Positions 1 through 64,000 of a DNA stretch of 64,000 nucleotides are shown one piece after another. Location: NCBI GenBank assembly GCA_921293015.1, contig OV121085.1, positions 24,813,911 to 24,877,910 on the forward strand, in the 5' to 3' direction. A model generated the notes under the pieces. It had not been told where the DNA came from, made no database searches, and worked only from the letters and a program-made list of their open reading frames with translations. The stretch comes from Phorcus lineatus. Taxonomy: Eukaryota > Mollusca > Gastropoda > Trochida > Trochidae. How positions within the stretch are numbered: position 1 is the stretch's first letter; every line of letters starts with the position of its first letter. Made by a program: the position numbers and the translations under genes.

Positions 1-329
1 TCTTGTTTGTTTTTCTCTCTATGAAACCCGGGTGAAGGGTATTCCCGTTTCTGAACAATGGTAATGAAACAAATAATGCCATTGGCTGAGCTAATCCATT
101 CAGCCAATCAGTAGCGTCGTACTTAAAACTTGCCGGAAAAGACCGACTCAACATTCGGATTAGATCGTGTTTGAATAATTGTATCTTCATCTGAATGTAA
201 CTCGTGCGTGGAGAACCTTTATATTTCATTTTTATACTATGATTTTAAAAATGCGTGAGATTTCACTATGTGCTCGTGAGAGCATGATTTTGATCAAAAA
301 TGCGTGATTCTCACGCCAAATGCGTGACA
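1..329. other. Flank without a recognisable gene
   Basis: I see no convincing coding frame, RNA gene or complete repeat here. The last 90 bases contain a short repeated phrase around TGCGTGA, followed by sequence that merges into the Copia remnant. Confidence 0.4.
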
Positions 330-2983
330 GTTGGCAGGTATGTTATCACTGACAAAGACAATTTTGTGAATTTTGATGAAACTTTCCGCCCATCTGAACA
401 TTATATCTGAACATTATATCGAGTTTGCTGATGGAAGCAGGACAAATGGAATTGTTCAAGGCAAGGGTGAAGCTTGTATGTCTTTGTGTGATGTCAGTGG
501 TAAACAACACAAAGTGATGCTAGAGAATGCATTATATGTTCCCTCGTTTAACCAGGACATTTTGTCAGTGCAAGCAGCAACAAACAAGGGAGCAACCATC
601 AACTTCAATCCAGACAGTGCTTGTCTGATAGCTCAAGATGGTACTACATTCAACATCACAAATCATGGTAAACTTTATTATTTGAACAACACTGTTACAT
701 CAAAATGTGTGACCCACTCAGCTCAGGATTGGCACAGAATTCTTGGACATTGCAACATGAATGACGTCATGAAGTTGGAAGATACAGTCAATGGCATGAA
801 GTTTTCAGGGAAAACACAGAGTGACTTATGTGAAACTTGTGCTAAAGGGAAGATGTTTAGATGGTTTGATAGGGACCCTGATAAACGAGCGACAAAGATT
901 TTAGAGATGGTTCACTGTGACTTGGCAGGACCAATTGAGCTGTTAGCCCATGGTGATTTTTTGTCATTTTCTGTCATTCGTAGATGATTATTCAGGCATC
1001 GTCATGTTGTATCTCTTGAAACAGAAGAGTGACACACCAGCAGCTACTGAAAAGTTCTTCGCAGACATTTCACCGTTTGGAAAAGTTGTCACAATGAGAA
1101 CAGACAATGGGACTGAGTTCACCAGCGAAAGTTCAGGAAGATCCTTATCAGAAACAAGATACATCAACAGATGTCAGCCCCTTATTCACCTCACCAGAAA
1201 GGCACAGTTGAAAGGGCTTGGCGTTCTCTATTTGACATGGCGAGATGTCTCATCATTGAAGCAAAGTTACTAAAGACTCTCTGGTCATATGTCATCATGA
1301 CATCAGCTTACATCAGAAACCGTTGTTACAACAAGAGGCTTGAGATGACGCCATTCGAGACTATGACAGGCCAGAAGTCGAACCTATCAAAAATGCATGT
1401 TTTCGGAACAGCTTGTTTTGCATATGTTCAAGGGGCAAAGAAACTTGACAATCGCAGTGAGAAGGGGATTTTTGTCGGATATGATCGTGAAAGTCCAGCC
1501 CATTTCCCTCAACAGCATGAAGTCAAAAGACTGAGATGTGTCAAATTCACTGAAAAATTTACAGAAACTGTAAGTAAACCTGACTATGAGGAAGACGTGA
1601 CAGTGTACAAGAGATCTGAGGCTGAGGAAACCACAGAACAGGAAGTAGAAAATCGGCAAGCCGGTAACCAAGTTTTGGCTGAAGAAAATCAAAAACAGGG
1701 AGAAGTGACAACTCGAAGATACTCGAGACGTGAAACAGTAAGACCGAAGCGCATGGAAGACTATGTTAGTGGAGCAGACTTGTCTGAATCTGAGGTGGAG
1801 GATAGTGCAATGTATATTGTCCACTACTGCTACAAGGTTGCAAGAATCCCAACTACATATGAATCATCGCTTGATGCAGACAAGTGGTCTCATGCTATGG
1901 AAGAAGAAATGACAGCATTACAGGATAATGAGACATTTGAAATCACTAACCAACCCGCAGACAGAACAACAGTAGGCGGAAGATGGGTATTTGACATTAA
2001 GTCTGCTGACAGTGGTGAGAGATACAAAGCTACCACTGTTGCTAAGGGATATTCACAAGTTCCAGACATTGATTATCATGAGACCTTTGCTCCAACAGCC
2101 AAAATGACCTCAATCAGGACATTGTTGCAGCTTGCGGTTCAGCCAGACATGGTAGCCCATCAGATGGATGTCAAGACAGCCTATCTGAATGCACCAATCG
2201 ATTGTGAGATTTATGTCCAACAACCTGAAGGATTTCAAGTTCCAGGCGAAAATGGTGAAAAGCTTGTGTGGAAATTAAAGAAATCTCTGTATGGTTTGAA
2301 GCAAAGTGGCAGAAATTGGAATTCAGTGTTTCATTCCTTTCTAGATGAAGATCTGAAATTTGAGCAACCACTTGCAGATCCATGTGTGTATCATAAAAGT
2401 GTTGAAGGTTCTCTTGTGATCACGATTGTTTGGGTAGACATCTACCCACAATCTTTCATTCCAAAGTTATACAACATCTTCTCGATGTGTTTTATCTGCT
2501 TCATTTCTACACTTGCTCCATCCCAAATGAAATCTATTCCAAGAAAATATGACAATTTTCCAAGATCCTTCATTTTTAATCTTTTACACAATTCACCTTT
2601 CACATAATGAAGATCACACACATTTTCAGCAGACACTATGACAAATTGTCATATTTTCTTGGAATAATCAGTGAACGGTTGATTGTTTTGTGTACATTTT
2701 ACTTAACTACAGTTTAAGTGGGGGTGTTAAAATGTAAACTGCAGTTAAACAAGGTTAAGAGTTATCGTTGATTTTATGTACTCTTCAGTAGGGTTTAAGA
2801 GTTATTGTTTTAGTGGCAATCATTAATTGATATAGTGTTATCCCCCTTTTTTGTCTCTAACGGAAGTTGTTCGACGAGTGGCATGTTGTGCGCCATTATT
2901 CAAATGTGTATAAGTTAGAACATTAAATCTTCTGTATCCCTTTATTGGATGCCTCTGTCATTCATACAAGCAAGATGTCAACA
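330..2983 (+). mobile_element. Broken Copia-type LTR retrotransposon
   Basis: Ty1/Copia retrotransposon fossil read on the plus strand. The parts follow the Copia order. A protease-side stretch leads into a GAG-pre-integrase zinc region (about 730-860, with HxxxC and CxxC), then the integrase core (about 900-1400), and then the Copia-type reverse transcriptase (about 1850-2450, including the MDVKTAYLNA block and a LYGLKQS motif). Integrase before reverse transcriptase distinguishes Copia from Gypsy. A purine-rich tract and a putative 3' LTR close the element. No 5' LTR, gag or complete RNase H is visible, so it is incomplete at its 5' side and rearranged near its 3' side. I count roughly three or four breaks. 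It is old and surely dead. Confidence 0.85.
2725..2983 (+). repeat. Putative 3' LTR of the Copia remnant
   Basis: The stretch starts with TGTTAAAATG directly after a polypurine tract (AAGTGGGGG at about 2716-2724) and ends with TCAACA, giving the TG...CA ends expected of an LTR. No second copy lies in the window, so the boundaries are inferred. Confidence 0.5.
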
Positions 2984-3285
2984 GTTAGTATTGAAGGTTT
3001 ATAAGAAAGGGAAATGAACATTTTGACAGAAATATGAGTTTTACAATTATTATTCCGTTTACAAATTATCATCATCATTGAAACCAAATAAACCTTTCAA
3101 TATTTACATATTTAAATAACAATCACTTTTGTCCACCCCTTCCCTTAAATAGCATGAATTGGATATAAGACATGAGTATTACTGCTGGGTTTAGGCACAT
3201 CGTTGAAAAATCTATGTGCTCAGTAATACACAAAATGCCAACGAATCAATCATGCAAGTACGGAACTTTTTGGCAACATCTACAT

Positions 3286-3504
3286 TCAATGGCATTTGAC
3301 AACATCAAACAATGAGAACATTCGCGCCATGTCTTCCAATTGACCACGATCACCGGATTTAGTATCAGAGTCGCTACTGCTGTTATCACTTTCCTTACAT
3401 TCCCCTTCCACAACCTGAGGTTCAAACATGTAAGGTTTTAAAATAAACGGCATAGCTGGTTGTAATAGAAAAAACATGCGACTGGGTTTTGCAATATGAC
3501 TCAA
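3286..3504 (-). CDS. Exon-like frame with an acidic serine-rich stretch, unrecognised
   Basis: A 72-codon open frame on the minus strand. It contains a KPYMFEP phrase followed by an acidic, serine-rich run (SDNSSSDSD). The combination of a 'PYxFEP' phrase and Ser/Asp/Glu-rich sequence recalls the N-terminal part of invertebrate proteins with a P2X7-like C-terminal domain, but the diagnostic cysteine motifs are absent here. A possible acceptor (pyrimidine-poor, ...ACAACCAG) precedes the MPFIL stretch. It could be the last exon of the gene whose large exon lies at 5,217-6,629, since both are on the minus strand. It could also be a chance frame. Confidence 0.22.
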   Translation of the reverse strand: MSHIAKPSRMFFLLQPAMPFILKPYMFEPQVVEGECKESDNSSSDSDTKSGDRGQLEDMARMFSLFDVVKCH

Positions 3505-5216
3505 TGTTCATTTTTTCTTTACAAGTGCGCAGCGTGTATATACAGCAACTCTAGTTTTCATTCACAAACTCTTCAGCACAAAGATTTTCGAAGATTACAA
3601 ATTAAAGCTTCTTACACCAATTTCTTGTGTGTGTTCACAGAAAATAGCGACCCCCTTCATTGTTCAAATGCATAGGTTTAAAATTATGTAACTAATTAAC
3701 CCAATGACCAAAAAATCTAGAAAATTGTGAGAAATCGTTAAATGACACAATCTTTTGATAGAATTAACTTGAATCTTTCTTGGACTTACCCTTAAATGCT
3801 TCCAAAGGGAAGTAATTATTGTGATACTTCTGTGTAAACGTTTTCGTTTGCCAACATTTCAATAAATTTTTCCACCACAGGTATGATTTTGCCATATATA
3901 ATCAACAAACGCCTCTTTTAAAACATAAAGAATTTTTATTTCTTGTTGAAAAGCGAATTTGTTGTCAAATTAGACTTGACGACTTGTTTACACACACTCC
4001 CATTTTTTTCCCTCGACCTCAAAATATTTTGTGACAAACTTTTCACAGTGTAATTTGCAGCAATATCTTTAATGAAATTTTAGTGTCTTAAGACCTGAAA
4101 ATCATATGTTTTCAAAATTGGATTCTTTTACTTTCAGTGACATTTATTTTTGTTACTATTTGAAGCGCTAACTTCAAAGAAATTCTCACAACACTTCTAG
4201 TTAGGGTAGTCAGCCATTTTGTTTTGAAATGTACCAATTTCTTAACATCTGCTTAAAAACGCCTTGGTATTTGAAAACTAAATTGCTACAGCCCAATAGA
4301 TATTTACAGTACCATCAAAATTTAATTTTGATTTAAAGCATAAAATATCTGAGGTTATATTACTGTGGTTGAGCTCTTCCTTCTTCTCAAGCTCTTCCTT
4401 CTTGAGAAGAAGTGAAAAATAGTTTTCATGGCATGACTCTCAAGTCCAAATTAGGAGCCACAGCGTTACACAATATTCTACCTTTTAGCCCGTACTTCTT
4501 GAGCGAAGTAGAGCATGGCTCTCATAAGGGGTAAGAGATTCACAAAATCTACAATACAGAATAGGGTTGCGACAATGTATCGTATCATCGAGATTCGTGA
4601 TACTTAATTTGGCGATAGATGTATTGTGATATAAAGTCTTTGTATCGGGTTACTTTTGGCTAATTTTCAAATTGTTTATTTTGTATAACAAATTTAGGTG
4701 TTTGTCAGAAGTATCTTTCGTTTTATTAAATATCCATTAAAATAGTGCATCGTTAAAAGTAAATACGATCTCATCAGGAAATGTTTGTATTGTCACAACT
4801 CTAATTTATATTCCCTGTTGCCCAAGGTTTGTTTCCACAAGATTTCAATTCTTGTGCCAGTGGCTTATGTGATCATGAAGTAGTTGAAATGGCAAAAACT
4901 TTACAGCCAGATGGATGAATGGATTTCCAAACTCAGTCAAATGAGTAGTGCCTCTAAGCTCTATCTATTTCAGTTTTGAGTAAACGTTCGAACAATTCCT
5001 GATTGACAGAATTATGTGGCTTCCTAAAATATTAATCTTTACAAATAATTTTACAAACAGTACATTAGTGGTTGTGTTCAAGACTTTTGACAACTTGCAG
5101 TTGTTCTCAATTTGTTCTACATTACATCCATAATCTAAAGGGTACAGTGGAGCACACATTCATATTTTTTCTATTTCTTAAAAACTTTTTATAATGTTTT
5201 AAAGAAACAAGCTCAC
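3505..5216. other. Non-coding stretch, possible intron
   Basis: AT-rich sequence with no recognisable coding frame. It lies downstream of a good splice donor (GTGAGC at 5,211-5,216, minus strand), so part of it may be an intron. It contains a small inverted-repeat element near 4.56-4.80 kb. Around 4.37-4.55 kb it has diverged sequence resembling the repeat family at 18.9-19.4 kb. Confidence 0.4.
4561..4805. mobile_element. Possible hAT-like miniature element
   Basis: The left end reads TAGGGTTGCGACAATGTAT. The reverse complement of the right end reads TAGAGTTGTGACAATACAA, so the two ends form an imperfect inverted repeat of about 19 bases around 245 bp of non-coding DNA. Ends of the form TAGGGTTGCGAC are common in hAT-type miniature elements. 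I could not find a clean 8-bp target duplication, so the boundaries are approximate. Confidence 0.3.
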
Positions 5217-6629
5217 CTGTTGCGAAAGCAGGACGATGTTTGGCCAAATCTGCCAGTGACTTAACTTCCACTTGCTCTGCTCTCTGTCCTGACCATGACA
5301 TCATTTGAGTTTCACTTGCAGCTTTGATCTTGCATGTAGGGATATCCTGATCTTCGATATTCTGATCTTCGATATCCTGATCTTCTGGCAAACCTTTGCT
5401 GGACATTATGTGCTTTATACAGACATTCCTCCCTTCAACATTAGGGAATGAAACTTTATATACTGGTTCAATAGTAAAACTTCTTTTTGGTTTGTTTTTT
5501 CCAAGGGTTTTTCCACTTGTCCTACTTGTTGCTACTGATAAGTTTGCTGTTGTTGTATTTCCTATGGTTTTATTTGTTATTGGTGTTATCTGAACTGTAT
5601 TACTCGATGGTTTGAGTATCTCGCCTGTTTCACTTGTTGGTATTTCCCTTGAGTTACTCAATGCTGACATGCTCTTAAAGAAATGAGGGCTGCCGTTCGG
5701 CTTTGAGGATGTTTTCAAAGGATTTTGTCTCAATTTCTTCACTGCATTAAGCTTTGTTAAATTCTGGTATCTTGTGTGTGATTTGTTCACTGACTTGAAA
5801 CTAGTCGTTATCTTTGACTTTGTTACAGCTTCTTCAAGATGAAATATTATTTGATCTAATCTTTTGGAGGTGCAAGTCATTTCTGAATCAATGATTTGAA
5901 CATTTTGATCCTTTCTGGCCGTTGAACAAGTTTCATTTTCGTTGATTGCTTCATGACCATAATTTAGGGATTTTTTTGTTTCATTAGTCGTTAATTGCTC
6001 TTCATTTAGTTTAAGTTCCGCATTCTGGGTGGTTTTATCATTAACCTCTATTTTCAATTTATCGGTTAATTTGACCAACTTTTTACATCTTAATACATGT
6101 GAACTTTGTTGAAGCTTTCCTTGATGCTCGTCTACATCTGCTATTGTTTCAACACTACTACTCTCTGATAATTTGAAGCAGGGCTGTTTTTTGGAGTAGG
6201 AGGACATTTTGTTAGTAAATTTCACAAGGAAAAGCTTACAATCCTTACAGTGGCCAGTAATTTTTGACTTGTCAATAGATTTTTGATAAAAAACCTTACA
6301 GTCTCTAGCTTGATGACGTTGAAAAGGATGTTCATGTTGTGTCAGTTCTTGTAGGAGTTCTTTTGACAAAATAGGAATGATACTTGATGGTACGCCTGGA
6401 CAAAATACTGTATTCTTCTGATACCTTCTCAGAATGCTTAAAAAAGAAGCTGCATCAAATATTCCTTTGTTGACGAGATGGTGTGAGAGCACTGAGCAGA
6501 AAAGGATGAAGACTCTGCAGACACCATCACAGGAGAGAGTGATGGACACCGGGTCCATGTCTTCTCCTAGGACACCAAACAAGTTGCTGTATGTTATCAC
6601 CACGCTCTCTTTGTTGTTTTTCTTTTTAA
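5217..6629 (-). CDS. Large host exon, unrecognised protein
   Basis: An open frame of about 470 codons on the minus strand, by far the largest frame in the window that does not look like a transposon. The frame runs further in both directions, but splice signals suggest the exon limits. A pyrimidine tract ending in TAG precedes the first base near 6,629, and a strong donor (CAG|GTGAGC) follows 5,217. The N-terminal part (SITLSCDGVCRVFILFCSVL and the next 80 residues) is hydrophobic and looks like a folded domain with several cysteines. The middle is lysine-, serine- and threonine-rich and probably disordered. Near its end an 18-bp unit is repeated about three times (5,340-5,387), giving EDQDIEDQNIEDQDI. 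I do not recognise a family. Flanking exons were not identified, so this is one exon of an incomplete gene model. Confidence 0.55.
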
Positions 6630-6802
6630 CTACCTTTAAAAGAAAGAAAACAGCAAATAAATTTTCATTTATCATCTATAATCATGTGTCAAAGGAGACA
6701 TCATATGAGGAAGATCAAGCAATAAATTTTAGAGATATTGTTAATTGAATTACACACCTTAACATTCCTAATAGTCCACCGGCCAGGAGGGGTCCCCATG
6801 CA

Positions 6803-6828
6803 CCCCCCCCCCCCCCCCCCCCCCCCCC
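6803..6828. repeat. C homopolymer of 26 bases
   Basis: An uninterrupted run of 26 cytosines preceded by GGTCCCCATGCA. Shorter G runs occur at 12,022-12,033 and 21,771-21,785. Confidence 0.95.
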
Positions 6829-6960
6829 ATGGCAGAACGAAACTAACTTTTTTTGAAGCCTTGACATGTCTATTATGCAAAATTGAGTGGTAACAGTGTA
6901 TAAACTGGGATGCAATGGGTCATTTTTACATATTTCCATGGGTACCCCCCTCAGCCACTT

Positions 6961-7183
6961 ACACAGGGTGGATATACCCTGAATCAGGTCGCCGGATCCT
7001 CACAACAATGGTATACTGGGATCCGTCACCGGATCCCTTGCCGGATCTCCAGGAGATAAGAATACAGGGACCGGATCCCTCACCGGATCCTAGATCCGGG
7101 CGGACAGCACCGGATTCTCTTCCGGATCCTAAGTAGATAAGAATACTAGGATCCGGAGACGGATACCCTACCGGATCCTCTCC
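6961..7183 (+). repeat. GGATCC-rich dispersed repeat, copy 1
   Basis: A 223-bp segment packed with CCGGATCC-type units and two GATAAGAATAC phrases. It starts with CACAGGGTGGATATACCC and ends with GGATCCTCTCC. The reverse complement of 15,448-15,653 matches it along most of its length, so it is a dispersed repeat present here in two opposite orientations. The open frames through it look like by-products of the repeat. Confidence 0.8.
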
Positions 7184-8570
7184 AGGTGGTAAGAGTAGGC
7201 AAGAATGTAAAAAAGGTTTATCATCTTATGATTAATATTCTTAGAACTTTCAAGAATTTGCACGCATGAAGATTTTCCTAAAAAAGTAGACATCATACTA
7301 ATATCTTTGATACCTTCTACTATCATATTCCTGAAATGATATTGTCACTTAACTATTAACATTATTATATAAATGATTATTAAGTGTTTGTTTTAACCTA
7401 TAGCTTTTAAAATATTTGTTTGTGTAAGTGTGTTATCCAGAGTGGACAAAGTCAGGATTAACAGAAACTTATTGCTTGAAAACAACTTCTCTAAATTAAA
7501 ACTATTAAGTCTTAACTTTTCTTTTCAGTTGACATTAGAATTTAAAATTTTAGAAAGTCAATATTACCCAGCAATACCACTTTAAAAACTTTTTCTTTGA
7601 AGTTTCATTAACGATAAGATTTCATCGCATCATTCATGATATATTACTTTAATTACAATAAGAAAGGAACTTTCTCAACAGGCTGCTTTAATTTTATCGA
7701 AGTACGGTTAAATATTCTACTTGTAACGCTTGAACGCACACACTTGACCAATACACCTAGCTGTCAGCGTATACACATTCACCTAGACTCATTTGTGTCT
7801 TATTGCTGCAACAGGTGGAAGTGCAAGTAATTCTGCGGTATGCGTTGGGTATGCGTTAACCGACAAGACGGCGCATCATAACTTGAATAATTTGAATAAT
7901 TATTGAATAATATATGAATAGTAAACAATAACAAACACATATACATGTACATTGTTAAACATGTATTTATTTCATCTTGATCTACATCAAGATCAAACCA
8001 TTGTAACAAGATATCAAAAGAATAACATTTATGTAAATAAATAAATAAATAAATATCATCTCATTGAAATAAATTAGATTGTTTAAATAGTTTGGTATCT
8101 TTCTTTTGATATAATCCAATATGTATACATAGATTTCTCAAATTTCATGAATTAAAGGAATTCAGAAATATCCATATTTCCATAATATTGGGTAAGTACA
8201 TTTCACATTTTAAAGTTGATTATGTATAGTATACTGATATAAAACACGATAGAAATATTGATGTTATTGATGTATAAAGTTGCAATATTTGATGTCAAGG
8301 TTTGAATGAAATATCAGCACCATAATTGATTGCATGATATTTTTTACCAACTCCATATCTTAAAAACATATTGATTTAAACATATTTATTCATGTTTTTA
8401 TATATATACATGAATGGATTTGCCAACAAGCTCCGAAGAGCTTATATCAAGGCCGCTCCGAAACAGTTACATACAAATAAGAACAAACTCATATTAGTGA
8501 CACATGTCCGATTCACAACTTAGCTTCAAAGATATGTTGTTTGCGTGGCAGTCATTACATATTCAAGTGC
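7184..8570. other. Non-coding stretch
   Basis: AT-rich sequence without a recognisable gene. The only clear simple repeat is an (AAAT)n tract at about 8,032-8,055. Confidence 0.5.
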
Positions 8571-8850
8571 TTAAAAGGAGTCAAATCGATCAGATTTTAT
8601 GATATATTGATGAATAGACTTCAATAATTTGTTAAGATCGTCGTTTGAGAGCGATGTACATCCCCTAAGTACTGTATTAATACTAAATCCTTTCAAATAG
8701 AAGAATGAATTCTGTCTTAATTCTGTGTATTTGTGGCATGTGAAAAAATAGTGTACGGCGTTTTCAATTGGGTGACCGCATGAGCACTCTGGGCTGTCCG
8801 CGATATGTCTATCAAACTTGTCGGCATTCAAAATATATTTATGTAAACGT
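8571..8850 (-). pseudogene. LINE 3' fragment, C-terminal zinc region
   Basis: The minus strand encodes the last 90 or so residues of a non-LTR retrotransposon ORF2. It carries the CSCG...E...H..F..C pattern (SPECSCGHPIENAVHYFFTC) typical of the zinc-binding end of such proteins, followed by a short tail and a stop at 8,571. Nothing upstream in the same orientation continues it, so it is a severely 5'-truncated copy. The same family occurs at 9.8-10.4, 22.7-23.7 and 57.8-63.7 kb. The clade (CR1, L2 or another) cannot be settled from this piece. Confidence 0.7.
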
Positions 8851-9120
8851 TATGCATTATGATGCTATCTCACAATGTTACCATAATACATAAAATTCAC
8901 ATTGTATCAAATGGCTAGATAAGAAAGAGTTTGTCTAAAGTTAGATGTCTGTAATTAATATATGCATTAAGCTTATCACTAATCACAAATTTAAAATATC
9001 CTGGTCAAGAGTCATTTTTTGAGTGGTTCTGCTCGAGAAAGTATCAATTAATCAAGCTTATAAATTGTCATGCACTCTTAGGAGCTAAACCTCGTGTGTT
9101 TGAAAATCACAGACTATTAA

Positions 9121-9207
9121 ACTGGATTGAAAGCGAGTAAATTTTAAATTGAAACCGAACGCTGCGCGTTCGGTTTCAATTTAAGATTTACTCGCTATCA
9201 ATCCAGT
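9121..9207. repeat. Hairpin palindrome with about 42-nt arms
   Basis: ACTGGATTGAAAGCGAG opens the left arm and CTCGCTATCAATCCAGT closes the right arm. The two arms pair over about 42 bases with few mismatches around a 3-base loop, centred on GAACGCTGCGCGTTC. No coding content. A small foldback element is the simplest reading. Confidence 0.8.
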
Positions 9208-9834
9208 ATAACATGACAATTTTAATTCTGAACTCTTTTTCCTAGCGATATGCACATTGTAAAAGGTTCCGACAAAAATGAACTCGTCTATATAGGAGAT
9301 TTTGCCTCTTAGTTTTGAAAATAAATTAAACTGTTAACAAATTTTAACCTAATACTGCATAATCACGAAAAGGTTTTGTCATAGTACGTAGTACAAATGT
9401 AAATATCGTATCTTTTAAGAGGTTTTATTCTTGTTCTAATAGCAAACAAAGACCCCAACACCCCTATGCAGCAAATAGATGACTGTAACAGTAAACTACT
9501 ATGACGTCGTGATAAAGATTATATTAAATTTTAATAAAACAATTTCTTATGATACAGTTTCAGATAACTTTGTGTTACATGTTTGATGGTTTCAAAATAT
9601 AATTTTGTATTGGAGCGGCATTAATATAAGCTTCCAGCTTATTTGCCAATCTATTTCATTGAAATGAATAAAATATGTTTAAACCAACATCAAAGGAACA
9701 TTTGTTACCTATAAAAACATAATTACATTGGTATTAACTGTTTCCTTCTCATCTGCTCAACTATTTCGACAAAATACTTGTCATGGGATATTCATATAAA
9801 TTCTCATGATCAAGAAAGTTAGTCCTCTGATAAA
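9208..9834. other. Non-coding stretch
   Basis: AT-rich DNA between the hairpin and the next LINE fragment. I see no gene or clear repeat in it. Confidence 0.45.
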
Positions 9835-10357
9835 TTGCTTAGGAAGCCTGAAATATCGTTTACCACGGAAAAGTTTGGAAATTATTTACAAGTCCTTCTT
9901 CTTACCAATTTTTTTTATTATTGCGATCACATTTGGGATATTTGTACTCAGGAACAATGCAGTTTACTGGAAAAATTTAATCTAGACGCTTTAAGATCAA
10001 TATGTGGAGCAGTTTGCGGTACAAGCCATAACCTATTATACGAAAAAACTAATCAAAAAACACTTTCTGAACGAAGATAAATTTCTAAACTAACACGTTT
10101 GTATAAAATGAAGAATAACCTAGCGCCTCAATATCTCTGCGACCTCCTTCCAAGAATACCTAGTACAAATGATTACAATCTCAAAGATAGTTCATCTGTG
10201 CGAACAGTACAATGCAGAACGGCGACATATGCCAAGTCTTTTTTACCAGATACAATAAAACTGTTGAATTCATTAACTCCCGACATTCAAACTATCAATT
10301 CGTTATCTGGCTTACAAAATTCCTCTAACTTTTTTTCCGATCACCCATTTCAACGTA
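9835..10357 (+). pseudogene. LINE ORF2 fragment, after the reverse transcriptase core
   Basis: Plus-strand frames at 9,835-10,080 and 10,099-10,357 encode neighbouring parts of one LINE protein: a stretch with YYCDHIWD and FNLDALRSICGA, then LYKMKNNLAPQYLCDLLP and a following region. Both match the order seen in the minus-strand LINE at 22.7-23.7 kb. A stop just before the second frame (TAA at 10,078-10,080) separates them. The copy is 5'-truncated, and at 10,358 it is interrupted by a Tigger-type miniature element. Confidence 0.7.
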
Positions 10358-10879
10358 CAGTCAGACCCCGATAGTCCGGCCACCGATAATCCGAATCTCG
10401 CAGTATCCGAACGGTAGCAAGCTGTAACCAAACTAATCTCTATATAAACTCATTAAATGTTGATTCATTAATCCGTTGATTCAGTCTCCGTATCCGAATG
10501 CTAATTAGCTGCAACGGATTAGTTAATAACAGCTATTTCTGCTTCAATAATCCGACTGTTCATCAAAGCGTTCGGTAATCAACATCAATGACAGTGGATT
10601 GACACGGGAGTTGAGCGTGTCAGCAGTTTGTGATTGTAATAAATTGATCTGTAATCGGCAAATTCTTCAAACCTGAGTGAGTGTCCAGAAATGCTTTTGT
10701 GCAATGATTGTCTATTAATATATGTATCCCAGTTGTTATGTGTATATGAAATAAAACTCATTAGATATTCGTAATATTCGTCTGTCTGTAGATTTGGTTC
10801 GTTTCAGTAGTCCGGACGTTTCACTATCCGAACGTTTTTGATGAAAAACGGAAGTGTTCGGATTATCGAGGTCTGACTG
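10358..10879. mobile_element. Tigger/pogo-type miniature element
   Basis: Ends are CAGTCAGACCCCGATAGTCC on the left and, reverse-complemented, CAGTCAGACCTCGATAATCC on the right, flanked by TA on both sides (10,356-10,357 and 10,880-10,881). TA duplication and CAGT-type ends are typical of the pogo/Tigger branch of Tc1/mariner. The 522-bp interior is non-coding, so it is non-autonomous. It sits inside the LINE fragment. Confidence 0.8.
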
Positions 10880-11062
10880 TAGTCCACCAGGTCACGTTGT
10901 CATTGTTGCTATCATCTAAAAAGTACTGGATGTTGTAACATCAATGAGCATAAATAATTTCCATAAAGGAAGCACATTTTTGCTTATTTTTACTTGATCA
11001 TGTTTGCTACAGTACAGCCGCATGAAATCGGTATTTCAATTGAAGGGAACAACAAATTAAAC

Positions 11063-11436
11063 TACCGTATTCGACTTAATAACCGCCCACTCCCCTATAA
11101 GCGCCCACCCACCACGTTTTTGACTGAACAATATGCGTTCTGATTTAGCGCCAACCTCTCAACATTGCTTACCTTGCATGCTGATTCATTGAAGAAGGTT
11201 TTTTCAGTTTTTCAATAAGTCTTTTACTTCCACTAAAGTGAAGAATACAGAGTATTTCAAGACCCCCAGCCACCATCAAAATGATAAAAGTTACAAAACC
11301 GTATTTCAAAGACATATATATATCGTAAGAAAACACTTTGAAGACTAAACTTAAGGACAATTTTTATCGTTTTATTAAGCGCCCCCTTTTACCAATTTTT
11401 TAAGCGCCCTGGGCGCTTATCACGTCGAATACGGTA
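11063..11436. mobile_element. Miniature inverted-repeat element (TACCGTATTCGAC ends)
   Basis: Starts with TACCGTATTCGACTTAATAA and ends with the inverted form ...CACGTCGAATACGGTA. Both sub-terminal regions also carry AAGCGCCC motifs. It is 374 bp long with no plausible gene, and TA is the likely target duplication. Elements with these ends are common in marine invertebrates. The assignment to a Tc1/mariner-like group is inferred from the TA ends only. Confidence 0.75.
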
Positions 11437-12127
11437 ATTCGTTTTTCTTTTTAATAAAGCAATCAGACTTATAATAAAATTTTAGCAAAATACTTCAAAT
11501 AAAGATTGTTTCATGAAATCGATAGTAAATTTGTTCAACGATCAAGAGTATGTATTGCAGGAATGAATATAAATGATTATGATATATTTAATATGTGTTC
11601 AACTTATTTTAGTTACAATATAGAAATATTTTCAAATAATAAAGTTCATAAATTAATCTTATGTTTTACAGTGTAAGGTAAGTCTAATTCTTCGCCCTAA
11701 TCATTATGGTGTATGTTTGCGGATGTGTATTCCAACCTCACCAAAGGTTTAGATACCTCCGGTGGTTAGTCAATACACAGTGTCATGCATATAAGGAATA
11801 CCTATACCAGTAAATATTTTACGTGTGTATATGCCGTCAATTTAATCCGATGACTTCAAGTAGTCCCGCGTAATTATACTCCTTTTGTTAGTACCCCGCC
11901 TATAAGCATTTTGGGGTCATAAAACACCTGCATACAATTACAGGAAATCAGACAGGAGACAGGTAGATGCCTTAAGCGGAGTTCAACGATCCGTGACAAG
12001 AGAGATGGTGGAGAGACAGAAGGGGGGGGGGGGTTGATTTCATTAATGAATATAACATTTCCATTCATCATTAAATAGACAGACAGACAGACAGATAGCT
12101 TATTCAAGTCTCACCACATTACGTAGT
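11437..12127. other. Non-coding stretch with simple repeats
   Basis: No recognisable gene. It contains a 12-base G run (12,022-12,033) and a short (GACA)n microsatellite around 12,078-12,096. Confidence 0.5.
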
Positions 12128-12224
12128 AAATAGCAACCTCTGCTGAGGTTGATATAGAAATGAACGCGCGAGCGGTAGCGAGCGTGTTCATTTCTATATC
12201 AACCGAGGGCGGAGGTTGCTATTT
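12128..12224. repeat. Hairpin palindrome, about 45-nt arms
   Basis: AAATAGCAACCTC begins the left arm. The right arm carries GGAGGTTGCTATTT, and the inner arms read GTTGATATAGAAATGAACGC against GTTCATTTCTATATCAAC. The loop lies around GCGAGCGGTAGCGAGC, which is itself partly symmetric. No coding content. A foldback-type miniature element is likely. Confidence 0.8.
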
Positions 12225-12305
12225 GACTTACACATCGTGGTTAAGAAATGAAATTATTTTATAAAAAAATAATTAACTAGTAAATAATGACCGGGTGACG
12301 AGAGA

Positions 12306-12343
12306 TTATGGCAAAAAAAACTCGCGAGTTTTTTTTGCCATAA
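12306..12343. repeat. Perfect 38-bp palindrome
   Basis: TTATGGCAAAAAAAACTCG is followed immediately by its exact reverse complement, centred on CTCGCGAG. It lies about 80 bases from the larger hairpin and has no loop. Confidence 0.85.
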
Positions 12344-12490
12344 CGCGAGGCTAAATATTTGATTCTAAAGATTAGAAACTGACATAACCTTACACCTATA
12401 TATTTTCACGTATATATACATATACATTTATATATATACCAGGGGGAAAAGAGTACAGACATGACACAACAAAATGAACAGTTACAGGCA

Positions 12491-12567
12491 GGGATCCTCG
12501 TTAGCTCACATGGTAAAGGCGTTACTCGCCAGCAAAGAGGTCCCAGGTTCGAATCCCACTTTCGCTA
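12491..12567 (+). repeat. tRNA-derived sequence, probable SINE head
   Basis: An A-box-like TTAGCTCACATGG (12,501-12,513) is followed 32 bases later by a good B box GGTTCGAATCC (12,546-12,556), the spacing of a tRNA promoter. The ends do not pair into an acceptor stem, so a functional tRNA gene is unlikely. A tRNA-derived SINE head or tRNA pseudogene fits better. Confidence 0.5.
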
Positions 12568-13042
12568 ATGTCAAGTCTTATATACTTAATTTGTAAAACT
12601 ATCAAAAGTTTACAAGTCTAATCGTTTGTGTAGGTTGAACATCTCAAAACACCCATCTGCGTAGTTGGTGGTTATGGCATATAGCCTTCAACTAAAAACA
12701 AAGGACATAATAACCGATTTGAATGATATGTAATAGTGCCCTAGGGCGATATGGAGAAACAACTGATGATTACGTCATAAGAGGTTGATATGAGAATGAA
12801 CCAATGTTAAAAGAATGGGAACATATCACACCTAGGTGTGTATATGATAAAAATATATACATAAAATATACACTCAGATAAAACATGTAATGAGCCACTC
12901 TTAATAGAGTTACGAGAGACATAAAAGAGTACAATATGTTGTAAATGTAAAACATAAATAGAAGTAAGGTATAAATATTATACATTTATGTAAAAAGTAA
13001 TACAACCAAAAGATTGGTACAGGTATATACAAATTAAAAAGA
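12568..13042. other. Non-coding stretch
   Basis: AT-rich. Open frames here have low complexity and look like chance. No gene or clear repeat seen. Confidence 0.4.
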
Positions 13043-13408
13043 TTAAGATACGAATACAGGAATATAATTATTGCACAGATAATTACTTCTCGCAAGGAGA
13101 ATAAAATAGCAGGTCTTGGCAGATAAATAGCATAAAAGGGGTGTAGACAGGATAAAATCTAATTTGCTATTATCGCACATCGTTCTAAAATCGGCATTTG
13201 CTTCAAAACACATAGATAAAAGCTGAGACCTCTCCTCTGCATACAATGGGCATTTTAACAATACATGTCGCTCATCTTCTATTTGATCGTAACAGTTAAA
13301 AGAAGTTCTCTCCTCTAGCGGTATATTTGTATATCGTCCGGTTTCTTTCCTCAAAGGTGCGACTCCACATCTAAACTTAGCAAGAGCATTTCTAAGATGG
13401 CGGGGCAT
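13043..13408 (-). pseudogene. LINE-type C-terminal fragment (second family)
   Basis: A 121-codon minus-strand frame with LAKFRCGVAPLRKETGRY, then C...IEDERHVLLKCPLY. This matches the zinc-containing tail seen in many invertebrate retroelement proteins (conserved phrases 'RCGVAPLR.ETGRY' and 'EDE.HVL..CP.Y'). It differs from the LINE family at 8.6, 9.8, 22.7 and 57.8 kb. No reverse transcriptase core is attached, so it is an isolated remnant. Confidence 0.6.
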
Positions 13409-14088
13409 ATTTATAAAAACATAGGGTTCTGCTTCATAGGACAGCTAAATATTGTAATAGCAGTAATTATAACCCATACACGTGAAATATACTGTTTATA
13501 ATAAGTTCTTTCTTTGAAATGATAATGCCGCTGAATGACAAGATCTATTATAAATCTTGAAGACCTACCAATTTCAAAATGATGTTGTGGATATGAGGCA
13601 AACTACCTTTTAAAAAACCTGTCATCCAGAAATCAAAGGAAAAAAAAAATAAAGGAGCTTTCCTGAATCTAGAAAATGTGAGGTGGGGGAGAGAGGAGCA
13701 GGGATGGTTTCAATGGTGAAATAAACATAATTTAAACAAATAATTAGGTTATACCTCTCCTTTTGGTTTTGGAAGTCTGTATGAGAACCATGAGTGCTAA
13801 AATGTAAACATTGTAGATGTCCTTGTCACTCCTGAGTACATTCAGTCTTTTTTAATTTTCAATCCAACAGATTTTTTTTAGGTCAAATCAGCCATAGCCT
13901 AAATCCTAATAATCAATAAAAACAATTATACAATAAAACCATGTCTCTGTTCTTTTTTGTGCTAGCTGTGCTAGTACATACTGATAACCCGATTGAAATG
14001 GATCGTTAAAAAAAACTGAACATATTTCATCACTAGGCAACTTTTGGTTCATGCATCCATAGCCAGTACCCTTTTTGAAGATTACCAT
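13409..14088. other. Non-coding stretch
   Basis: No gene or well-defined repeat recognised. Confidence 0.4.
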
Positions 14089-14672
14089 ATATTACAATGT
14101 ATAAGGTGACCCAGTGTATAAGGTGACCCCCTTTCTCAGATTCCCCCCGCCCCCCTCTCAATGCTGTCAAAATCATATATAACGTATATAGGTAGGCTCC
14201 AGGCTGGCAGGTCGACATGGTTACGGTAAGTTGTTGTATAATTTGTGAGTTGTGATACGTCAGTGTTTTGTAATAAGCATTTGTTTTATGAAGGATTGTT
14301 GTAAATATACCATGATAAAAAATACATGTATGTTTTAGCTTGTGTTGGCGTACTTGAAATGTAAAGAAACAAATTGATCTACATGTGACAAATTGCGCTT
14401 CGGTTCGAGATTATTATTTCTTAGAAAACAATTTATTTCCATAATCAATATGTAATATTTAAAAAAGTAACTTTATTACGTTATTTTGACGATGAATTGA
14501 CATCAAGGCTTCTTGTTTGAATCTCGTCTGTTCGTCTCTCTCGGCTGGAAGATCGTCACCTAACCTCAGCATTTTTAGGCCTGAAACATAGACCTCCTAT
14601 ATGAGGCGACCCCTCTCCTTGACCCCTGAGTTTCTGGTATAAAAGACTCGCTTGATACACTGTAATATACGG
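14089..14672. mobile_element. Possible miniature inverted-repeat element
   Basis: The left side reads TATTACAATGTATAAGGTGA. The reverse complement of the right side reads TATTACAGTGTATCAAGCGA, and both sub-terminal regions contain GTGACCC/GCGACCCC-type motifs. About 584 bp, non-coding. Boundaries and target duplication are uncertain. Confidence 0.4.
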
Positions 14673-15447
14673 TTTATCATTTCACTCACAGAATCGGTTT
14701 CATGATTTTCTGAAATCTGACAATTTTGCAATTACCTTTGTTCAGGTGTATACATGATTTTGTATAAATATGTTTATATAAAATCACACATGAAATAGCT
14801 ACAAACACTACCCTCAGGTGCATACAGATTTATAGATATAAATGTTTATACGATTTTTTATATATTTAAGTGTGTGTGCGTTTGTAAATAAATGTTTGAA
14901 ATCATTGAATAGAATTATTTTTTTATTTAATTTGTGTAATATAGTTTTGCATAAACTATAAGTGATCTATGATATATTATCTAAGCGAATTCATTTACAT
15001 ATTAACACTTATGTAAGACCCTAATTAGGCAAGTTGATATGTGTACTGACCAACAGGTGTGATGAGTGTGCATTCAAGTGTGACAATTGGTGCTGAATAG
15101 TATACGTTACCATGGTTATTTCAGAAAGTATTTTGAATAAATTTTAATAAGAAATAACCCCTTAAATTCTGATTCCGAATACATAGTGTTTTTCTGAAGA
15201 TTGTGTTTCAATTTAAATCGAATCATCAAAACATTATCATTTAAACTTGACTCTGTCAACTTTGGCTTACAAACTTTAACAAAGACATATCAACACTTAT
15301 TTTTTCTTTAGTAACGCAAACAGCCTTTATATGACAATAGCATGTAAAGAATATGTAAAAGCTGTCAAAGATGTATGGTGTATTGGTTTTGACAAAAGCT
15401 TACCTAACTTACAAAAACTTCATTTTTCTCAACTACATTCGCTACAA
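14673..15447. other. Non-coding stretch
   Basis: AT-rich DNA without a recognised gene or repeat. Confidence 0.4.
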
Positions 15448-15653
15448 GGAGAGGATCCGGTAGGGTTTCCGTCTCCGGATCCTAGTATTCTTATCTACTT
15501 AGGATCCGGAAGAGAATCCGGTGGGGGATCCCTGTATTCTTATCTAATAGGGATCCCGGATCCGGCGACGGATCCCAGTATACCATTGTTGCGAGGATCC
15601 GGAGGATCCAGCAAGGGATCCGGCTACCGGATTCAGGGTATATCCACGCTGTG
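15448..15653 (-). repeat. GGATCC-rich dispersed repeat, copy 2
   Basis: Begins GGAGAGGATCCGGTAGGG and ends near TATATCCACGCTGTG. Reverse-complemented, it matches the 6,961-7,183 copy along most of its length, including the paired TAAGAATA phrases, with some internal differences. The long frames crossing it on both strands are repeat artefacts. Confidence 0.8.
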
Positions 15654-16643
15654 TTATTCGCTGAAGCTTCACACCAAAAGGTGGATGTCCCCTTATCTTT
15701 GGTTCTAATTATCATAGAACCATAATCTTGGTATCTAAATGTATGTTTAGAAGGTCACTGAATCCATTGACAGACATTTCAGATAGCTACCATGAGTCAT
15801 TTGCACGAAATTTTAGGTTTCCGTTACAAAAACTCATCCTTCATGACTTCCATCGGTAACAATTCTATTTTCTCTTCTCTACAGTTAATGTATATCATTT
15901 TATTTTACATTATTTGCACTGAGAGTATAATTATGAGTACTTGTAACCCTTTTGCGTACTTAGTGAACAAAATAAGACTATCGTATGTTGGGGTGTAGAG
16001 TCGGGGTGGCAAATACCGTACAGGCGCCTAATTCCGTACAGTTGAATAAACAATGAGACAGTTAATTTTGTGTCTGTTGTGTGTTACGTGGAATGTTTTG
16101 TTGCTTCTGGAGATCCCGATGCCTATTTTAAGACGGAGACCCGTATGCTACATGCAATGTTATGTGCGATGTGCGATGTGATTGGTTATATTCAACTTAA
16201 CCTGCGCATGAGCGGGTCTTTTCGAATCTCGTCACGGAGACCCTATCGACGCTGCCTAGCAACAACCTACATAAACATCCAATCGCGGTATGTTTAAAAT
16301 TTGCACCTTATTTCCAAATATGAACTAAGATTTACTGTGACACAAGCTTTATAAATATCATAAAACTTATCAAATCACCATACAAATATTTTCTGAATCA
16401 GTGTAAAAAAAGTTGTACGGTATTACACGACCTCTTTCATTTACACTAAACGAAGAGCATCTAATATCGTACAGCCAAAATCCAATTGTTAGAAAATCAA
16501 AGTAGGGCCTACTGCTAGGCCTATGTTCAGTTTGTAGGCTATAAAGCATAACTTCTGTCTTTTTGTAACGTACAGTGGATTATTGGGAATTCAAAACATA
16601 GCAAAATTCATATTATTTGTATTTTTTTCTTTGTCACTTTCCA
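15654..16643. other. Non-coding stretch with CCGTACA motifs
   Basis: No gene recognised. CCGTACA-type heptamers recur near 16,015-16,040 and an inverted TGTACGG lies near 16,418, which could mark the ends of a small element. A GC-richer patch lies at about 16,080-16,290. I cannot define either further. Confidence 0.35.
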
Positions 16644-16731
16644 GATGTCTATATTCAATTACATCACTCTGCACGAAGTATCTGGTGTCGGAAACCCAGC
16701 TGTGAAATTTGCTCACTATTTCCTGAAATAA

Positions 16732-17004
16732 ATGATGAGTTTTCAGATGGATGCATCTGAAAATCATGTCACCCTTCTTGCAATCGTGTCGTTATTGGAT
16801 CACACAATATATGGATACACCGTATGCAAGATATTGTGTAATCTGTTCGGTTATTGGTTTGATTCTAAAGACATGTATCCTGTCATGTTCATTGTAAAGA
16901 AAGTGTTGAGAGGTTTAAATGAGAACTTTAAGGAAAATGATTTGAAAAAAGACAGAGATTATGCTTTGATTTTGTATCTAATGGAAAGTACTGGAGAGTA
17001 TTAA
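16732..17004 (+). CDS. Small unrecognised frame upstream of the pogo transposase
   Basis: A 90-codon frame. A shorter frame of 29 codons (16,644-16,733, starting after a CAG) ends four bases before it begins, with the two joined as TAAATGATG. Both are fairly rich in residues typical of real protein, but I recognise no family. They lie just upstream, same strand, of the pogo-type frame at 17,065, so they may be upstream exons of that transposon's gene, a separate gene fragment or chance. Confidence 0.25.
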   Translation: MMSFQMDASENHVTLLAIVSLLDHTIYGYTVCKILCNLFGYWFDSKDMYPVMFIVKKVLRGLNENFKENDLKKDRDYALILYLMESTGEY

Positions 17005-17064
17005 CAAATAATTGAAATAAATTAAGATTAAAGAAATAATTTTTTTGTCATTTGTTAATTTCAG

Positions 17065-17751
17065 ATAGGAAAAAAAAGACAATATACTAAACTAGCTTTA
17101 CAAGAGGCAATAATCGGAAGGAAAAATGGGATGTCCCTACGACAGGCGTCAAAACTATTTGGCGTCCCATTTATGACAATCAATGATCATGTGAAGGGGA
17201 AAAGCGAAGGGGGAGATTTGGGAAGGCCAGCAATACTTAGTAAAGAGGTGGAGAAAGCTATTACATGTCTAGTTAAAGAAGCAAGCCTTAGGGGCATCAC
17301 CCGCCGTCAACTTTTGATTAAAGTGGCTCGTATATGCAGAAAATTGAAGCTAAAATACACTTTTCGAAAAGGGGTACCAGGGAAGGGGTGGCTATCAGGT
17401 TTTCTCAGGAGAAACCCCGAAATCAAGTTCCGGACTCCTGTTGCTCTGTCAACAGTGCAAGCGAGGATGCTCAATAAAGTTGTTGTAAACAATTACTTTG
17501 AAGCTCTAAGCGAAACAATAACTAAGCTAGGTTTGCAGGATAAACCCGAATTTGTTTGGAACATGGACGAATCTAGCGTCCCTTTAACTCACAAGCCATC
17601 CAAAGTTCTTTCAGAAAGTGTAGGTAACAGCAGGGACAATGATACTGTCCTTGCGTGTATTAACGCTGCAGGAATATTGTTGATCAATGTTATATGGCAG
17701 CGTTTTGAAACAGTTATTGCGCAAATCATGATAAATTCTACATTCAAATAA
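17065..17751 (+). pseudogene. pogo/Tigger-type transposase fragment
   Basis: The frame opens after a likely acceptor (TTAATTTCAG at 17,055-17,064) with IGKKRQYTKLALQEAI and SLRQASKLFGVP, a Psq-type helix-turn-helix DNA-binding domain. It continues through a CENP-B-like second DNA-binding domain (GKGWLSGFLRRNPEI) and enters the DDE catalytic core at FVWNMDES, whose aspartate is the first catalytic residue. Soon after VLACINAAG the frame diverges and stops, so the second and third catalytic acids are missing. Full pogo transposases have the remaining core and tail, about 250 more residues. The gene is therefore truncated and not catalytic. Its terminal inverted repeats were not identified. The Tigger-type miniature element at 10.4 kb belongs to the same broad group, but their ends could not be compared. 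Confidence 0.8.
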
Positions 17752-18351
17752 AAAGTTATCATTACAGATATGGCAAAGTCTTTGATGCCTATGAATTCCA
17801 TTAAATCTACCTGTGTTTTTATATATTGGAAGTGTTCCAATTCGCAACATTGTTATTCTTCACCTTGCAGCTTTAGATTTTTAAAAAGATAAATAAGGTT
17901 CAATACAAAATAAAGTTTTGATACTCGAATAAACATCAAGTGATGAACATTTGTGAATTTCAGAAAATGACAATTACTTATGACAATTGGTCACCCTTAA
18001 ATGAAATTTTTTCATAAACTGTTCCTCATTGCCAACTCCTTGAGCTTCTCAAACAAAACCAAATCCATATTTGAACAAAGTAGTTTGAACAAAAAATACC
18101 CAAGTTTTCCTTTTAACTTCTTGTTGCATGTTCTCTCAGCCTGAAGGAATGAATGCCATTTTGTACTCTATGATTTATCTTTGTAATTATTGTTGGAATA
18201 CTTAAATATTATTATTCTGGGCGGACATGTTGTGAAATTGGAGAGAAATGTTCGTTCAAGAGATATGAAAATGACGAATAGAAGCAAAATGAACACAAAA
18301 CAAAAAGTCGATCTCATTGCTTCCTGGAGGATATACGTCAATAGATCTTAC

Positions 18352-18480
18352 CTTGACCGCCAAGTCATCGAACTCCCCATTTTTCAGTATCAACAAGGAC
18401 ACGTTGAGAACTTTACTCTTCACTTGATCTGTCTGTGTCCATCTTGAGTAAAGACCGTGACAATTCGTTACAGCAGACAT
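18352..18480 (-). CDS. Candidate first coding exon, unrecognised
   Basis: An ATG at 18,478-18,480 on the minus strand opens a frame of exactly 43 codons that ends at a strong donor (GTCAAG|GTAAGA). The peptide contains KVLNVSLLILKNGEFDDLAV and no family is recognised. A matching downstream exon was not found, so the call rests on the donor and the clean phase only. Confidence 0.28.
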
Positions 18481-18899
18481 CGGATGTGTTTGGGTCGATC
18501 TAAATATTCGTCTACCAGCCAGACGCACACTAGCTACACACGCGGCAGATTCGGTTGTGAAGTATGATACAGGAGGCGTGTTAGAACCAGTTTGCTTTGT
18601 CCTACTTTTAGTTTACAGTTGTAACATGTTATCATGCAGACGATCGCAGTACATCAACGTTTGTCATTATTTAAGTAAAAAAAAAGTTTAAAAAAAGCAC
18701 ACATCAATGGTGATATTGATCAAATGAAGATGTCTGTTTAGTTGGTTTCTTCAATTTACGAAACATAGATAGATATACTTTGCCCACTTCCTTTTCCATA
18801 GCAGAGCGTTAGCTTGCAGGCCTTGCGATGACGCGTTGTTTTCGTAACCAAAATGAACTCGAAACCAACAAATTTCGGTGAACACCTAGATTTTTAGCT

Positions 18900-19440
18900 T
18901 TGGCTTCTGCTTCTGGAGGAAAATATGAATAAGGGATTTGAAGCGTATGCATGGCCCCCAGGCCCTCATATCAGGCCAGTCACCAATTCTATGATTTATT
19001 ACCCCGACTGGCTAAGGAACATATGTGCCAAAGATTTTGAACAGCCTACCATATATAGGCCCATTTGTTCGGGATATGATATTAAAAACGATGATAAAAT
19101 GGGTTTTAAGGCATTCCATTGACCCAGATCACTAAATTTCAGACTTAATTTCTACAGCCTTTTGTTCTGGAGAAGAAAATGTAGGTTTCGAAGACATTGC
19201 CCATAAGGCTCATTCTAGGTCATAGACTCCCTAAAGCTATAGTTATAATCCCCACAGGCCAAAGGACACCTGTATACGAGATTTCAGCCTTGTACGGCCA
19301 TTAGTTCTGAAAAAGAAGATGAAAATAGGATTTTCATGCCCCTATTTGAGGCCAAATAGTCACAAAATCTACAATTTATAATCCTCATTGGCTAAAGTAC
19401 CATCACACAAGATAATTGTTCTCTAGAGTCAATGCATCCT
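18900..19440. repeat. Diverged tandem repeat, about three units
   Basis: Three degenerate units of roughly 160-190 bp. Each contains the phrases TTCTGGAGAAGAA(A/G)ATG, a GGCC-bearing stretch, TCACNAAATCTACAATTTAT or similar, and CCCACTGGCTAAAGGA-like sequence. Units have diverged strongly. Sequence of the same style, reverse-complemented, lies inside element A at about 43.3-43.8 kb and more weakly near 4.4 kb, so the family is dispersed. Confidence 0.5.
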
Positions 19441-20379
19441 CGAAATTCCAGAGGAAACGTTCCGATAATTCAGGCACGACCCGTCGGCCGATACTTTTAT
19501 TACCTACCTTTGCTGGTCTGTAATCCAATCAGCATGTCCAGGGGACCAAACAACTGACTTCCGTCATGACATACAAACATTGTTAACTGGTAGAATTTGG
19601 TTTTCGATAATGCATATGCCATCGATTACACTATAACAAAATAATTGGAATGTTCCTGGTTTAGTAATGATAATCCGACTCCTGTTCAGAAAAAATTGAA
19701 TTTTTTTTACTACTTATCTTATTAATTAGGTGCCGAGGCTTCCTAACGGAGAATTCGTTTGTTTCCCTTCGTTAGTGCGTTTGTTCAGTCTAGATTTCCT
19801 AAGCTCGATCATTTCGTGCATGAATGCTCTAAGAAATGTCCACGTTGTTAGTGAGCGCCAGAAAACACTCGACGTTAAAAACAGGGTGCCTGTCGCGAAC
19901 CATTAGATATGTTACAAGTTAACACTATTACTAAGCGCAGGGCGGATCTAGATGTTGAAGTCTGCCATGTCCATTAAATTACGAACGATCAAGGCGTATT
20001 TATTGGCTTATTGAAGACGGCTTGGCCCGGAAAGGGAGGTATTAAAATATGTGGTCGGGCCTGCGATGGGTCCAGAGTGTAGAATATCGGAACGTATAGA
20101 GGATGGACCTGAGGAAGAAATCGGAATGTGAAAAGTTTACGGATGGATGGACGGACGCCGGACACAATGCCATGTTAGTCCATCGAGCATTTCAGGTCTG
20201 AGTAGCTGAAACTATAAGAGACAAATGTAACATGTTAGATATAAATCATGTGTATCACACAGAAAGCCGTCGTCGACGCTAATATCTTTTATTACCGACA
20301 TGGATAATCATAAGTGATGAAATAGTTTCTAAATGAGCACATGTGCGCACATCACGTGTGCCTAGCAACGATTGTTTCA
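19441..20379. other. Non-coding stretch
   Basis: No gene or clear repeat recognised. Confidence 0.4.
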
Positions 20380-20470
20380 GTGTGTGGCCCTATATATTTT
20401 GTCATAAATGACGTCATATAACTAGTGTTTGTGACGTCACTGTAGCTAGCCGTCGCAAGGTAAGCAGGCC
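20380..20470 (+). promoter_or_regulatory. Candidate promoter with two CRE sites and a splice donor
   Basis: TGACGTCA at 20,409-20,416 and GTGACGTCAC at 20,431-20,440 are two full cAMP-response-element palindromes 22 bases apart, near a TATATATT run at about 20,391. A consensus donor CAAG|GTAAGC follows at 20,459. A possible next exon begins after the acceptor at about 21,171 and stays open to 21,415, but I recognise no product. Confidence 0.35.
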
Positions 20471-22671
20471 GTTTTCATAATATATACATGCGTTTTGAAT
20501 TGAGTAGAATCGGTAATTAAGTAATTATTTCACTCGGTGGTGTGTCATGTGACTTACGAAACTCATGCGAATCAGTGTATAACCCTCGATCTTGCATGGG
20601 TAATACAAACATTCACACTCGTTTCGTAAAAGTCATATGGTATTCTTCCTGGTGTAATAATGTTTATATCTTGACTCTACGCGAAATGAATTGAGAGGGT
20701 CATCTCACAATGGAAAAGTGAAACATAATTCAAATATTCGGTTTAATTTATTAAAATCTTGGATACTCAGAACTAAACGACAGCTACGAATTCCATATTG
20801 AACGTAGCATTAAACGATTTTGAGAGATTTTTTAACGAAAACGTGTTTTATAAAATGTTAGGAAGGATTGTCAGTTCGAGATGAACCTTGTCCGCTGCAC
20901 GTGTTACTGTCGCGTATAGGACAAAATCAGGATTATGTTACTCATGAGACATGTAATGTACTACAGGCCTGTGGTCTCTTCAGTACTGAATAAAGATTGA
21001 TGGAGATTATGTTACAAGAGAAGGTATTTCCTGTTTCAGAAAATATGCCACACCCCTGTAGTTTCATTTTTACCTTTCATTATTTCCTATGGTGGTAAAT
21101 TGAAACTCACGACAGGCTAAAGTAGATTCAATCGGACAAGTAAACAACTGTTCTTTATTTTTCTCGATTTAGGATGAATCATATTTGATGCCGATAGGGC
21201 ATTTTCCTGACATACCCGACAGTATTTTAGTGCTTGGTATGATTTCCAGTAGGGACGAGTTGGCTTTAGTTACGAATAAACCGACAGTCCTGCCAACAAA
21301 CCAAACGCGGTTATTTCTTCGAAGACCCCCTAGATTGATCCTTTTTATCGACTGGTATGGCCACGTACAACTGGATTTTAGGCTAAAACCGCGTGCGCTT
21401 AACATCCATAAATAGAAAGTTAACAGACTGCGTTCAATAAAATATTGTCTTCGCAAGCGCAAGGAGACAAGCGGAAATGCCATTCTATATAAATTTTAAA
21501 CAAATTAAAGACGGCTTGAAACTTACGCTTGGTAGAAATAAAAAAAACATTGACAGGCCTTCATTTTTCATTTTACACATTTCCGCCCCTCCTACAACAT
21601 GTCCAAAAGTAGGCCTATGGGTTGCTAAATGTGACTTTAATCTCTATTTAGTAGGCTTACGAAATGAATTAATGAATTAGTAAGCTTATTAAATGAATTC
21701 AGACAAGTAAGCTTACTAAATCGAATTAATAAGCTTACTAATTGACAGGCCCGTAGCACCGATTTCGAGAGGGGGGGGGGGGGGGAGGGGGGATAACATT
21801 TATACTTTATAGGTTATGACAGATTATTTTAATGTTCACGTCACTTTCTCAATCTGCAGAAAAGGGTCAGATGCCTCATGAAACTTATAATATTCTATTT
21901 TTTCATACAAACATTGAAATAAAGAGCAAAAAAGGTGTGTTTTTTTCCTAAAATTAGTGGTGGGGCCAACGTCCATAAACCGTATACTAGGTTTGGTGCA
22001 ATCGTTAGCGATCCATATAGTAAACTGAACAATCCGTGCATTACATTCGTTTCTGAAAGGGTAAATCAGCGCGGCCAAACTCTCTTACTACAGAACGCAG
22101 GTCTATGAAACTTGGTAGTCTGTTTCTAGCTTCCATAATGTTTTAGTATGTATGATTTCACTTTAGATTTGTGTGTTAGGATGAAGACTTTAAACAGCCT
22201 CACTGCAGTAATCAAGTTTTTTAAAAAGCTATCTTAAGTGTCTATACAAGACTTTTGGCTGTCAATTAGTACATGGTTAAGCCTTTGCAAAAGATATATA
22301 CAAATATTATGACAAGAGTGTCGGTATTGAGATAATAATTTTGATTTTTCTTCACTGATTTTGACGACGATAACACGTGCACTGGGTGTAATGTGTACGC
22401 GAGGACGTTCGTTGTTACTGATTTTATCACGTGGTTTAAACATATTTTACTACATGAAAGGCATCGGCAAACAAGCCATATGGCTTATGTTAATGCCCCT
22501 CCCATACAATACAAGAACAGTTGAAATAACAAGAGAATGGCATGCAATGTTGATACAAAAGATCGACAAAACAATCATTAGTATGTAATATATAAAAAGA
22601 TATCACAATTCTGGTAATTATGTGGCCGTTCATTCATTATTATGAAAATACTTATAAAATATTTTAAGAGT
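20471..22671. other. Mostly non-coding stretch with a G run and AAGCTTA repeats
   Basis: Contains one exon-like frame (21,171-21,415, plus strand, no known family), several (T)AAGCTTA(C)TAAAT phrases at 21,680-21,745, and a 15-base G run at 21,771-21,785. The G run follows CAGGCCCGTAGCACCG, which looks like the end of a hAT-type element. No complete gene or element can be delimited. Confidence 0.4.
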
Positions 22672-23742
22672 TTAACTGCTATTAAATCGTTTTGAAGAAT
22701 GAATAAAGTAATGTACAGATTCTAGTATTTTCTGGTTTATTTCTCTCCCTTTATTTGCGTTCCCAAAAATTACACTTCTTAAATCAAAACCTTTCTTATA
22801 AAAATAGCAGTTTGATCTCAGCAATAAGTAACAGGGACAGGTAAAAAAGTAGTGAAATGCGTCTTCGTTTGGATGACCACATGAACAGGCGGGTAAATCA
22901 AAGATATATCGTTTGTATTTGTCTGCATTTAAATCACTAAAGCCTTGCCTAAGGCGACAGTGTAAAATTTGTACGAGTTTGGGTCCAGAGTTAGAATCAA
23001 AGTGGAGAGGAGATGATAAGTTGTTTAGTAGTAATAGTTTGAAATCATGTAAAGAAGTTGCTTTCTTCATATTGTCGGGAAGCTCGTTCCAGCGTCTTAT
23101 TTTGTCTGGAATAAATGATCTGGCATATAGTTCTGTCTTACAGTGTATGTTTTGAAGGTCTGTCTGGTTTCTTAGATTATAATTAGAATTGAGGCTGACT
23201 GAATCAAGCACAAGATCACTTAGATAATCGGGAGTAAATTTATTGATCATTTTATAAAAGAAACACAGTTTTGAATCAGTCCTCCTTTCTCTTAGGGGCT
23301 TTGAGTTAGTTTCCTTATAAATGTTTTGGTGACTTTACCGCACCGCCAATAGTTCGTAGTGCGTCAAGATGTATTTTCTCAAGTTGGAGCTCTTGTTGTT
23401 TAGTACAGTTGTCCCAGATAATACTACAGTAATCAAAATGAGGTAGAATAAAAGAGTTAAACATTATTTCTAAGCTTTTTCTAGTAAGACGATATTTGAA
23501 GCTTCTAAAACAGTTGATAATGGGGCTTAATTTTTTCATAATGTTTTCAATGTGGGAATTCCATTGGCAGTTAAGCTGGAAGGTTAGACCTAGGTGTTTG
23601 TGTTCTTTGACTTCAGATGTCATGGTACCACTCATTTGTAATGGAGGAATAGCTGTAGGGTTGACTTTACGCGAAAAAGTAACTGCTTCCGTTTTTTCTG
23701 GGTTAAACTTTACCTGCCATTTATCTGCCCAGTCTGTCTCGT
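22672..23742 (-). pseudogene. LINE ORF2 fragment, longest copy
   Basis: Minus-strand frames encode in order a thumb-like stretch (DKWQVKFNPEKTEAVTF near 23,710), the region after the reverse transcriptase core (MSGTMTSEVKEHKHLGL to FDYCSIIWDN), a linker with NLRNQTDLQ, and the zinc tail ACSCGHPNEDAFHYFFTC, ending at a stop at 22,672. The two main frames are shifted relative to each other near 23,250-23,315. The catalytic YADD-type core is absent, so the copy is 5'-truncated. It meets the left inverted arm at 23,743. Confidence 0.75.
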
Positions 23743-24342
23743 GACTTTTAATGCGAGGATCGAGACATTCGAGGACAGTAAATCGTAAATTTTATCTAAT
23801 TTCGAGCATTTTAAAAGTAATTATGAACTTATAAATAGTGATTACTTCATGAACAAATATCTGTATACATCCCCCTGTGAAACCAAATAGATAATAAACC
23901 TAACAAGATGTTTTTAAACAAACACATTGGTAACTGCGTGTCAACGAATGTCTTCGAAAATTTTACAATCTCTATACATTTTTCTTTCATAATGATATAC
24001 AATGAATATTTTTCAAAAACTGATTACATGTCAAATTGTTTCAGTAACATCTGCAACCTTTGGTAAAATTTCAAGGTATGGCATAGTGTGAATATTGTAT
24101 AATCTGTTCTCAGATGGATCATGTTTTCTTCATAGCTCAAGTTTTCCGGTGTACAGAATGTTATTCATGATATGATTTATGGGACATGGATTGTGCTGAT
24201 CGATGTTTCGGATTGTGCCTGAATGAATTTGGTTTGATTTCATAATTAAATCCTCATTTTGTGGTTTAAAACGACGGGAAACTATTGAATTTGCCCATAA
24301 ATGATTCTCTATCCATCTAAACGCATACATTCCGTTTAGCAT
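23743..24342 (-). repeat. 600-bp inverted arm, left copy
   Basis: Reverse-complemented, this segment matches 27,430-28,022 along its full length at roughly 90% identity by eye. Both arms encode the same frame of about 66 codons ending in YTGKLEL and a stop (left 24,130-24,342, minus strand). The stop is conserved and many differences leave the frame open. The arms face each other around a broken Gypsy element. Confidence 0.75.
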
Positions 24343-27300
24343 GATAGGTACAACGAATTATCAGTAACTTTATAAATTCGTTTCTTTCTGCCTAAAACAT
24401 TGATGTTTCACTGCAGTTGGAAGCAGAAGGATACCAATGACCAAATCATTTCATCAACCCTTTAAACCCCCACCAATAATAAGCAGTGACCAAGCTCCGA
24501 AGTGAAGTCAAGTTTTCTGTTAAGAGAAGACATGAGATTGCTGCCTCTGTTGTAGTAGGAAGCACACTTCTTCTTCAACTCTAGCAATGATTATGGTATG
24601 AGTCTACTGTCTCTGGCTTCAACAGTTTTCAACAGCAGAGTTCTAGTTCTTCGACTCATGAGACGTTGAACTTGACTGCAATTCAGACCCTGAGTTGGTG
24701 TGTTCCGAAAGTCCAAAATTGCAAGATATGGGACACTATCGGCTTGTTTAGCCTTCTTCGGCAGATTATTTTCCTGTTTTCACTGCTTGCTCTGCTTTTC
24801 CATTGCTTTGAGGGTATGCTGGAGCGGAAGTGACATAAATGAAGTCATAGAATTTGGCAAACTTTCTGAATTTGTTGGACGAATACTACTAAAGATCAGT
24901 TCATCTTGGATGGTGAGCACGCCCCGTGCATGAAAGTATGGCTTAGCTGCATCCCTTACACTGGAGATTTGATCTGGGTATCCATGCCAACGGACATCAT
25001 ACAGGGTTTGGAGATCTGGATCCTCCACTGTATGTTCCTTGATTTCTCGCAGTCTCTGCTGACTCACTGGAACATACTCAAACATGTTGATGGATTCAGT
25101 CTCTTCTTTTGGCACAATTCCAGAAATAGGAGCTCTGCTAAGTGTATCAGCAAGAAGCATTTCTTTTCCTGGTTTGTATTTTAGGCATATTTCATACCGT
25201 TGCAGCTGCAACAACATTCGCTTGTGAAATGGTTTGATTACAATGACCTCGAGTGGCTTGTGGTCAGACTAGATAGTCACAGATCGGCTGTACGTGTACT
25301 GAAGAAACTGTACTGAAGATGACCCACAAACGCGACTTCTGGCGACTTGAAGATCACCTTGTCTGGATTTATCTTGAGATTGCGATCTTTGCACCACTCC
25401 ATAAGTGCTCTGAAGTTTGAGTCATGGTCAGCCACTGCCTCATCCATAGTTTCACCTTCATCATAAATAAGGATGGCATCTGCTACACCACGAACTCTTT
25501 GGAGTCTCTCATTGACCTGGTCCTGTTGACATTCTGGTGCGGAAGATATGCCGAACGGCATACGCAACCACCTGAACCTTCAAAATGGACTGTTGAAAGT
25601 AGTTAGGTAGGCAAAGGATATTGAATTCTCAATATAGCACTGTTCAGGTCTTTTGGATCAATACATGCCCTGAGTTTGTTAGGTTTTTCAACGATAACAA
25701 GACTTGAGACCAATTGGGTCGGTTCACTGACATGAGTGATGACTTGGAGTTCAACCAGTTTATCTTACTCGGTCTTGAGTTTGGGTTTCAAGGCGAGCGG
25801 CACTTTCCAAGATGGATGTACAATTGGTTTCACACTTTGGTCAAAGTTGATATGGTAATTCCCCTCTAGAAGACCAGTTCCAGAGAACACATCCTGAAAT
25901 TCTTATCTAACTGCCTTGAGAGTAAGAGAGTGAGAGGTTTGACTTGTAAGCTTCGAAACATTATCATAATTCACAGCGATGAGATTAATCTTTTGAGAAG
26001 CTCTACAGCCAATTATGGGGGTTGCTTTTGCATCTTAAACTACAATGAAGTTCACTATGTACTTCATTTTGTCAGAGGGGTTGACAATTTTGACAAAACA
26101 TTTACCTATACAGTTTCTATAGGAGACTTGTCATACATCCTTAGTGTATGGTTACTTGTGTCCATCTTTACTGAAGCAGGTAGGAGAGCTTTAGGTATTA
26201 TGTTGCAAGATGCACCTGTATCAATCTGAAAAGTGACAGATTTATCATATATGTTCAGAGTTATGAACAACTGATTGGCACACATGTCCTCTTCTCTAAA
26301 CAGAGAAACACACATTGTCAGAATCATCAAGAGTAAGAGAGTTTATCAAAACATAGTTGTCATCAATGTCGTCATCTGACTCCTCAACGACATGTATCTT
26401 ATGGTGTTTGCTGGGTTAACCTTTATCTTGAGGTTTACTTTGTGCTGGACACATGGATGCTCTGTGATTTTTCCTTTTAAAGCATGAACAAACTTTCCCA
26501 AAAGCAGGACACATGTTTCTGTTTTTTTCATGTTCTAAGCCACATAATTTATAAGTGATCATGTCAGCTTGTCTGATATCACGTTGTGAGTGAACTGATT
26601 CAGGTTTGTGAGAAGAACGCTTGAATTTCCCATGGCGAGTACTAGTAGAATGAATTGCATGAACTGTTTGAGCTTCATCTATTGTTCTCAAATTTGGTTT
26701 TGAAAGTTCAGTTGCACCACAGAGTTGTATACATTTATCCATTGTAAGCCCGATTTCATGTAAGAGACATTCTCTTAGCTGTTTGTCAAACACCACAGAC
26801 AATGCGATCTCGTACTAATGAATCTGTCAAAGTTCCAAAATTGCATGTGGATGCCAAGATTTTCAGATCTGTTATGTACTGGTCATAGCTCTCTGAGATT
26901 TCCTAACCTTTAGTGAAGAATTTGTACCTCTCTACTGTTTCAAATTTCTTTGGATTACAATATTGATCAAACGAGTCAAAAACATTTGTCAAAGTAAGTT
27001 CTCCTAAAGCAAAAGTCATAGTTTCATAAACTTCCCTTCCGTGTGGACCAATAAGATACTTGAAATACTTCACCTTCATGTCTTGCGACTTGCCTTCCGT
27101 AGTGAGATCAAGATACAGATCTGTTTCCTCACGCCACTTTTTCCAACGGTGAGAAAGATTAGAAGAGTGAAAGTCTAAATACTCAGGTGGTTTCAAGTTA
27201 ACAGGTCCCCAAGACATAAACACGGGAGGGTCGACTTCTTGTTGTTGATCACCAGATCGGTCGTCACCACAGGTAGCCATTTTCCAACAGTCAAGGTCAC

Positions 27301-27429
27301 ACGAAGGAAACGTTCAAAAGTTCAGTAAACAGCTTACAGGTGGAAGTTCTCACTGGAAAAACACTCTTCCACAACTGTAGCACTTCTGACACCATGTTTA
27401 AGGCTTGCGTTTACATAAGTAAACTCTTT
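24343..27429 (-). mobile_element. Broken Gypsy element between inverted arms (Gypsy-a)
   Basis: Gypsy-type LTR retrotransposon fossil on the minus strand. From its 5' side the parts are: a tRNA-Leu-type primer-binding site at 27,381-27,394, gag (about 26,900-27,280), a zinc-knuckle region (about 26,420-26,800), an aspartic protease with DTGASCNI (about 26,110-26,330), reverse transcriptase remnants (about 25,280-25,900) and the end of RNase H (about 24,780-25,220). No integrase is recognisable and no matched pair of LTRs could be found. The start of the 5' LTR is visible at 27,395 (TGTTTAAGG). I estimate at least five breaks. It is old and dead. Confidence 0.8.
27381..27394 (-). other. Primer-binding site, tRNA-Leu type (Gypsy-a)
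   Basis: On the minus strand TGGTGTCAGAAGTG follows directly after the LTR end. It is complementary to the 3' end of metazoan tRNA-Leu (CACTTCTGACA plus CCA). Confidence 0.75.
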
Positions 27430-28022
27430 AAACGGAATGTATGCGTTTAGATGGATAGAGAATCATTTAAGGACAAATTCAATAGTTTCCGGTCGTTTTA
27501 AACCACAAAATGAGAATCTAATTATGATATCAAATCAAATTCATTCAGGCACAATCCGAAACCTCGATCAGCACAATCCATGTCCTGTAAATCATATCAT
27601 CACTAACATTCCGTACACTGGAAAACTTGAGCTATGAAAAAACATGATCCAACTTTGAGAACAGATTATTCAATATTCACACTATGCCATACCTTGACAT
27701 ATCACCAAATGTTGCAGTTGTTATTGAAGTAATTTGACATGTAATCAGTGTTTGAAAAATATTCATTGAATATCATTATGAAAGAAAAAATGTATAGAGA
27801 ATGTCAAATTTTCGAAGACATTCGTTGACACGCAGTTACCTATGTGTTTGTTTTAAAAAATCTAATTAGGTTTATTATCTATTTGGTCTCACAGGGGCGT
27901 GTATAGATATTTGTTCATGAAGTAATCACTATTTATAAGTTCATAATTACTTTCAAAATGCTCCATATGAGATAAAATGTACGATTTACTGTCCTCGAAT
28001 GTCCCGCTCCTCGTATTAAGTC
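27430..28022 (+). repeat. 600-bp inverted arm, right copy
   Basis: The partner of 23,743-24,342 in inverted orientation. It carries the matching frame of 66 codons at 27,437-27,637 (plus strand). Both arms also share a following non-coding part and the sequence GATTTACTGTCCTCGAATGT near their outer ends. A CACAGGGGCGTGTAT phrase at about 27,891 resembles the tip of element A but is internal here. Confidence 0.75.
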
Positions 28023-29149
28023 TCGTGATAAATCAGTAACAACGAACATCCTTGCGTACACATTAAACCCAGTGGTATCATGCTCTGAATTACATTCTGC
28101 AGGAACAAATGCCTTTGATGGATCATTCAGTCGACATTTTTTTTCTGAACCTGTTTCCCAGCCTCTTGTGACACTCATAGACTGAAGGGGTCAATAGCAT
28201 AACAACTGACAGCTGATCAGGCAAAAAACAGTATGAGAATCAGAGGGGCCTGTATAATCTCCCATATGATATACAGTATTATCTCGACTTGGACAGCAAT
28301 GTCGGCTACTCATTGGCTAAAAGCCGTGACGTGCCGTAGGTATATTTTTCTATGTTAAACTGGGTCACGCGCAACCCTAGTGACCAGAGACGACGTACTG
28401 CCAAGAGTTATCTCCCTTGTCATACTGTTAGGTAAACAAAGGCTACGCTACACTGTTTTGTTGAACCCTACCATTGCGCGCTGAGGGTATTTTCCAACTA
28501 ATTAAAGTAATTTCTGGACTGGAATAAGTAAGTTCTTGTAAAAAAACATGACAAGTTATAAGAATTGCTATTTGCATATCGGTTCACTCGCTTGCAGTGA
28601 GGTTGTCCATCAGCGAGTTGGTGATTGGAACGGTGAACAAGAAAACCAATCTATACACGTATTAATCGAGGTCATCTTCGACTCTTTCACGACAGTCCGC
28701 CATGACAGTTTGAAATCTACAGAGATTTTAGACCTGCTTCAAAACGAACGTTTCCAAAGTGGAACATATCCACAAAGTCACGATTAGGATCTGCTGGTCT
28801 TCATTCCTCATCTGTCAGATGTAAACACTGAGGACGTGAGTTAGTTTAGATATACGTTGGCTGTTCCGATTGGCCTATGTTCAAGTACGTTGACCAATCA
28901 CAGCACGTTTAATAACGAATTAGATTTACAGCTTCATATTGTACACCTTGTTCATTCGCACTAAACTAGAAGTCTAGAATGGTTTTACACAATTATACCA
29001 TAAAAATAATAAGGTAGTCAAATGATAGAAAAGGCGGGAAGAGTAATTTTACTGAACCAAATCTAAAAATTTACACTAGCAGGCCGGGCTACCGTAATTA
29101 TTTTTTCACTCTGCCCGGGGCAATTTTAATTAGCATCGGGCTACTGGGC
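28023..29149. other. Intergenic stretch with two short frames
   Basis: A short plus-strand frame continues out of the right arm to a stop at about 28,187, and a 79-codon frame lies at 28,548-28,787. Neither is recognised. No complete gene or repeat seen. Confidence 0.35.
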
Positions 29150-29765
29150 TGGTGGTTATTTCGAACGCTGCTTGGGTGCAGTGGCTAGCGGCTTCTTATG
29201 GATTGTCTCTAGTGGCTTATGGTCTGATTCTTCAGACACTTGATGTCCATACAAGTATTGGTTGAATCGTGTGATGCTCAACAGCTCCTTCTCAATTTGC
29301 GCATAATTTCGTTCAGTCAGGGTGAGCGCTCTGCTTGCATAGGCTACTGGCTGGCCATTTTGGAGAAGAGTAGCACCTAATCCTATATCCAAGGCATCAC
29401 ATTGAAGAGTGACATCTTCTTTGCAGTTGAAGTATTTGAGGACGGGCGTCTGTGTCACTGCTTTCTGAATCGCTTCAAAAGCTGCATCATGCTCAAAGTC
29501 CCAATACCATGCATCACCCTTTCTTGTCAGTTGGCGTAAGGGTTCGCACATATCTGACAAGTTCTCCATGAATTTGGAGAGATAATTCACCATCCCAATA
29601 CTCGTTGAACCCCTTTGATGTCCACTGGTTTTGGCATCTGGAGAATGGCTTGCACTTTGCTAGGGTCAGGTTTCAAACCCTCAGCTGTCAGCTGATGTCC
29701 AATGTAGGAGATTTCTCTACGTTTGAGTTCAAGTTTGTCTGGATTAAGACGTATGCCTTTCTCTC

Positions 29766-30066
29766 CACAGGGGCGTGTATCGCTTAGAAATAGCTTTAGA
29801 AAGACATATATACCCATAGACCCTACCCTACTACTATATAAAAGGAAAGGGATGTAACGACCAAACCACCCCATGCTCGAACAAAGTCAGTTTTCGCATC
29901 CAAAATAATTTTTCTGGACAAATTGTTCACTGCGATTCGAAAGCTAAATGATTTCCCTACAAAACGAGCTATGGATTGTCAAAATCGGGTAATTATTTCA
30001 AAAGTTACATGCAACGACGTCCCGAAAATCGCTACCGCCAGATTTTCAGGCCAAAATCCCCACTCA
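29766..30066 (+). repeat. Element A left inverted repeat, outer part
   Basis: The first 301 bases of the left repeat. The remaining 243 bases lie beyond element B at 39,861-40,103. It contains TATATAAAAGG at about 29,834-29,844, a good TATA box pointing inward. Confidence 0.9.
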
Positions 30067-30141
30067 CATTCTCTCCCAACAGAGGTAGCTCCGTCATAAA
30101 TTCCTATACTACCTCTGTCCCATTTCGAAGGTTTCTTGTGC
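30067..30141 (+). repeat. Element B left inverted repeat
   Basis: 75 bases, identical to the reverse complement of 39,777-39,851. Begins CATTCTCTCCCAACAGAGG and contains internal ACAGAGGTAG/CTACCTCTGT, so it can also fold on itself. Confidence 0.95.
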
Positions 30142-30317
30142 ACGAAAAGTAGAAATCTGATTGGATGCAATCAAAGTTAGTTGTGCAATCAGCGACGCTG
30201 TTTCAAAGGTGCCCATTCGCAAACACTCGGTCATTTCCGTATACTTCGGGAAAACTAACATTTTTCCGACTGTGCGCTACGCAACTGGGTGTTCTAGACA
30301 GAACACAGTCAATTAAC

Positions 30318-30334
30318 ATGGCGGCGAAAACATG
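30318..30334 (+). promoter_or_regulatory. YY1-like site and upstream ATG before the transposase start
   Basis: AACATGGCGGC matches the core of the YY1 site (AANATGGCGGC), which in animals often overlaps start codons of TATA-less genes. Its ATG (30,318) opens an 8-codon frame that runs past the transposase ATG at 30,332 in another frame, so it may reduce translation of the transposase. Confidence 0.5.
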
Positions 30335-33300
30335 GCATCGCTGACAGCAAGTAAGCCTGCTATGAAATGTCTTGTGTGTCACGTCGAAACAAGCCCTCGG
30401 CAAAGGAGAGATATTTCTGGCCCAACCTTTGCTTGTTTAAATCAATTGGAACAAGTGCTTGGAAGGAAAACACACAGAAGGCAGGAATCGGGATGTCAGT
30501 TTGTCTGCCTCTCGTGTTTCACGAAACTGAACAAGCTATGGAAAATAGATTATGACATTTGCCATAAAATGCAGAAACTCAAAGAAGAGAAACAATCCGT
30601 ACTTGCTCAACTTCGTCTCAAGCACGGATTATCGCCATACCGAGATCAACCCCCTCCTAAAGACAAATATGATGAAAGGTACGTAGGCCTTTTCATTTAT
30701 AAATTTTGTATTTCATTTGTTTTAAAACGTGTCTGGTAAAACTACGCACGTAAGAAATACGTACATGATTATTCATACCACAAAAATCCAGGTCATGAGA
30801 TAAAACTCACGTCATTTTGAATGCTGAGTTTCATTGATAATATTATTGTAAATCAAAACTAACCATGTTGAAATGTTTTTCACAAGCATTCTAACATTAT
30901 TTCGATTAATATGCTAATAGGTCAAACTTATTTCTAATGAATATGTAATTGAAGCTTTTTTGAGAGGATAATTTTTTAACTTTTCATAATGTACCTTAAT
31001 TTCAATAGAGTACATTTGGAGTCACACTCAAAGACAGATGCGCCATTGCCGAGTGCAGAGAAAACAACAGATCAACCTGTTAGGTTTGTTTTTATGATAA
31101 TATTTCTAACCTTAGTGAATTGGTAGGTATTTTCAAATCTATCATTTTAGTATAATTCTATCTTTATTTGTTACGAGAAATCTGAAGTTTAAATATAATA
31201 ATAATCATATTGGAGACCAGGATTATTCAGTTATACTAAATACTAAATACTTTTCATCTTGATTGATTGTTATTATGTGCAGTGAACACATAGCATAGCT
31301 CTTTCTTGTTTTCTTGTTAATTTGTTTAAACTGTCAATATTGATGAGAGAAGTTATAAATTGCAGTGTGCAGTCCCATCCAGACTTGTCTTCTCAAGTCA
31401 CCGAGCAAGCATGCACTTCTCAAAAGGAGACAACATCAGGACAGGTTGCAGAGACGTCAAGGTTGTTATTTGCCCATCAATAACTTAATAAGACATGTCA
31501 AGAACATGTCAAAATTTATTTGAGAATTATACAATGTGATACAATACATGTTATGATAGCCATTTTAAGGTTTTAAGATTTTGGTTACAAAGTTTATTTA
31601 TATGAACTAATGAAGATTACCCGGTAAGCAAATTTAAAGTAAATGATATGTATCATGATGCAAATAACATATTACAAAATGTATGTTACACGGTTAAGTA
31701 TCACTATTCTCAAAATTACAATATAGTAACACAATAGTATTGATGACACAAACTCTGATATGTGTCAACAGTAAACAAGTCTTTGGCACCCCGCGAAAAG
31801 GTCCCAAGAGACTTCGCCCACTAGCATCCACCCCGACGCCAAGGAAGATAAAAGGTCTGCGAAAGTCACACATATCGACTCCTGCAACAACGTCATCTGC
31901 TAGGTCTCTCTTTAAAGAAGGAGAAGTTAAGGTAACTTAAAAATATATTTACATTTTAAGACTTAACATAATTATATAGTTAAAGGAGTATAATAACATA
32001 CACATTTCAAGTGTGTATTAATTTAGTATGTGATCATTGTTGTGATCTTTGAAAAGTTATAAGTTTACATTTGTTTAATAAACACTTGAAAGTGTAGATT
32101 TACTATGTATGTTTCACTGTGAAATGATGGCTATTGAAATTATGATGTAAATGTTGTATTTCCAGGTGTCGGTGAAAACTTCCAGAAAAGTGGTCAGTAG
32201 GTCCATTAAGACTGCAGACATGAAAGACATTGTGACAAGTATTTCCAGAGGTTATGACAGAGGGAGAATATCTCGAAAATTCTATCAGTATTGTAATGAT
32301 GAGGTCAATGCTGAAGTACTAAAGAGATTGAAGAAGCAATGTGTGCATATGTGTAAGAAGACTCCCATTGGTATCTTACAGGAAATAAGTCCAGAAAGTC
32401 TAGCCAAATTTAGACTTGATAGTTTAAGCACACAAATGCTTGTATCTGCTCCCTTGCTTGGACAGATTTTACAAGTGTTTTGCAGAGGATCACACATGAA
32501 GACAGGATGGTTGGCTTCAATGGCTTTGCATGAATTTAATCGTAACCAGTCAGCGGTTCAACATATCATTGGACAGGTATTGGATCATGGGGGTGCAACA
32601 GACGAGGTAAGTTTCACATATTATCTCCATATGAATAAGTATGATTTTTTTGCCCAAGGTGAATGAGGGTTTATGCTTGAAATTGAAAATAAACTTACTA
32701 AATGAGATTGTGAAAGAAACTTGATTTTAATAGTTTTAATAGTTTTGAGTTGCCTTACAACTTATGATGTAAATTAAGTTGGTCTAGGAACATCTGAGAA
32801 ATTATTCTTGTAAAAGTAATAAACTTGCATTGTGGGCTCATTGAAATACCACAATGAGGATAAGATCTAATCAAAATTTGACAAAACATGATCAATATGA
32901 GTGGTAGAAGATAAGGAATCACCAATCAAAGTTCTCTTTGTGCTTCGATAGCCTAATTCAATGTAAGTGTAATGTTTTTGTATTATCTTACTTTCAATAG
33001 AGGGTAAGAAATGTTGTGTTCACCCAATTGGTACCTCATACTTACACTGGATTTCTTTTAATTTTAAGACACTTCACCTTCTGAACCACATAGGCATGAG
33101 TGTTTCCCCTAAAGCTATGGCAGTAAAGAGAGCAGAGCTGAAAGACAGACAGAAAAAGAAGATTGAAAGAATTGCATTGGAAGAAGTTACCCAACTGAAC
33201 AAGCAAAACGAACAAGGTGAAGTACCAGAAATAACTTCTTCTTATGACATACTAGGGGACAATATTGACATTACCAGAATGCCATCAAGAATGACAAGAG

Positions 33301-36292
33301 AAGTAAGAACCAAAAGCTGGCACTGGTTTCTCCTTGTTGCAAGCAAGAAACGGGTATTATTCCCTGCTCTTGAAAATAGTCCTCCAAAATCTGACATTGC
33401 AAAAACAGAAAACAGAACGTTCATTCCTAGTTTGACTGAATGCAGTGCCTTAGACGAGAATTTTTGTTATCACATAATGAGAGTACTTGTAGCCAACCTT
33501 GATTGCTTCAACAAGTATGCTACTTGTCTCCCTGATCATTTGCCTCATCCACATTTGCAAGAAACCTCAAAGGTGACAGATTATGTCATTCTTGATCTCT
33601 TGGACAAAAGTGAGAACAAATCTGATGACATGATATCAATATTGGAACACATCCATGAAAGATACATCCCTCACTCTGAGGATGAACATCCTAATGTCAT
33701 TCAAAGAAAGGTTTTTGGTGGGGATGTCCTAACCAATGAGCGTGCCTACACTTCCCAGTTAGCAATGTTCAATGGTAACACAGATTTTGAGCGTCTTACA
33801 GGTGTAATTCATCGACCAGAAGGGCTGCACAGAATGATGAATCTCCTATTGGTATACGTTACAAAAGATTTGGCGTTACAAAAGATTTGGCGTTCATTTG
33901 CAGGCATGTTTAACTTAATTTATGTTGACTTATTCACATCATTTAACACTTTACCTGCTGCAAGAATGACTGCAAAGTAAGAATTTAGTAAATACAAAGA
34001 TATCTAAGTTGGCTTAACCAGAAGTGTTCAATTTATTAGTATTGTTAGTCCAGCAGGTAAAATGTTAATGTTAGTCCTATTTGGAAGAACCAAAGGACAG
34101 TCTTCTTTTATGTTTGTATCTATGATATAGATACTTGTTAGAGTTAACAACACTAACTTTTGTTATGTTCAAGTTATACTAACCCAAATGATTAACTCCT
34201 TTCCTGCTGAATAAAATTTGAAAAATTGGATCAATCCATATTTTCAGATTAAACTGTAATTTGCCATTGTCTAATCATTACATTGATATTTGTACATTTG
34301 CAGTCCCTTTATGAAAGTGTTCTTCTTAATTGACCAAATTTTAACAATGTTCTAGACTGTCACTTAACATCATGAATATTTTCTCAACATTCATAAACTG
34401 AATGTTCACCCTATAACTTTCATCTTTTACTTGTATGATGTCTTCCTGATTATAGTGATTTTCAATTGGATATTCTTCTCAGTCTCTTGCTTATGTAAGA
34501 TTAACTTTTAACAAGATAGAGCTTATTAATTTGCATTGGCTTTTGGTAAACATCAATTGATATAAACTTTTCTGTTCCTCTATCTTTAGTACAGTCACCA
34601 TTAGAATTGCATTATTGATTGTTACTTGCTTTTCTTTAATAGCTGATCTATGAACAGTTCTACAAGAAGTCATCTGTCGGAGATACCGGAACACTTGTTC
34701 AGCTGAGAAACGTGTTATCAAGAGTGAATGTGCATGGACCAGATGAAGTAGTAGCAAAGTACAGGTTTGTTCTAAGTTTTAAGCCCATCATGACTCTAGA
34801 GACGGTTGTTTTGTTTGATAAATCTACTGTCCTTTTTCATAATTACTAAAGCTGATGTTTTAAGTTTTAAGCCCATCATGACTTTAGAGACAGTTGTTTT
34901 GTTTGATAAATCTACTGTCCTTTTTCAAAATTACTAAAGCTCTGTTTCCATTTCAGAAGTCATTTGACATTCGTTGAAGACTGCCTCGACGGGTTTATTG
35001 TTGGAGCTGCAATGCACTTGCTGAACTTGGAAGAAACTGTATCTGTACCTCAGAGACAGCAAACCTTGTTCAGTGCATTGTCAAAGGAAGACAGATACAA
35101 GTTCATCCAGCAAATAGCTCAAGAGATTCTCGACACCTATGTCAAAGTTGGAGTGGGTAAGTGTAAACATAGTACCAAGTTTAATAATAACATGAACTCA
35201 TGATTTCCCAGAAATTGTTTGTGCAATTAATGGTTTCAAATATCAGAAAATGCTTTTTGTTCAAGCAAGACTCTACTTATTATAAATGCCATGTTTATTT
35301 CAACGACTGAAAAAGGAAATTAAGTATTTCAAGTGTGTCAAAAGAAAAATTTACGATATAAGTTATCACCGTAGTCTGAGAGAAAGTTTCTTTTAAATAT
35401 TATTCAATTCTCAGTAACATAATAAAGATAACCCTATCCTGTTTCAGATATTGGTGAAATCCAAGCTGAAGCCCAAGCCTTGGACGATGAAAATCAAGAT
35501 TTGAGGGAGATGTTCAATTCTTCATCAAAGAAATACACATGTCGCTATTGTGACAAAGTTTACAAGACTCTTGGACCATTCCGGAAGCACTTGGCAAAGG
35601 AACATGACTATGCTTTCCTTGCAAGAAGTGAGAAGACAAAATCAAAAATTGACCACATAGCCTTGTATAGGTCATCATTTATGAAAGTTGCACTTCTTCT
35701 TCGAGACTCATTAGATGCCTACAAGATGGGAGATGGAGACAGGTTGATGCGAAATGCAAAATTCCAAATGCTCTTGTCAGACACTGCTCACCATACTAAA
35801 TACAAGATATGGCTCTTTAGGTTTATGGCCTACTATTTCTCCCTATTAAGCCCACGATTGGCTGAGGAATACAAATGGAACTGTACAGCAAATACAGAAG
35901 GGGGCATTGGAAATAATATTCCAAATGACAACCTGGTTGAAATCCTTGTCCAGAAAGTTAAAAAGAAGATACGTGTTCAAGGAGCAAATGCCTCTTACAC
36001 AACAGCCAGGAATGCAGCACTCACGACACAAGTCCAAGAGGAATTGCGGTCAAATCTTGAACATGAGGCAGGAGCTTGGAAGAAGAAAGGTTCAAGATCA
36101 AAACAAGTCAAATGTTCGGACCTACCTATCATTGTGCAGCAGCTGCAGAAGGCTGATGTCTTCTCATCAATTCCTGGAAGATCATATGCCTGTTTCCCTA
36201 AGTTTCAAGATCTCTTTGCCAGAGTTGATGTATTGCGCCTACACAAGTGGATAACAGACCAGAAAACTAGACTCTCCTTCGAAATGATATGA
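30332..36292 (+). CDS. DUF6589-like transposase of element B, nine exons
   Basis: Proposed exons: 30,332-30,678, 31,009-31,083, 31,366-31,461, 31,772-31,931, 32,166-32,606, 33,069-33,851, 34,643-34,764, 34,957-35,156 and 35,448-36,292. All introns are GT-AG, phases agree, and the total is 3,069 nt (1,022 residues plus stop). Residues 13-62 hold CxxC...CxxC, a ZAD-like zinc domain followed by a short coiled coil. A basic linker (about 175-226) follows. The catalytic region resembles DUF6589, a predicted RNase H-fold transposase domain: a first acid in DILGDNID (about 437), a second in FGGDVLTNERA (about 592), and a candidate third in GNNIPNDNLVE (about 906). A C2H2 finger (773-794) interrupts the domain. 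The start at 30,332 has a strong context (A at -3, G at +4). No break seen. Catalytic residue assignments are inferred. Confidence 0.85.
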
Positions 36293-37559
36293 GTTACTCA
36301 CTTCACTTCTTTAGTTATGTCTTGTTACTCTTAACATCGAGTTATGTTTCAACAGTGTATTTTGTACAGACATGAGTAACTCTGAGTTCCACATGAGCTG
36401 TTGCAGACAAGGAGATGAATTATGGACAATCTTAAATGAACGCGTCTGCATAATTGGTCTTTGACATTATTGCATATTAAGATATTGGAGTGTTTGAGAT
36501 CAAGCCATCTGCCCTTTGCAGACTTTTTCTTACGTAATATCCTTGCTGAAAATTGTGAGGATTGTTCTCAGGGACATACTTCATCACATACTTCATACAC
36601 CTGGAAAACATTTTGCTTTTTTAATGCCTCCCATGATTAAAACTTACTATTGGATGGAAGCGTATGTAAAGAGTTTGTTCTAGGTTAGGCCATGTATTAA
36701 GATATATCATCTTTAATAGTCATTGTAGTTGCTGGAGAGGACAACGTTCATTATATCTCAATTTTTCAAATCTTTGATTATCAAATGCAAGAATGTGCAG
36801 CATAGAACTGGATAATAATCTCCACAAAGGTAAAACAAAAGGCAAATGTACTTCAAGTCCATTTATTTTTTCATAACATGCAAGTAATATTCTGATTTGG
36901 TTTGAATGAATGTAAGGAAATGTTGAAAATAATAGTAAATTGGGGATGTCATTAAACATAATGTTTGTCAACTGTTTCTTTCACGGAACAACACATTTGA
37001 TATTCATCATTAAAATTTATTTGGGTAGATATCATTTAGAAATGTCAATTGTTAAAAGAACATCAGCCGTGAATGAATCATTTTACTTATAACATCAATC
37101 TTTGTGCTTTTGATATGAATCAGGGCAGTGTTACTGACAAAAAGGCAGCAAGTTAAATTATAAACATTTTTCAAATCATCTATTAATGACTTTGTGTACG
37201 AAAGTGACAGTATTGTGAAGGTTTTTGGAACAGTTATACAATTGACAGCCCCACAGAAACTCTTGGTAATAGTATAACTTCATGATCAAAATAATTGATA
37301 CTTGCCTTTCAGTTTTGTAATAAAACTTTTGTATTTTACATTTATTATTCTCTCTTTATTTTATTAGTAATGCTGAAAGTAGTTTTGGACTCATCAGTTC
37401 TGACTTTGAATCATGTGACAACTTAAATCTGACGGCACAGCGCTATGACTTCCCTAAATGCAATGTCAACATAACAAGAGTAATCACAGCAAGAGGAAAG
37501 ATGAGTAATGAGTCTGAGTAATAATTTCTATCCTCAATAACTTCAATGATCATATAGTC
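36293..37559. other. Convergent intergenic region of element B
   Basis: Lies between the stops of the two genes. Both 3' UTRs must end here. AT-rich, no coding frame recognised. Confidence 0.6.
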
Positions 37560-39680
37560 TCAATCTTCCCTATCTGAATCACTTGAACTTGAACTTTGTT
37601 CGCTTGAAATGTCCATGTCATCAAATACTTCATTCAGGATTTCACCTATTTCTCTTGCACATTTGTATGACCAAATGGGTAGCTCCTTGATAATGTCGTC
37701 AATGGCTAGTAGTTGACCACATTTGTCCACAATTGTACCGATGACATGTTCGTTTATCCCAAATACAAGACCTGGGTTGACTATTGTGCTGGTTGAAAAC
37801 AATTTGAACATATAAGAGTTCAGTTTGTGCCTCAATAATTCTTTCTGTTTATCATCCACGTCCCTCTGAAACAGATCTGATGTTTCATCCTCTTTTGTGT
37901 CAACAGTGTAGTTCAGCATGATATGAGTATCTGGACATTCATCCTGGCCACAGTCACATTCCTCAGCACATACATCACAACATCTATGCTTAGGAGTAAT
38001 CACCTCATGCTTGCTGCAGTAAGATTGACAGAGCATTTTGTGACGACATGATTCATCTTTCACAAGCTTTAAGAGTTCACTCTCTACTTTTTTCAACTGA
38101 CCCTTATGAGTTTTGTAAATAACAAGCTCATGTGCTTGTGATCCATCACGTCCTGCACGACCCATCTGTTGAACAAATGTATCTAGTTCAAAAGGCAACC
38201 CATGGTGGATGACATGGTTTACATTATGAAAATTGACACCCATTCCAGCAGCATTAGTGCATATCAAAACACAGAGTTTACTGTCCTTTGTCATTTCAGA
38301 CCGAATTTCTTGTTTGATGACATCTTTTGTTTTGCTGTGGTACATGTCAAAAAGACCTGTCTGCCTTCCAAGAACTCTTGCAAAGGCTAAGTACACTTTA
38401 GAGCATTCAGTAATTGTCCTACAAAATATAACATATCGAGAACTTCCCTGATTGTTTTTCTTAAGCATATCAATAAGCCATCCTAAGCTTTGTGAAGCAT
38501 CAGAAGTGTTAGGCACTATTTTTGAAGAGATCTTGATATTGTTCCTATCTGGCGAATCCAGTACTGTCACACAGTTGTCAAAGCGGAAGGCAAGTTGCTT
38601 CATTATTGTTCTCCTCTGGGTCGGGCCAGCAGTCGCTGTGAGGGCTACTAAGTTGGCTTGAGGGCACAGTGATCGTAGTTCTCCTATCTTTGAAAACCAC
38701 TTCCTGAATGGTTCCTCTCCAGCTGTCTTTTCACCCCTATAAAATATAACGAGGACATGTAATCAGTTCACTCATTACCCATTTCAGTTAGTTCATGAAA
38801 TCAAATTATTATAAACTATCAAGTCTGCTTCTGTATCATCCTCTCTTAGCTTAAAACATAGTTCTCGGAATAGTTGATTATACAAAAGAAAGACTTGTCA
38901 ATATATGGAACTGCAGAGTACATTATCTTGAATCTTCAGGGGTCACTGACACAATCATTTCAGTTTTGATAAGAATATTCTACATTACTTTTAATGAGTA
39001 ACCCTTATTTTTAACCGTATTCATATATAATATTTTAATGGCATGAGCTTGTACCTATAACTTGTTGCAAAACCCTAAAAACACTAGACTCACTCACTAG
39101 TAATATCAGCAGACATTTTTGGAAAAATAAAAACATAACCCAGAGGCCTAATAAAATAATGGACATAAACTATTAAATATTAATGATAAATCGTTTATAG
39201 CTACATGTTTTTGTGAAAATATACGTACCACTGAAGAATAGTGTGTGCTTCATCGACTACAATCGTACTAAGGCTTGCTTGGTAAACATCATTTCGAAGC
39301 ATGTCTCGCCATCTTTTTTGACCAACAAACATCTCCGGACTTCCGAAAACAAAATCGAAATGACCATGCTCGATCAAGTCAATATCTTCCGCATTCTTGC
39401 CAATGTATGTTGCCTCGAATCCTAACGCATTCAGCTTATTGCATTGTTCATCCATTATAGAAATGAGAGGGCAGATGATGGCGATGATTCTTTTAGTTTC
39501 GCTGATACATGGGAGAATCTCGTAAGTAAGCGACTTTCCACTACCAGTTTTTGTTCCAACAAAAACATCGTTTCCCTTAATTCCAGCACTCTCTACGGCA
39601 ATTTTCTGGTTCTCAGTCATAAGAGATATTCCGAACCGATCCTTTGCTTGTTTTTCAACGAACTCCATGGAGGCCGCCAT
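37560..39680 (-). CDS. RecQ-like SF2 helicase of element B, two exons
   Basis: Exons 39,680-39,229 and 38,736-37,560 (minus strand) join at a GT-AG intron in matching phase to give 542 residues. Helicase motifs in order: Q25 (motif 0), GTKTGSGKS at 42-50 (Walker A), PLISIMDEQ at 71-79, DEAH at 143-146 (Walker B), ALTATAG at 182-188 (motif III), TNAAGMGVN at 311-319 (motif V) and QQMGRAGRDG at 340-349 (motif VI). Cysteines at 381-407 ending HRCCDVC match the RecQ zinc-binding subdomain. No winged-helix or HRDC domain follows; the tail ends in a Ser/Asp-rich run. I chose the ATG at 39,680 (AAAATGGCGG, strong context). It should be an ATP-driven 3'-5' DNA unwinder, by family. Its place just inside the right inverted repeat, facing the transposase, argues that it belongs to the transposon. 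The frame looks intact. Confidence 0.9.
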
Positions 39681-39684
39681 TTTA
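39670..39684 (-). promoter_or_regulatory. YY1-like site over the helicase start
   Basis: On the minus strand AAAATGGCGGCC contains the helicase ATG within a YY1-type core, mirroring the arrangement at the transposase end of the element. Confidence 0.45.
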
Positions 39685-39776
39685 GATTTCACTCTACGCA
39701 ACACTTGTTTTCATTGGCTGTAATAAGGGAGATAATTTGTGTTGCATTTTCTTCCCGCTAGGGGAAACTGCCGGGG

Positions 39777-39851
39777 GCACAAGAAACCTTCGAAATGGGA
39801 CAGAGGTAGTATAGGAATTTATGACGGAGCTACCTCTGTTGGGAGAGAATG
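39777..39851 (-). repeat. Element B right inverted repeat
   Basis: Exact reverse complement of 30,067-30,141. A TAAGGGAGATAA phrase lies just inside it at about 39,724. Confidence 0.95.
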
Positions 39852-39860
39852 CCCCACTCA

Positions 39861-40103
39861 CGGAAAACAGCAAAAACTCACCGTTTAACATCGTTTATTG
39901 ATTCCAGCAATGTTGACAACACCAATGGAGAGTTCGATTCGATCGGCGACATCGAACTACATGTTCACAATATGAGAACAGCACCTAATTATTGTTTCTA
40001 CGAGTGCTAGCATACATCTTATCAAAAATCATCTGCTTTGCTGTTGTCTTGTCTGCCATAACAGTGGCATTGACATTCATTTGACCTCGTAGCCGCAGCA
40101 AAT
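39861..40103 (+). repeat. Element A left inverted repeat, inner part
   Basis: Continues the repeat interrupted by element B. It matches 45,366-45,608 inverted, with about two differences noticed. Confidence 0.9.
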
Positions 40104-43100
40104 AAGCAACTGAGCGAACTCCGAACTCGAACTCCTCACACTCCTTTCAATACCATGTTTGTAAACATCACAACGTGGTCGAAAAAAGTTTCGGATTTAT
40201 AGACGTGTCCACCTTACCACAAGCAACTGGAGCTGTTGTGTTTTGGAAATTAGTCACATATAGTAATTTAAGAGAGCCTTTTTTAGGAGTTTAAATTTTT
40301 ATGTCTGAATCGGCAAAGGAAAAAACGATTCTCCAACTCCAGGCGCTTCGAATCATTTCTCTCCGCTGCTGGCGGTGCTGGGAATATTTAATGGACCGAT
40401 GCCTTCAATTTACCAAGCCTCCATCAGGTAAGCATCGGCGTATACGATGTTTTCATTATATTTTTTTCTTTAATTGCCATCATTCTATCATTTTAACATC
40501 AATTTATTATTTTACTTTAGTGATTATTTATAAATCTAATTACTTTGCCAATATGCCATCAAAAAAAACCCAATAAGACAAGCTTAATTGATTATTGATT
40601 TTAGATGAAAATGCCATGTTTTTAAACATATGACAATAATACCAACTTTATCGATTAGGTATGCACGCCTTTTGAAAATTTGAAGGTGCTATATCTGTAT
40701 ATGATTATAAAATATATATATGTGAAACTAGAATAGGTAAATGATTAGTTAAATTAAGTTTGAAACCATTTTAACAAAAGTCTAAGTCATGATTTTTATT
40801 TTGGATTTCAGATGAAGGCATGTCACAGACATAAACACTAAGTATTTGATTGAGAATTTATGTCATTTTAATGATCTGGTTAGCAATTTGATATAACACC
40901 ATCAAATGTATTTACCAGCACTTCTATTTCTAAGCTGCTCAATATTTGATTTATATTCAAGACTGTTAGAATACTAGTACCTGAATTATTCCCATTTTGT
41001 AATATCATATTTATACATGTAGATAATTTAAAGATTGAGCCTTCCGTATTACACTTACAAACTGATGGTGACAGCTAATATCTAATATATGATCATGATA
41101 TGAAACTATATATGTTCTGAATTTACTGACAAACATTGTGAAATACAATATATTTAAAATGAAACAACAGGAGAAAATCCCAAATTTTAAACATATTAAA
41201 GAGGATATTAAAACTGCATATTTTGTTGCCCGATTTAACGCCTACACAAACTGTAAATATGATAGCTTTATGAATTTCTGGTCTATTTGTCATACTCTTG
41301 TCTGAAGTATTAGATTAGTTTTTAATTATTACTATTTTCAACCTACTGTCGGAATTGATTTTGAATATAAGATTGCCTATCCATTATATCTTGTATACAT
41401 TAATGAAATATTACTTGTGTAAAATTTGTTTATGTTGGGAACTGTTATTCTAATATGTGTTTTTTTTGTATGGAGTTTTGGAAAAAAAAAAAATAATAAT
41501 AATAATATATGATCATGTACATATCTATTCATTTGGGTAAAAGTTTCTAAAGAGAGTAGCAGAGCAAGTATGGTTTTAATTTGACAAGCACAAATACATG
41601 ATGTAGCCTAGAATTATCCAAAAAAATAATAATTTAAGAAATAAAAGGATGAAATGTACATTGTTTAAAATATAGAAGTGTTTTTTCAAAAAAGATTCTC
41701 TCTTTGCAGGCATGTGTCTCAATACAGGAGGAGAGAGTGGAGACACTTTTCTATCATTATTTGAAAGTTTTCAGGTAAGCACAACAGCCACAATCTAAAG
41801 ATTTGGATCATTGCATGATATACTTTTTAATTTTTTTGTTAATATATTTCAGCAGATAATGTAGAGTATTAGATATATGCCACTGAGACATGATCAAGTT
41901 GAAATATGTTTGTCGAGGTAATTTTTTTTTAGACATATTACTTAATAGTTGTGTTTACCATGAGTGAGAAAAGGGAAGACAATTGTCACAACAGGTTCAA
42001 TGGGAGGAGAGGTAGTGGAAGGGCCTAACCATGGGGGAAAATAAGGAGATAACAAGGGGGCTTTAGGGTTATTGGTTAGGTACCATGTCTTAAGCTGTTG
42101 TTAATGCTGTATGAAACTTTTTTGGTGAAAAGTGTCACTTTGTTTCTAGAGTTTGATTGAGCAATTCTGTAAAAGAGGCAAAAGAAATCCAACTTAAATT
42201 TAAAACCTATTTATTTCAGCTATCTTAAAAGCAAAATGCTGTAATCATAAATGTTTATACAACACACCTTTACCAATGTAGATTATGATTAACCAAATAT
42301 TAAGTTCCATGATTGTTTGAATTATGAGAGCAACCACTTTGACTATACTTTGTTATTTTAAATGTTAGTTTGTAACATTAAATACAATTAATATTGTAGT
42401 ACTTGAGGAGCTATAATGACAATGGAACAATCTTTTTTTGCCTCATATTCAATTTGGTTCCAATTTATATTTTTCAGTTACAAGATTCAGTATCAAGAGG
42501 GGACAGTTTAATCTGGAGAATATCCTTGCTGCATACATGGAAAAGAATCTCTAATACATGGACACTCTTGAAACTTTTCTGCTATTGTAATTCAATAAAA
42601 TCTTCAAATAAAATAAATAAATTGACTATCAATGAATTTATTTGTGAGGATTCTTTAATATGTTTTTGTATATATATACAGACATACAAGTGAGTCCCCA
42701 ATTAAGAAAACAATACATTTACTTTCATCACTTATATCCAATTATATTGATTGTATTGAATTCAATTGATTCTTATTATTTGATATGTGATCATTTTAGG
42801 TGCCATTAGCCTTCAAAGAACTAAACGTGTGTTTTGTAGAGTGTAAAATAGATATTTCATGTGTTTAATACATGAATTTCTAGCCACCTATGGATAACAC
42901 CTCCCTTTTCTAAGTTTTAGTTTAATACCATTAACCATGAGGAATTGTTAACACTTTGCATATCTTAGATGATCAGTAGGTTGTACTTCATAAAAGCCTT
43001 TCATGATGTTTTTATGAATATTTAAAAGGTTGAGTTGATAAATTTCAAATAATGTTCATTACTAGATACAAATACTTTTATGACTATAATATACACATCA

Positions 43101-45365
43101 ATAATAGGCAAGGAAAGTTTATTTTGGCATAACTTGTAATGTGTGCTTAACAGTAGGTGAAATATGGGCTACAAATCAAATCTGTCTGTTTCGTGCTGGA
43201 TATATAACAGATGATGTACAAAGAATGTGTTTTTAGATTTTCAATTATAATTTCTACATCAAATATTCTATGCCAATTGAATTATACTGCAAGCAAATAA
43301 GTGATTCAATTTCACTTTTCACCTCATCTAGCCTGACATGGGACGGTGTCCTTATATAATTTTGTGTACCAATTCCTTGACTACTAAGGATCTAAATTTA
43401 TAAATTTGGTGACCTAAGAAAGGCCTCTAGGGCCACTCCTAAAGCCTATTTTCATTTTTTTCTCCTGAAGATGATAGTGAAGAAACTTGAATTTTTTTGT
43501 ACATTCTAATGAGGATTCTAAACTATATATTATATATCTTGTTTGTCCCTGACTAAAGTCACACAGGTCATGGCCTTATAAATATCTTCGATTTCTTCTT
43601 TAATAATCTTAATAAAACTAAGAAAGATGGAATATTTATATGCTCCATAAGCGATTGGTATAATAATACTATAGCCTGGTGATAGTAGATTTTAAAGACT
43701 GATGAGCTCCAGGGTCATGACTCTATTCTATTAAAACTGAGAAAAATATTACAGAACTGATGTGCCTCTGAGCCTGTGAACCTTGTCAAAAGGTTGAGTG
43801 TGTATCACTGTTAAGGTTTGTGTTATTTTATCACGCTCAACTCAAATTAATTTCAGTGAGCTTAATTAATTTCTTTGAAGTGTAAAAAAGGTAGAGCCTT
43901 CATTTGATTACAATTCTAACCATTACAGACATGTTTATGAAACTAAAGAGTTTATTGCTTGCAAGGCAAACAAATTCAGGACATTTTGGGGAAAATTCCC
44001 TCATACGCAAATATTCTAAAAAATATAACTAAATCAGATTTATTGCATTTGAAACAGCAATTAAAGATACAAGTACTATGCCAGTCTGGAGATCTGTCAC
44101 TTCAGACATGCTTTTTTTGACCTTATACATAATAAAATATACTGATTACTTTAAGAATGAAATTTATTATGTTATTTATTGGACACACTGTTAATGTTTG
44201 TTCCTTTATTGGGGAGAGACTGGCCTTATTTTAGTAACTTAAATCAAATCACCTTTTCATGAGGCATAAAAATCTACCTTTCAACTGAAGTTATAAGAAA
44301 AGTTATTTTTTCAACATGATTATACATAACTGTTAATAAGTTTTAATGCAGCATATTGTAACTTAATATGTTTTTGTTGTTTTAATCTTTTAACTATGAA
44401 AATCAAAATTGCTTCCAATAAAGAAAACTAAGGTAACCTTCCAAGCAAGGCATTGCATTTATGCCCCTAACCACCAGGGTGGTTGAACAGTATGAGTTAC
44501 AAAATACAAGTCATTATATCAATGATTGCTATCCACATCTTTTATGATTTACATGATCTCTCTCCTGAGCCAAGCCAATATTGATAAAAATATATAATTC
44601 TGTCTGACCTCTGAAAATAAATATCCCCTTTTTTGTCAAACACAGTTTTGATAATTTTAATCATATCACTATTGTTTGAAGAAATAAAATTAAATCACCT
44701 ATCTAATTGTAACAGAGGTACTCTATAGTCTATATGGTATAATGGTTAACTTATTTTATTAAATAATGTATCTGAACTGCACATCAAATATTCAACATGG
44801 AAGTAGTTTATCAAGAATTAGGAGTTGCTTTCAAATTTGCCTTTGAGATTCAAACCTCATTACAAATTCTTTTAATTTTTGAATATTTTCTTTTCCAATT
44901 ATAAGACATAACTGAGTTTTAAAATATATGCTTTAATTAAGAAGGGTAGCGAAATCTATCAAGTTAATGTTGGTAACAGGTTGATATTATATATGCCATC
45001 ACTTTTTGGAGGAAAAGATCAAAAAAATATTTTTAGGTAAACCGAGTAAAAGTTGTTTATATATTCTTTAATAAAACATGAAAAATCATACTAATAAGTA
45101 TATTGTTCTACATAAATTACCCAAAAATTTTTTTCTCAATTAAAGTTTATGTTGCGATTTTCTAACGATTCGTTTGAAATTTTGACATTTGCCAGTCAAA
45201 TAATTTCATATTTCTGGAACGTTTAAAAAAAATTATGATTTGACCCATAGTTATAAAGAACGAGTTTATTTAATATTTTGGGCTCATTAAAACACACACG
45301 ACTGCAGAAGGGAATTTAATAGAAAATACTCAATGTTAATTTCTACCAAATCCTATAATTTTTTA
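40104..45365. other. Interior of element A, mostly non-coding
   Basis: About 5.3 kb of very AT-rich DNA without a recognisable transposase. It contains one possible small spliced gene (40,301-42,693) and, at 43.3-43.8 kb, diverged copies of the tandem repeat family seen at 18.9 kb. Confidence 0.6.
40301..42693 (+). CDS. Possible three-exon gene in element A, unrecognised
   Basis: Exons 40,301-40,427, 41,710-41,774 and 42,478-42,693 are bounded by good splice signals (CAG|GTAAGC, TTTGCAG, CAG|GTAAGC, TTTTCAG). The phases fit, giving 135 codons in one open frame. The middle exon reads MCLNTGGESGDTFLSLFESF. AATAAA-like signals follow near 42,600. The peptide matches no family I know and is short for a transposase. 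It starts about 200 bases inside the left inverted repeat and could be driven by the repeat's TATA box. Alternatively the transcript may be non-coding. The splice sites are better supported than the protein. Confidence 0.3.
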
Positions 45366-45909
45366 ATTTGCTGCGGCTACGAGGTCAAATGAATGTCAAG
45401 GCCACTGTTATGGCAGACAAGACAACAGCAAAGCAGATGATTTTTGATAAGATGTATGCTAGCACTCGTAGAAACAATAATTAGGTGCTGTTCTCATATT
45501 GTGAACATGTAGTTCGATGTCGCCGATCGAATCGAGCTCTCCATTGGTGTTGTCAACATTGCTGGAATCAATAAACGATGTTAAACGGTGAGTTTTTGCT
45601 GTTTTCCGTGAGTGGGGATTTTGGCCTGAAAATCTGGCGGTAGCGATTTTCGGGACGTCGTTGCATGTAACTTTTGAAATAATTACCCGATTTTGACAAT
45701 CCATAGCTCGTTTTGTAGGGAAATCATTTAGCTTTCGAATCGTAGTGAACAATTTGTCCAGAAAAATTATTTTGGATGCGAAAACTGACTTTGTTCGAGC
45801 ATGGGGTGGTTTGGTCGTTACATCCCTTTCCTTTTATATAGTAGTAGGGTAGGGTCTATGGGTATATATGTCTTTCTAAAGCTATTTCTAAGCGATACAC
45901 GCCCCTGTG
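45366..45909 (-). repeat. Element A right inverted repeat
   Basis: An uninterrupted 544-bp repeat. Read inward (minus strand) it has the TATATAAAAGG box near 45,831-45,841 and a 97-codon frame (45,752-45,459) ending in YCFYEC. In the left repeat that frame is split by element B. Confidence 0.9.
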
Positions 45910-48231
45910 TTTCTCTCTGCATCTTTGCATCAACTGAATGAAACATCTATCATGATTTTCTATTGCCTGTTCAGTGATTGGGCCATCTTCTGAGATCAAG
46001 ATGTCATCAGCTACTCGAAAGATACCTGGTAGGTCCTGTAGAGCTTGGTCTAGTCGTTGTTGGAAGATTTCCGGTGCAGGGGATATACAAAATGGTAGTC
46101 TTAGCCACTGATATCGACCAAATGGTGTGCCAAAAGTGGTGAGATAACTTGAGTTTTCATCTAGCATCACAAGCAAGAAACGATCTTTTGAGGTCACATT
46201 TTGAGAACACGTTGGCATTCGCTATCTCAGGCAAAATGTCATCCATGACAGGGAGAGGATAATGACATCGTTTCAGTGGCTTGTAAAGAGGCTTCGGGTC
46301 TATGCAGATTCGCAATCGACCTGAAGGTTTCTTCACGACTAGAAGACTGGACACCCAATCTGTAGGAGTATCAACAGAAGCTGCAACTCCTAATTTCTCC
46401 ATTTTTTCCAATTCCTGCTTCAAGTTCTTCTTAAGGGCATGAGGAATTCTACAGAGAGGTTGTTTAACTGGCGTAATAGTAGGGTCAATTTCCAACTTTT
46501 GCTCTCATCAAGCTTGCCTGATGCCATCCTTATTGACTGAACAGCAAAAGTCTCTGGTTCTGTTTTCTCATCAGTCACACTGAACAGGTTCTCATAAAGC
46601 AACTTGATAAAGTTAATCTGTTGGGCAGACTTGGAGCCGATGAGAGGTACTCGGTCTTCTGCCACAACTACAAATTTTCCACGATACTTTTTGAATTCCT
46701 AGAATTACTGAGATGAAGCGTCGTGGTGCCCAAAGGCTCCAGTTTACTTCCATTGTACATCCGTAGGTTCACATGACTTGGATGTAACTTGGCAGATTCC
46801 CTCAAATCCCTCTGAGATATGATGTTGCAAGTTGCCCCTAAATCGACCTGGAACTTTAAACGCATAGAGTCAATTTCCAGATTAATGAAAATCTTTACAG
46901 GATACTCCTCTGTAACCGAATGGACAGATTCATCTGAGTCTATGATTAACAGCTCTTCCTCAGGGTCTGTGAAACATTCCTCTGTTACAGCATGCACTCT
47001 TGATTTCTTGCGAAAACGGCAAACAGATGCAAAATGTGAAAGATTTCCACAATTACCACATTTCTCACCAAAAGCAGGACTTTAGTTCCGCTGAGGTGAA
47101 TGATTCCCGCCACAATACTTGCACTTGTGTTTAAATTGTTTGTCACTGAACTTGTCCTGGTCAAAGTTTTGTTTCTTTTGATTTTTGCTGTGATGTGACT
47201 TGGAGGGTTTGTATTTTGGTGTTTGTTTGTGAACAGCATGTATTTCCTCTTTACTCAACGCTTTGACTTGAGCTGAAGTAGATTCTGTAGCACGATATAT
47301 GTCAATGCATTTCTTAAGATTCAGTTTTGGTTCCTGCAACAGTTTCCTTCTTGTTCCAGTGTCCTTGATACCACAACCAATGCGGTCACGGATCAACTCA
47401 TCCTGGAGTGCTTGAAAGTTACAGGAAGCTGATAGAGTTCTCAAGTGGTTAGCATAGGTATGTATGCTTTCACCCTCAAACTGCATTCTATTGTTAAAAA
47501 TATATCACGTTTGTCTCTCCAAGACAATGTTTCTCCATTAGAGTAAGCACTTTGTTCATATCATTCTTTTCTGCTGTCGATTCAAAGGGAAGTCCATTGA
47601 AAATATCTAAACTTAAGCATCTGGACCAATGTAGGTAATGAATGTAGCAAGTCTATATTTGTGGTTGTTTTCCTCAATCCTAGCCATGATCTCAAATGAA
47701 TCTAATACTTGTCGTCACCTTTTCCAGTTTTGAGCTGAGTTACCATGAGTTCAAGTTTAGGCGGTGATGGGATATTGCTTTGAAATGGAGTAATAGGCAC
47801 ATCCACAGGTAAAGGTACAAGTTCTTCAACATTGCGTGAAGCCATGTTGATAAATCTAGAGTTTGAAAGTATCAATATCGTCATATTTATCACTGTTTAA
47901 GAGTTTTTCCATGTACTGCAAATGTTTATTATTTTGATCAAGTCGGCGTGCCATACATATAGATCAAACGTACGTGAGACGCCGTTCTATCACTCTACGT
48001 TCGCTAAAGAATGATTAACATAATCAAGATGTTATGAGAATTACAAATAAAGTCATGAAGTGGCATAAAGTTTTTTAGTATGGTCACAACGGAACATCGT
48101 TGAGGGTTTTGAACGTTGACCGGTAAACAGTGATGTCATACGAATCAAGTTGTTCGTGAAATGATTAAACCCACTTCATTTGGCACTATACTTAGTTGAT
48201 TTGGTCACTGAAGAGCGGGGTAACCGTTGAT

Positions 48232-48245
48232 CACTTCTGACACCA
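48232..48245 (-). other. Primer-binding site, tRNA-Leu type (Gypsy-b)
   Basis: The same 14 bases as in Gypsy-a and Gypsy-d (TGGTGTCAGAAGTG), directly after the LTR end at 48,246. Confidence 0.75.
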
Positions 48246-48540
48246 TGTTTCCATATCAAAAAGTTGCAAGACTTGTGTTGATAGGACATAGACATAGGAA
48301 TTCCCTTAGAAAACCAATGTAAAAAGCTTGGAGTCGGTGATAAATGTTGGTGCAGAAATTCATCACTTTACGATGCGAACTTACAAAACGCGACATTGAA
48401 TTGCTGATTGTCAAACGAAATGGCCAGAACGTTGTGATTACTGCATACTATATTATGGCCACGCACTATGTTGTCGGCGGATTAGCCGCGCTATATACAC
48501 GTTTCTATTCGCAACTTCATGGGCGCCGCCATCTTGGTGT

Positions 48541-49639
48541 CACGTGAACGTCCGCCATTAAGGTGCTGAAGAAAACGTCAAACCGTCTGACGTCAGTGTG
48601 TATAGGTGCGACGTAAAACCGAACGCTTTATCACATCTCACAGACGTTTTAGATGAAAACCCAACAATATCCTAACTTAAATTATTGTTCAATATGTATA
48701 GTAAATGAAAAAAAATATAAATAGAGAATTATGTCTGTAAAACAACACTATGTCAGCGATGAATATAAATCATAACTGAATAAATCATATTATTTTCATT
48801 AATTTTTCATGCAACATGTAAGAAACGTTTTTTCGTTTGTCTTTATTCAATATATTTGATTGACATAATTACAGTCACTTATTCAAGAAAATCGCCCGCA
48901 TTTAAATATTCTAATTGCGCAGGCTATGAAATGTAGAAGGGTTTTTTTAAAAAACGCTGAAATACGGGCAGTAGCTTGAAACAGGTTTAAATGTTTCCAC
49001 TCTCATCTACCGAACCGTGCTACTCAAATGCGAATGGTAAAAGTTTTGCCATGAACTTAAATATTGAATAGTAAAGCATAAATAATTTTCTTGAACTACG
49101 TACGTTCCTTTTTTATTACTGGAAAACTTTGCGGGTTGAACTCATTTGATGCTTGAAGAACATGATTTATATGTAATTATCTCATTAAAATTATCTGTTT
49201 AAAAACTATTGTCATCAGTTTTACAGATATATATGTACATAATCAATCACCGATATAAAAGTTTTTGAAATCATAGGCAAGGGGAACGGGAAATATTAAT
49301 AACTTCGTATATAGTACTTATATATTCACATAACGCATTTAATTAAGTTAAATGTGTTTTATTTATATGATTTGACATTCACTGATACAAACGTTGTCTA
49401 TGAAAACATCATATACGTACGAAAAGCTTTTTGTTACATTTATTGGGCGCAAATAAGTTATCTCCCATATTCTATGTATTCTAATTCTTCCGTCAGAACT
49501 TTGCAAACACATTTCTAATTAACTCCAAGTATGACATTTTGCTTGTTTTTTTAAAAATACTTTCATTTCTTGCAATTCTCCTATGCAAATTTTCCCGCCA
49601 GGGGCTCGGCAACTTTGTCTGTAGTAGAGAACTGTTCTA
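48541..49639. other. Non-coding stretch
   Basis: AT-rich, no gene recognised. The first part may still be LTR or its flank, because the outer LTR border of Gypsy-b could not be fixed. Confidence 0.35.
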
Positions 49640-49855
49640 CACGCAGTCAGGTTTGGGTGCAATGCTACACTGAAATTCAGCGCAGTACCACCCATGGTTC
49701 GCTAGTTCCAGCCGATGCTCGCAGGTTTCACCGCAATGCATAGCCACTATAGTGTTGCGGGCTTTCTCCCTGCAATAATACTAGCAGCCGCGATATAAGT
49801 GAAATAATCTTGAAAGCGGCGTTAAACACCAACTCACCTCACCTCCTATGCAAAT
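49640..49855 (+). repeat. Mollusc-type SINE
   Basis: The stretch ends with TGAAAGCGGCGTTAAACACC followed by AACTCACCTCACC. This 3' end with a CTCAC-type tail resembles short interspersed repeats I know from gastropod and bivalve genomes. The upstream part (TTTGGGTGCAATGCTACACTG and on) is non-coding. I judge the family by memory of its 3' end only. Confidence 0.55.
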
Positions 49856-51059
49856 TTAATTTTCTAACCAACACATATTCATGTACCTATATGAACATGT
49901 ATACATGTTCTTGTCGCAGACGTCTTTTAGGATAATGTTCATTAGCTGACGTTGAGGTTTTTCGATGTTTGGCTTCATATAAAAAAATGCTTTTTTCCAG
50001 CATTTGATTCACGTCCAACACGGAATGTTTTTAAATAAACTTGAATAAAAAAGGATTAAAACTCAATTGATCTATAGACAGCATATTACTTTCTGCAATT
50101 CCAGAAATATGGGCTACGGCCCGATGTGTTTCCTACTTTTTGGATTGCTTGTTTCGGAGTTAAATACTGAAATTTTCCAATTTAGTATGATTCGATGTAA
50201 CGTTGACCCGTACCTAAATTAGATGTAGAAAACTTCGTTACCTTATAGCCCTAATATGTTAATGACATACACCCGGTTAATGTTAATTACTTTTACCAAA
50301 CCAGACTGTTTTCATGATATTTTAAAAGATTAAATCAAACCTCAAGCACTCAATACTATTTAGAAAAAAAGACTATCATTTTCCGAAATTATACATTCTA
50401 AACAACTTAAAATCATACACACACGGCTTTGGTAAGTATTTAATTTCTCTTTTCCTTATAAGGCTTACGTATTGTGTAATAGTTTTTTAAAATGTGGGGT
50501 TTTTTTACTTCAAGTTCCACGTTTTTTAACATTTAAAAAATATCGAATTCAAGATAAAGGTATTGTCTTGGATTTCAAACTTTGTTAAGTATAATATAGC
50601 CTAAAATAATAATTGTTATAGGCTGTAGAGGTCTTTTCCTTATTATGACATTTATTTCAGGATATTTGTCGTCTATTTCAAATTCAACCCGTGTTGTAAT
50701 TGTTGAAATATAAAATTTTATTGGATTTAGTACAATTTTTAGGCCATATCCCATTGTTATTTAATCATTTTCTAACGTTTTCCCCTTGTGTGTTCGCGTC
50801 CGTCATAGTATGAACAAGCCGTCAATCAGCACCTCAATGGCGGCCGACGATAGCGCCCCTACCTAGCAAGAAGGATAACATTAATCATTGTGAAATAGAA
50901 ACGTGTTTTGATTGTCAGTGACTTACCGTCTTTCATCTTCCCCGGATGACTTCTCGTCGTTATGCTGGTGTTGATTGTGTTGTTGTTGTTGATAAATATA
51001 ATCATACTTACCTTAATTTATTTTGTTAAAAGATCAAACAAGAACTAAGGGACCGGTCA
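49856..51059. other. Non-coding stretch
   Basis: No gene recognised. A GC-richer patch at about 50,790-50,870 includes CAATGGCGGCCGACG, a YY1-like phrase, which could be a promoter remnant. Confidence 0.35.
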
Positions 51060-51172
51060 TTTATTACAGGGGGGGTTCCAGGGGAGGGTCAGATAAAAAT
51101 ATACAGCCACCAGGGGAGGGTCATGAAAAAAAATACGAAAGGCTGGGGAGGGTCATTCTAAAATAGACAGTT
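51060..51172 (+). repeat. GGGGAGGGTCA repeat, left copy
   Basis: Three nearby copies of GGGGAGGGTCA(T/G) alternating with A-rich runs (TGAAAAAAAATACG). The same pattern recurs in direct orientation at 57,690-57,785, just outside the other side of Gypsy-c. Confidence 0.65.
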
Positions 51173-51400
51173 ATAAAACCATCTTCCTTTAGCAACTGAA
51201 AGAGGGGCTGAAACATTATCATAAAGCCTTATCAAATGAAAAAAATTTCCAGAATTTGAGCAAGACTGGTCTATATTCTTCAAAACTTAAAAAATCACTA
51301 TGAATTCACTGCCCAATTCATTGTTCTTATACTTATAGAACAAAAGGTAGAAAAATGGTTCTGTTGGACTGAGAGTTTATACAAGTAGTTACTATATAAC

Positions 51401-51559
51401 TGTGGTGTTTTACCACGATCAAAAATAGCACAACTCAAGTTATGGCGGGCGGAAGTGAACATCTTTTATTTCACGGGGTACCACTCGATTATCGAGACAA
51501 TAAGATCGAGGTTAATTAGTAACGTGACTGTCATGTGACAGAGTTCTAAATATACCACA
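51401..51559 (-). repeat. Gypsy-c 3' LTR
   Basis: 159 bp, TG...CA, almost identical to 56,326-56,484, flanked by ATAAC at 51,396-51,400. Confidence 0.93.
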
Positions 51560-51996
51560 GTTCCTCCCTACGAAATGTAGAACTTCTCAATGGAATAAAG
51601 TTTTGTTAAAACATAAAATCAAGGAACTCAAACTGCTTGGTACTTTGGTCATCAAGTCCATTCCAATGTTGACCTTCAACATTATAGAAACACTGTAACA
51701 GTTTTTAACAGTTCAACACAAAAAATGAAGTGCAAACACTTTTAAATTATAATTTACTACTGTGAGTGGTCACTCGAGCTGTAACCAAACACATGGTGAA
51801 CTGGGGATTATTGTGCCCCATAAACACTTTCACCACTTTAACACTAACTTTCAAAAGTTAACATAAATCAATATTGATTATTTCACAGGTCAAGCCTCTT
51901 AGGAGCTCGACGAATGCGACTGGAACGTCGAACCTCTTGTTGGGGTTCTTGAGGAAGTTTAACCTCTTCACTAAATCTCTTAGCTGGAGTGTTGGA

Positions 51997-52340
51997 GTGG
52001 AGCACAGTGGTGTAGTGGTAAGCTTGCTTGCCTCTCACGCCAGAGACCCGGGTTCGAATCCCGGTGGAGACACCAAACATTTGTGACTTGGGTCTCATCC
52101 TGTGTTGTGTCCCTGGGCAAGACACTTCATCCACTTTGCACTCAGTTCACCCAGCTGTACAAATGGGTACCTGAACAAGGGGGAAGTACGGACCTATACG
52201 GTCGCGCGGAGCGCTTGTTAATCGGCAGCACCGAAAGTACTATCCCTCCAGGGTAATAATACTCATGGCGCTTTGAGCATGCTTTGTCATGGATATATGC
52301 GCGGTATAAGAATGCTATTATTATTATTATTATTATTATC
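51997..52340 (+). repeat. tRNA-derived SINE with ATT tail, inserted in Gypsy-c
   Basis: The tRNA-like head has an A-box-like TGTAGTGGTAAGC (about 52,010) and a B box GGGTTCGAATCCCGGT (52,050-52,065). A central domain with TGTGTCCCTGGGCAAGACAC and CACCCAGCTGTACAAATGGG follows, and the end is an (ATT)n tail. A second, 5'-truncated copy lies at 63,751-63,990. Confidence 0.85.
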
Positions 52341-55300
52341 ACTTGGGGTTGTCATGACAACCTCTGAGGCATTTTCACTAGATTGAACATTAGTCTTTGA
52401 TGACATTTGAATTTCTGATTTGATCAACATGCCGTCTCCATATCGTAGTAGGACCGACTTCTACCTCATATGACATTGGGCCCTTCCTTGCTGTTACAAC
52501 ACCAGGTACCCACTTGTGATCGTTCCTATATTCTCCAGCTGCTACAGTCTGTCCAATCTCAAACTCTCTCAAAACTCCTGTCCCAGAGTCATGTTTAGCT
52601 TGGTGGCTTTCAACCGTGCGTCTCACATTTGGCTTAACTAGGTCAAGACGTGTCCGCAAGTTCCTGTTCATCATCAGCATAGCCGGAGATTCATTCGTAG
52701 TGCAGTGTGGTGTATTCCTATATGTCAACAGGAATCTTGATAGTTTTGTCTGAATGTCCCCTTTCTCCTCTTTCATTGCGCGAAGAGCTTGCTTGAATGT
52801 GTGAACAAAGCTATATATATATGATACGGAGCACTTGTTGTATGACGAATTCCGTTCACTTTCAGAAATTCTCTGAATTCAGCACTGACAAATTGTGGGC
52901 CATTGTCAGAAATTAGATGCTCAGGTAGACCAGTCCTTGCAAAAATAGTTCTCAACATCGTGATTGTTCTCTCAGATGAGGTAGACTTTGTCATAATTAC
53001 CTCGGGCCATTTGGAATGTGCATCTACCACTACCAAAAACATGTGTCCAAAGAATGGACCTGCATAGTCAACGTGTATACGTTGCCATGCGGTGGATGGC
53101 CACTCCCAGGGATGTAGGGGTGCCTGCTTAGGCATATTCTTGCACATTTCACATCCATTACAGTGTTTGGCTGACTGTTCAATATCAGAGTCTATTCCTG
53201 GCCACCAAAAGTAACTTCGGCTCAGAGCCTTCATTTTCACAACTCCCAGATGCCCAGTGTGTAGTTCCTGTAACATCTGATGCCGCAACTTCTGTGGTAT
53301 CACAACCCTAACTCCCCACATAACACATCCTTGATGTACAGAGAGTTCATGTCTCCTGTTGTGGAAAGCCGTCAGTCCATCCGGGGGCTTTTCAGGCCAG
53401 CCTTGCATAGTTGCCTCGTACACCTGACTCAACAGTGGATCTGTTCTTGTTGCAGATTTCACCATCTCACTGGTCACTGGTAAGGGATGAAATTGTTCCA
53501 TGTGGAAGATTTCAACCGAATCCACAAGTGTTTCATTTCCTGTTTCAAGAGGAAGTCTCGAGAGCCCGTCAGCGTTGCAGTGTTTCTTTGTGTTCTTGTA
53601 CACAATCGTGTAGTCATGAGCTGCCAGGTAAAGCGCATATCGTTGCATTCTTGCTGCCGCCATTGCTGGAATACCCTTGTCAGGACTGAGAATTGACGTA
53701 AGTGGTTGATGATCAGTGAGAATCGTGAATTTCCTTCCATAAACATATTGATGGAACTTCTTCACACCCCACACCAGTCCAAGAGCTTCTTTATCAATTT
53801 GAGAGTAGTTTCTTTCAGCTTTTGTCAAGCTACGTGAAGCAAAAGCGATCGGTTTCTCAGAACCATCAGGCATGATGTGTGATAATACAGCGCCTAATCC
53901 ATACGGTGATGCATCACATGCTACTCTCAGCTCCATATTTGGGTCATAGTGCGTCAGCACAAGATCAGATGTGACAAGTTCTTTTGCTTTCTTGAAAGCA
54001 TATTCACATGATTTGGACCATTTCCATTTCTTGTCCTTCTCAAGAAGTTCGTTGAGTGGTCTGAGCACTGTAGCCAAATCTGGTAGAAACCGATGATAGT
54101 AGTTGACGAGACCTAAGAATGCACGTAGCTCTGACACATTCTCAGGTGCCGGAGCATTGGCCATCGCTCGGGTCTTCTCGGGCATTTTATGTAGTCCGTG
54201 TTTGTCAATCACATGGCCACAGTATTCAATTTTGTCTTGGAAGAATGCACACTTTCCAACATTCACACGGAGGTTCTTCTCCTGTAATCTTTTCAGGACC
54301 ATCTCAAGGTTGGACAGATGATCATCTGCACTGTTTCCAGATATGATAATGTCATCAAGAATCACTTCAGTACGAGGGATACCTTGTAAAATCTGATCAA
54401 TTGTGCGCTGCCAAATGGAAGGTGCCGTTTTGATGCCAAAGGGTAACCGGTTGTATTGATAGAGCCCTTTTGACGTATTCACAGTCACATATTTCTTCGA
54501 GTTTTCATCCACTTCCATCTGTAAATATGCAGAAGTAAGATCTATTTTGGTGAATTGTTGGCCACCAGCTAACTTAGCAAAAATGTCCTCTATCCTAGGT
54601 AAAGGATATGTGACATCCTGTAGAACTGGATTTACAGTTACTTTAAAGTCACCACAGATTCGCACTGAACCATTTCCCTTCAGTATAGGAACAATTGGTG
54701 CTGCCCATTCACTATACTCTACCTTGGAAATTACACCCGTCATTTCAAGTCTATCCAACTCTGCATCCACTTTTGATCCAAGTGCATAAGGTACATTCCT
54801 AGCCTTGAAAAACTTTGCCTTGATGTCCTTAAGGGTGCCTAACCCTTCTTCGAACACACATGGGTACTTCTCAAGTAATGTTGTAAGTTCAACATTGGAA
54901 CTAACAGGTTTGTCAACCTTGTTAACAGACTCACCAAGGGTATGTATCTCTGCCCAATCAAGTTGTATGTTGCGGAACCATTCTCGCCCAAAAAGAATCT
55001 GCTGTCCTTCTGGCACAACATATAGATCAAGTTTCTTGTTCTGTGACTTGTACTTCACATCCACCTTCATCACACCTTTGGGTATCAACTTCTCACCAGT
55101 GTATGTTTTCATACATGTGTCTGACATTTTCACATGGGCAAATACATCCTTGTAAACATCATAAGGAATAACTGAGTATGCTGAACCTGTATCCAGATCC
55201 ATTTTGAGCACTCTCCCTACCACTTCAGGATTGACCCAAAATGATTCAGTGTTTGTGTCCCCTAAAGCATGTAAAGTACCAATCAAAAAGTCATCATTTG

Positions 55301-56308
55301 CATCATGATTTCCTAGATCTTCAGAAATGTTATGAATTTTCTTTGCCTTCCAATTTCTATCTACCTGTTTAGGTTTTGTTGAATTAGTGGACGATGGCTT
55401 TCCATGACATGCAGGGCTGATGTGACCTACTTTCTTGCATTTATGACATACAGCATGTTTATACTTGCAATCTTCTGGAGAGTGTGGGCCTTTCTCACAC
55501 CTGTAACAGTTACTTGTGTTGCTTGTTGTTTGTCGCTTACGGAAATGTTTCTTTCCCTGTAGACGATTAACACTGGCTGCATGTGAATCTGTACTCTTGC
55601 CTTGTAGTTCAGACATATCCCTTGATGCTGTTTCATCTAACTTTGCTGTGGTAACAGCTACCTCAAATGTCAACTTGCTATCTTTCAACATTCTCTGTTG
55701 GACTCTTTCATTCCTCAAACCAAATACAAATTGATCTCTCAGGGAAGTAGTCAAATTTGTACCAAATCTACAATGTATTGACAATTTTATCAGGTGCGCT
55801 ACATAATCAGCAATTGACTCGCCTTCATGTTGATGACGTTTAGAAAATCGAAAACGTTCTCCTATCTCCGTAGGTCTAGGATCTAAATGTTCATTCAAAA
55901 TTGCTACAATTCGGTCAAAACTGAGATCAGATGGTTTTTCTGGTGAACTCAAATTCTTCAATAATCCGTATGTTTCAAGACCCATTGAACTGAGAAAAGA
56001 CGGTACCTTGTTTTCGTTTGACACATTATTAGCAATGAAAAACAGTTCTGCACGTTCAACATAAGTTGACCAAGGTTCCTTAGATGGATCAAATACATCC
56101 AGATAGCCAATAAGACCTGCCTGACTTCGTGCCATTGTCGAGTGAGAATCAGTCCTAAAGTCAGTAACAACACCGTGCGCCCAACACGCTGCAGTGGTCT
56201 GAATCCGGTCAGAAATCGCGAACATCGACTCGTAACATCAAAAGTTCATTGGCACATATTTTCAAACATACCGGAACACTTTTTCCCTTTCCTTAGGCGA
56301 AGTATTCG

Positions 56309-56323
56309 CCATCCTCGTCGCCA
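56309..56323 (-). other. Primer-binding site, tRNA-Ser type (Gypsy-c)
   Basis: On the minus strand TGGCGACGAGGATGG follows the LTR end after two bases. It is complementary to the 3' end of metazoan tRNA-Ser (CCATCCTCGTCG plus CCA). Confidence 0.7.
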
Positions 56324-56325
56324 AT

Positions 56326-56484
56326 TGTGGTGTTTTACCACGATCAAAAATAGCACAACTCAAGTTATGGCGGGCGGAAGTGAACAACTTTTATTTCACG
56401 GGGTACCACTCGATTATCGAGACAATAAGATCGAGGTTAATTAGTAACGTGACTGTCATGTGACAGAGTTCTAAATATACCACA
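56326..56484 (-). repeat. Gypsy-c 5' LTR
   Basis: 159 bp, flanked on its outer side by ATAAC (56,485-56,489), matching the duplication at the other end. Confidence 0.93.
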
Positions 56485-56489
56485 ATAAC

Positions 56490-57689
56490 AGGTGTTTGCT
56501 ATAGTTTTATACAACAAAGATGCATATTTGGTAACTCATAGACTCATTAAGTTAAAAACAGCTAGTCAAATTATCAATATTTGAATGGTTATAATAGTCT
56601 TTCTCAATGATACAAAGTTATGAAACACTTTAGCAGAAGGCTTGATTGGTGCAAATTTGTTAATATAGCCATACTTTTGAAAAATATCTAAATGCATATT
56701 AATAAAAATAAATTCAAATGTTGATATTTAAAAAGATTGGGAACATTTGCTATATTCATACTTCAGCTTCCATACTTCTCGTTTTTTGTTCCTCTCATAT
56801 CTCAAACACTTATGTTTAAATATTATGTAGCATGTAAAAAATGTAAGATATGTAATTCTATGATTTTTAGATGTGTTTTTTTATCCTTATGTTATGTACC
56901 TTCAAAATTCTATAGATTTCTTGTGCTACAGACTTACTGTAGACGTTTAAATTTGTCTTAATCAAATTCAAATGTTATGAAATTTAATAGTTTAATTCCT
57001 ATGATGTTAAAATTACTCTGAAAGTATTTGTAGATATATTTGAAACCTTTTTTTCGCTTTGAAGAATAATTATGTCTAGAGCTTATCTCCCAACCTGGTC
57101 CTTCAATGGTTTTGTCAATTTCTTAATTCATTATTTCAAGTTTTCAGTGGAATAATGTGGGCAAGACATGGAATTTTTAACTAGTGCAATATCTTAAGCT
57201 CTTTTAATCGCTGTTGAAAGTAATTTCAATAAAGAAGTTGATCATCCATAAAAAAAATTCCTTATCTTCCTTACTGCTAACCTATTTTGTTATTTCAAGA
57301 TAAAAAAGACATTGTGATTTGAATTTTTAAAATAAATGAAGTATGAGCCTTTAAAAGTAATCTCAGAATGCATTCATTCAACTTTCAAAGATAGAATTTA
57401 CACTATGTTAAACATATGTATGTATTATAAGCAATGGTATTCAAAACCTTGTTCGATATGCAGTTGATTTTCTAGGATGCTTTCTGTTAAAAAAAAAGTG
57501 TTAATAAAACTGATTTTAAAACGCTATAGACCACTATCAGACATCATGTAAAACCCATCAATGGAAACTAGGGTATATATCTGTTTCTTTTCAACATTAT
57601 TTTAAGTGTTACTAAAAGAAGTTTCTCTTTTGGAAATATCAAAGAAAACAATTTGAATGTAGAACCGACCATAAATTTTCAAAGAAGAA
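56490..57689. other. Non-coding stretch
   Basis: Very AT-rich and without a recognised gene or repeat. Confidence 0.45.
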
Positions 57690-57785
57690 GATTTGGGGGA
57701 GGGTCATGATAAAAAATACGCTTAAATGGGAAGGGCCATGAAAAAAATTACGACGAGTTGGGGAGGGCGAAATTTTTATAGACAA
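57690..57785 (+). repeat. GGGGAGGGTCA repeat, right copy
   Basis: GGGGGAGGGTCATGATAAAAAA and related units in the same orientation as at 51,060-51,172. The two copies bracket Gypsy-c plus about 1.2 kb of flank, suggesting that Gypsy-c landed in an older element or satellite-like repeat of this family. Confidence 0.6.
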
Positions 57786-57844
57786 TCCAAAGAGAAAAAA
57801 CATCAGATAACTCTTTATTTCCATATAAAATTGTTTTTAAACTG

Positions 57845-58021
57845 TAACCATTGTCGAGAATAACGCTGCATTTCTTAGCAGTGAGAAATTTGGACATATG
57901 AGTAAATTATGTGATGTATCTTTGTGTTCTGCGCCGCATGAACATGACGGGTAATTTGAAACATGTCTCTCAAATTTATGAAAATTTAGATCACTACATC
58001 CTAAACGAAGTCTGTAATGAG
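57845..58021 (-). pseudogene. LINE 3' fragment, distal part
   Basis: The minus strand encodes YPSCSCGAEHKDTSHNLLIC and a short following stretch, the zinc tail of the LINE family also seen at 8.6, 9.8 and 22.7 kb. The rest of this copy lies across the inserted elements at 63,403-63,750. Confidence 0.65.
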
Positions 58022-58143
58022 TACCGGGAATTCTCGTATTTAAGCCCTGCGGGCTTAATAACGAGTTTAAATTTCGAATTTAAGCCCATGGGCTTAAAAT
58101 TTGAAATTAATCTTAGAGTGGTCTCCCTTTCAAAATTTCAAAC

Positions 58144-58263
58144 TGTTCGTAGTCAAGATGTTTATTCGTAAGCATGGCGGTTACAAGCAACTCGTTCATC
58201 CAGCCAAGCACAAAAAAACTGGAATGGCATCCGAACACACGGAATATGAGTCATATCGTAACA
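58144..58263 (-). repeat. Gypsy-d 3' LTR
   Basis: About 120 bp, from TGTTCGTAGTC to GTAACA. A close match to 62,829-62,950, with about four differences. The outer duplication CAAAC lies at 58,139-58,143. Confidence 0.9.
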
Positions 58264-61200
58264 TCCTCCTTCTCATACAAACAACATTCTTATAAACATG
58301 TTGAACCATAAAATTATTAAAAGGTAGCTCCCTTTGAACTGTAAGTGAAATACTAACAAAATATAACTATTAAACATTAAATGCGAAAAGATCCTTTAAG
58401 ATTCCACTTAAGAGTCTTTTAAATTCAAAACAGTACTTTAAAAGTTTAACACTGGAACCGAAGAGTTAAGCTTAAAGCTAAACACAACTAGAACAGGAAG
58501 TCAGTCCAGGACATAGTCTTTTGTGAGCCTTTCAGGCATTTTTACAGTTCGAGTGGATCGTCTTGGTGAACTAGGTACATCCTGTGTGGCTCACACAGGA
58601 TGTTGCTGGCAGTCGTAGTTGCTGGCATAGGTGTCTTGGGCGCCTCTACCTCAGGCCTGTTCAAAGCGTAGTCAGGGTTGGATGTCTCCATCCTTGGAGT
58701 CTCCTCAGCCGTCTCCCTGAGGAACTTGCGATTACGACGATACTCTTTCCCATCAACGTTGACAATGTAGGACCTAGGTGATACTTGTTGAACACAAGTG
58801 CCTAACTTCCACTTTCCACCTCGGTCTGTTGGAGATGGCTGGACACGGACAGCTTGACCTGTGATAAGATCTGGAAGCGCTTTGGAACCACGGTCATAAT
58901 AAAGCTTGGCTTTTTTCATTTTGTCATTTTTATCAGCTGTAACATTGTCCACAATATTTGGTTTGAGCAACTCAATAGCCACAGGTAGCAATGTGCGAGT
59001 TCTTCTTGACATGAGTCGTTGAACTGGGCTGCTATTCATACCCTCTGTTGGTGTATTGCGCCAGTCAAGAATGGCTTTCCAAGGATCTCTGTGATCCCTT
59101 TTGGATTTCTTGATAAGTCTTTTGGATATCTTCACGGCGGACTCCGCTTTCCCATTTGACTGGCTGTGATATGGTGAGGAGGTCACATGTTCAAACTCCC
59201 AGTCTCTCGTGAACTGTCCGAACTCTGCAGATGTAAGTTGTGGACCATTATCAGTAACCACTTTGTCAGGGATGCCGTGGCGACTGAATTGAGACTTCAT
59301 GCACTGAATGATGCTTTCCGAGGTGGTGTCTGGAAGTTTATCGATCTCCCAGTAATCTGAATAGTAGTCCACCTGCACAAGGTAATCATCACCATCAAGA
59401 GTAATGAGGTCTGCATCTATCTTGCTCCATGGCCTTCCCGGAATTTCATGTGTCATCAGCGGTTCCTTCTGCTGTTTGTTTGTAAGTTCCCCACATGTAG
59501 AACACTTACTGACATAATCCTTAATGTCAGCACTCATGTTTGGCCAGTACAGGGCATCACGTGCCTTGCGAATACAAGCCTCTGCTCCAAGGTGGCTTGA
59601 ATGAATGCGTTGCAGCATTCTGATTTGAGAGCTGGAGGGAAAACAACATGACAACCTTTGTAGAGGATACCATTTTGAACAGTTAATTCCTCCCTGAAGT
59701 TCCAGTACTCTCTGATACATATTGGAACTTCCTCTCGGATTTCTGGCCAGCCTGCAAGAACTGTTGATTTCAGGGTCTGCAAGGTGATATCCTGGTCTGT
59801 CAGGCTTTGAATCTGATGAAGTCTTTGGTCAGTAACAGGAATGTATTCAGCTGCATTGACTTCTTCCAGTTCGGTGATTAGTGAACGTTCGCTGGAGATT
59901 GCAAAAATCTCGTAGTCATTAAGATTGAGAGAAGGTTCCACTGTCCTCAATGGTAAAGCAGCTCGTGATAGGAAGTCTGCAATGTACATTTCAGAGCCTT
60001 TCTTGTAATTCACGTCAAGATGATATTTCTGGAGCCTGAGGAGCATTCTCTGTAATCTCTTTGGAGAAGAGAGTAGGGACTTCTTGAAGATACTCTCAAG
60101 GGGCTTGTGGTCTGTGTCTACATGGACCACCTTTCGTCCATAGACATACTGGTCAAAATGTTCACAAGCAAACACGATTGCCAGGCATTCTTTTTCTATT
60201 TGTGCGTAACGCCGTTCATTTTGTGAGAGGGATCTTGACGCAAAGCATACTGGTTGTCCATTCTGAAGTAGGGCAGATCCAAGACCAACTTCACTCGCAT
60301 CAGCTTGAATTGTCACCTCATCATTGACGTCATAGTATCTCAGCACTGGTGTGCTGGTCACTAGTTTCTTGATCTGATCGAAGTCATTTTCATGTTGTTT
60401 CTGCCAACACCACACAGCATCCTTGTCTAGAAGTCGCCTAAGGGGTTCACAGACCTCAGAGAGACGAGGCATAAACCTGGACAAGTAGTTGATGAAGCCG
60501 ATGAAACAGTGAACACTCTTTGCATTTGTTGGCTTAGGCATATCTGTGACAGCCCGCACTTTTTCAGGATCTAGTTGGAGACCATCAGCTGTTAGGAGGT
60601 GACCAAGGTATGGAATGGCTGATTGACGTAGTCGAAGTTTAGACTTGTTGAGTTTCAAATTTGTCTGTCTAGCTCTCTCAAGTAGTTTAACCAGATTCTT
60701 GTCATGATCTGTATTTGCTTCCTCAAGTGTGTCACCGCAGCCATACACAAGGATATCATCATGAATTACCGCAACACCAGGTAATCCCTCCAAGACTGTC
60801 GCCTCTGATATTCTTCAGGAGCTGTGGCAATGCCAAACGGCATACGTAACCAGCGATAGCGACCAAGGGGAGTCCAGAAGGTAGTTAAGTAACTGCTAGC
60901 CTCATCAAGTTTTACTTGCCAGAATCCATCCTTAGCGTCAAGTGTTGAGAAGACCTTGGCGTTTCCTAGATGCGGTAGAACTTCATCAATTGTTGGTATC
61001 TGGTAGTGTGACCTTTTTAAGGCCAAGTTCAAATCCTTTGGATCCAAGCATATTCGAACCTTGCCCGGTTTCTTCACTGCTACCATGCTGATCCACTCAG
61101 TTGGTTGAGTCACTTTAGTAAGAACACCTCTTTCAACAAGTTCATTAACCTTCTTCTTGACATCTTGTTTTAATGCGACAGCCATTCGCCGAGGTTGATG

Positions 61201-62814
61201 CTGTACTGGAGGAACTGTTGGGTCAACATCCAGGTGGTAGGTACCAGGTAAACAACCAAATCCTTGAAATACGTCCCCATAGCTACCCATAATTTGTGTA
61301 TAAGTCAGTGGTTGGGAGTGTACTTCACCTACACTGTAAACTTTCTCACTCAAGCTCATGAGCTGCAAGGCTTCACAGGTTTCGGCTGACAGCAGTGGTC
61401 TCTGTTGCCCTTTCACAACCTGAAATTTCAGATAATGGCATTCACCATTTTGGACACACTCCAAAGTTGTCTCTCCAATAGACTTCAAGATGGACTCATC
61501 GTAGAGCTTAAGTCTGGCTGTGCTCTTCTCAAGAGGCGGATTTCCATGTTGAGCAAGATAGCAATAGTCATTGAAGCTAATCAGGTTGCAAGTTGTACCT
61601 GAATCAAGTTGACACTTTAGGTCCAGTTTCCATTCTTTGCTAGGAACTCTCAGTTTTAAGTCAACAAACCACTGTTTTCCTCTAGAGTGCACTGAACCAA
61701 CATCATGTGAGATAAAAAATGCTTGTTCATCAGAGCTTTCATCTTCATCTGCATTATCATCAGATTCAACAGCATTAGAATCAAGAAAGTTCACTCGTGA
61801 CGGTCGTCTGCCATCTTGTTTCTTTCTGAAACAGCAGCTGGCGTAGTGATGGAGCCGTTTGCAGAAAGTACATCTTTTGTTGTATGCTGGACATGCACTT
61901 CTGTCTTGTTCATGTTGCCCACCACAATATTTACAGTTATACTGCAAACAGTCTTTTTCCACACGCTGTCGAGAACTATCATCATAACGATCAGATCTGC
62001 TTCTTGATTTAGCTGATTTGTTATTGTTATTGCACCATTGTCATTTGTACCAAGCACAATTCTGTCTCTAATTAAGTCGTCATGTAAGCGACCAAATTCA
62101 CAGGAGGCAGCAAGCTGTCGTAATTTTGTGACATACTGATCGACAGTCTCAGAATTTTCCTGATTTGTGGTGTTGAATATGTATCGTTCATAAATAACAT
62201 TTCTGGCAGGTAGAAAGTGTCTTTCAAGTGCTTCGAGGGTTACTTTTGGATCTTTTTTATCTTCTTCAGATATGTCCAGATGTTTATAGACTCTAAAACA
62301 CTCTTTTCCCATCAGGCTCAGTAAAGTTGCCACAACAATTTTAGCATCTTTTTTCTTAAGTTCAACAGCCACTGCATAATTTTCCCACTGGGAACGAAAA
62401 AAAGTCCAATTCACACCTAAATCCCCTTTAAAATCCATAGATGCTGGCACAGGAAAGTTACTGGTTGCCATTTTCAGATCTTTACGGTAATTCAGTACAG
62501 TTTGTAGGTATATAGTCACACAATGAATTTGATTCAATACAAGAGTTTATCTGATATATAGATCAAGCAGTCTATTATCACATTGATTATTGAGTAAAGA
62601 GTCCTCAAGGTTTGTAGCCTCGACGGTTGACTTATCCTAGCAGACGAAAACCACATGTGTGAGATTCCAAAGTCTCGAGTCGACATTTGACAAGCACATT
62701 CAAGATCAAGATAAAGTCTTCAAGAATAAACACTGGAGAATATGGCCTAGCTGAATGTCTTTGCCTCTGAGCAGATGTGTGGGTCGTAATTTAGTTCTTA
62801 GAAACCAAACTCGC

Positions 62815-62828
62815 CACTTCTGACACCA
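62815..62828 (-). other. Primer-binding site, tRNA-Leu type (Gypsy-d)
   Basis: TGGTGTCAGAAGTG on the minus strand, directly after the 5' LTR. Confidence 0.8.
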
Positions 62829-62950
62829 TGTTCGTAGTCAAGATGTTTATTCGTAAGCATGGCGGTTACAAGCAACTCGTTCATCCAGCCAAGCACATAT
62901 AAAAACTGGAATGGCATCCGAACATACGGAATATGAGTCATATAGTAACA
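62829..62950 (-). repeat. Gypsy-d 5' LTR
   Basis: 122 bp, partner of 58,144-58,263, followed outward by CAAAC. Confidence 0.9.
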
Positions 62951-62955
62951 CAAAC

Positions 62956-63190
62956 CACAGGTACTTTGACGGCATCGCGTCGAATCGGTGATTATAACAC
63001 TGTCAGTGCCGTAAGAGGGTTTCACATTTTCAAAACCCACTGGACTCCCATCGCAGGTGACGTTCTAAGCACTAAATTAGATGCCTTTGATCAATACTCA
63101 GTGGCTGTCGAGTGTAAAAATGTCATTGTCGGGCATATTCTGATTAAGCAAATCAAATTATGTAACTTTTTCATTCGCAGTTATACGTGA
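62956..63190 (+). CDS. HIRAN-like domain frame in the miniature element
   Basis: An open frame (about 78 codons inside the miniature element) with VRGFHIFKTHWTP, GDVLSTKLDAFDQYSVAV and a VGHILIKQI phrase. This order (V.GFH.Y...W.P..G..L......D.YAVAV......VGH.P..I) is that of a HIRAN-like module found in many invertebrate uncharacterised proteins and transposon-linked frames; HIRAN modules bind DNA ends in other proteins. The frame stops at 63,190. No start codon of its own is obvious, and an ATG upstream lies in the LTR of the later Gypsy insertion, so the original start or exon structure is unknown. The family match is by pattern memory only. Confidence 0.5.
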
Positions 63191-63402
63191 CGCGGAATCA
63201 CAATTGTGTTTACAACCATTCTTGTTTATCCGTTTGAATTCATACAGTTCGTTCCATTAAAAAGTATAAAAGAACCATGTTTTTTGTCGTTTACATCTTT
63301 TCGAATTTAAGCCCAAGGCTTAATTTCAGTTGAAATGTTTCAACGCTCACATGGGCAAAATTCGAAATTAAGCCCTGGGCTTAAATACGAGGATTCCCGG
63401 TA

Positions 63403-63750
63403 ATTTGACAAAATCGATTCCCGTTATTGAGATCAAATCCAAATGAATTTCCTAGCCTAGGGGTAATTGTCTCAGTAAACATTTTCTTGGATTCTAACAC
63501 TTTTATGTCATTTGGTAAAGCATTCCAAAGATCAACTGTACTAGGAAGGAATGATTTTGAATAAGTAGATGTTTTAATTTGAATATTTTGTATATGTGTA
63601 GAGTTTCTTAAACCCCTTACGGATTTCCTGCCGATACACTATCTGAAAGTAGGTCAAAAAAATAATTTGGTGTTTACCATTTTATAAAAAAGGGGTAATT
63701 TTTGTACACGTCTTTTGTCATTTAGAGGTATGAAATTAGTTTCTGCATAC
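63403..63750 (-). pseudogene. LINE fragment, proximal part
   Basis: The minus strand continues the LINE interrupted at 58,021. Its sequence parallels the linker region of the 22.7-23.7 kb copy (frames around FYKMVNT and a Leu/Asn-rich stretch). It is cut at 63,751 by the SINE. Confidence 0.55.
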
Positions 63751-63990
63751 AGTTTCGAATCCCGGTGGAGACACCAAACATTTGTGACCTGGGTCTCATA
63801 CCGCGTTGTGTCCTTGGGCAAGGCACTTCATCCACATTGCACTCAGTCAACCCAGCTGTATAAATGGGTACCTGAATAAGGGAAGTACAGAAGCGCTAAG
63901 TAGCTGCTGTAGTACAATTCCTTCAGGGTAATAATGTACCGCCAGTGAGCAGTGCCTCGCGTTAAAATGTATATTATTATTATTATTATA
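63751..63990 (+). repeat. tRNA-derived SINE, 5'-truncated second copy
   Basis: Begins inside the B box (TTCGAATCCCGGTGGAGACA) and matches the copy at 51,997-52,340 through the TGTGTCCTTGGGCAAGGCAC and CACTCAGT...CCCAGCTGTATAAATG domain to an (ATT)n tail. Confidence 0.85.
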
Positions 63991-64000
63991 CAGTTTATTA

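Follow-up and report, generated by a model that had tools for sequence, protein, structure and literature searches.

An apparently intact transposon resembling AcademH, with genes for a DUF6589 protein and a RecQ-like helicase, in the gastropod Phorcus lineatus

Introduction

AcademH transposons have terminal inverted repeats (TIRs), and Kojima is said to have described them from animals and fungi in 2020 (Mob DNA 11:15), going by the title as it is cited. According to one article, AcademH encodes a helicase and makes target-site duplications of 9 or 10 bp, whereas AcademX encodes a nuclease and makes duplications of 3 or 4 bp, a difference that seems to be related to which of the two enzymes is encoded (PMC10045372). 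RecQ helicases are also found in KolobokH, which has been recorded only in fungi and carries the RecQ domain downstream of the transposase domain, and almost all Kolobok transposases have a zinc finger between the second D and the E of the catalytic triad, as stated in parts of a second article (PMC9587614). The locus described here touches on two questions: the reason that a helicase is found in some eukaryotic transposons, and its possible part in setting the length of the duplication.

We analyzed a 64,000-nt stretch of the P. lineatus genome (contig OV121085.1; hereafter the window). It contains what we consider, with a probability of about 0.85, to be an AcademH-type DNA transposon, autonomous and moving by cut-and-paste, with Academ compared by description.

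Results

The putative transposon occupies positions 30067-39851 of the window (9,785 bp, ~9.8 kb) and carries two genes on opposite strands. Its 75-bp TIRs (30067-30141 on the plus strand and 39777-39851 on the minus strand) are complementary at 75 of 75 bases, bearing out an initial sequence-only reading that had claimed perfect repeats at the ends. That reading was also right about a perfect 9-bp duplication: the direct repeat CCCCACTCA borders the transposon on both sides (30058-30066 and 39852-39860). The length is set at 9 bp because a 10-bp reading would disrupt the inverted repeat. Each TIR further contains a 10-bp inverted pair, ACAGAGGTAG/CTACCTCTGT (30079-30118 on the left and 39800-39839 on the right), and these paired sites are candidate binding sites for the transposase.

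The transposon lies inside one arm of an outer inverted-repeat element (29766-45909) that has 544-bp TIRs. The sister arm (45366-45909, minus strand) is uninterrupted and contains a single CCCCACTCA, which makes it an empty site, one that the initial reading had overlooked; once the flanks of the transposon are joined, they are identical to it at 541 of 544 bases. Because this empty site is present in the same window, the insertion of the transposon is as good as certain. It also refutes the idea that a host DUF6589 gene and a host helicase gene were caught between chance repeats, to which we assign next to no probability: no point in its favour was found, both genes are wholly enclosed by perfect TIRs, and the sister arm lacks the entire 9.8 kb while retaining exactly one copy of the 9-bp sequence. 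The outer element, in turn, interrupts a Gypsy-like reverse-transcriptase frame, where its insertion produced an 8-bp duplication.

The first gene is encoded on the plus strand by nine exons (30332-30678, 31009-31083, 31366-31461, 31772-31931, 32166-32606, 33069-33851, 34643-34764, 34957-35156 and 35448-36292), which form a 3,069-nt coding sequence for a protein of 1,022 amino acids with a terminal stop codon as its sole stop. All eight introns are bounded by GT-AG. The two other forward frames of the coding sequence contain 54 and 72 stops, and the single reverse-complement frame that was counted contains 49. GC content is 0.40-0.50 across the nine exons versus 0.24-0.32 across the eight introns. 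Intron 7 contains an 88-bp tandem duplication.

Both predicted proteins were scanned against Pfam at E values up to 1, with the curated cut-offs used for verdicts. The product of the nine-exon gene matches DUF6589 (E 3.4e-34, 118.7 bits versus a cut-off of 27, profile positions 7-403 of 410) over amino acids 486-951. This match spans exons 6-9, so homology backs the junctions between them. The model of exons 1-5 depends on the open frame, splice sites and GC content, with homology there confined to a sub-threshold head. The remaining matches at E up to 1 were to zinc-finger models and DUF2608, and none was to a Pfam transposase model. We presume that the catalytic residues are D437 (33258-33260) and D592 (33723-33725), both encoded in exon 6, and E906 (35939-35941), encoded in exon 9. 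A structure predicted from exon 6 by itself, with no alignment supplied, had a mean pLDDT of 37, too low to be of use. A PDB search with the transposase returned five matches, all in the finger region described below (E 0.44-0.77), and amino acids 480-762, the piece scanned against PHROGs, had no match there.

The finger is a C2H2-type motif at amino acids 771-794 (35534-35605, plus strand), in which four ligands can be read from the sequence at canonical spacing (CxxC, 12 residues, HxxxxH). Its Pfam zf-C2H2 score is below the cut-off of 25.2 bits, both in the whole protein (19.4 bits, E 0.0014) and in the isolated piece (21.9 bits). It sits between the presumed second D and E and has no counterpart in the Pfam DUF6589 model, with respect to which it is an insertion; the placement of a finger within the catalytic region, proposed from the sequence at the outset, is upheld. 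A ZAD-like head had also been proposed. The head, encoded in exon 1, does have four cysteines (residues 13, 16, 59 and 62) spaced CxxC...CxxC, but the resemblance to Pfam zf-AD is weak: the score is 11.3 bits for the whole protein and rises to 15.5 bits when the head is scanned by itself, versus a cut-off of 28.

The second gene lies on the minus strand and encodes 542 amino acids in two exons (39680-39229 and 38736-37560) joined across a GT-AG intron. The two genes had been described as open over nine and two exons, and this agrees with the single terminal stop of the nine-exon coding sequence and with the canonical introns in both. The product is a RecQ-like helicase: exon 1 encodes the GSGKS and DEAH motifs and exon 2 encodes TATA, GRAGRDG and a RecQ-type cysteine cluster (amino acids 381-407), which together provide the RecQ-type SF2 core motifs and the zinc-binding cluster. 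Pfam DEAD (3.3e-17) and Helicase_C (1.2e-17) both match above their cut-offs, and the best PDB matches are to the Bloom syndrome protein (BLM; 5.9e-35), followed by RecQ and WRN. The NCBIfam model recQ_fam (TIGR00614) aligns over profile positions 4-413 of 470 with an E value of 2.9e-54, at 184.6 bits against a higher curated cut-off of 219.8. Matches to Cas3-like_C_2 and ResIII that fall below the Pfam cut-offs probably reflect shared helicase parts. Among phages, 23 records matched the helicase, all at less than 60% identity; the 20 listed range from 25.7 to 29.9%, with two annotated as RecQ and 18 unannotated, and they appear to be ordinary distant RecQ proteins. In neither protein of the transposon did the Pfam scan at E up to 1 place XPG or any other nuclease catalytic model above cut-off.

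Searches of the window for a second copy with a 29-bp end pattern, allowing up to three mismatches, recovered only the two TIRs, and comparison of the transposon with the rest of the window yielded one weak 59-bp match (E 0.011), which falls inside the outer element, in its interior. Two exact TIR patterns had zero matches in viral_contigs, and the 5' 201 bp of the transposon had no match among plasmids. In viral_contigs, exon 6 of the transposase gene gave 18 pattern stretches and helicase exon 2 gave seven, with zero relatives in either case, and exon 9 gave no stretch; exon 6 was also without a match in phages. In genome_contigs, exon 9 gave 12 pattern stretches and one relative, from a bacterial MAG, which we rejected as an unrelated C2H2 motif: the match is confined to the finger (31 amino acids, 55%) and the single record involved lacks DUF6589. 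A degenerate DNA pattern around the presumed E produced 22 stretches with DUF6589 in 0 of 22 records, and tblastn of the transposase gave short matches only, at the pattern site, in five of the 22 loci (E 0.41-0.97). These pattern searches are uninformative on eukaryotes because 14 control genomes also gave zero.

The perfect ends, the open genes and the empty site preserved by the sister arm agree with the original interpretation of the locus as a recent insertion of an intact two-gene element resembling AcademH. The copy could instead be immobile or decaying, complete in structure but inactive or moved only by other copies. We regard this as a real but doubtful alternative: present activity is presumed, a single copy was recovered, and intron 7 bears the tandem duplication, but both frames are open, the ends are identical, the target duplication is perfect, and the insertion is younger than the outer element, whose own arms differ at only 3 of 544 bases. 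Taken as an AcademH-like insertion, the transposon would owe its main value to being an unusually clean copy, possibly still active.

Discussion

In the mechanism that we propose, the DUF6589 protein would serve as the DDD/E transposase. It would bind the 75-bp ends, with the 10-bp inverted pairs as the probable contact sites, excise the transposon and link the freed ends to a target cut with a 9-bp stagger; gap repair by the host would then generate the duplication of that length. Transcription of the RecQ-like helicase starts from the opposite end, and this enzyme would most likely unwind or remodel DNA at the ends, the gaps or the donor break. Two open genes, identical ends and an adjacent empty site make this copy a good candidate for testing in cells what the helicase does and whether it sets the duplication length.

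The lineage call for the transposase depends on DUF6589 being the Academ transposase, which we take to be the case. In the indexed text that was searched, 'DUF6589' was not found, and the single match to 'PF20231' is, by its title and abstract, an unrelated optics paper; passages of PMC10799480, PMC12210899 and PMC12730594 yielded no comparison sequences for the transposon. If the DUF6589 assignment is right, AcademX belongs to the same superfamily, but it differs from the present transposon in encoding a nuclease rather than a helicase and in duplicating 3-4 bp rather than 9 bp.

Mutator elements make 9-bp duplications and were weighed for that reason; the Pfam scan, run at E up to 1, returned no match to a MULE model, and they were set aside. 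A helicase-bearing Kolobok of the KolobokH type, or another DDE superfamily, in place of Academ seems improbable to us. KolobokH and Kolobok-1_CCri, as far as the available descriptions go, share with our transposon a RecQ helicase accompanying a DDD/E transposase and a finger between the second D and E. Kolobok, which was compared by description only, duplicates TTAA (4 bp), however, and the duplication here is CCCCACTCA; the protein matches DUF6589 and the other models listed above rather than any Pfam transposase model. The fungal confinement of KolobokH and its downstream RecQ, as given in parts of PMC9587614, also argue against this assignment.

AcademH remains the closest described system. 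Like it, the present transposon combines a transposase and a helicase in one DNA transposon and has TIRs, here complementary throughout. The C2H2 finger, the ZAD-like head and the paired 10-bp TIR sites are recorded here as features of this transposon. The 9-bp duplication, which had been suggested as a mark setting the transposon apart, does not do so, since AcademH itself makes duplications of 9 or 10 bp in the passages describing it, and it is instead a further point of likeness (PMC10045372). The helicase-bearing AcademH class has already been described, and the P. lineatus transposon would, by resemblance, add one more member to it.

Results

Both flanks of the transposon, a 9,785-bp two-gene element at 30067-39851, recur in inverted orientation at 45366-45909, as seen in a repeat search over the whole window. 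When the flanks are joined with a single CCCCACTCA, the resulting 544 bases match 45366-45909 without gaps at 541 of 544 positions, and the join coincides with one CCCCACTCA copy in that segment. The transposon therefore interrupts one 544-bp arm at the end of a larger inverted-repeat element (29766-45909; 6,350 bp minus the insertion), the other arm of which (45366-45909) keeps the pre-insertion site. This empty site had been overlooked in the sequence-only reading that preceded our analysis.

The larger element is bordered on both sides by an 8-bp duplication, TTTCTCTC, and between the arms its AT-rich interior lacks any ORF reaching 130 codons. If the sequences beyond it are joined with one TTTCTCTC, a single open frame results over 348 bases, which reads like a Gypsy reverse transcriptase; the right-hand flank alone scores barely above the cut-off for Pfam RVT_1 (30.3 vs 29.6 bits). 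The reverse-transcriptase frame extends from 46221 to a stop near 29589. Since the RNase H portion of this pol (29156-29659) lies in a different frame, and the stretch before 46221 (where the piece 46160-46504 matched no Pfam family) is also out of frame, this Gypsy copy is broken. The nested insertions thus form three levels, with the transposon inside the inverted-repeat element and the latter inside Gypsy. The arms of the larger element differ at 3 of 544 bases, and the transposon arrived after it; measured on that scale the transposon is a recent insertion, unless gene conversion has evened out the arms.

The ends of the transposon are as the sequence-only reading described them, with perfect 75-bp terminal inverted repeats (TIRs; 30067-30141 and 39777-39851, 75/75 complementary) and a perfect 9-bp duplication, CCCCACTCA, on both sides. 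An extra C follows CCCCACTCA on each side, but counting it as a tenth base breaks the terminal repeat; 9 bp is therefore the correct length of the duplication. A 29-bp end pattern, allowing up to three mismatches, matched the window twice, at the two transposon ends, where none was expected by chance. Within each TIR, ACAGAGGTAG is also paired with its complement 20 bases away, a perfect inverted pair of 10-bp sites; when the TIR was dinucleotide-shuffled 2,000 times, a perfect pair of at least 10 bp arose twice. All four exact copies of the 10-bp site in the window are inside the TIRs, and five copies with one mismatch lie outside them. We propose these pairs as candidate paired binding sites for the transposase.

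The transposase gene (+ strand) proved open across nine exons, as had been claimed: 30332-30678, 31009-31083, 31366-31461, 31772-31931, 32166-32606, 33069-33851, 34643-34764, 34957-35156 and 35448-36292. It encodes 1,022 residues with all introns GT-AG and a final stop only, while the other two forward frames of the coding sequence contain 54 and 72 stops. GC content is 0.40-0.50 in all nine exons versus 0.24-0.32 in all eight introns. Intron 7 carries an 88-bp tandem duplication (34768-34941, 95% alike). Pfam DUF6589, which we take to be the link to Academ transposases, matches residues 486-951 (3.4e-34; profile 7-403 of 410) and spans exons 6-9. From the appearance of the motifs, D437, D592 and E906 are putative catalytic acids; D437 falls outside the DUF6589 match. 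A model of exon 6 by itself has a mean pLDDT of 37, too low to bear on the fold.

The C2H2-type finger that had been noted within the catalytic region is present in exon 9 (residues 771-794), between the presumed D592 and E906, with all four ligands at canonical spacing, although it scores below the Pfam cut-off of 25.2 bits both in the whole protein (19.4) and in a piece (21.9). Residues 480-762 align to DUF6589 profile positions 7-259 and residues 798-960 to positions 254-403, and the score rises from 118.7 bits for the whole protein to 124.0 for a piece without the finger (763-797 omitted), so the Pfam model has no place for it. Judged by these alignments, the finger is an insertion relative to the DUF6589 model, which does not equate to absence from other AcademH transposases, given that Pfam models omit minority insertions and the comparison was made with the model. 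The N-terminal head in exon 1, with Cys 13, 16, 59 and 62, had been called ZAD-like; aligned on its own it spans most of zf-AD (profile 2-70 of 75), yet its 15.5 bits fall short of the cut-off of 28, and it can be called no more than that.

The helicase gene (minus strand; 39680-39229 and 38736-37560) is open over two exons, as previously read, with a canonical intron and 542 residues. Its top PDB hit is Bloom syndrome protein (5.9e-35), followed by RecQ and WRN, and it matches NCBIfam recQ_fam at 2.9e-54, under the curated cut-off. We found the motifs GSGKS, DEAH followed by QW, TATA and QQMGRAGRDG, together with a RecQ-type cysteine cluster (residues 381-407); motif 0 gave no match to the pattern used. 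The two genes are convergent, with stop codons 1,267 bases apart.

Other elements also occupy the window. A near-complete Gypsy-type element (51398-56484) has 162-bp direct repeats, 99% alike, enclosing a 1,154-codon ORF with reverse transcriptase, RNase H and integrase domains; a tRNA-like Rfam match lies inside it (52008-52064; 30.6 vs cut-off 29 bits), and ARAGORN predicted no tRNA anywhere in the window. Two similar short arrays, tandem repeats of a 32-bp unit (GGGGAGGGTCATGA...), flank this element, one per side, at 51081-51163 and 57696-57778, about 0.2 kb and 1.2 kb away. A second Gypsy-type element (58144-62950) has direct repeats and overlapping ORFs, two of which were scanned and contain RNase H and integrase domains. 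Long inverted repeats at 23748-24338 and 27429-28019 (89-93%, four segments) enclose frames that are Gypsy-like by eye; the one scanned (24780-25268) matched no Pfam family. A diverged inverted-repeat pair (6951-7205 and 15426-15664) comprises three segments 8.2-8.6 kb apart. The ORF at 17059-17751 is probably a pogo-like transposase fragment, with a Psq helix-turn-helix above the cut-off and a Tc5-type one slightly below. Copia-like integrase and reverse-transcriptase frames were seen by eye in the translation of 370-2607.

Discussion

The insertion and its 9-bp footprint can be read directly from the filled and empty sites; the transposon may be active at present. The DUF6589 transposase would most likely act by cut-and-paste, inserting through strand transfer with a 9-bp stagger, and the helicase would probably act on DNA while the ends are processed, during strand transfer, or in repair of the gaps and the donor. 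Searches of viral, bacterial, phage and plasmid sequences (plasmids with 5' DNA only) found neither DUF6589 relatives nor a second copy, as expected for an animal-type transposon, and are uninformative on copy number.

According to a published account, AcademH elements generate 9- or 10-bp duplications and AcademX elements 3 or 4 bp, a difference that seems tied to the encoded helicase and nuclease (PMC10045372). The transposon likewise has a helicase gene and a 9-bp duplication, and so agrees with AcademH in both published features that were compared. At 9,785 bp it is longer than the mean of 5,565 bp given for 100 curated Academ elements in one library (PMC10294476). Almost all Kolobok transposases, as described in another source, carry a zinc finger at a position similar to that of the finger found here (PMC9587614).
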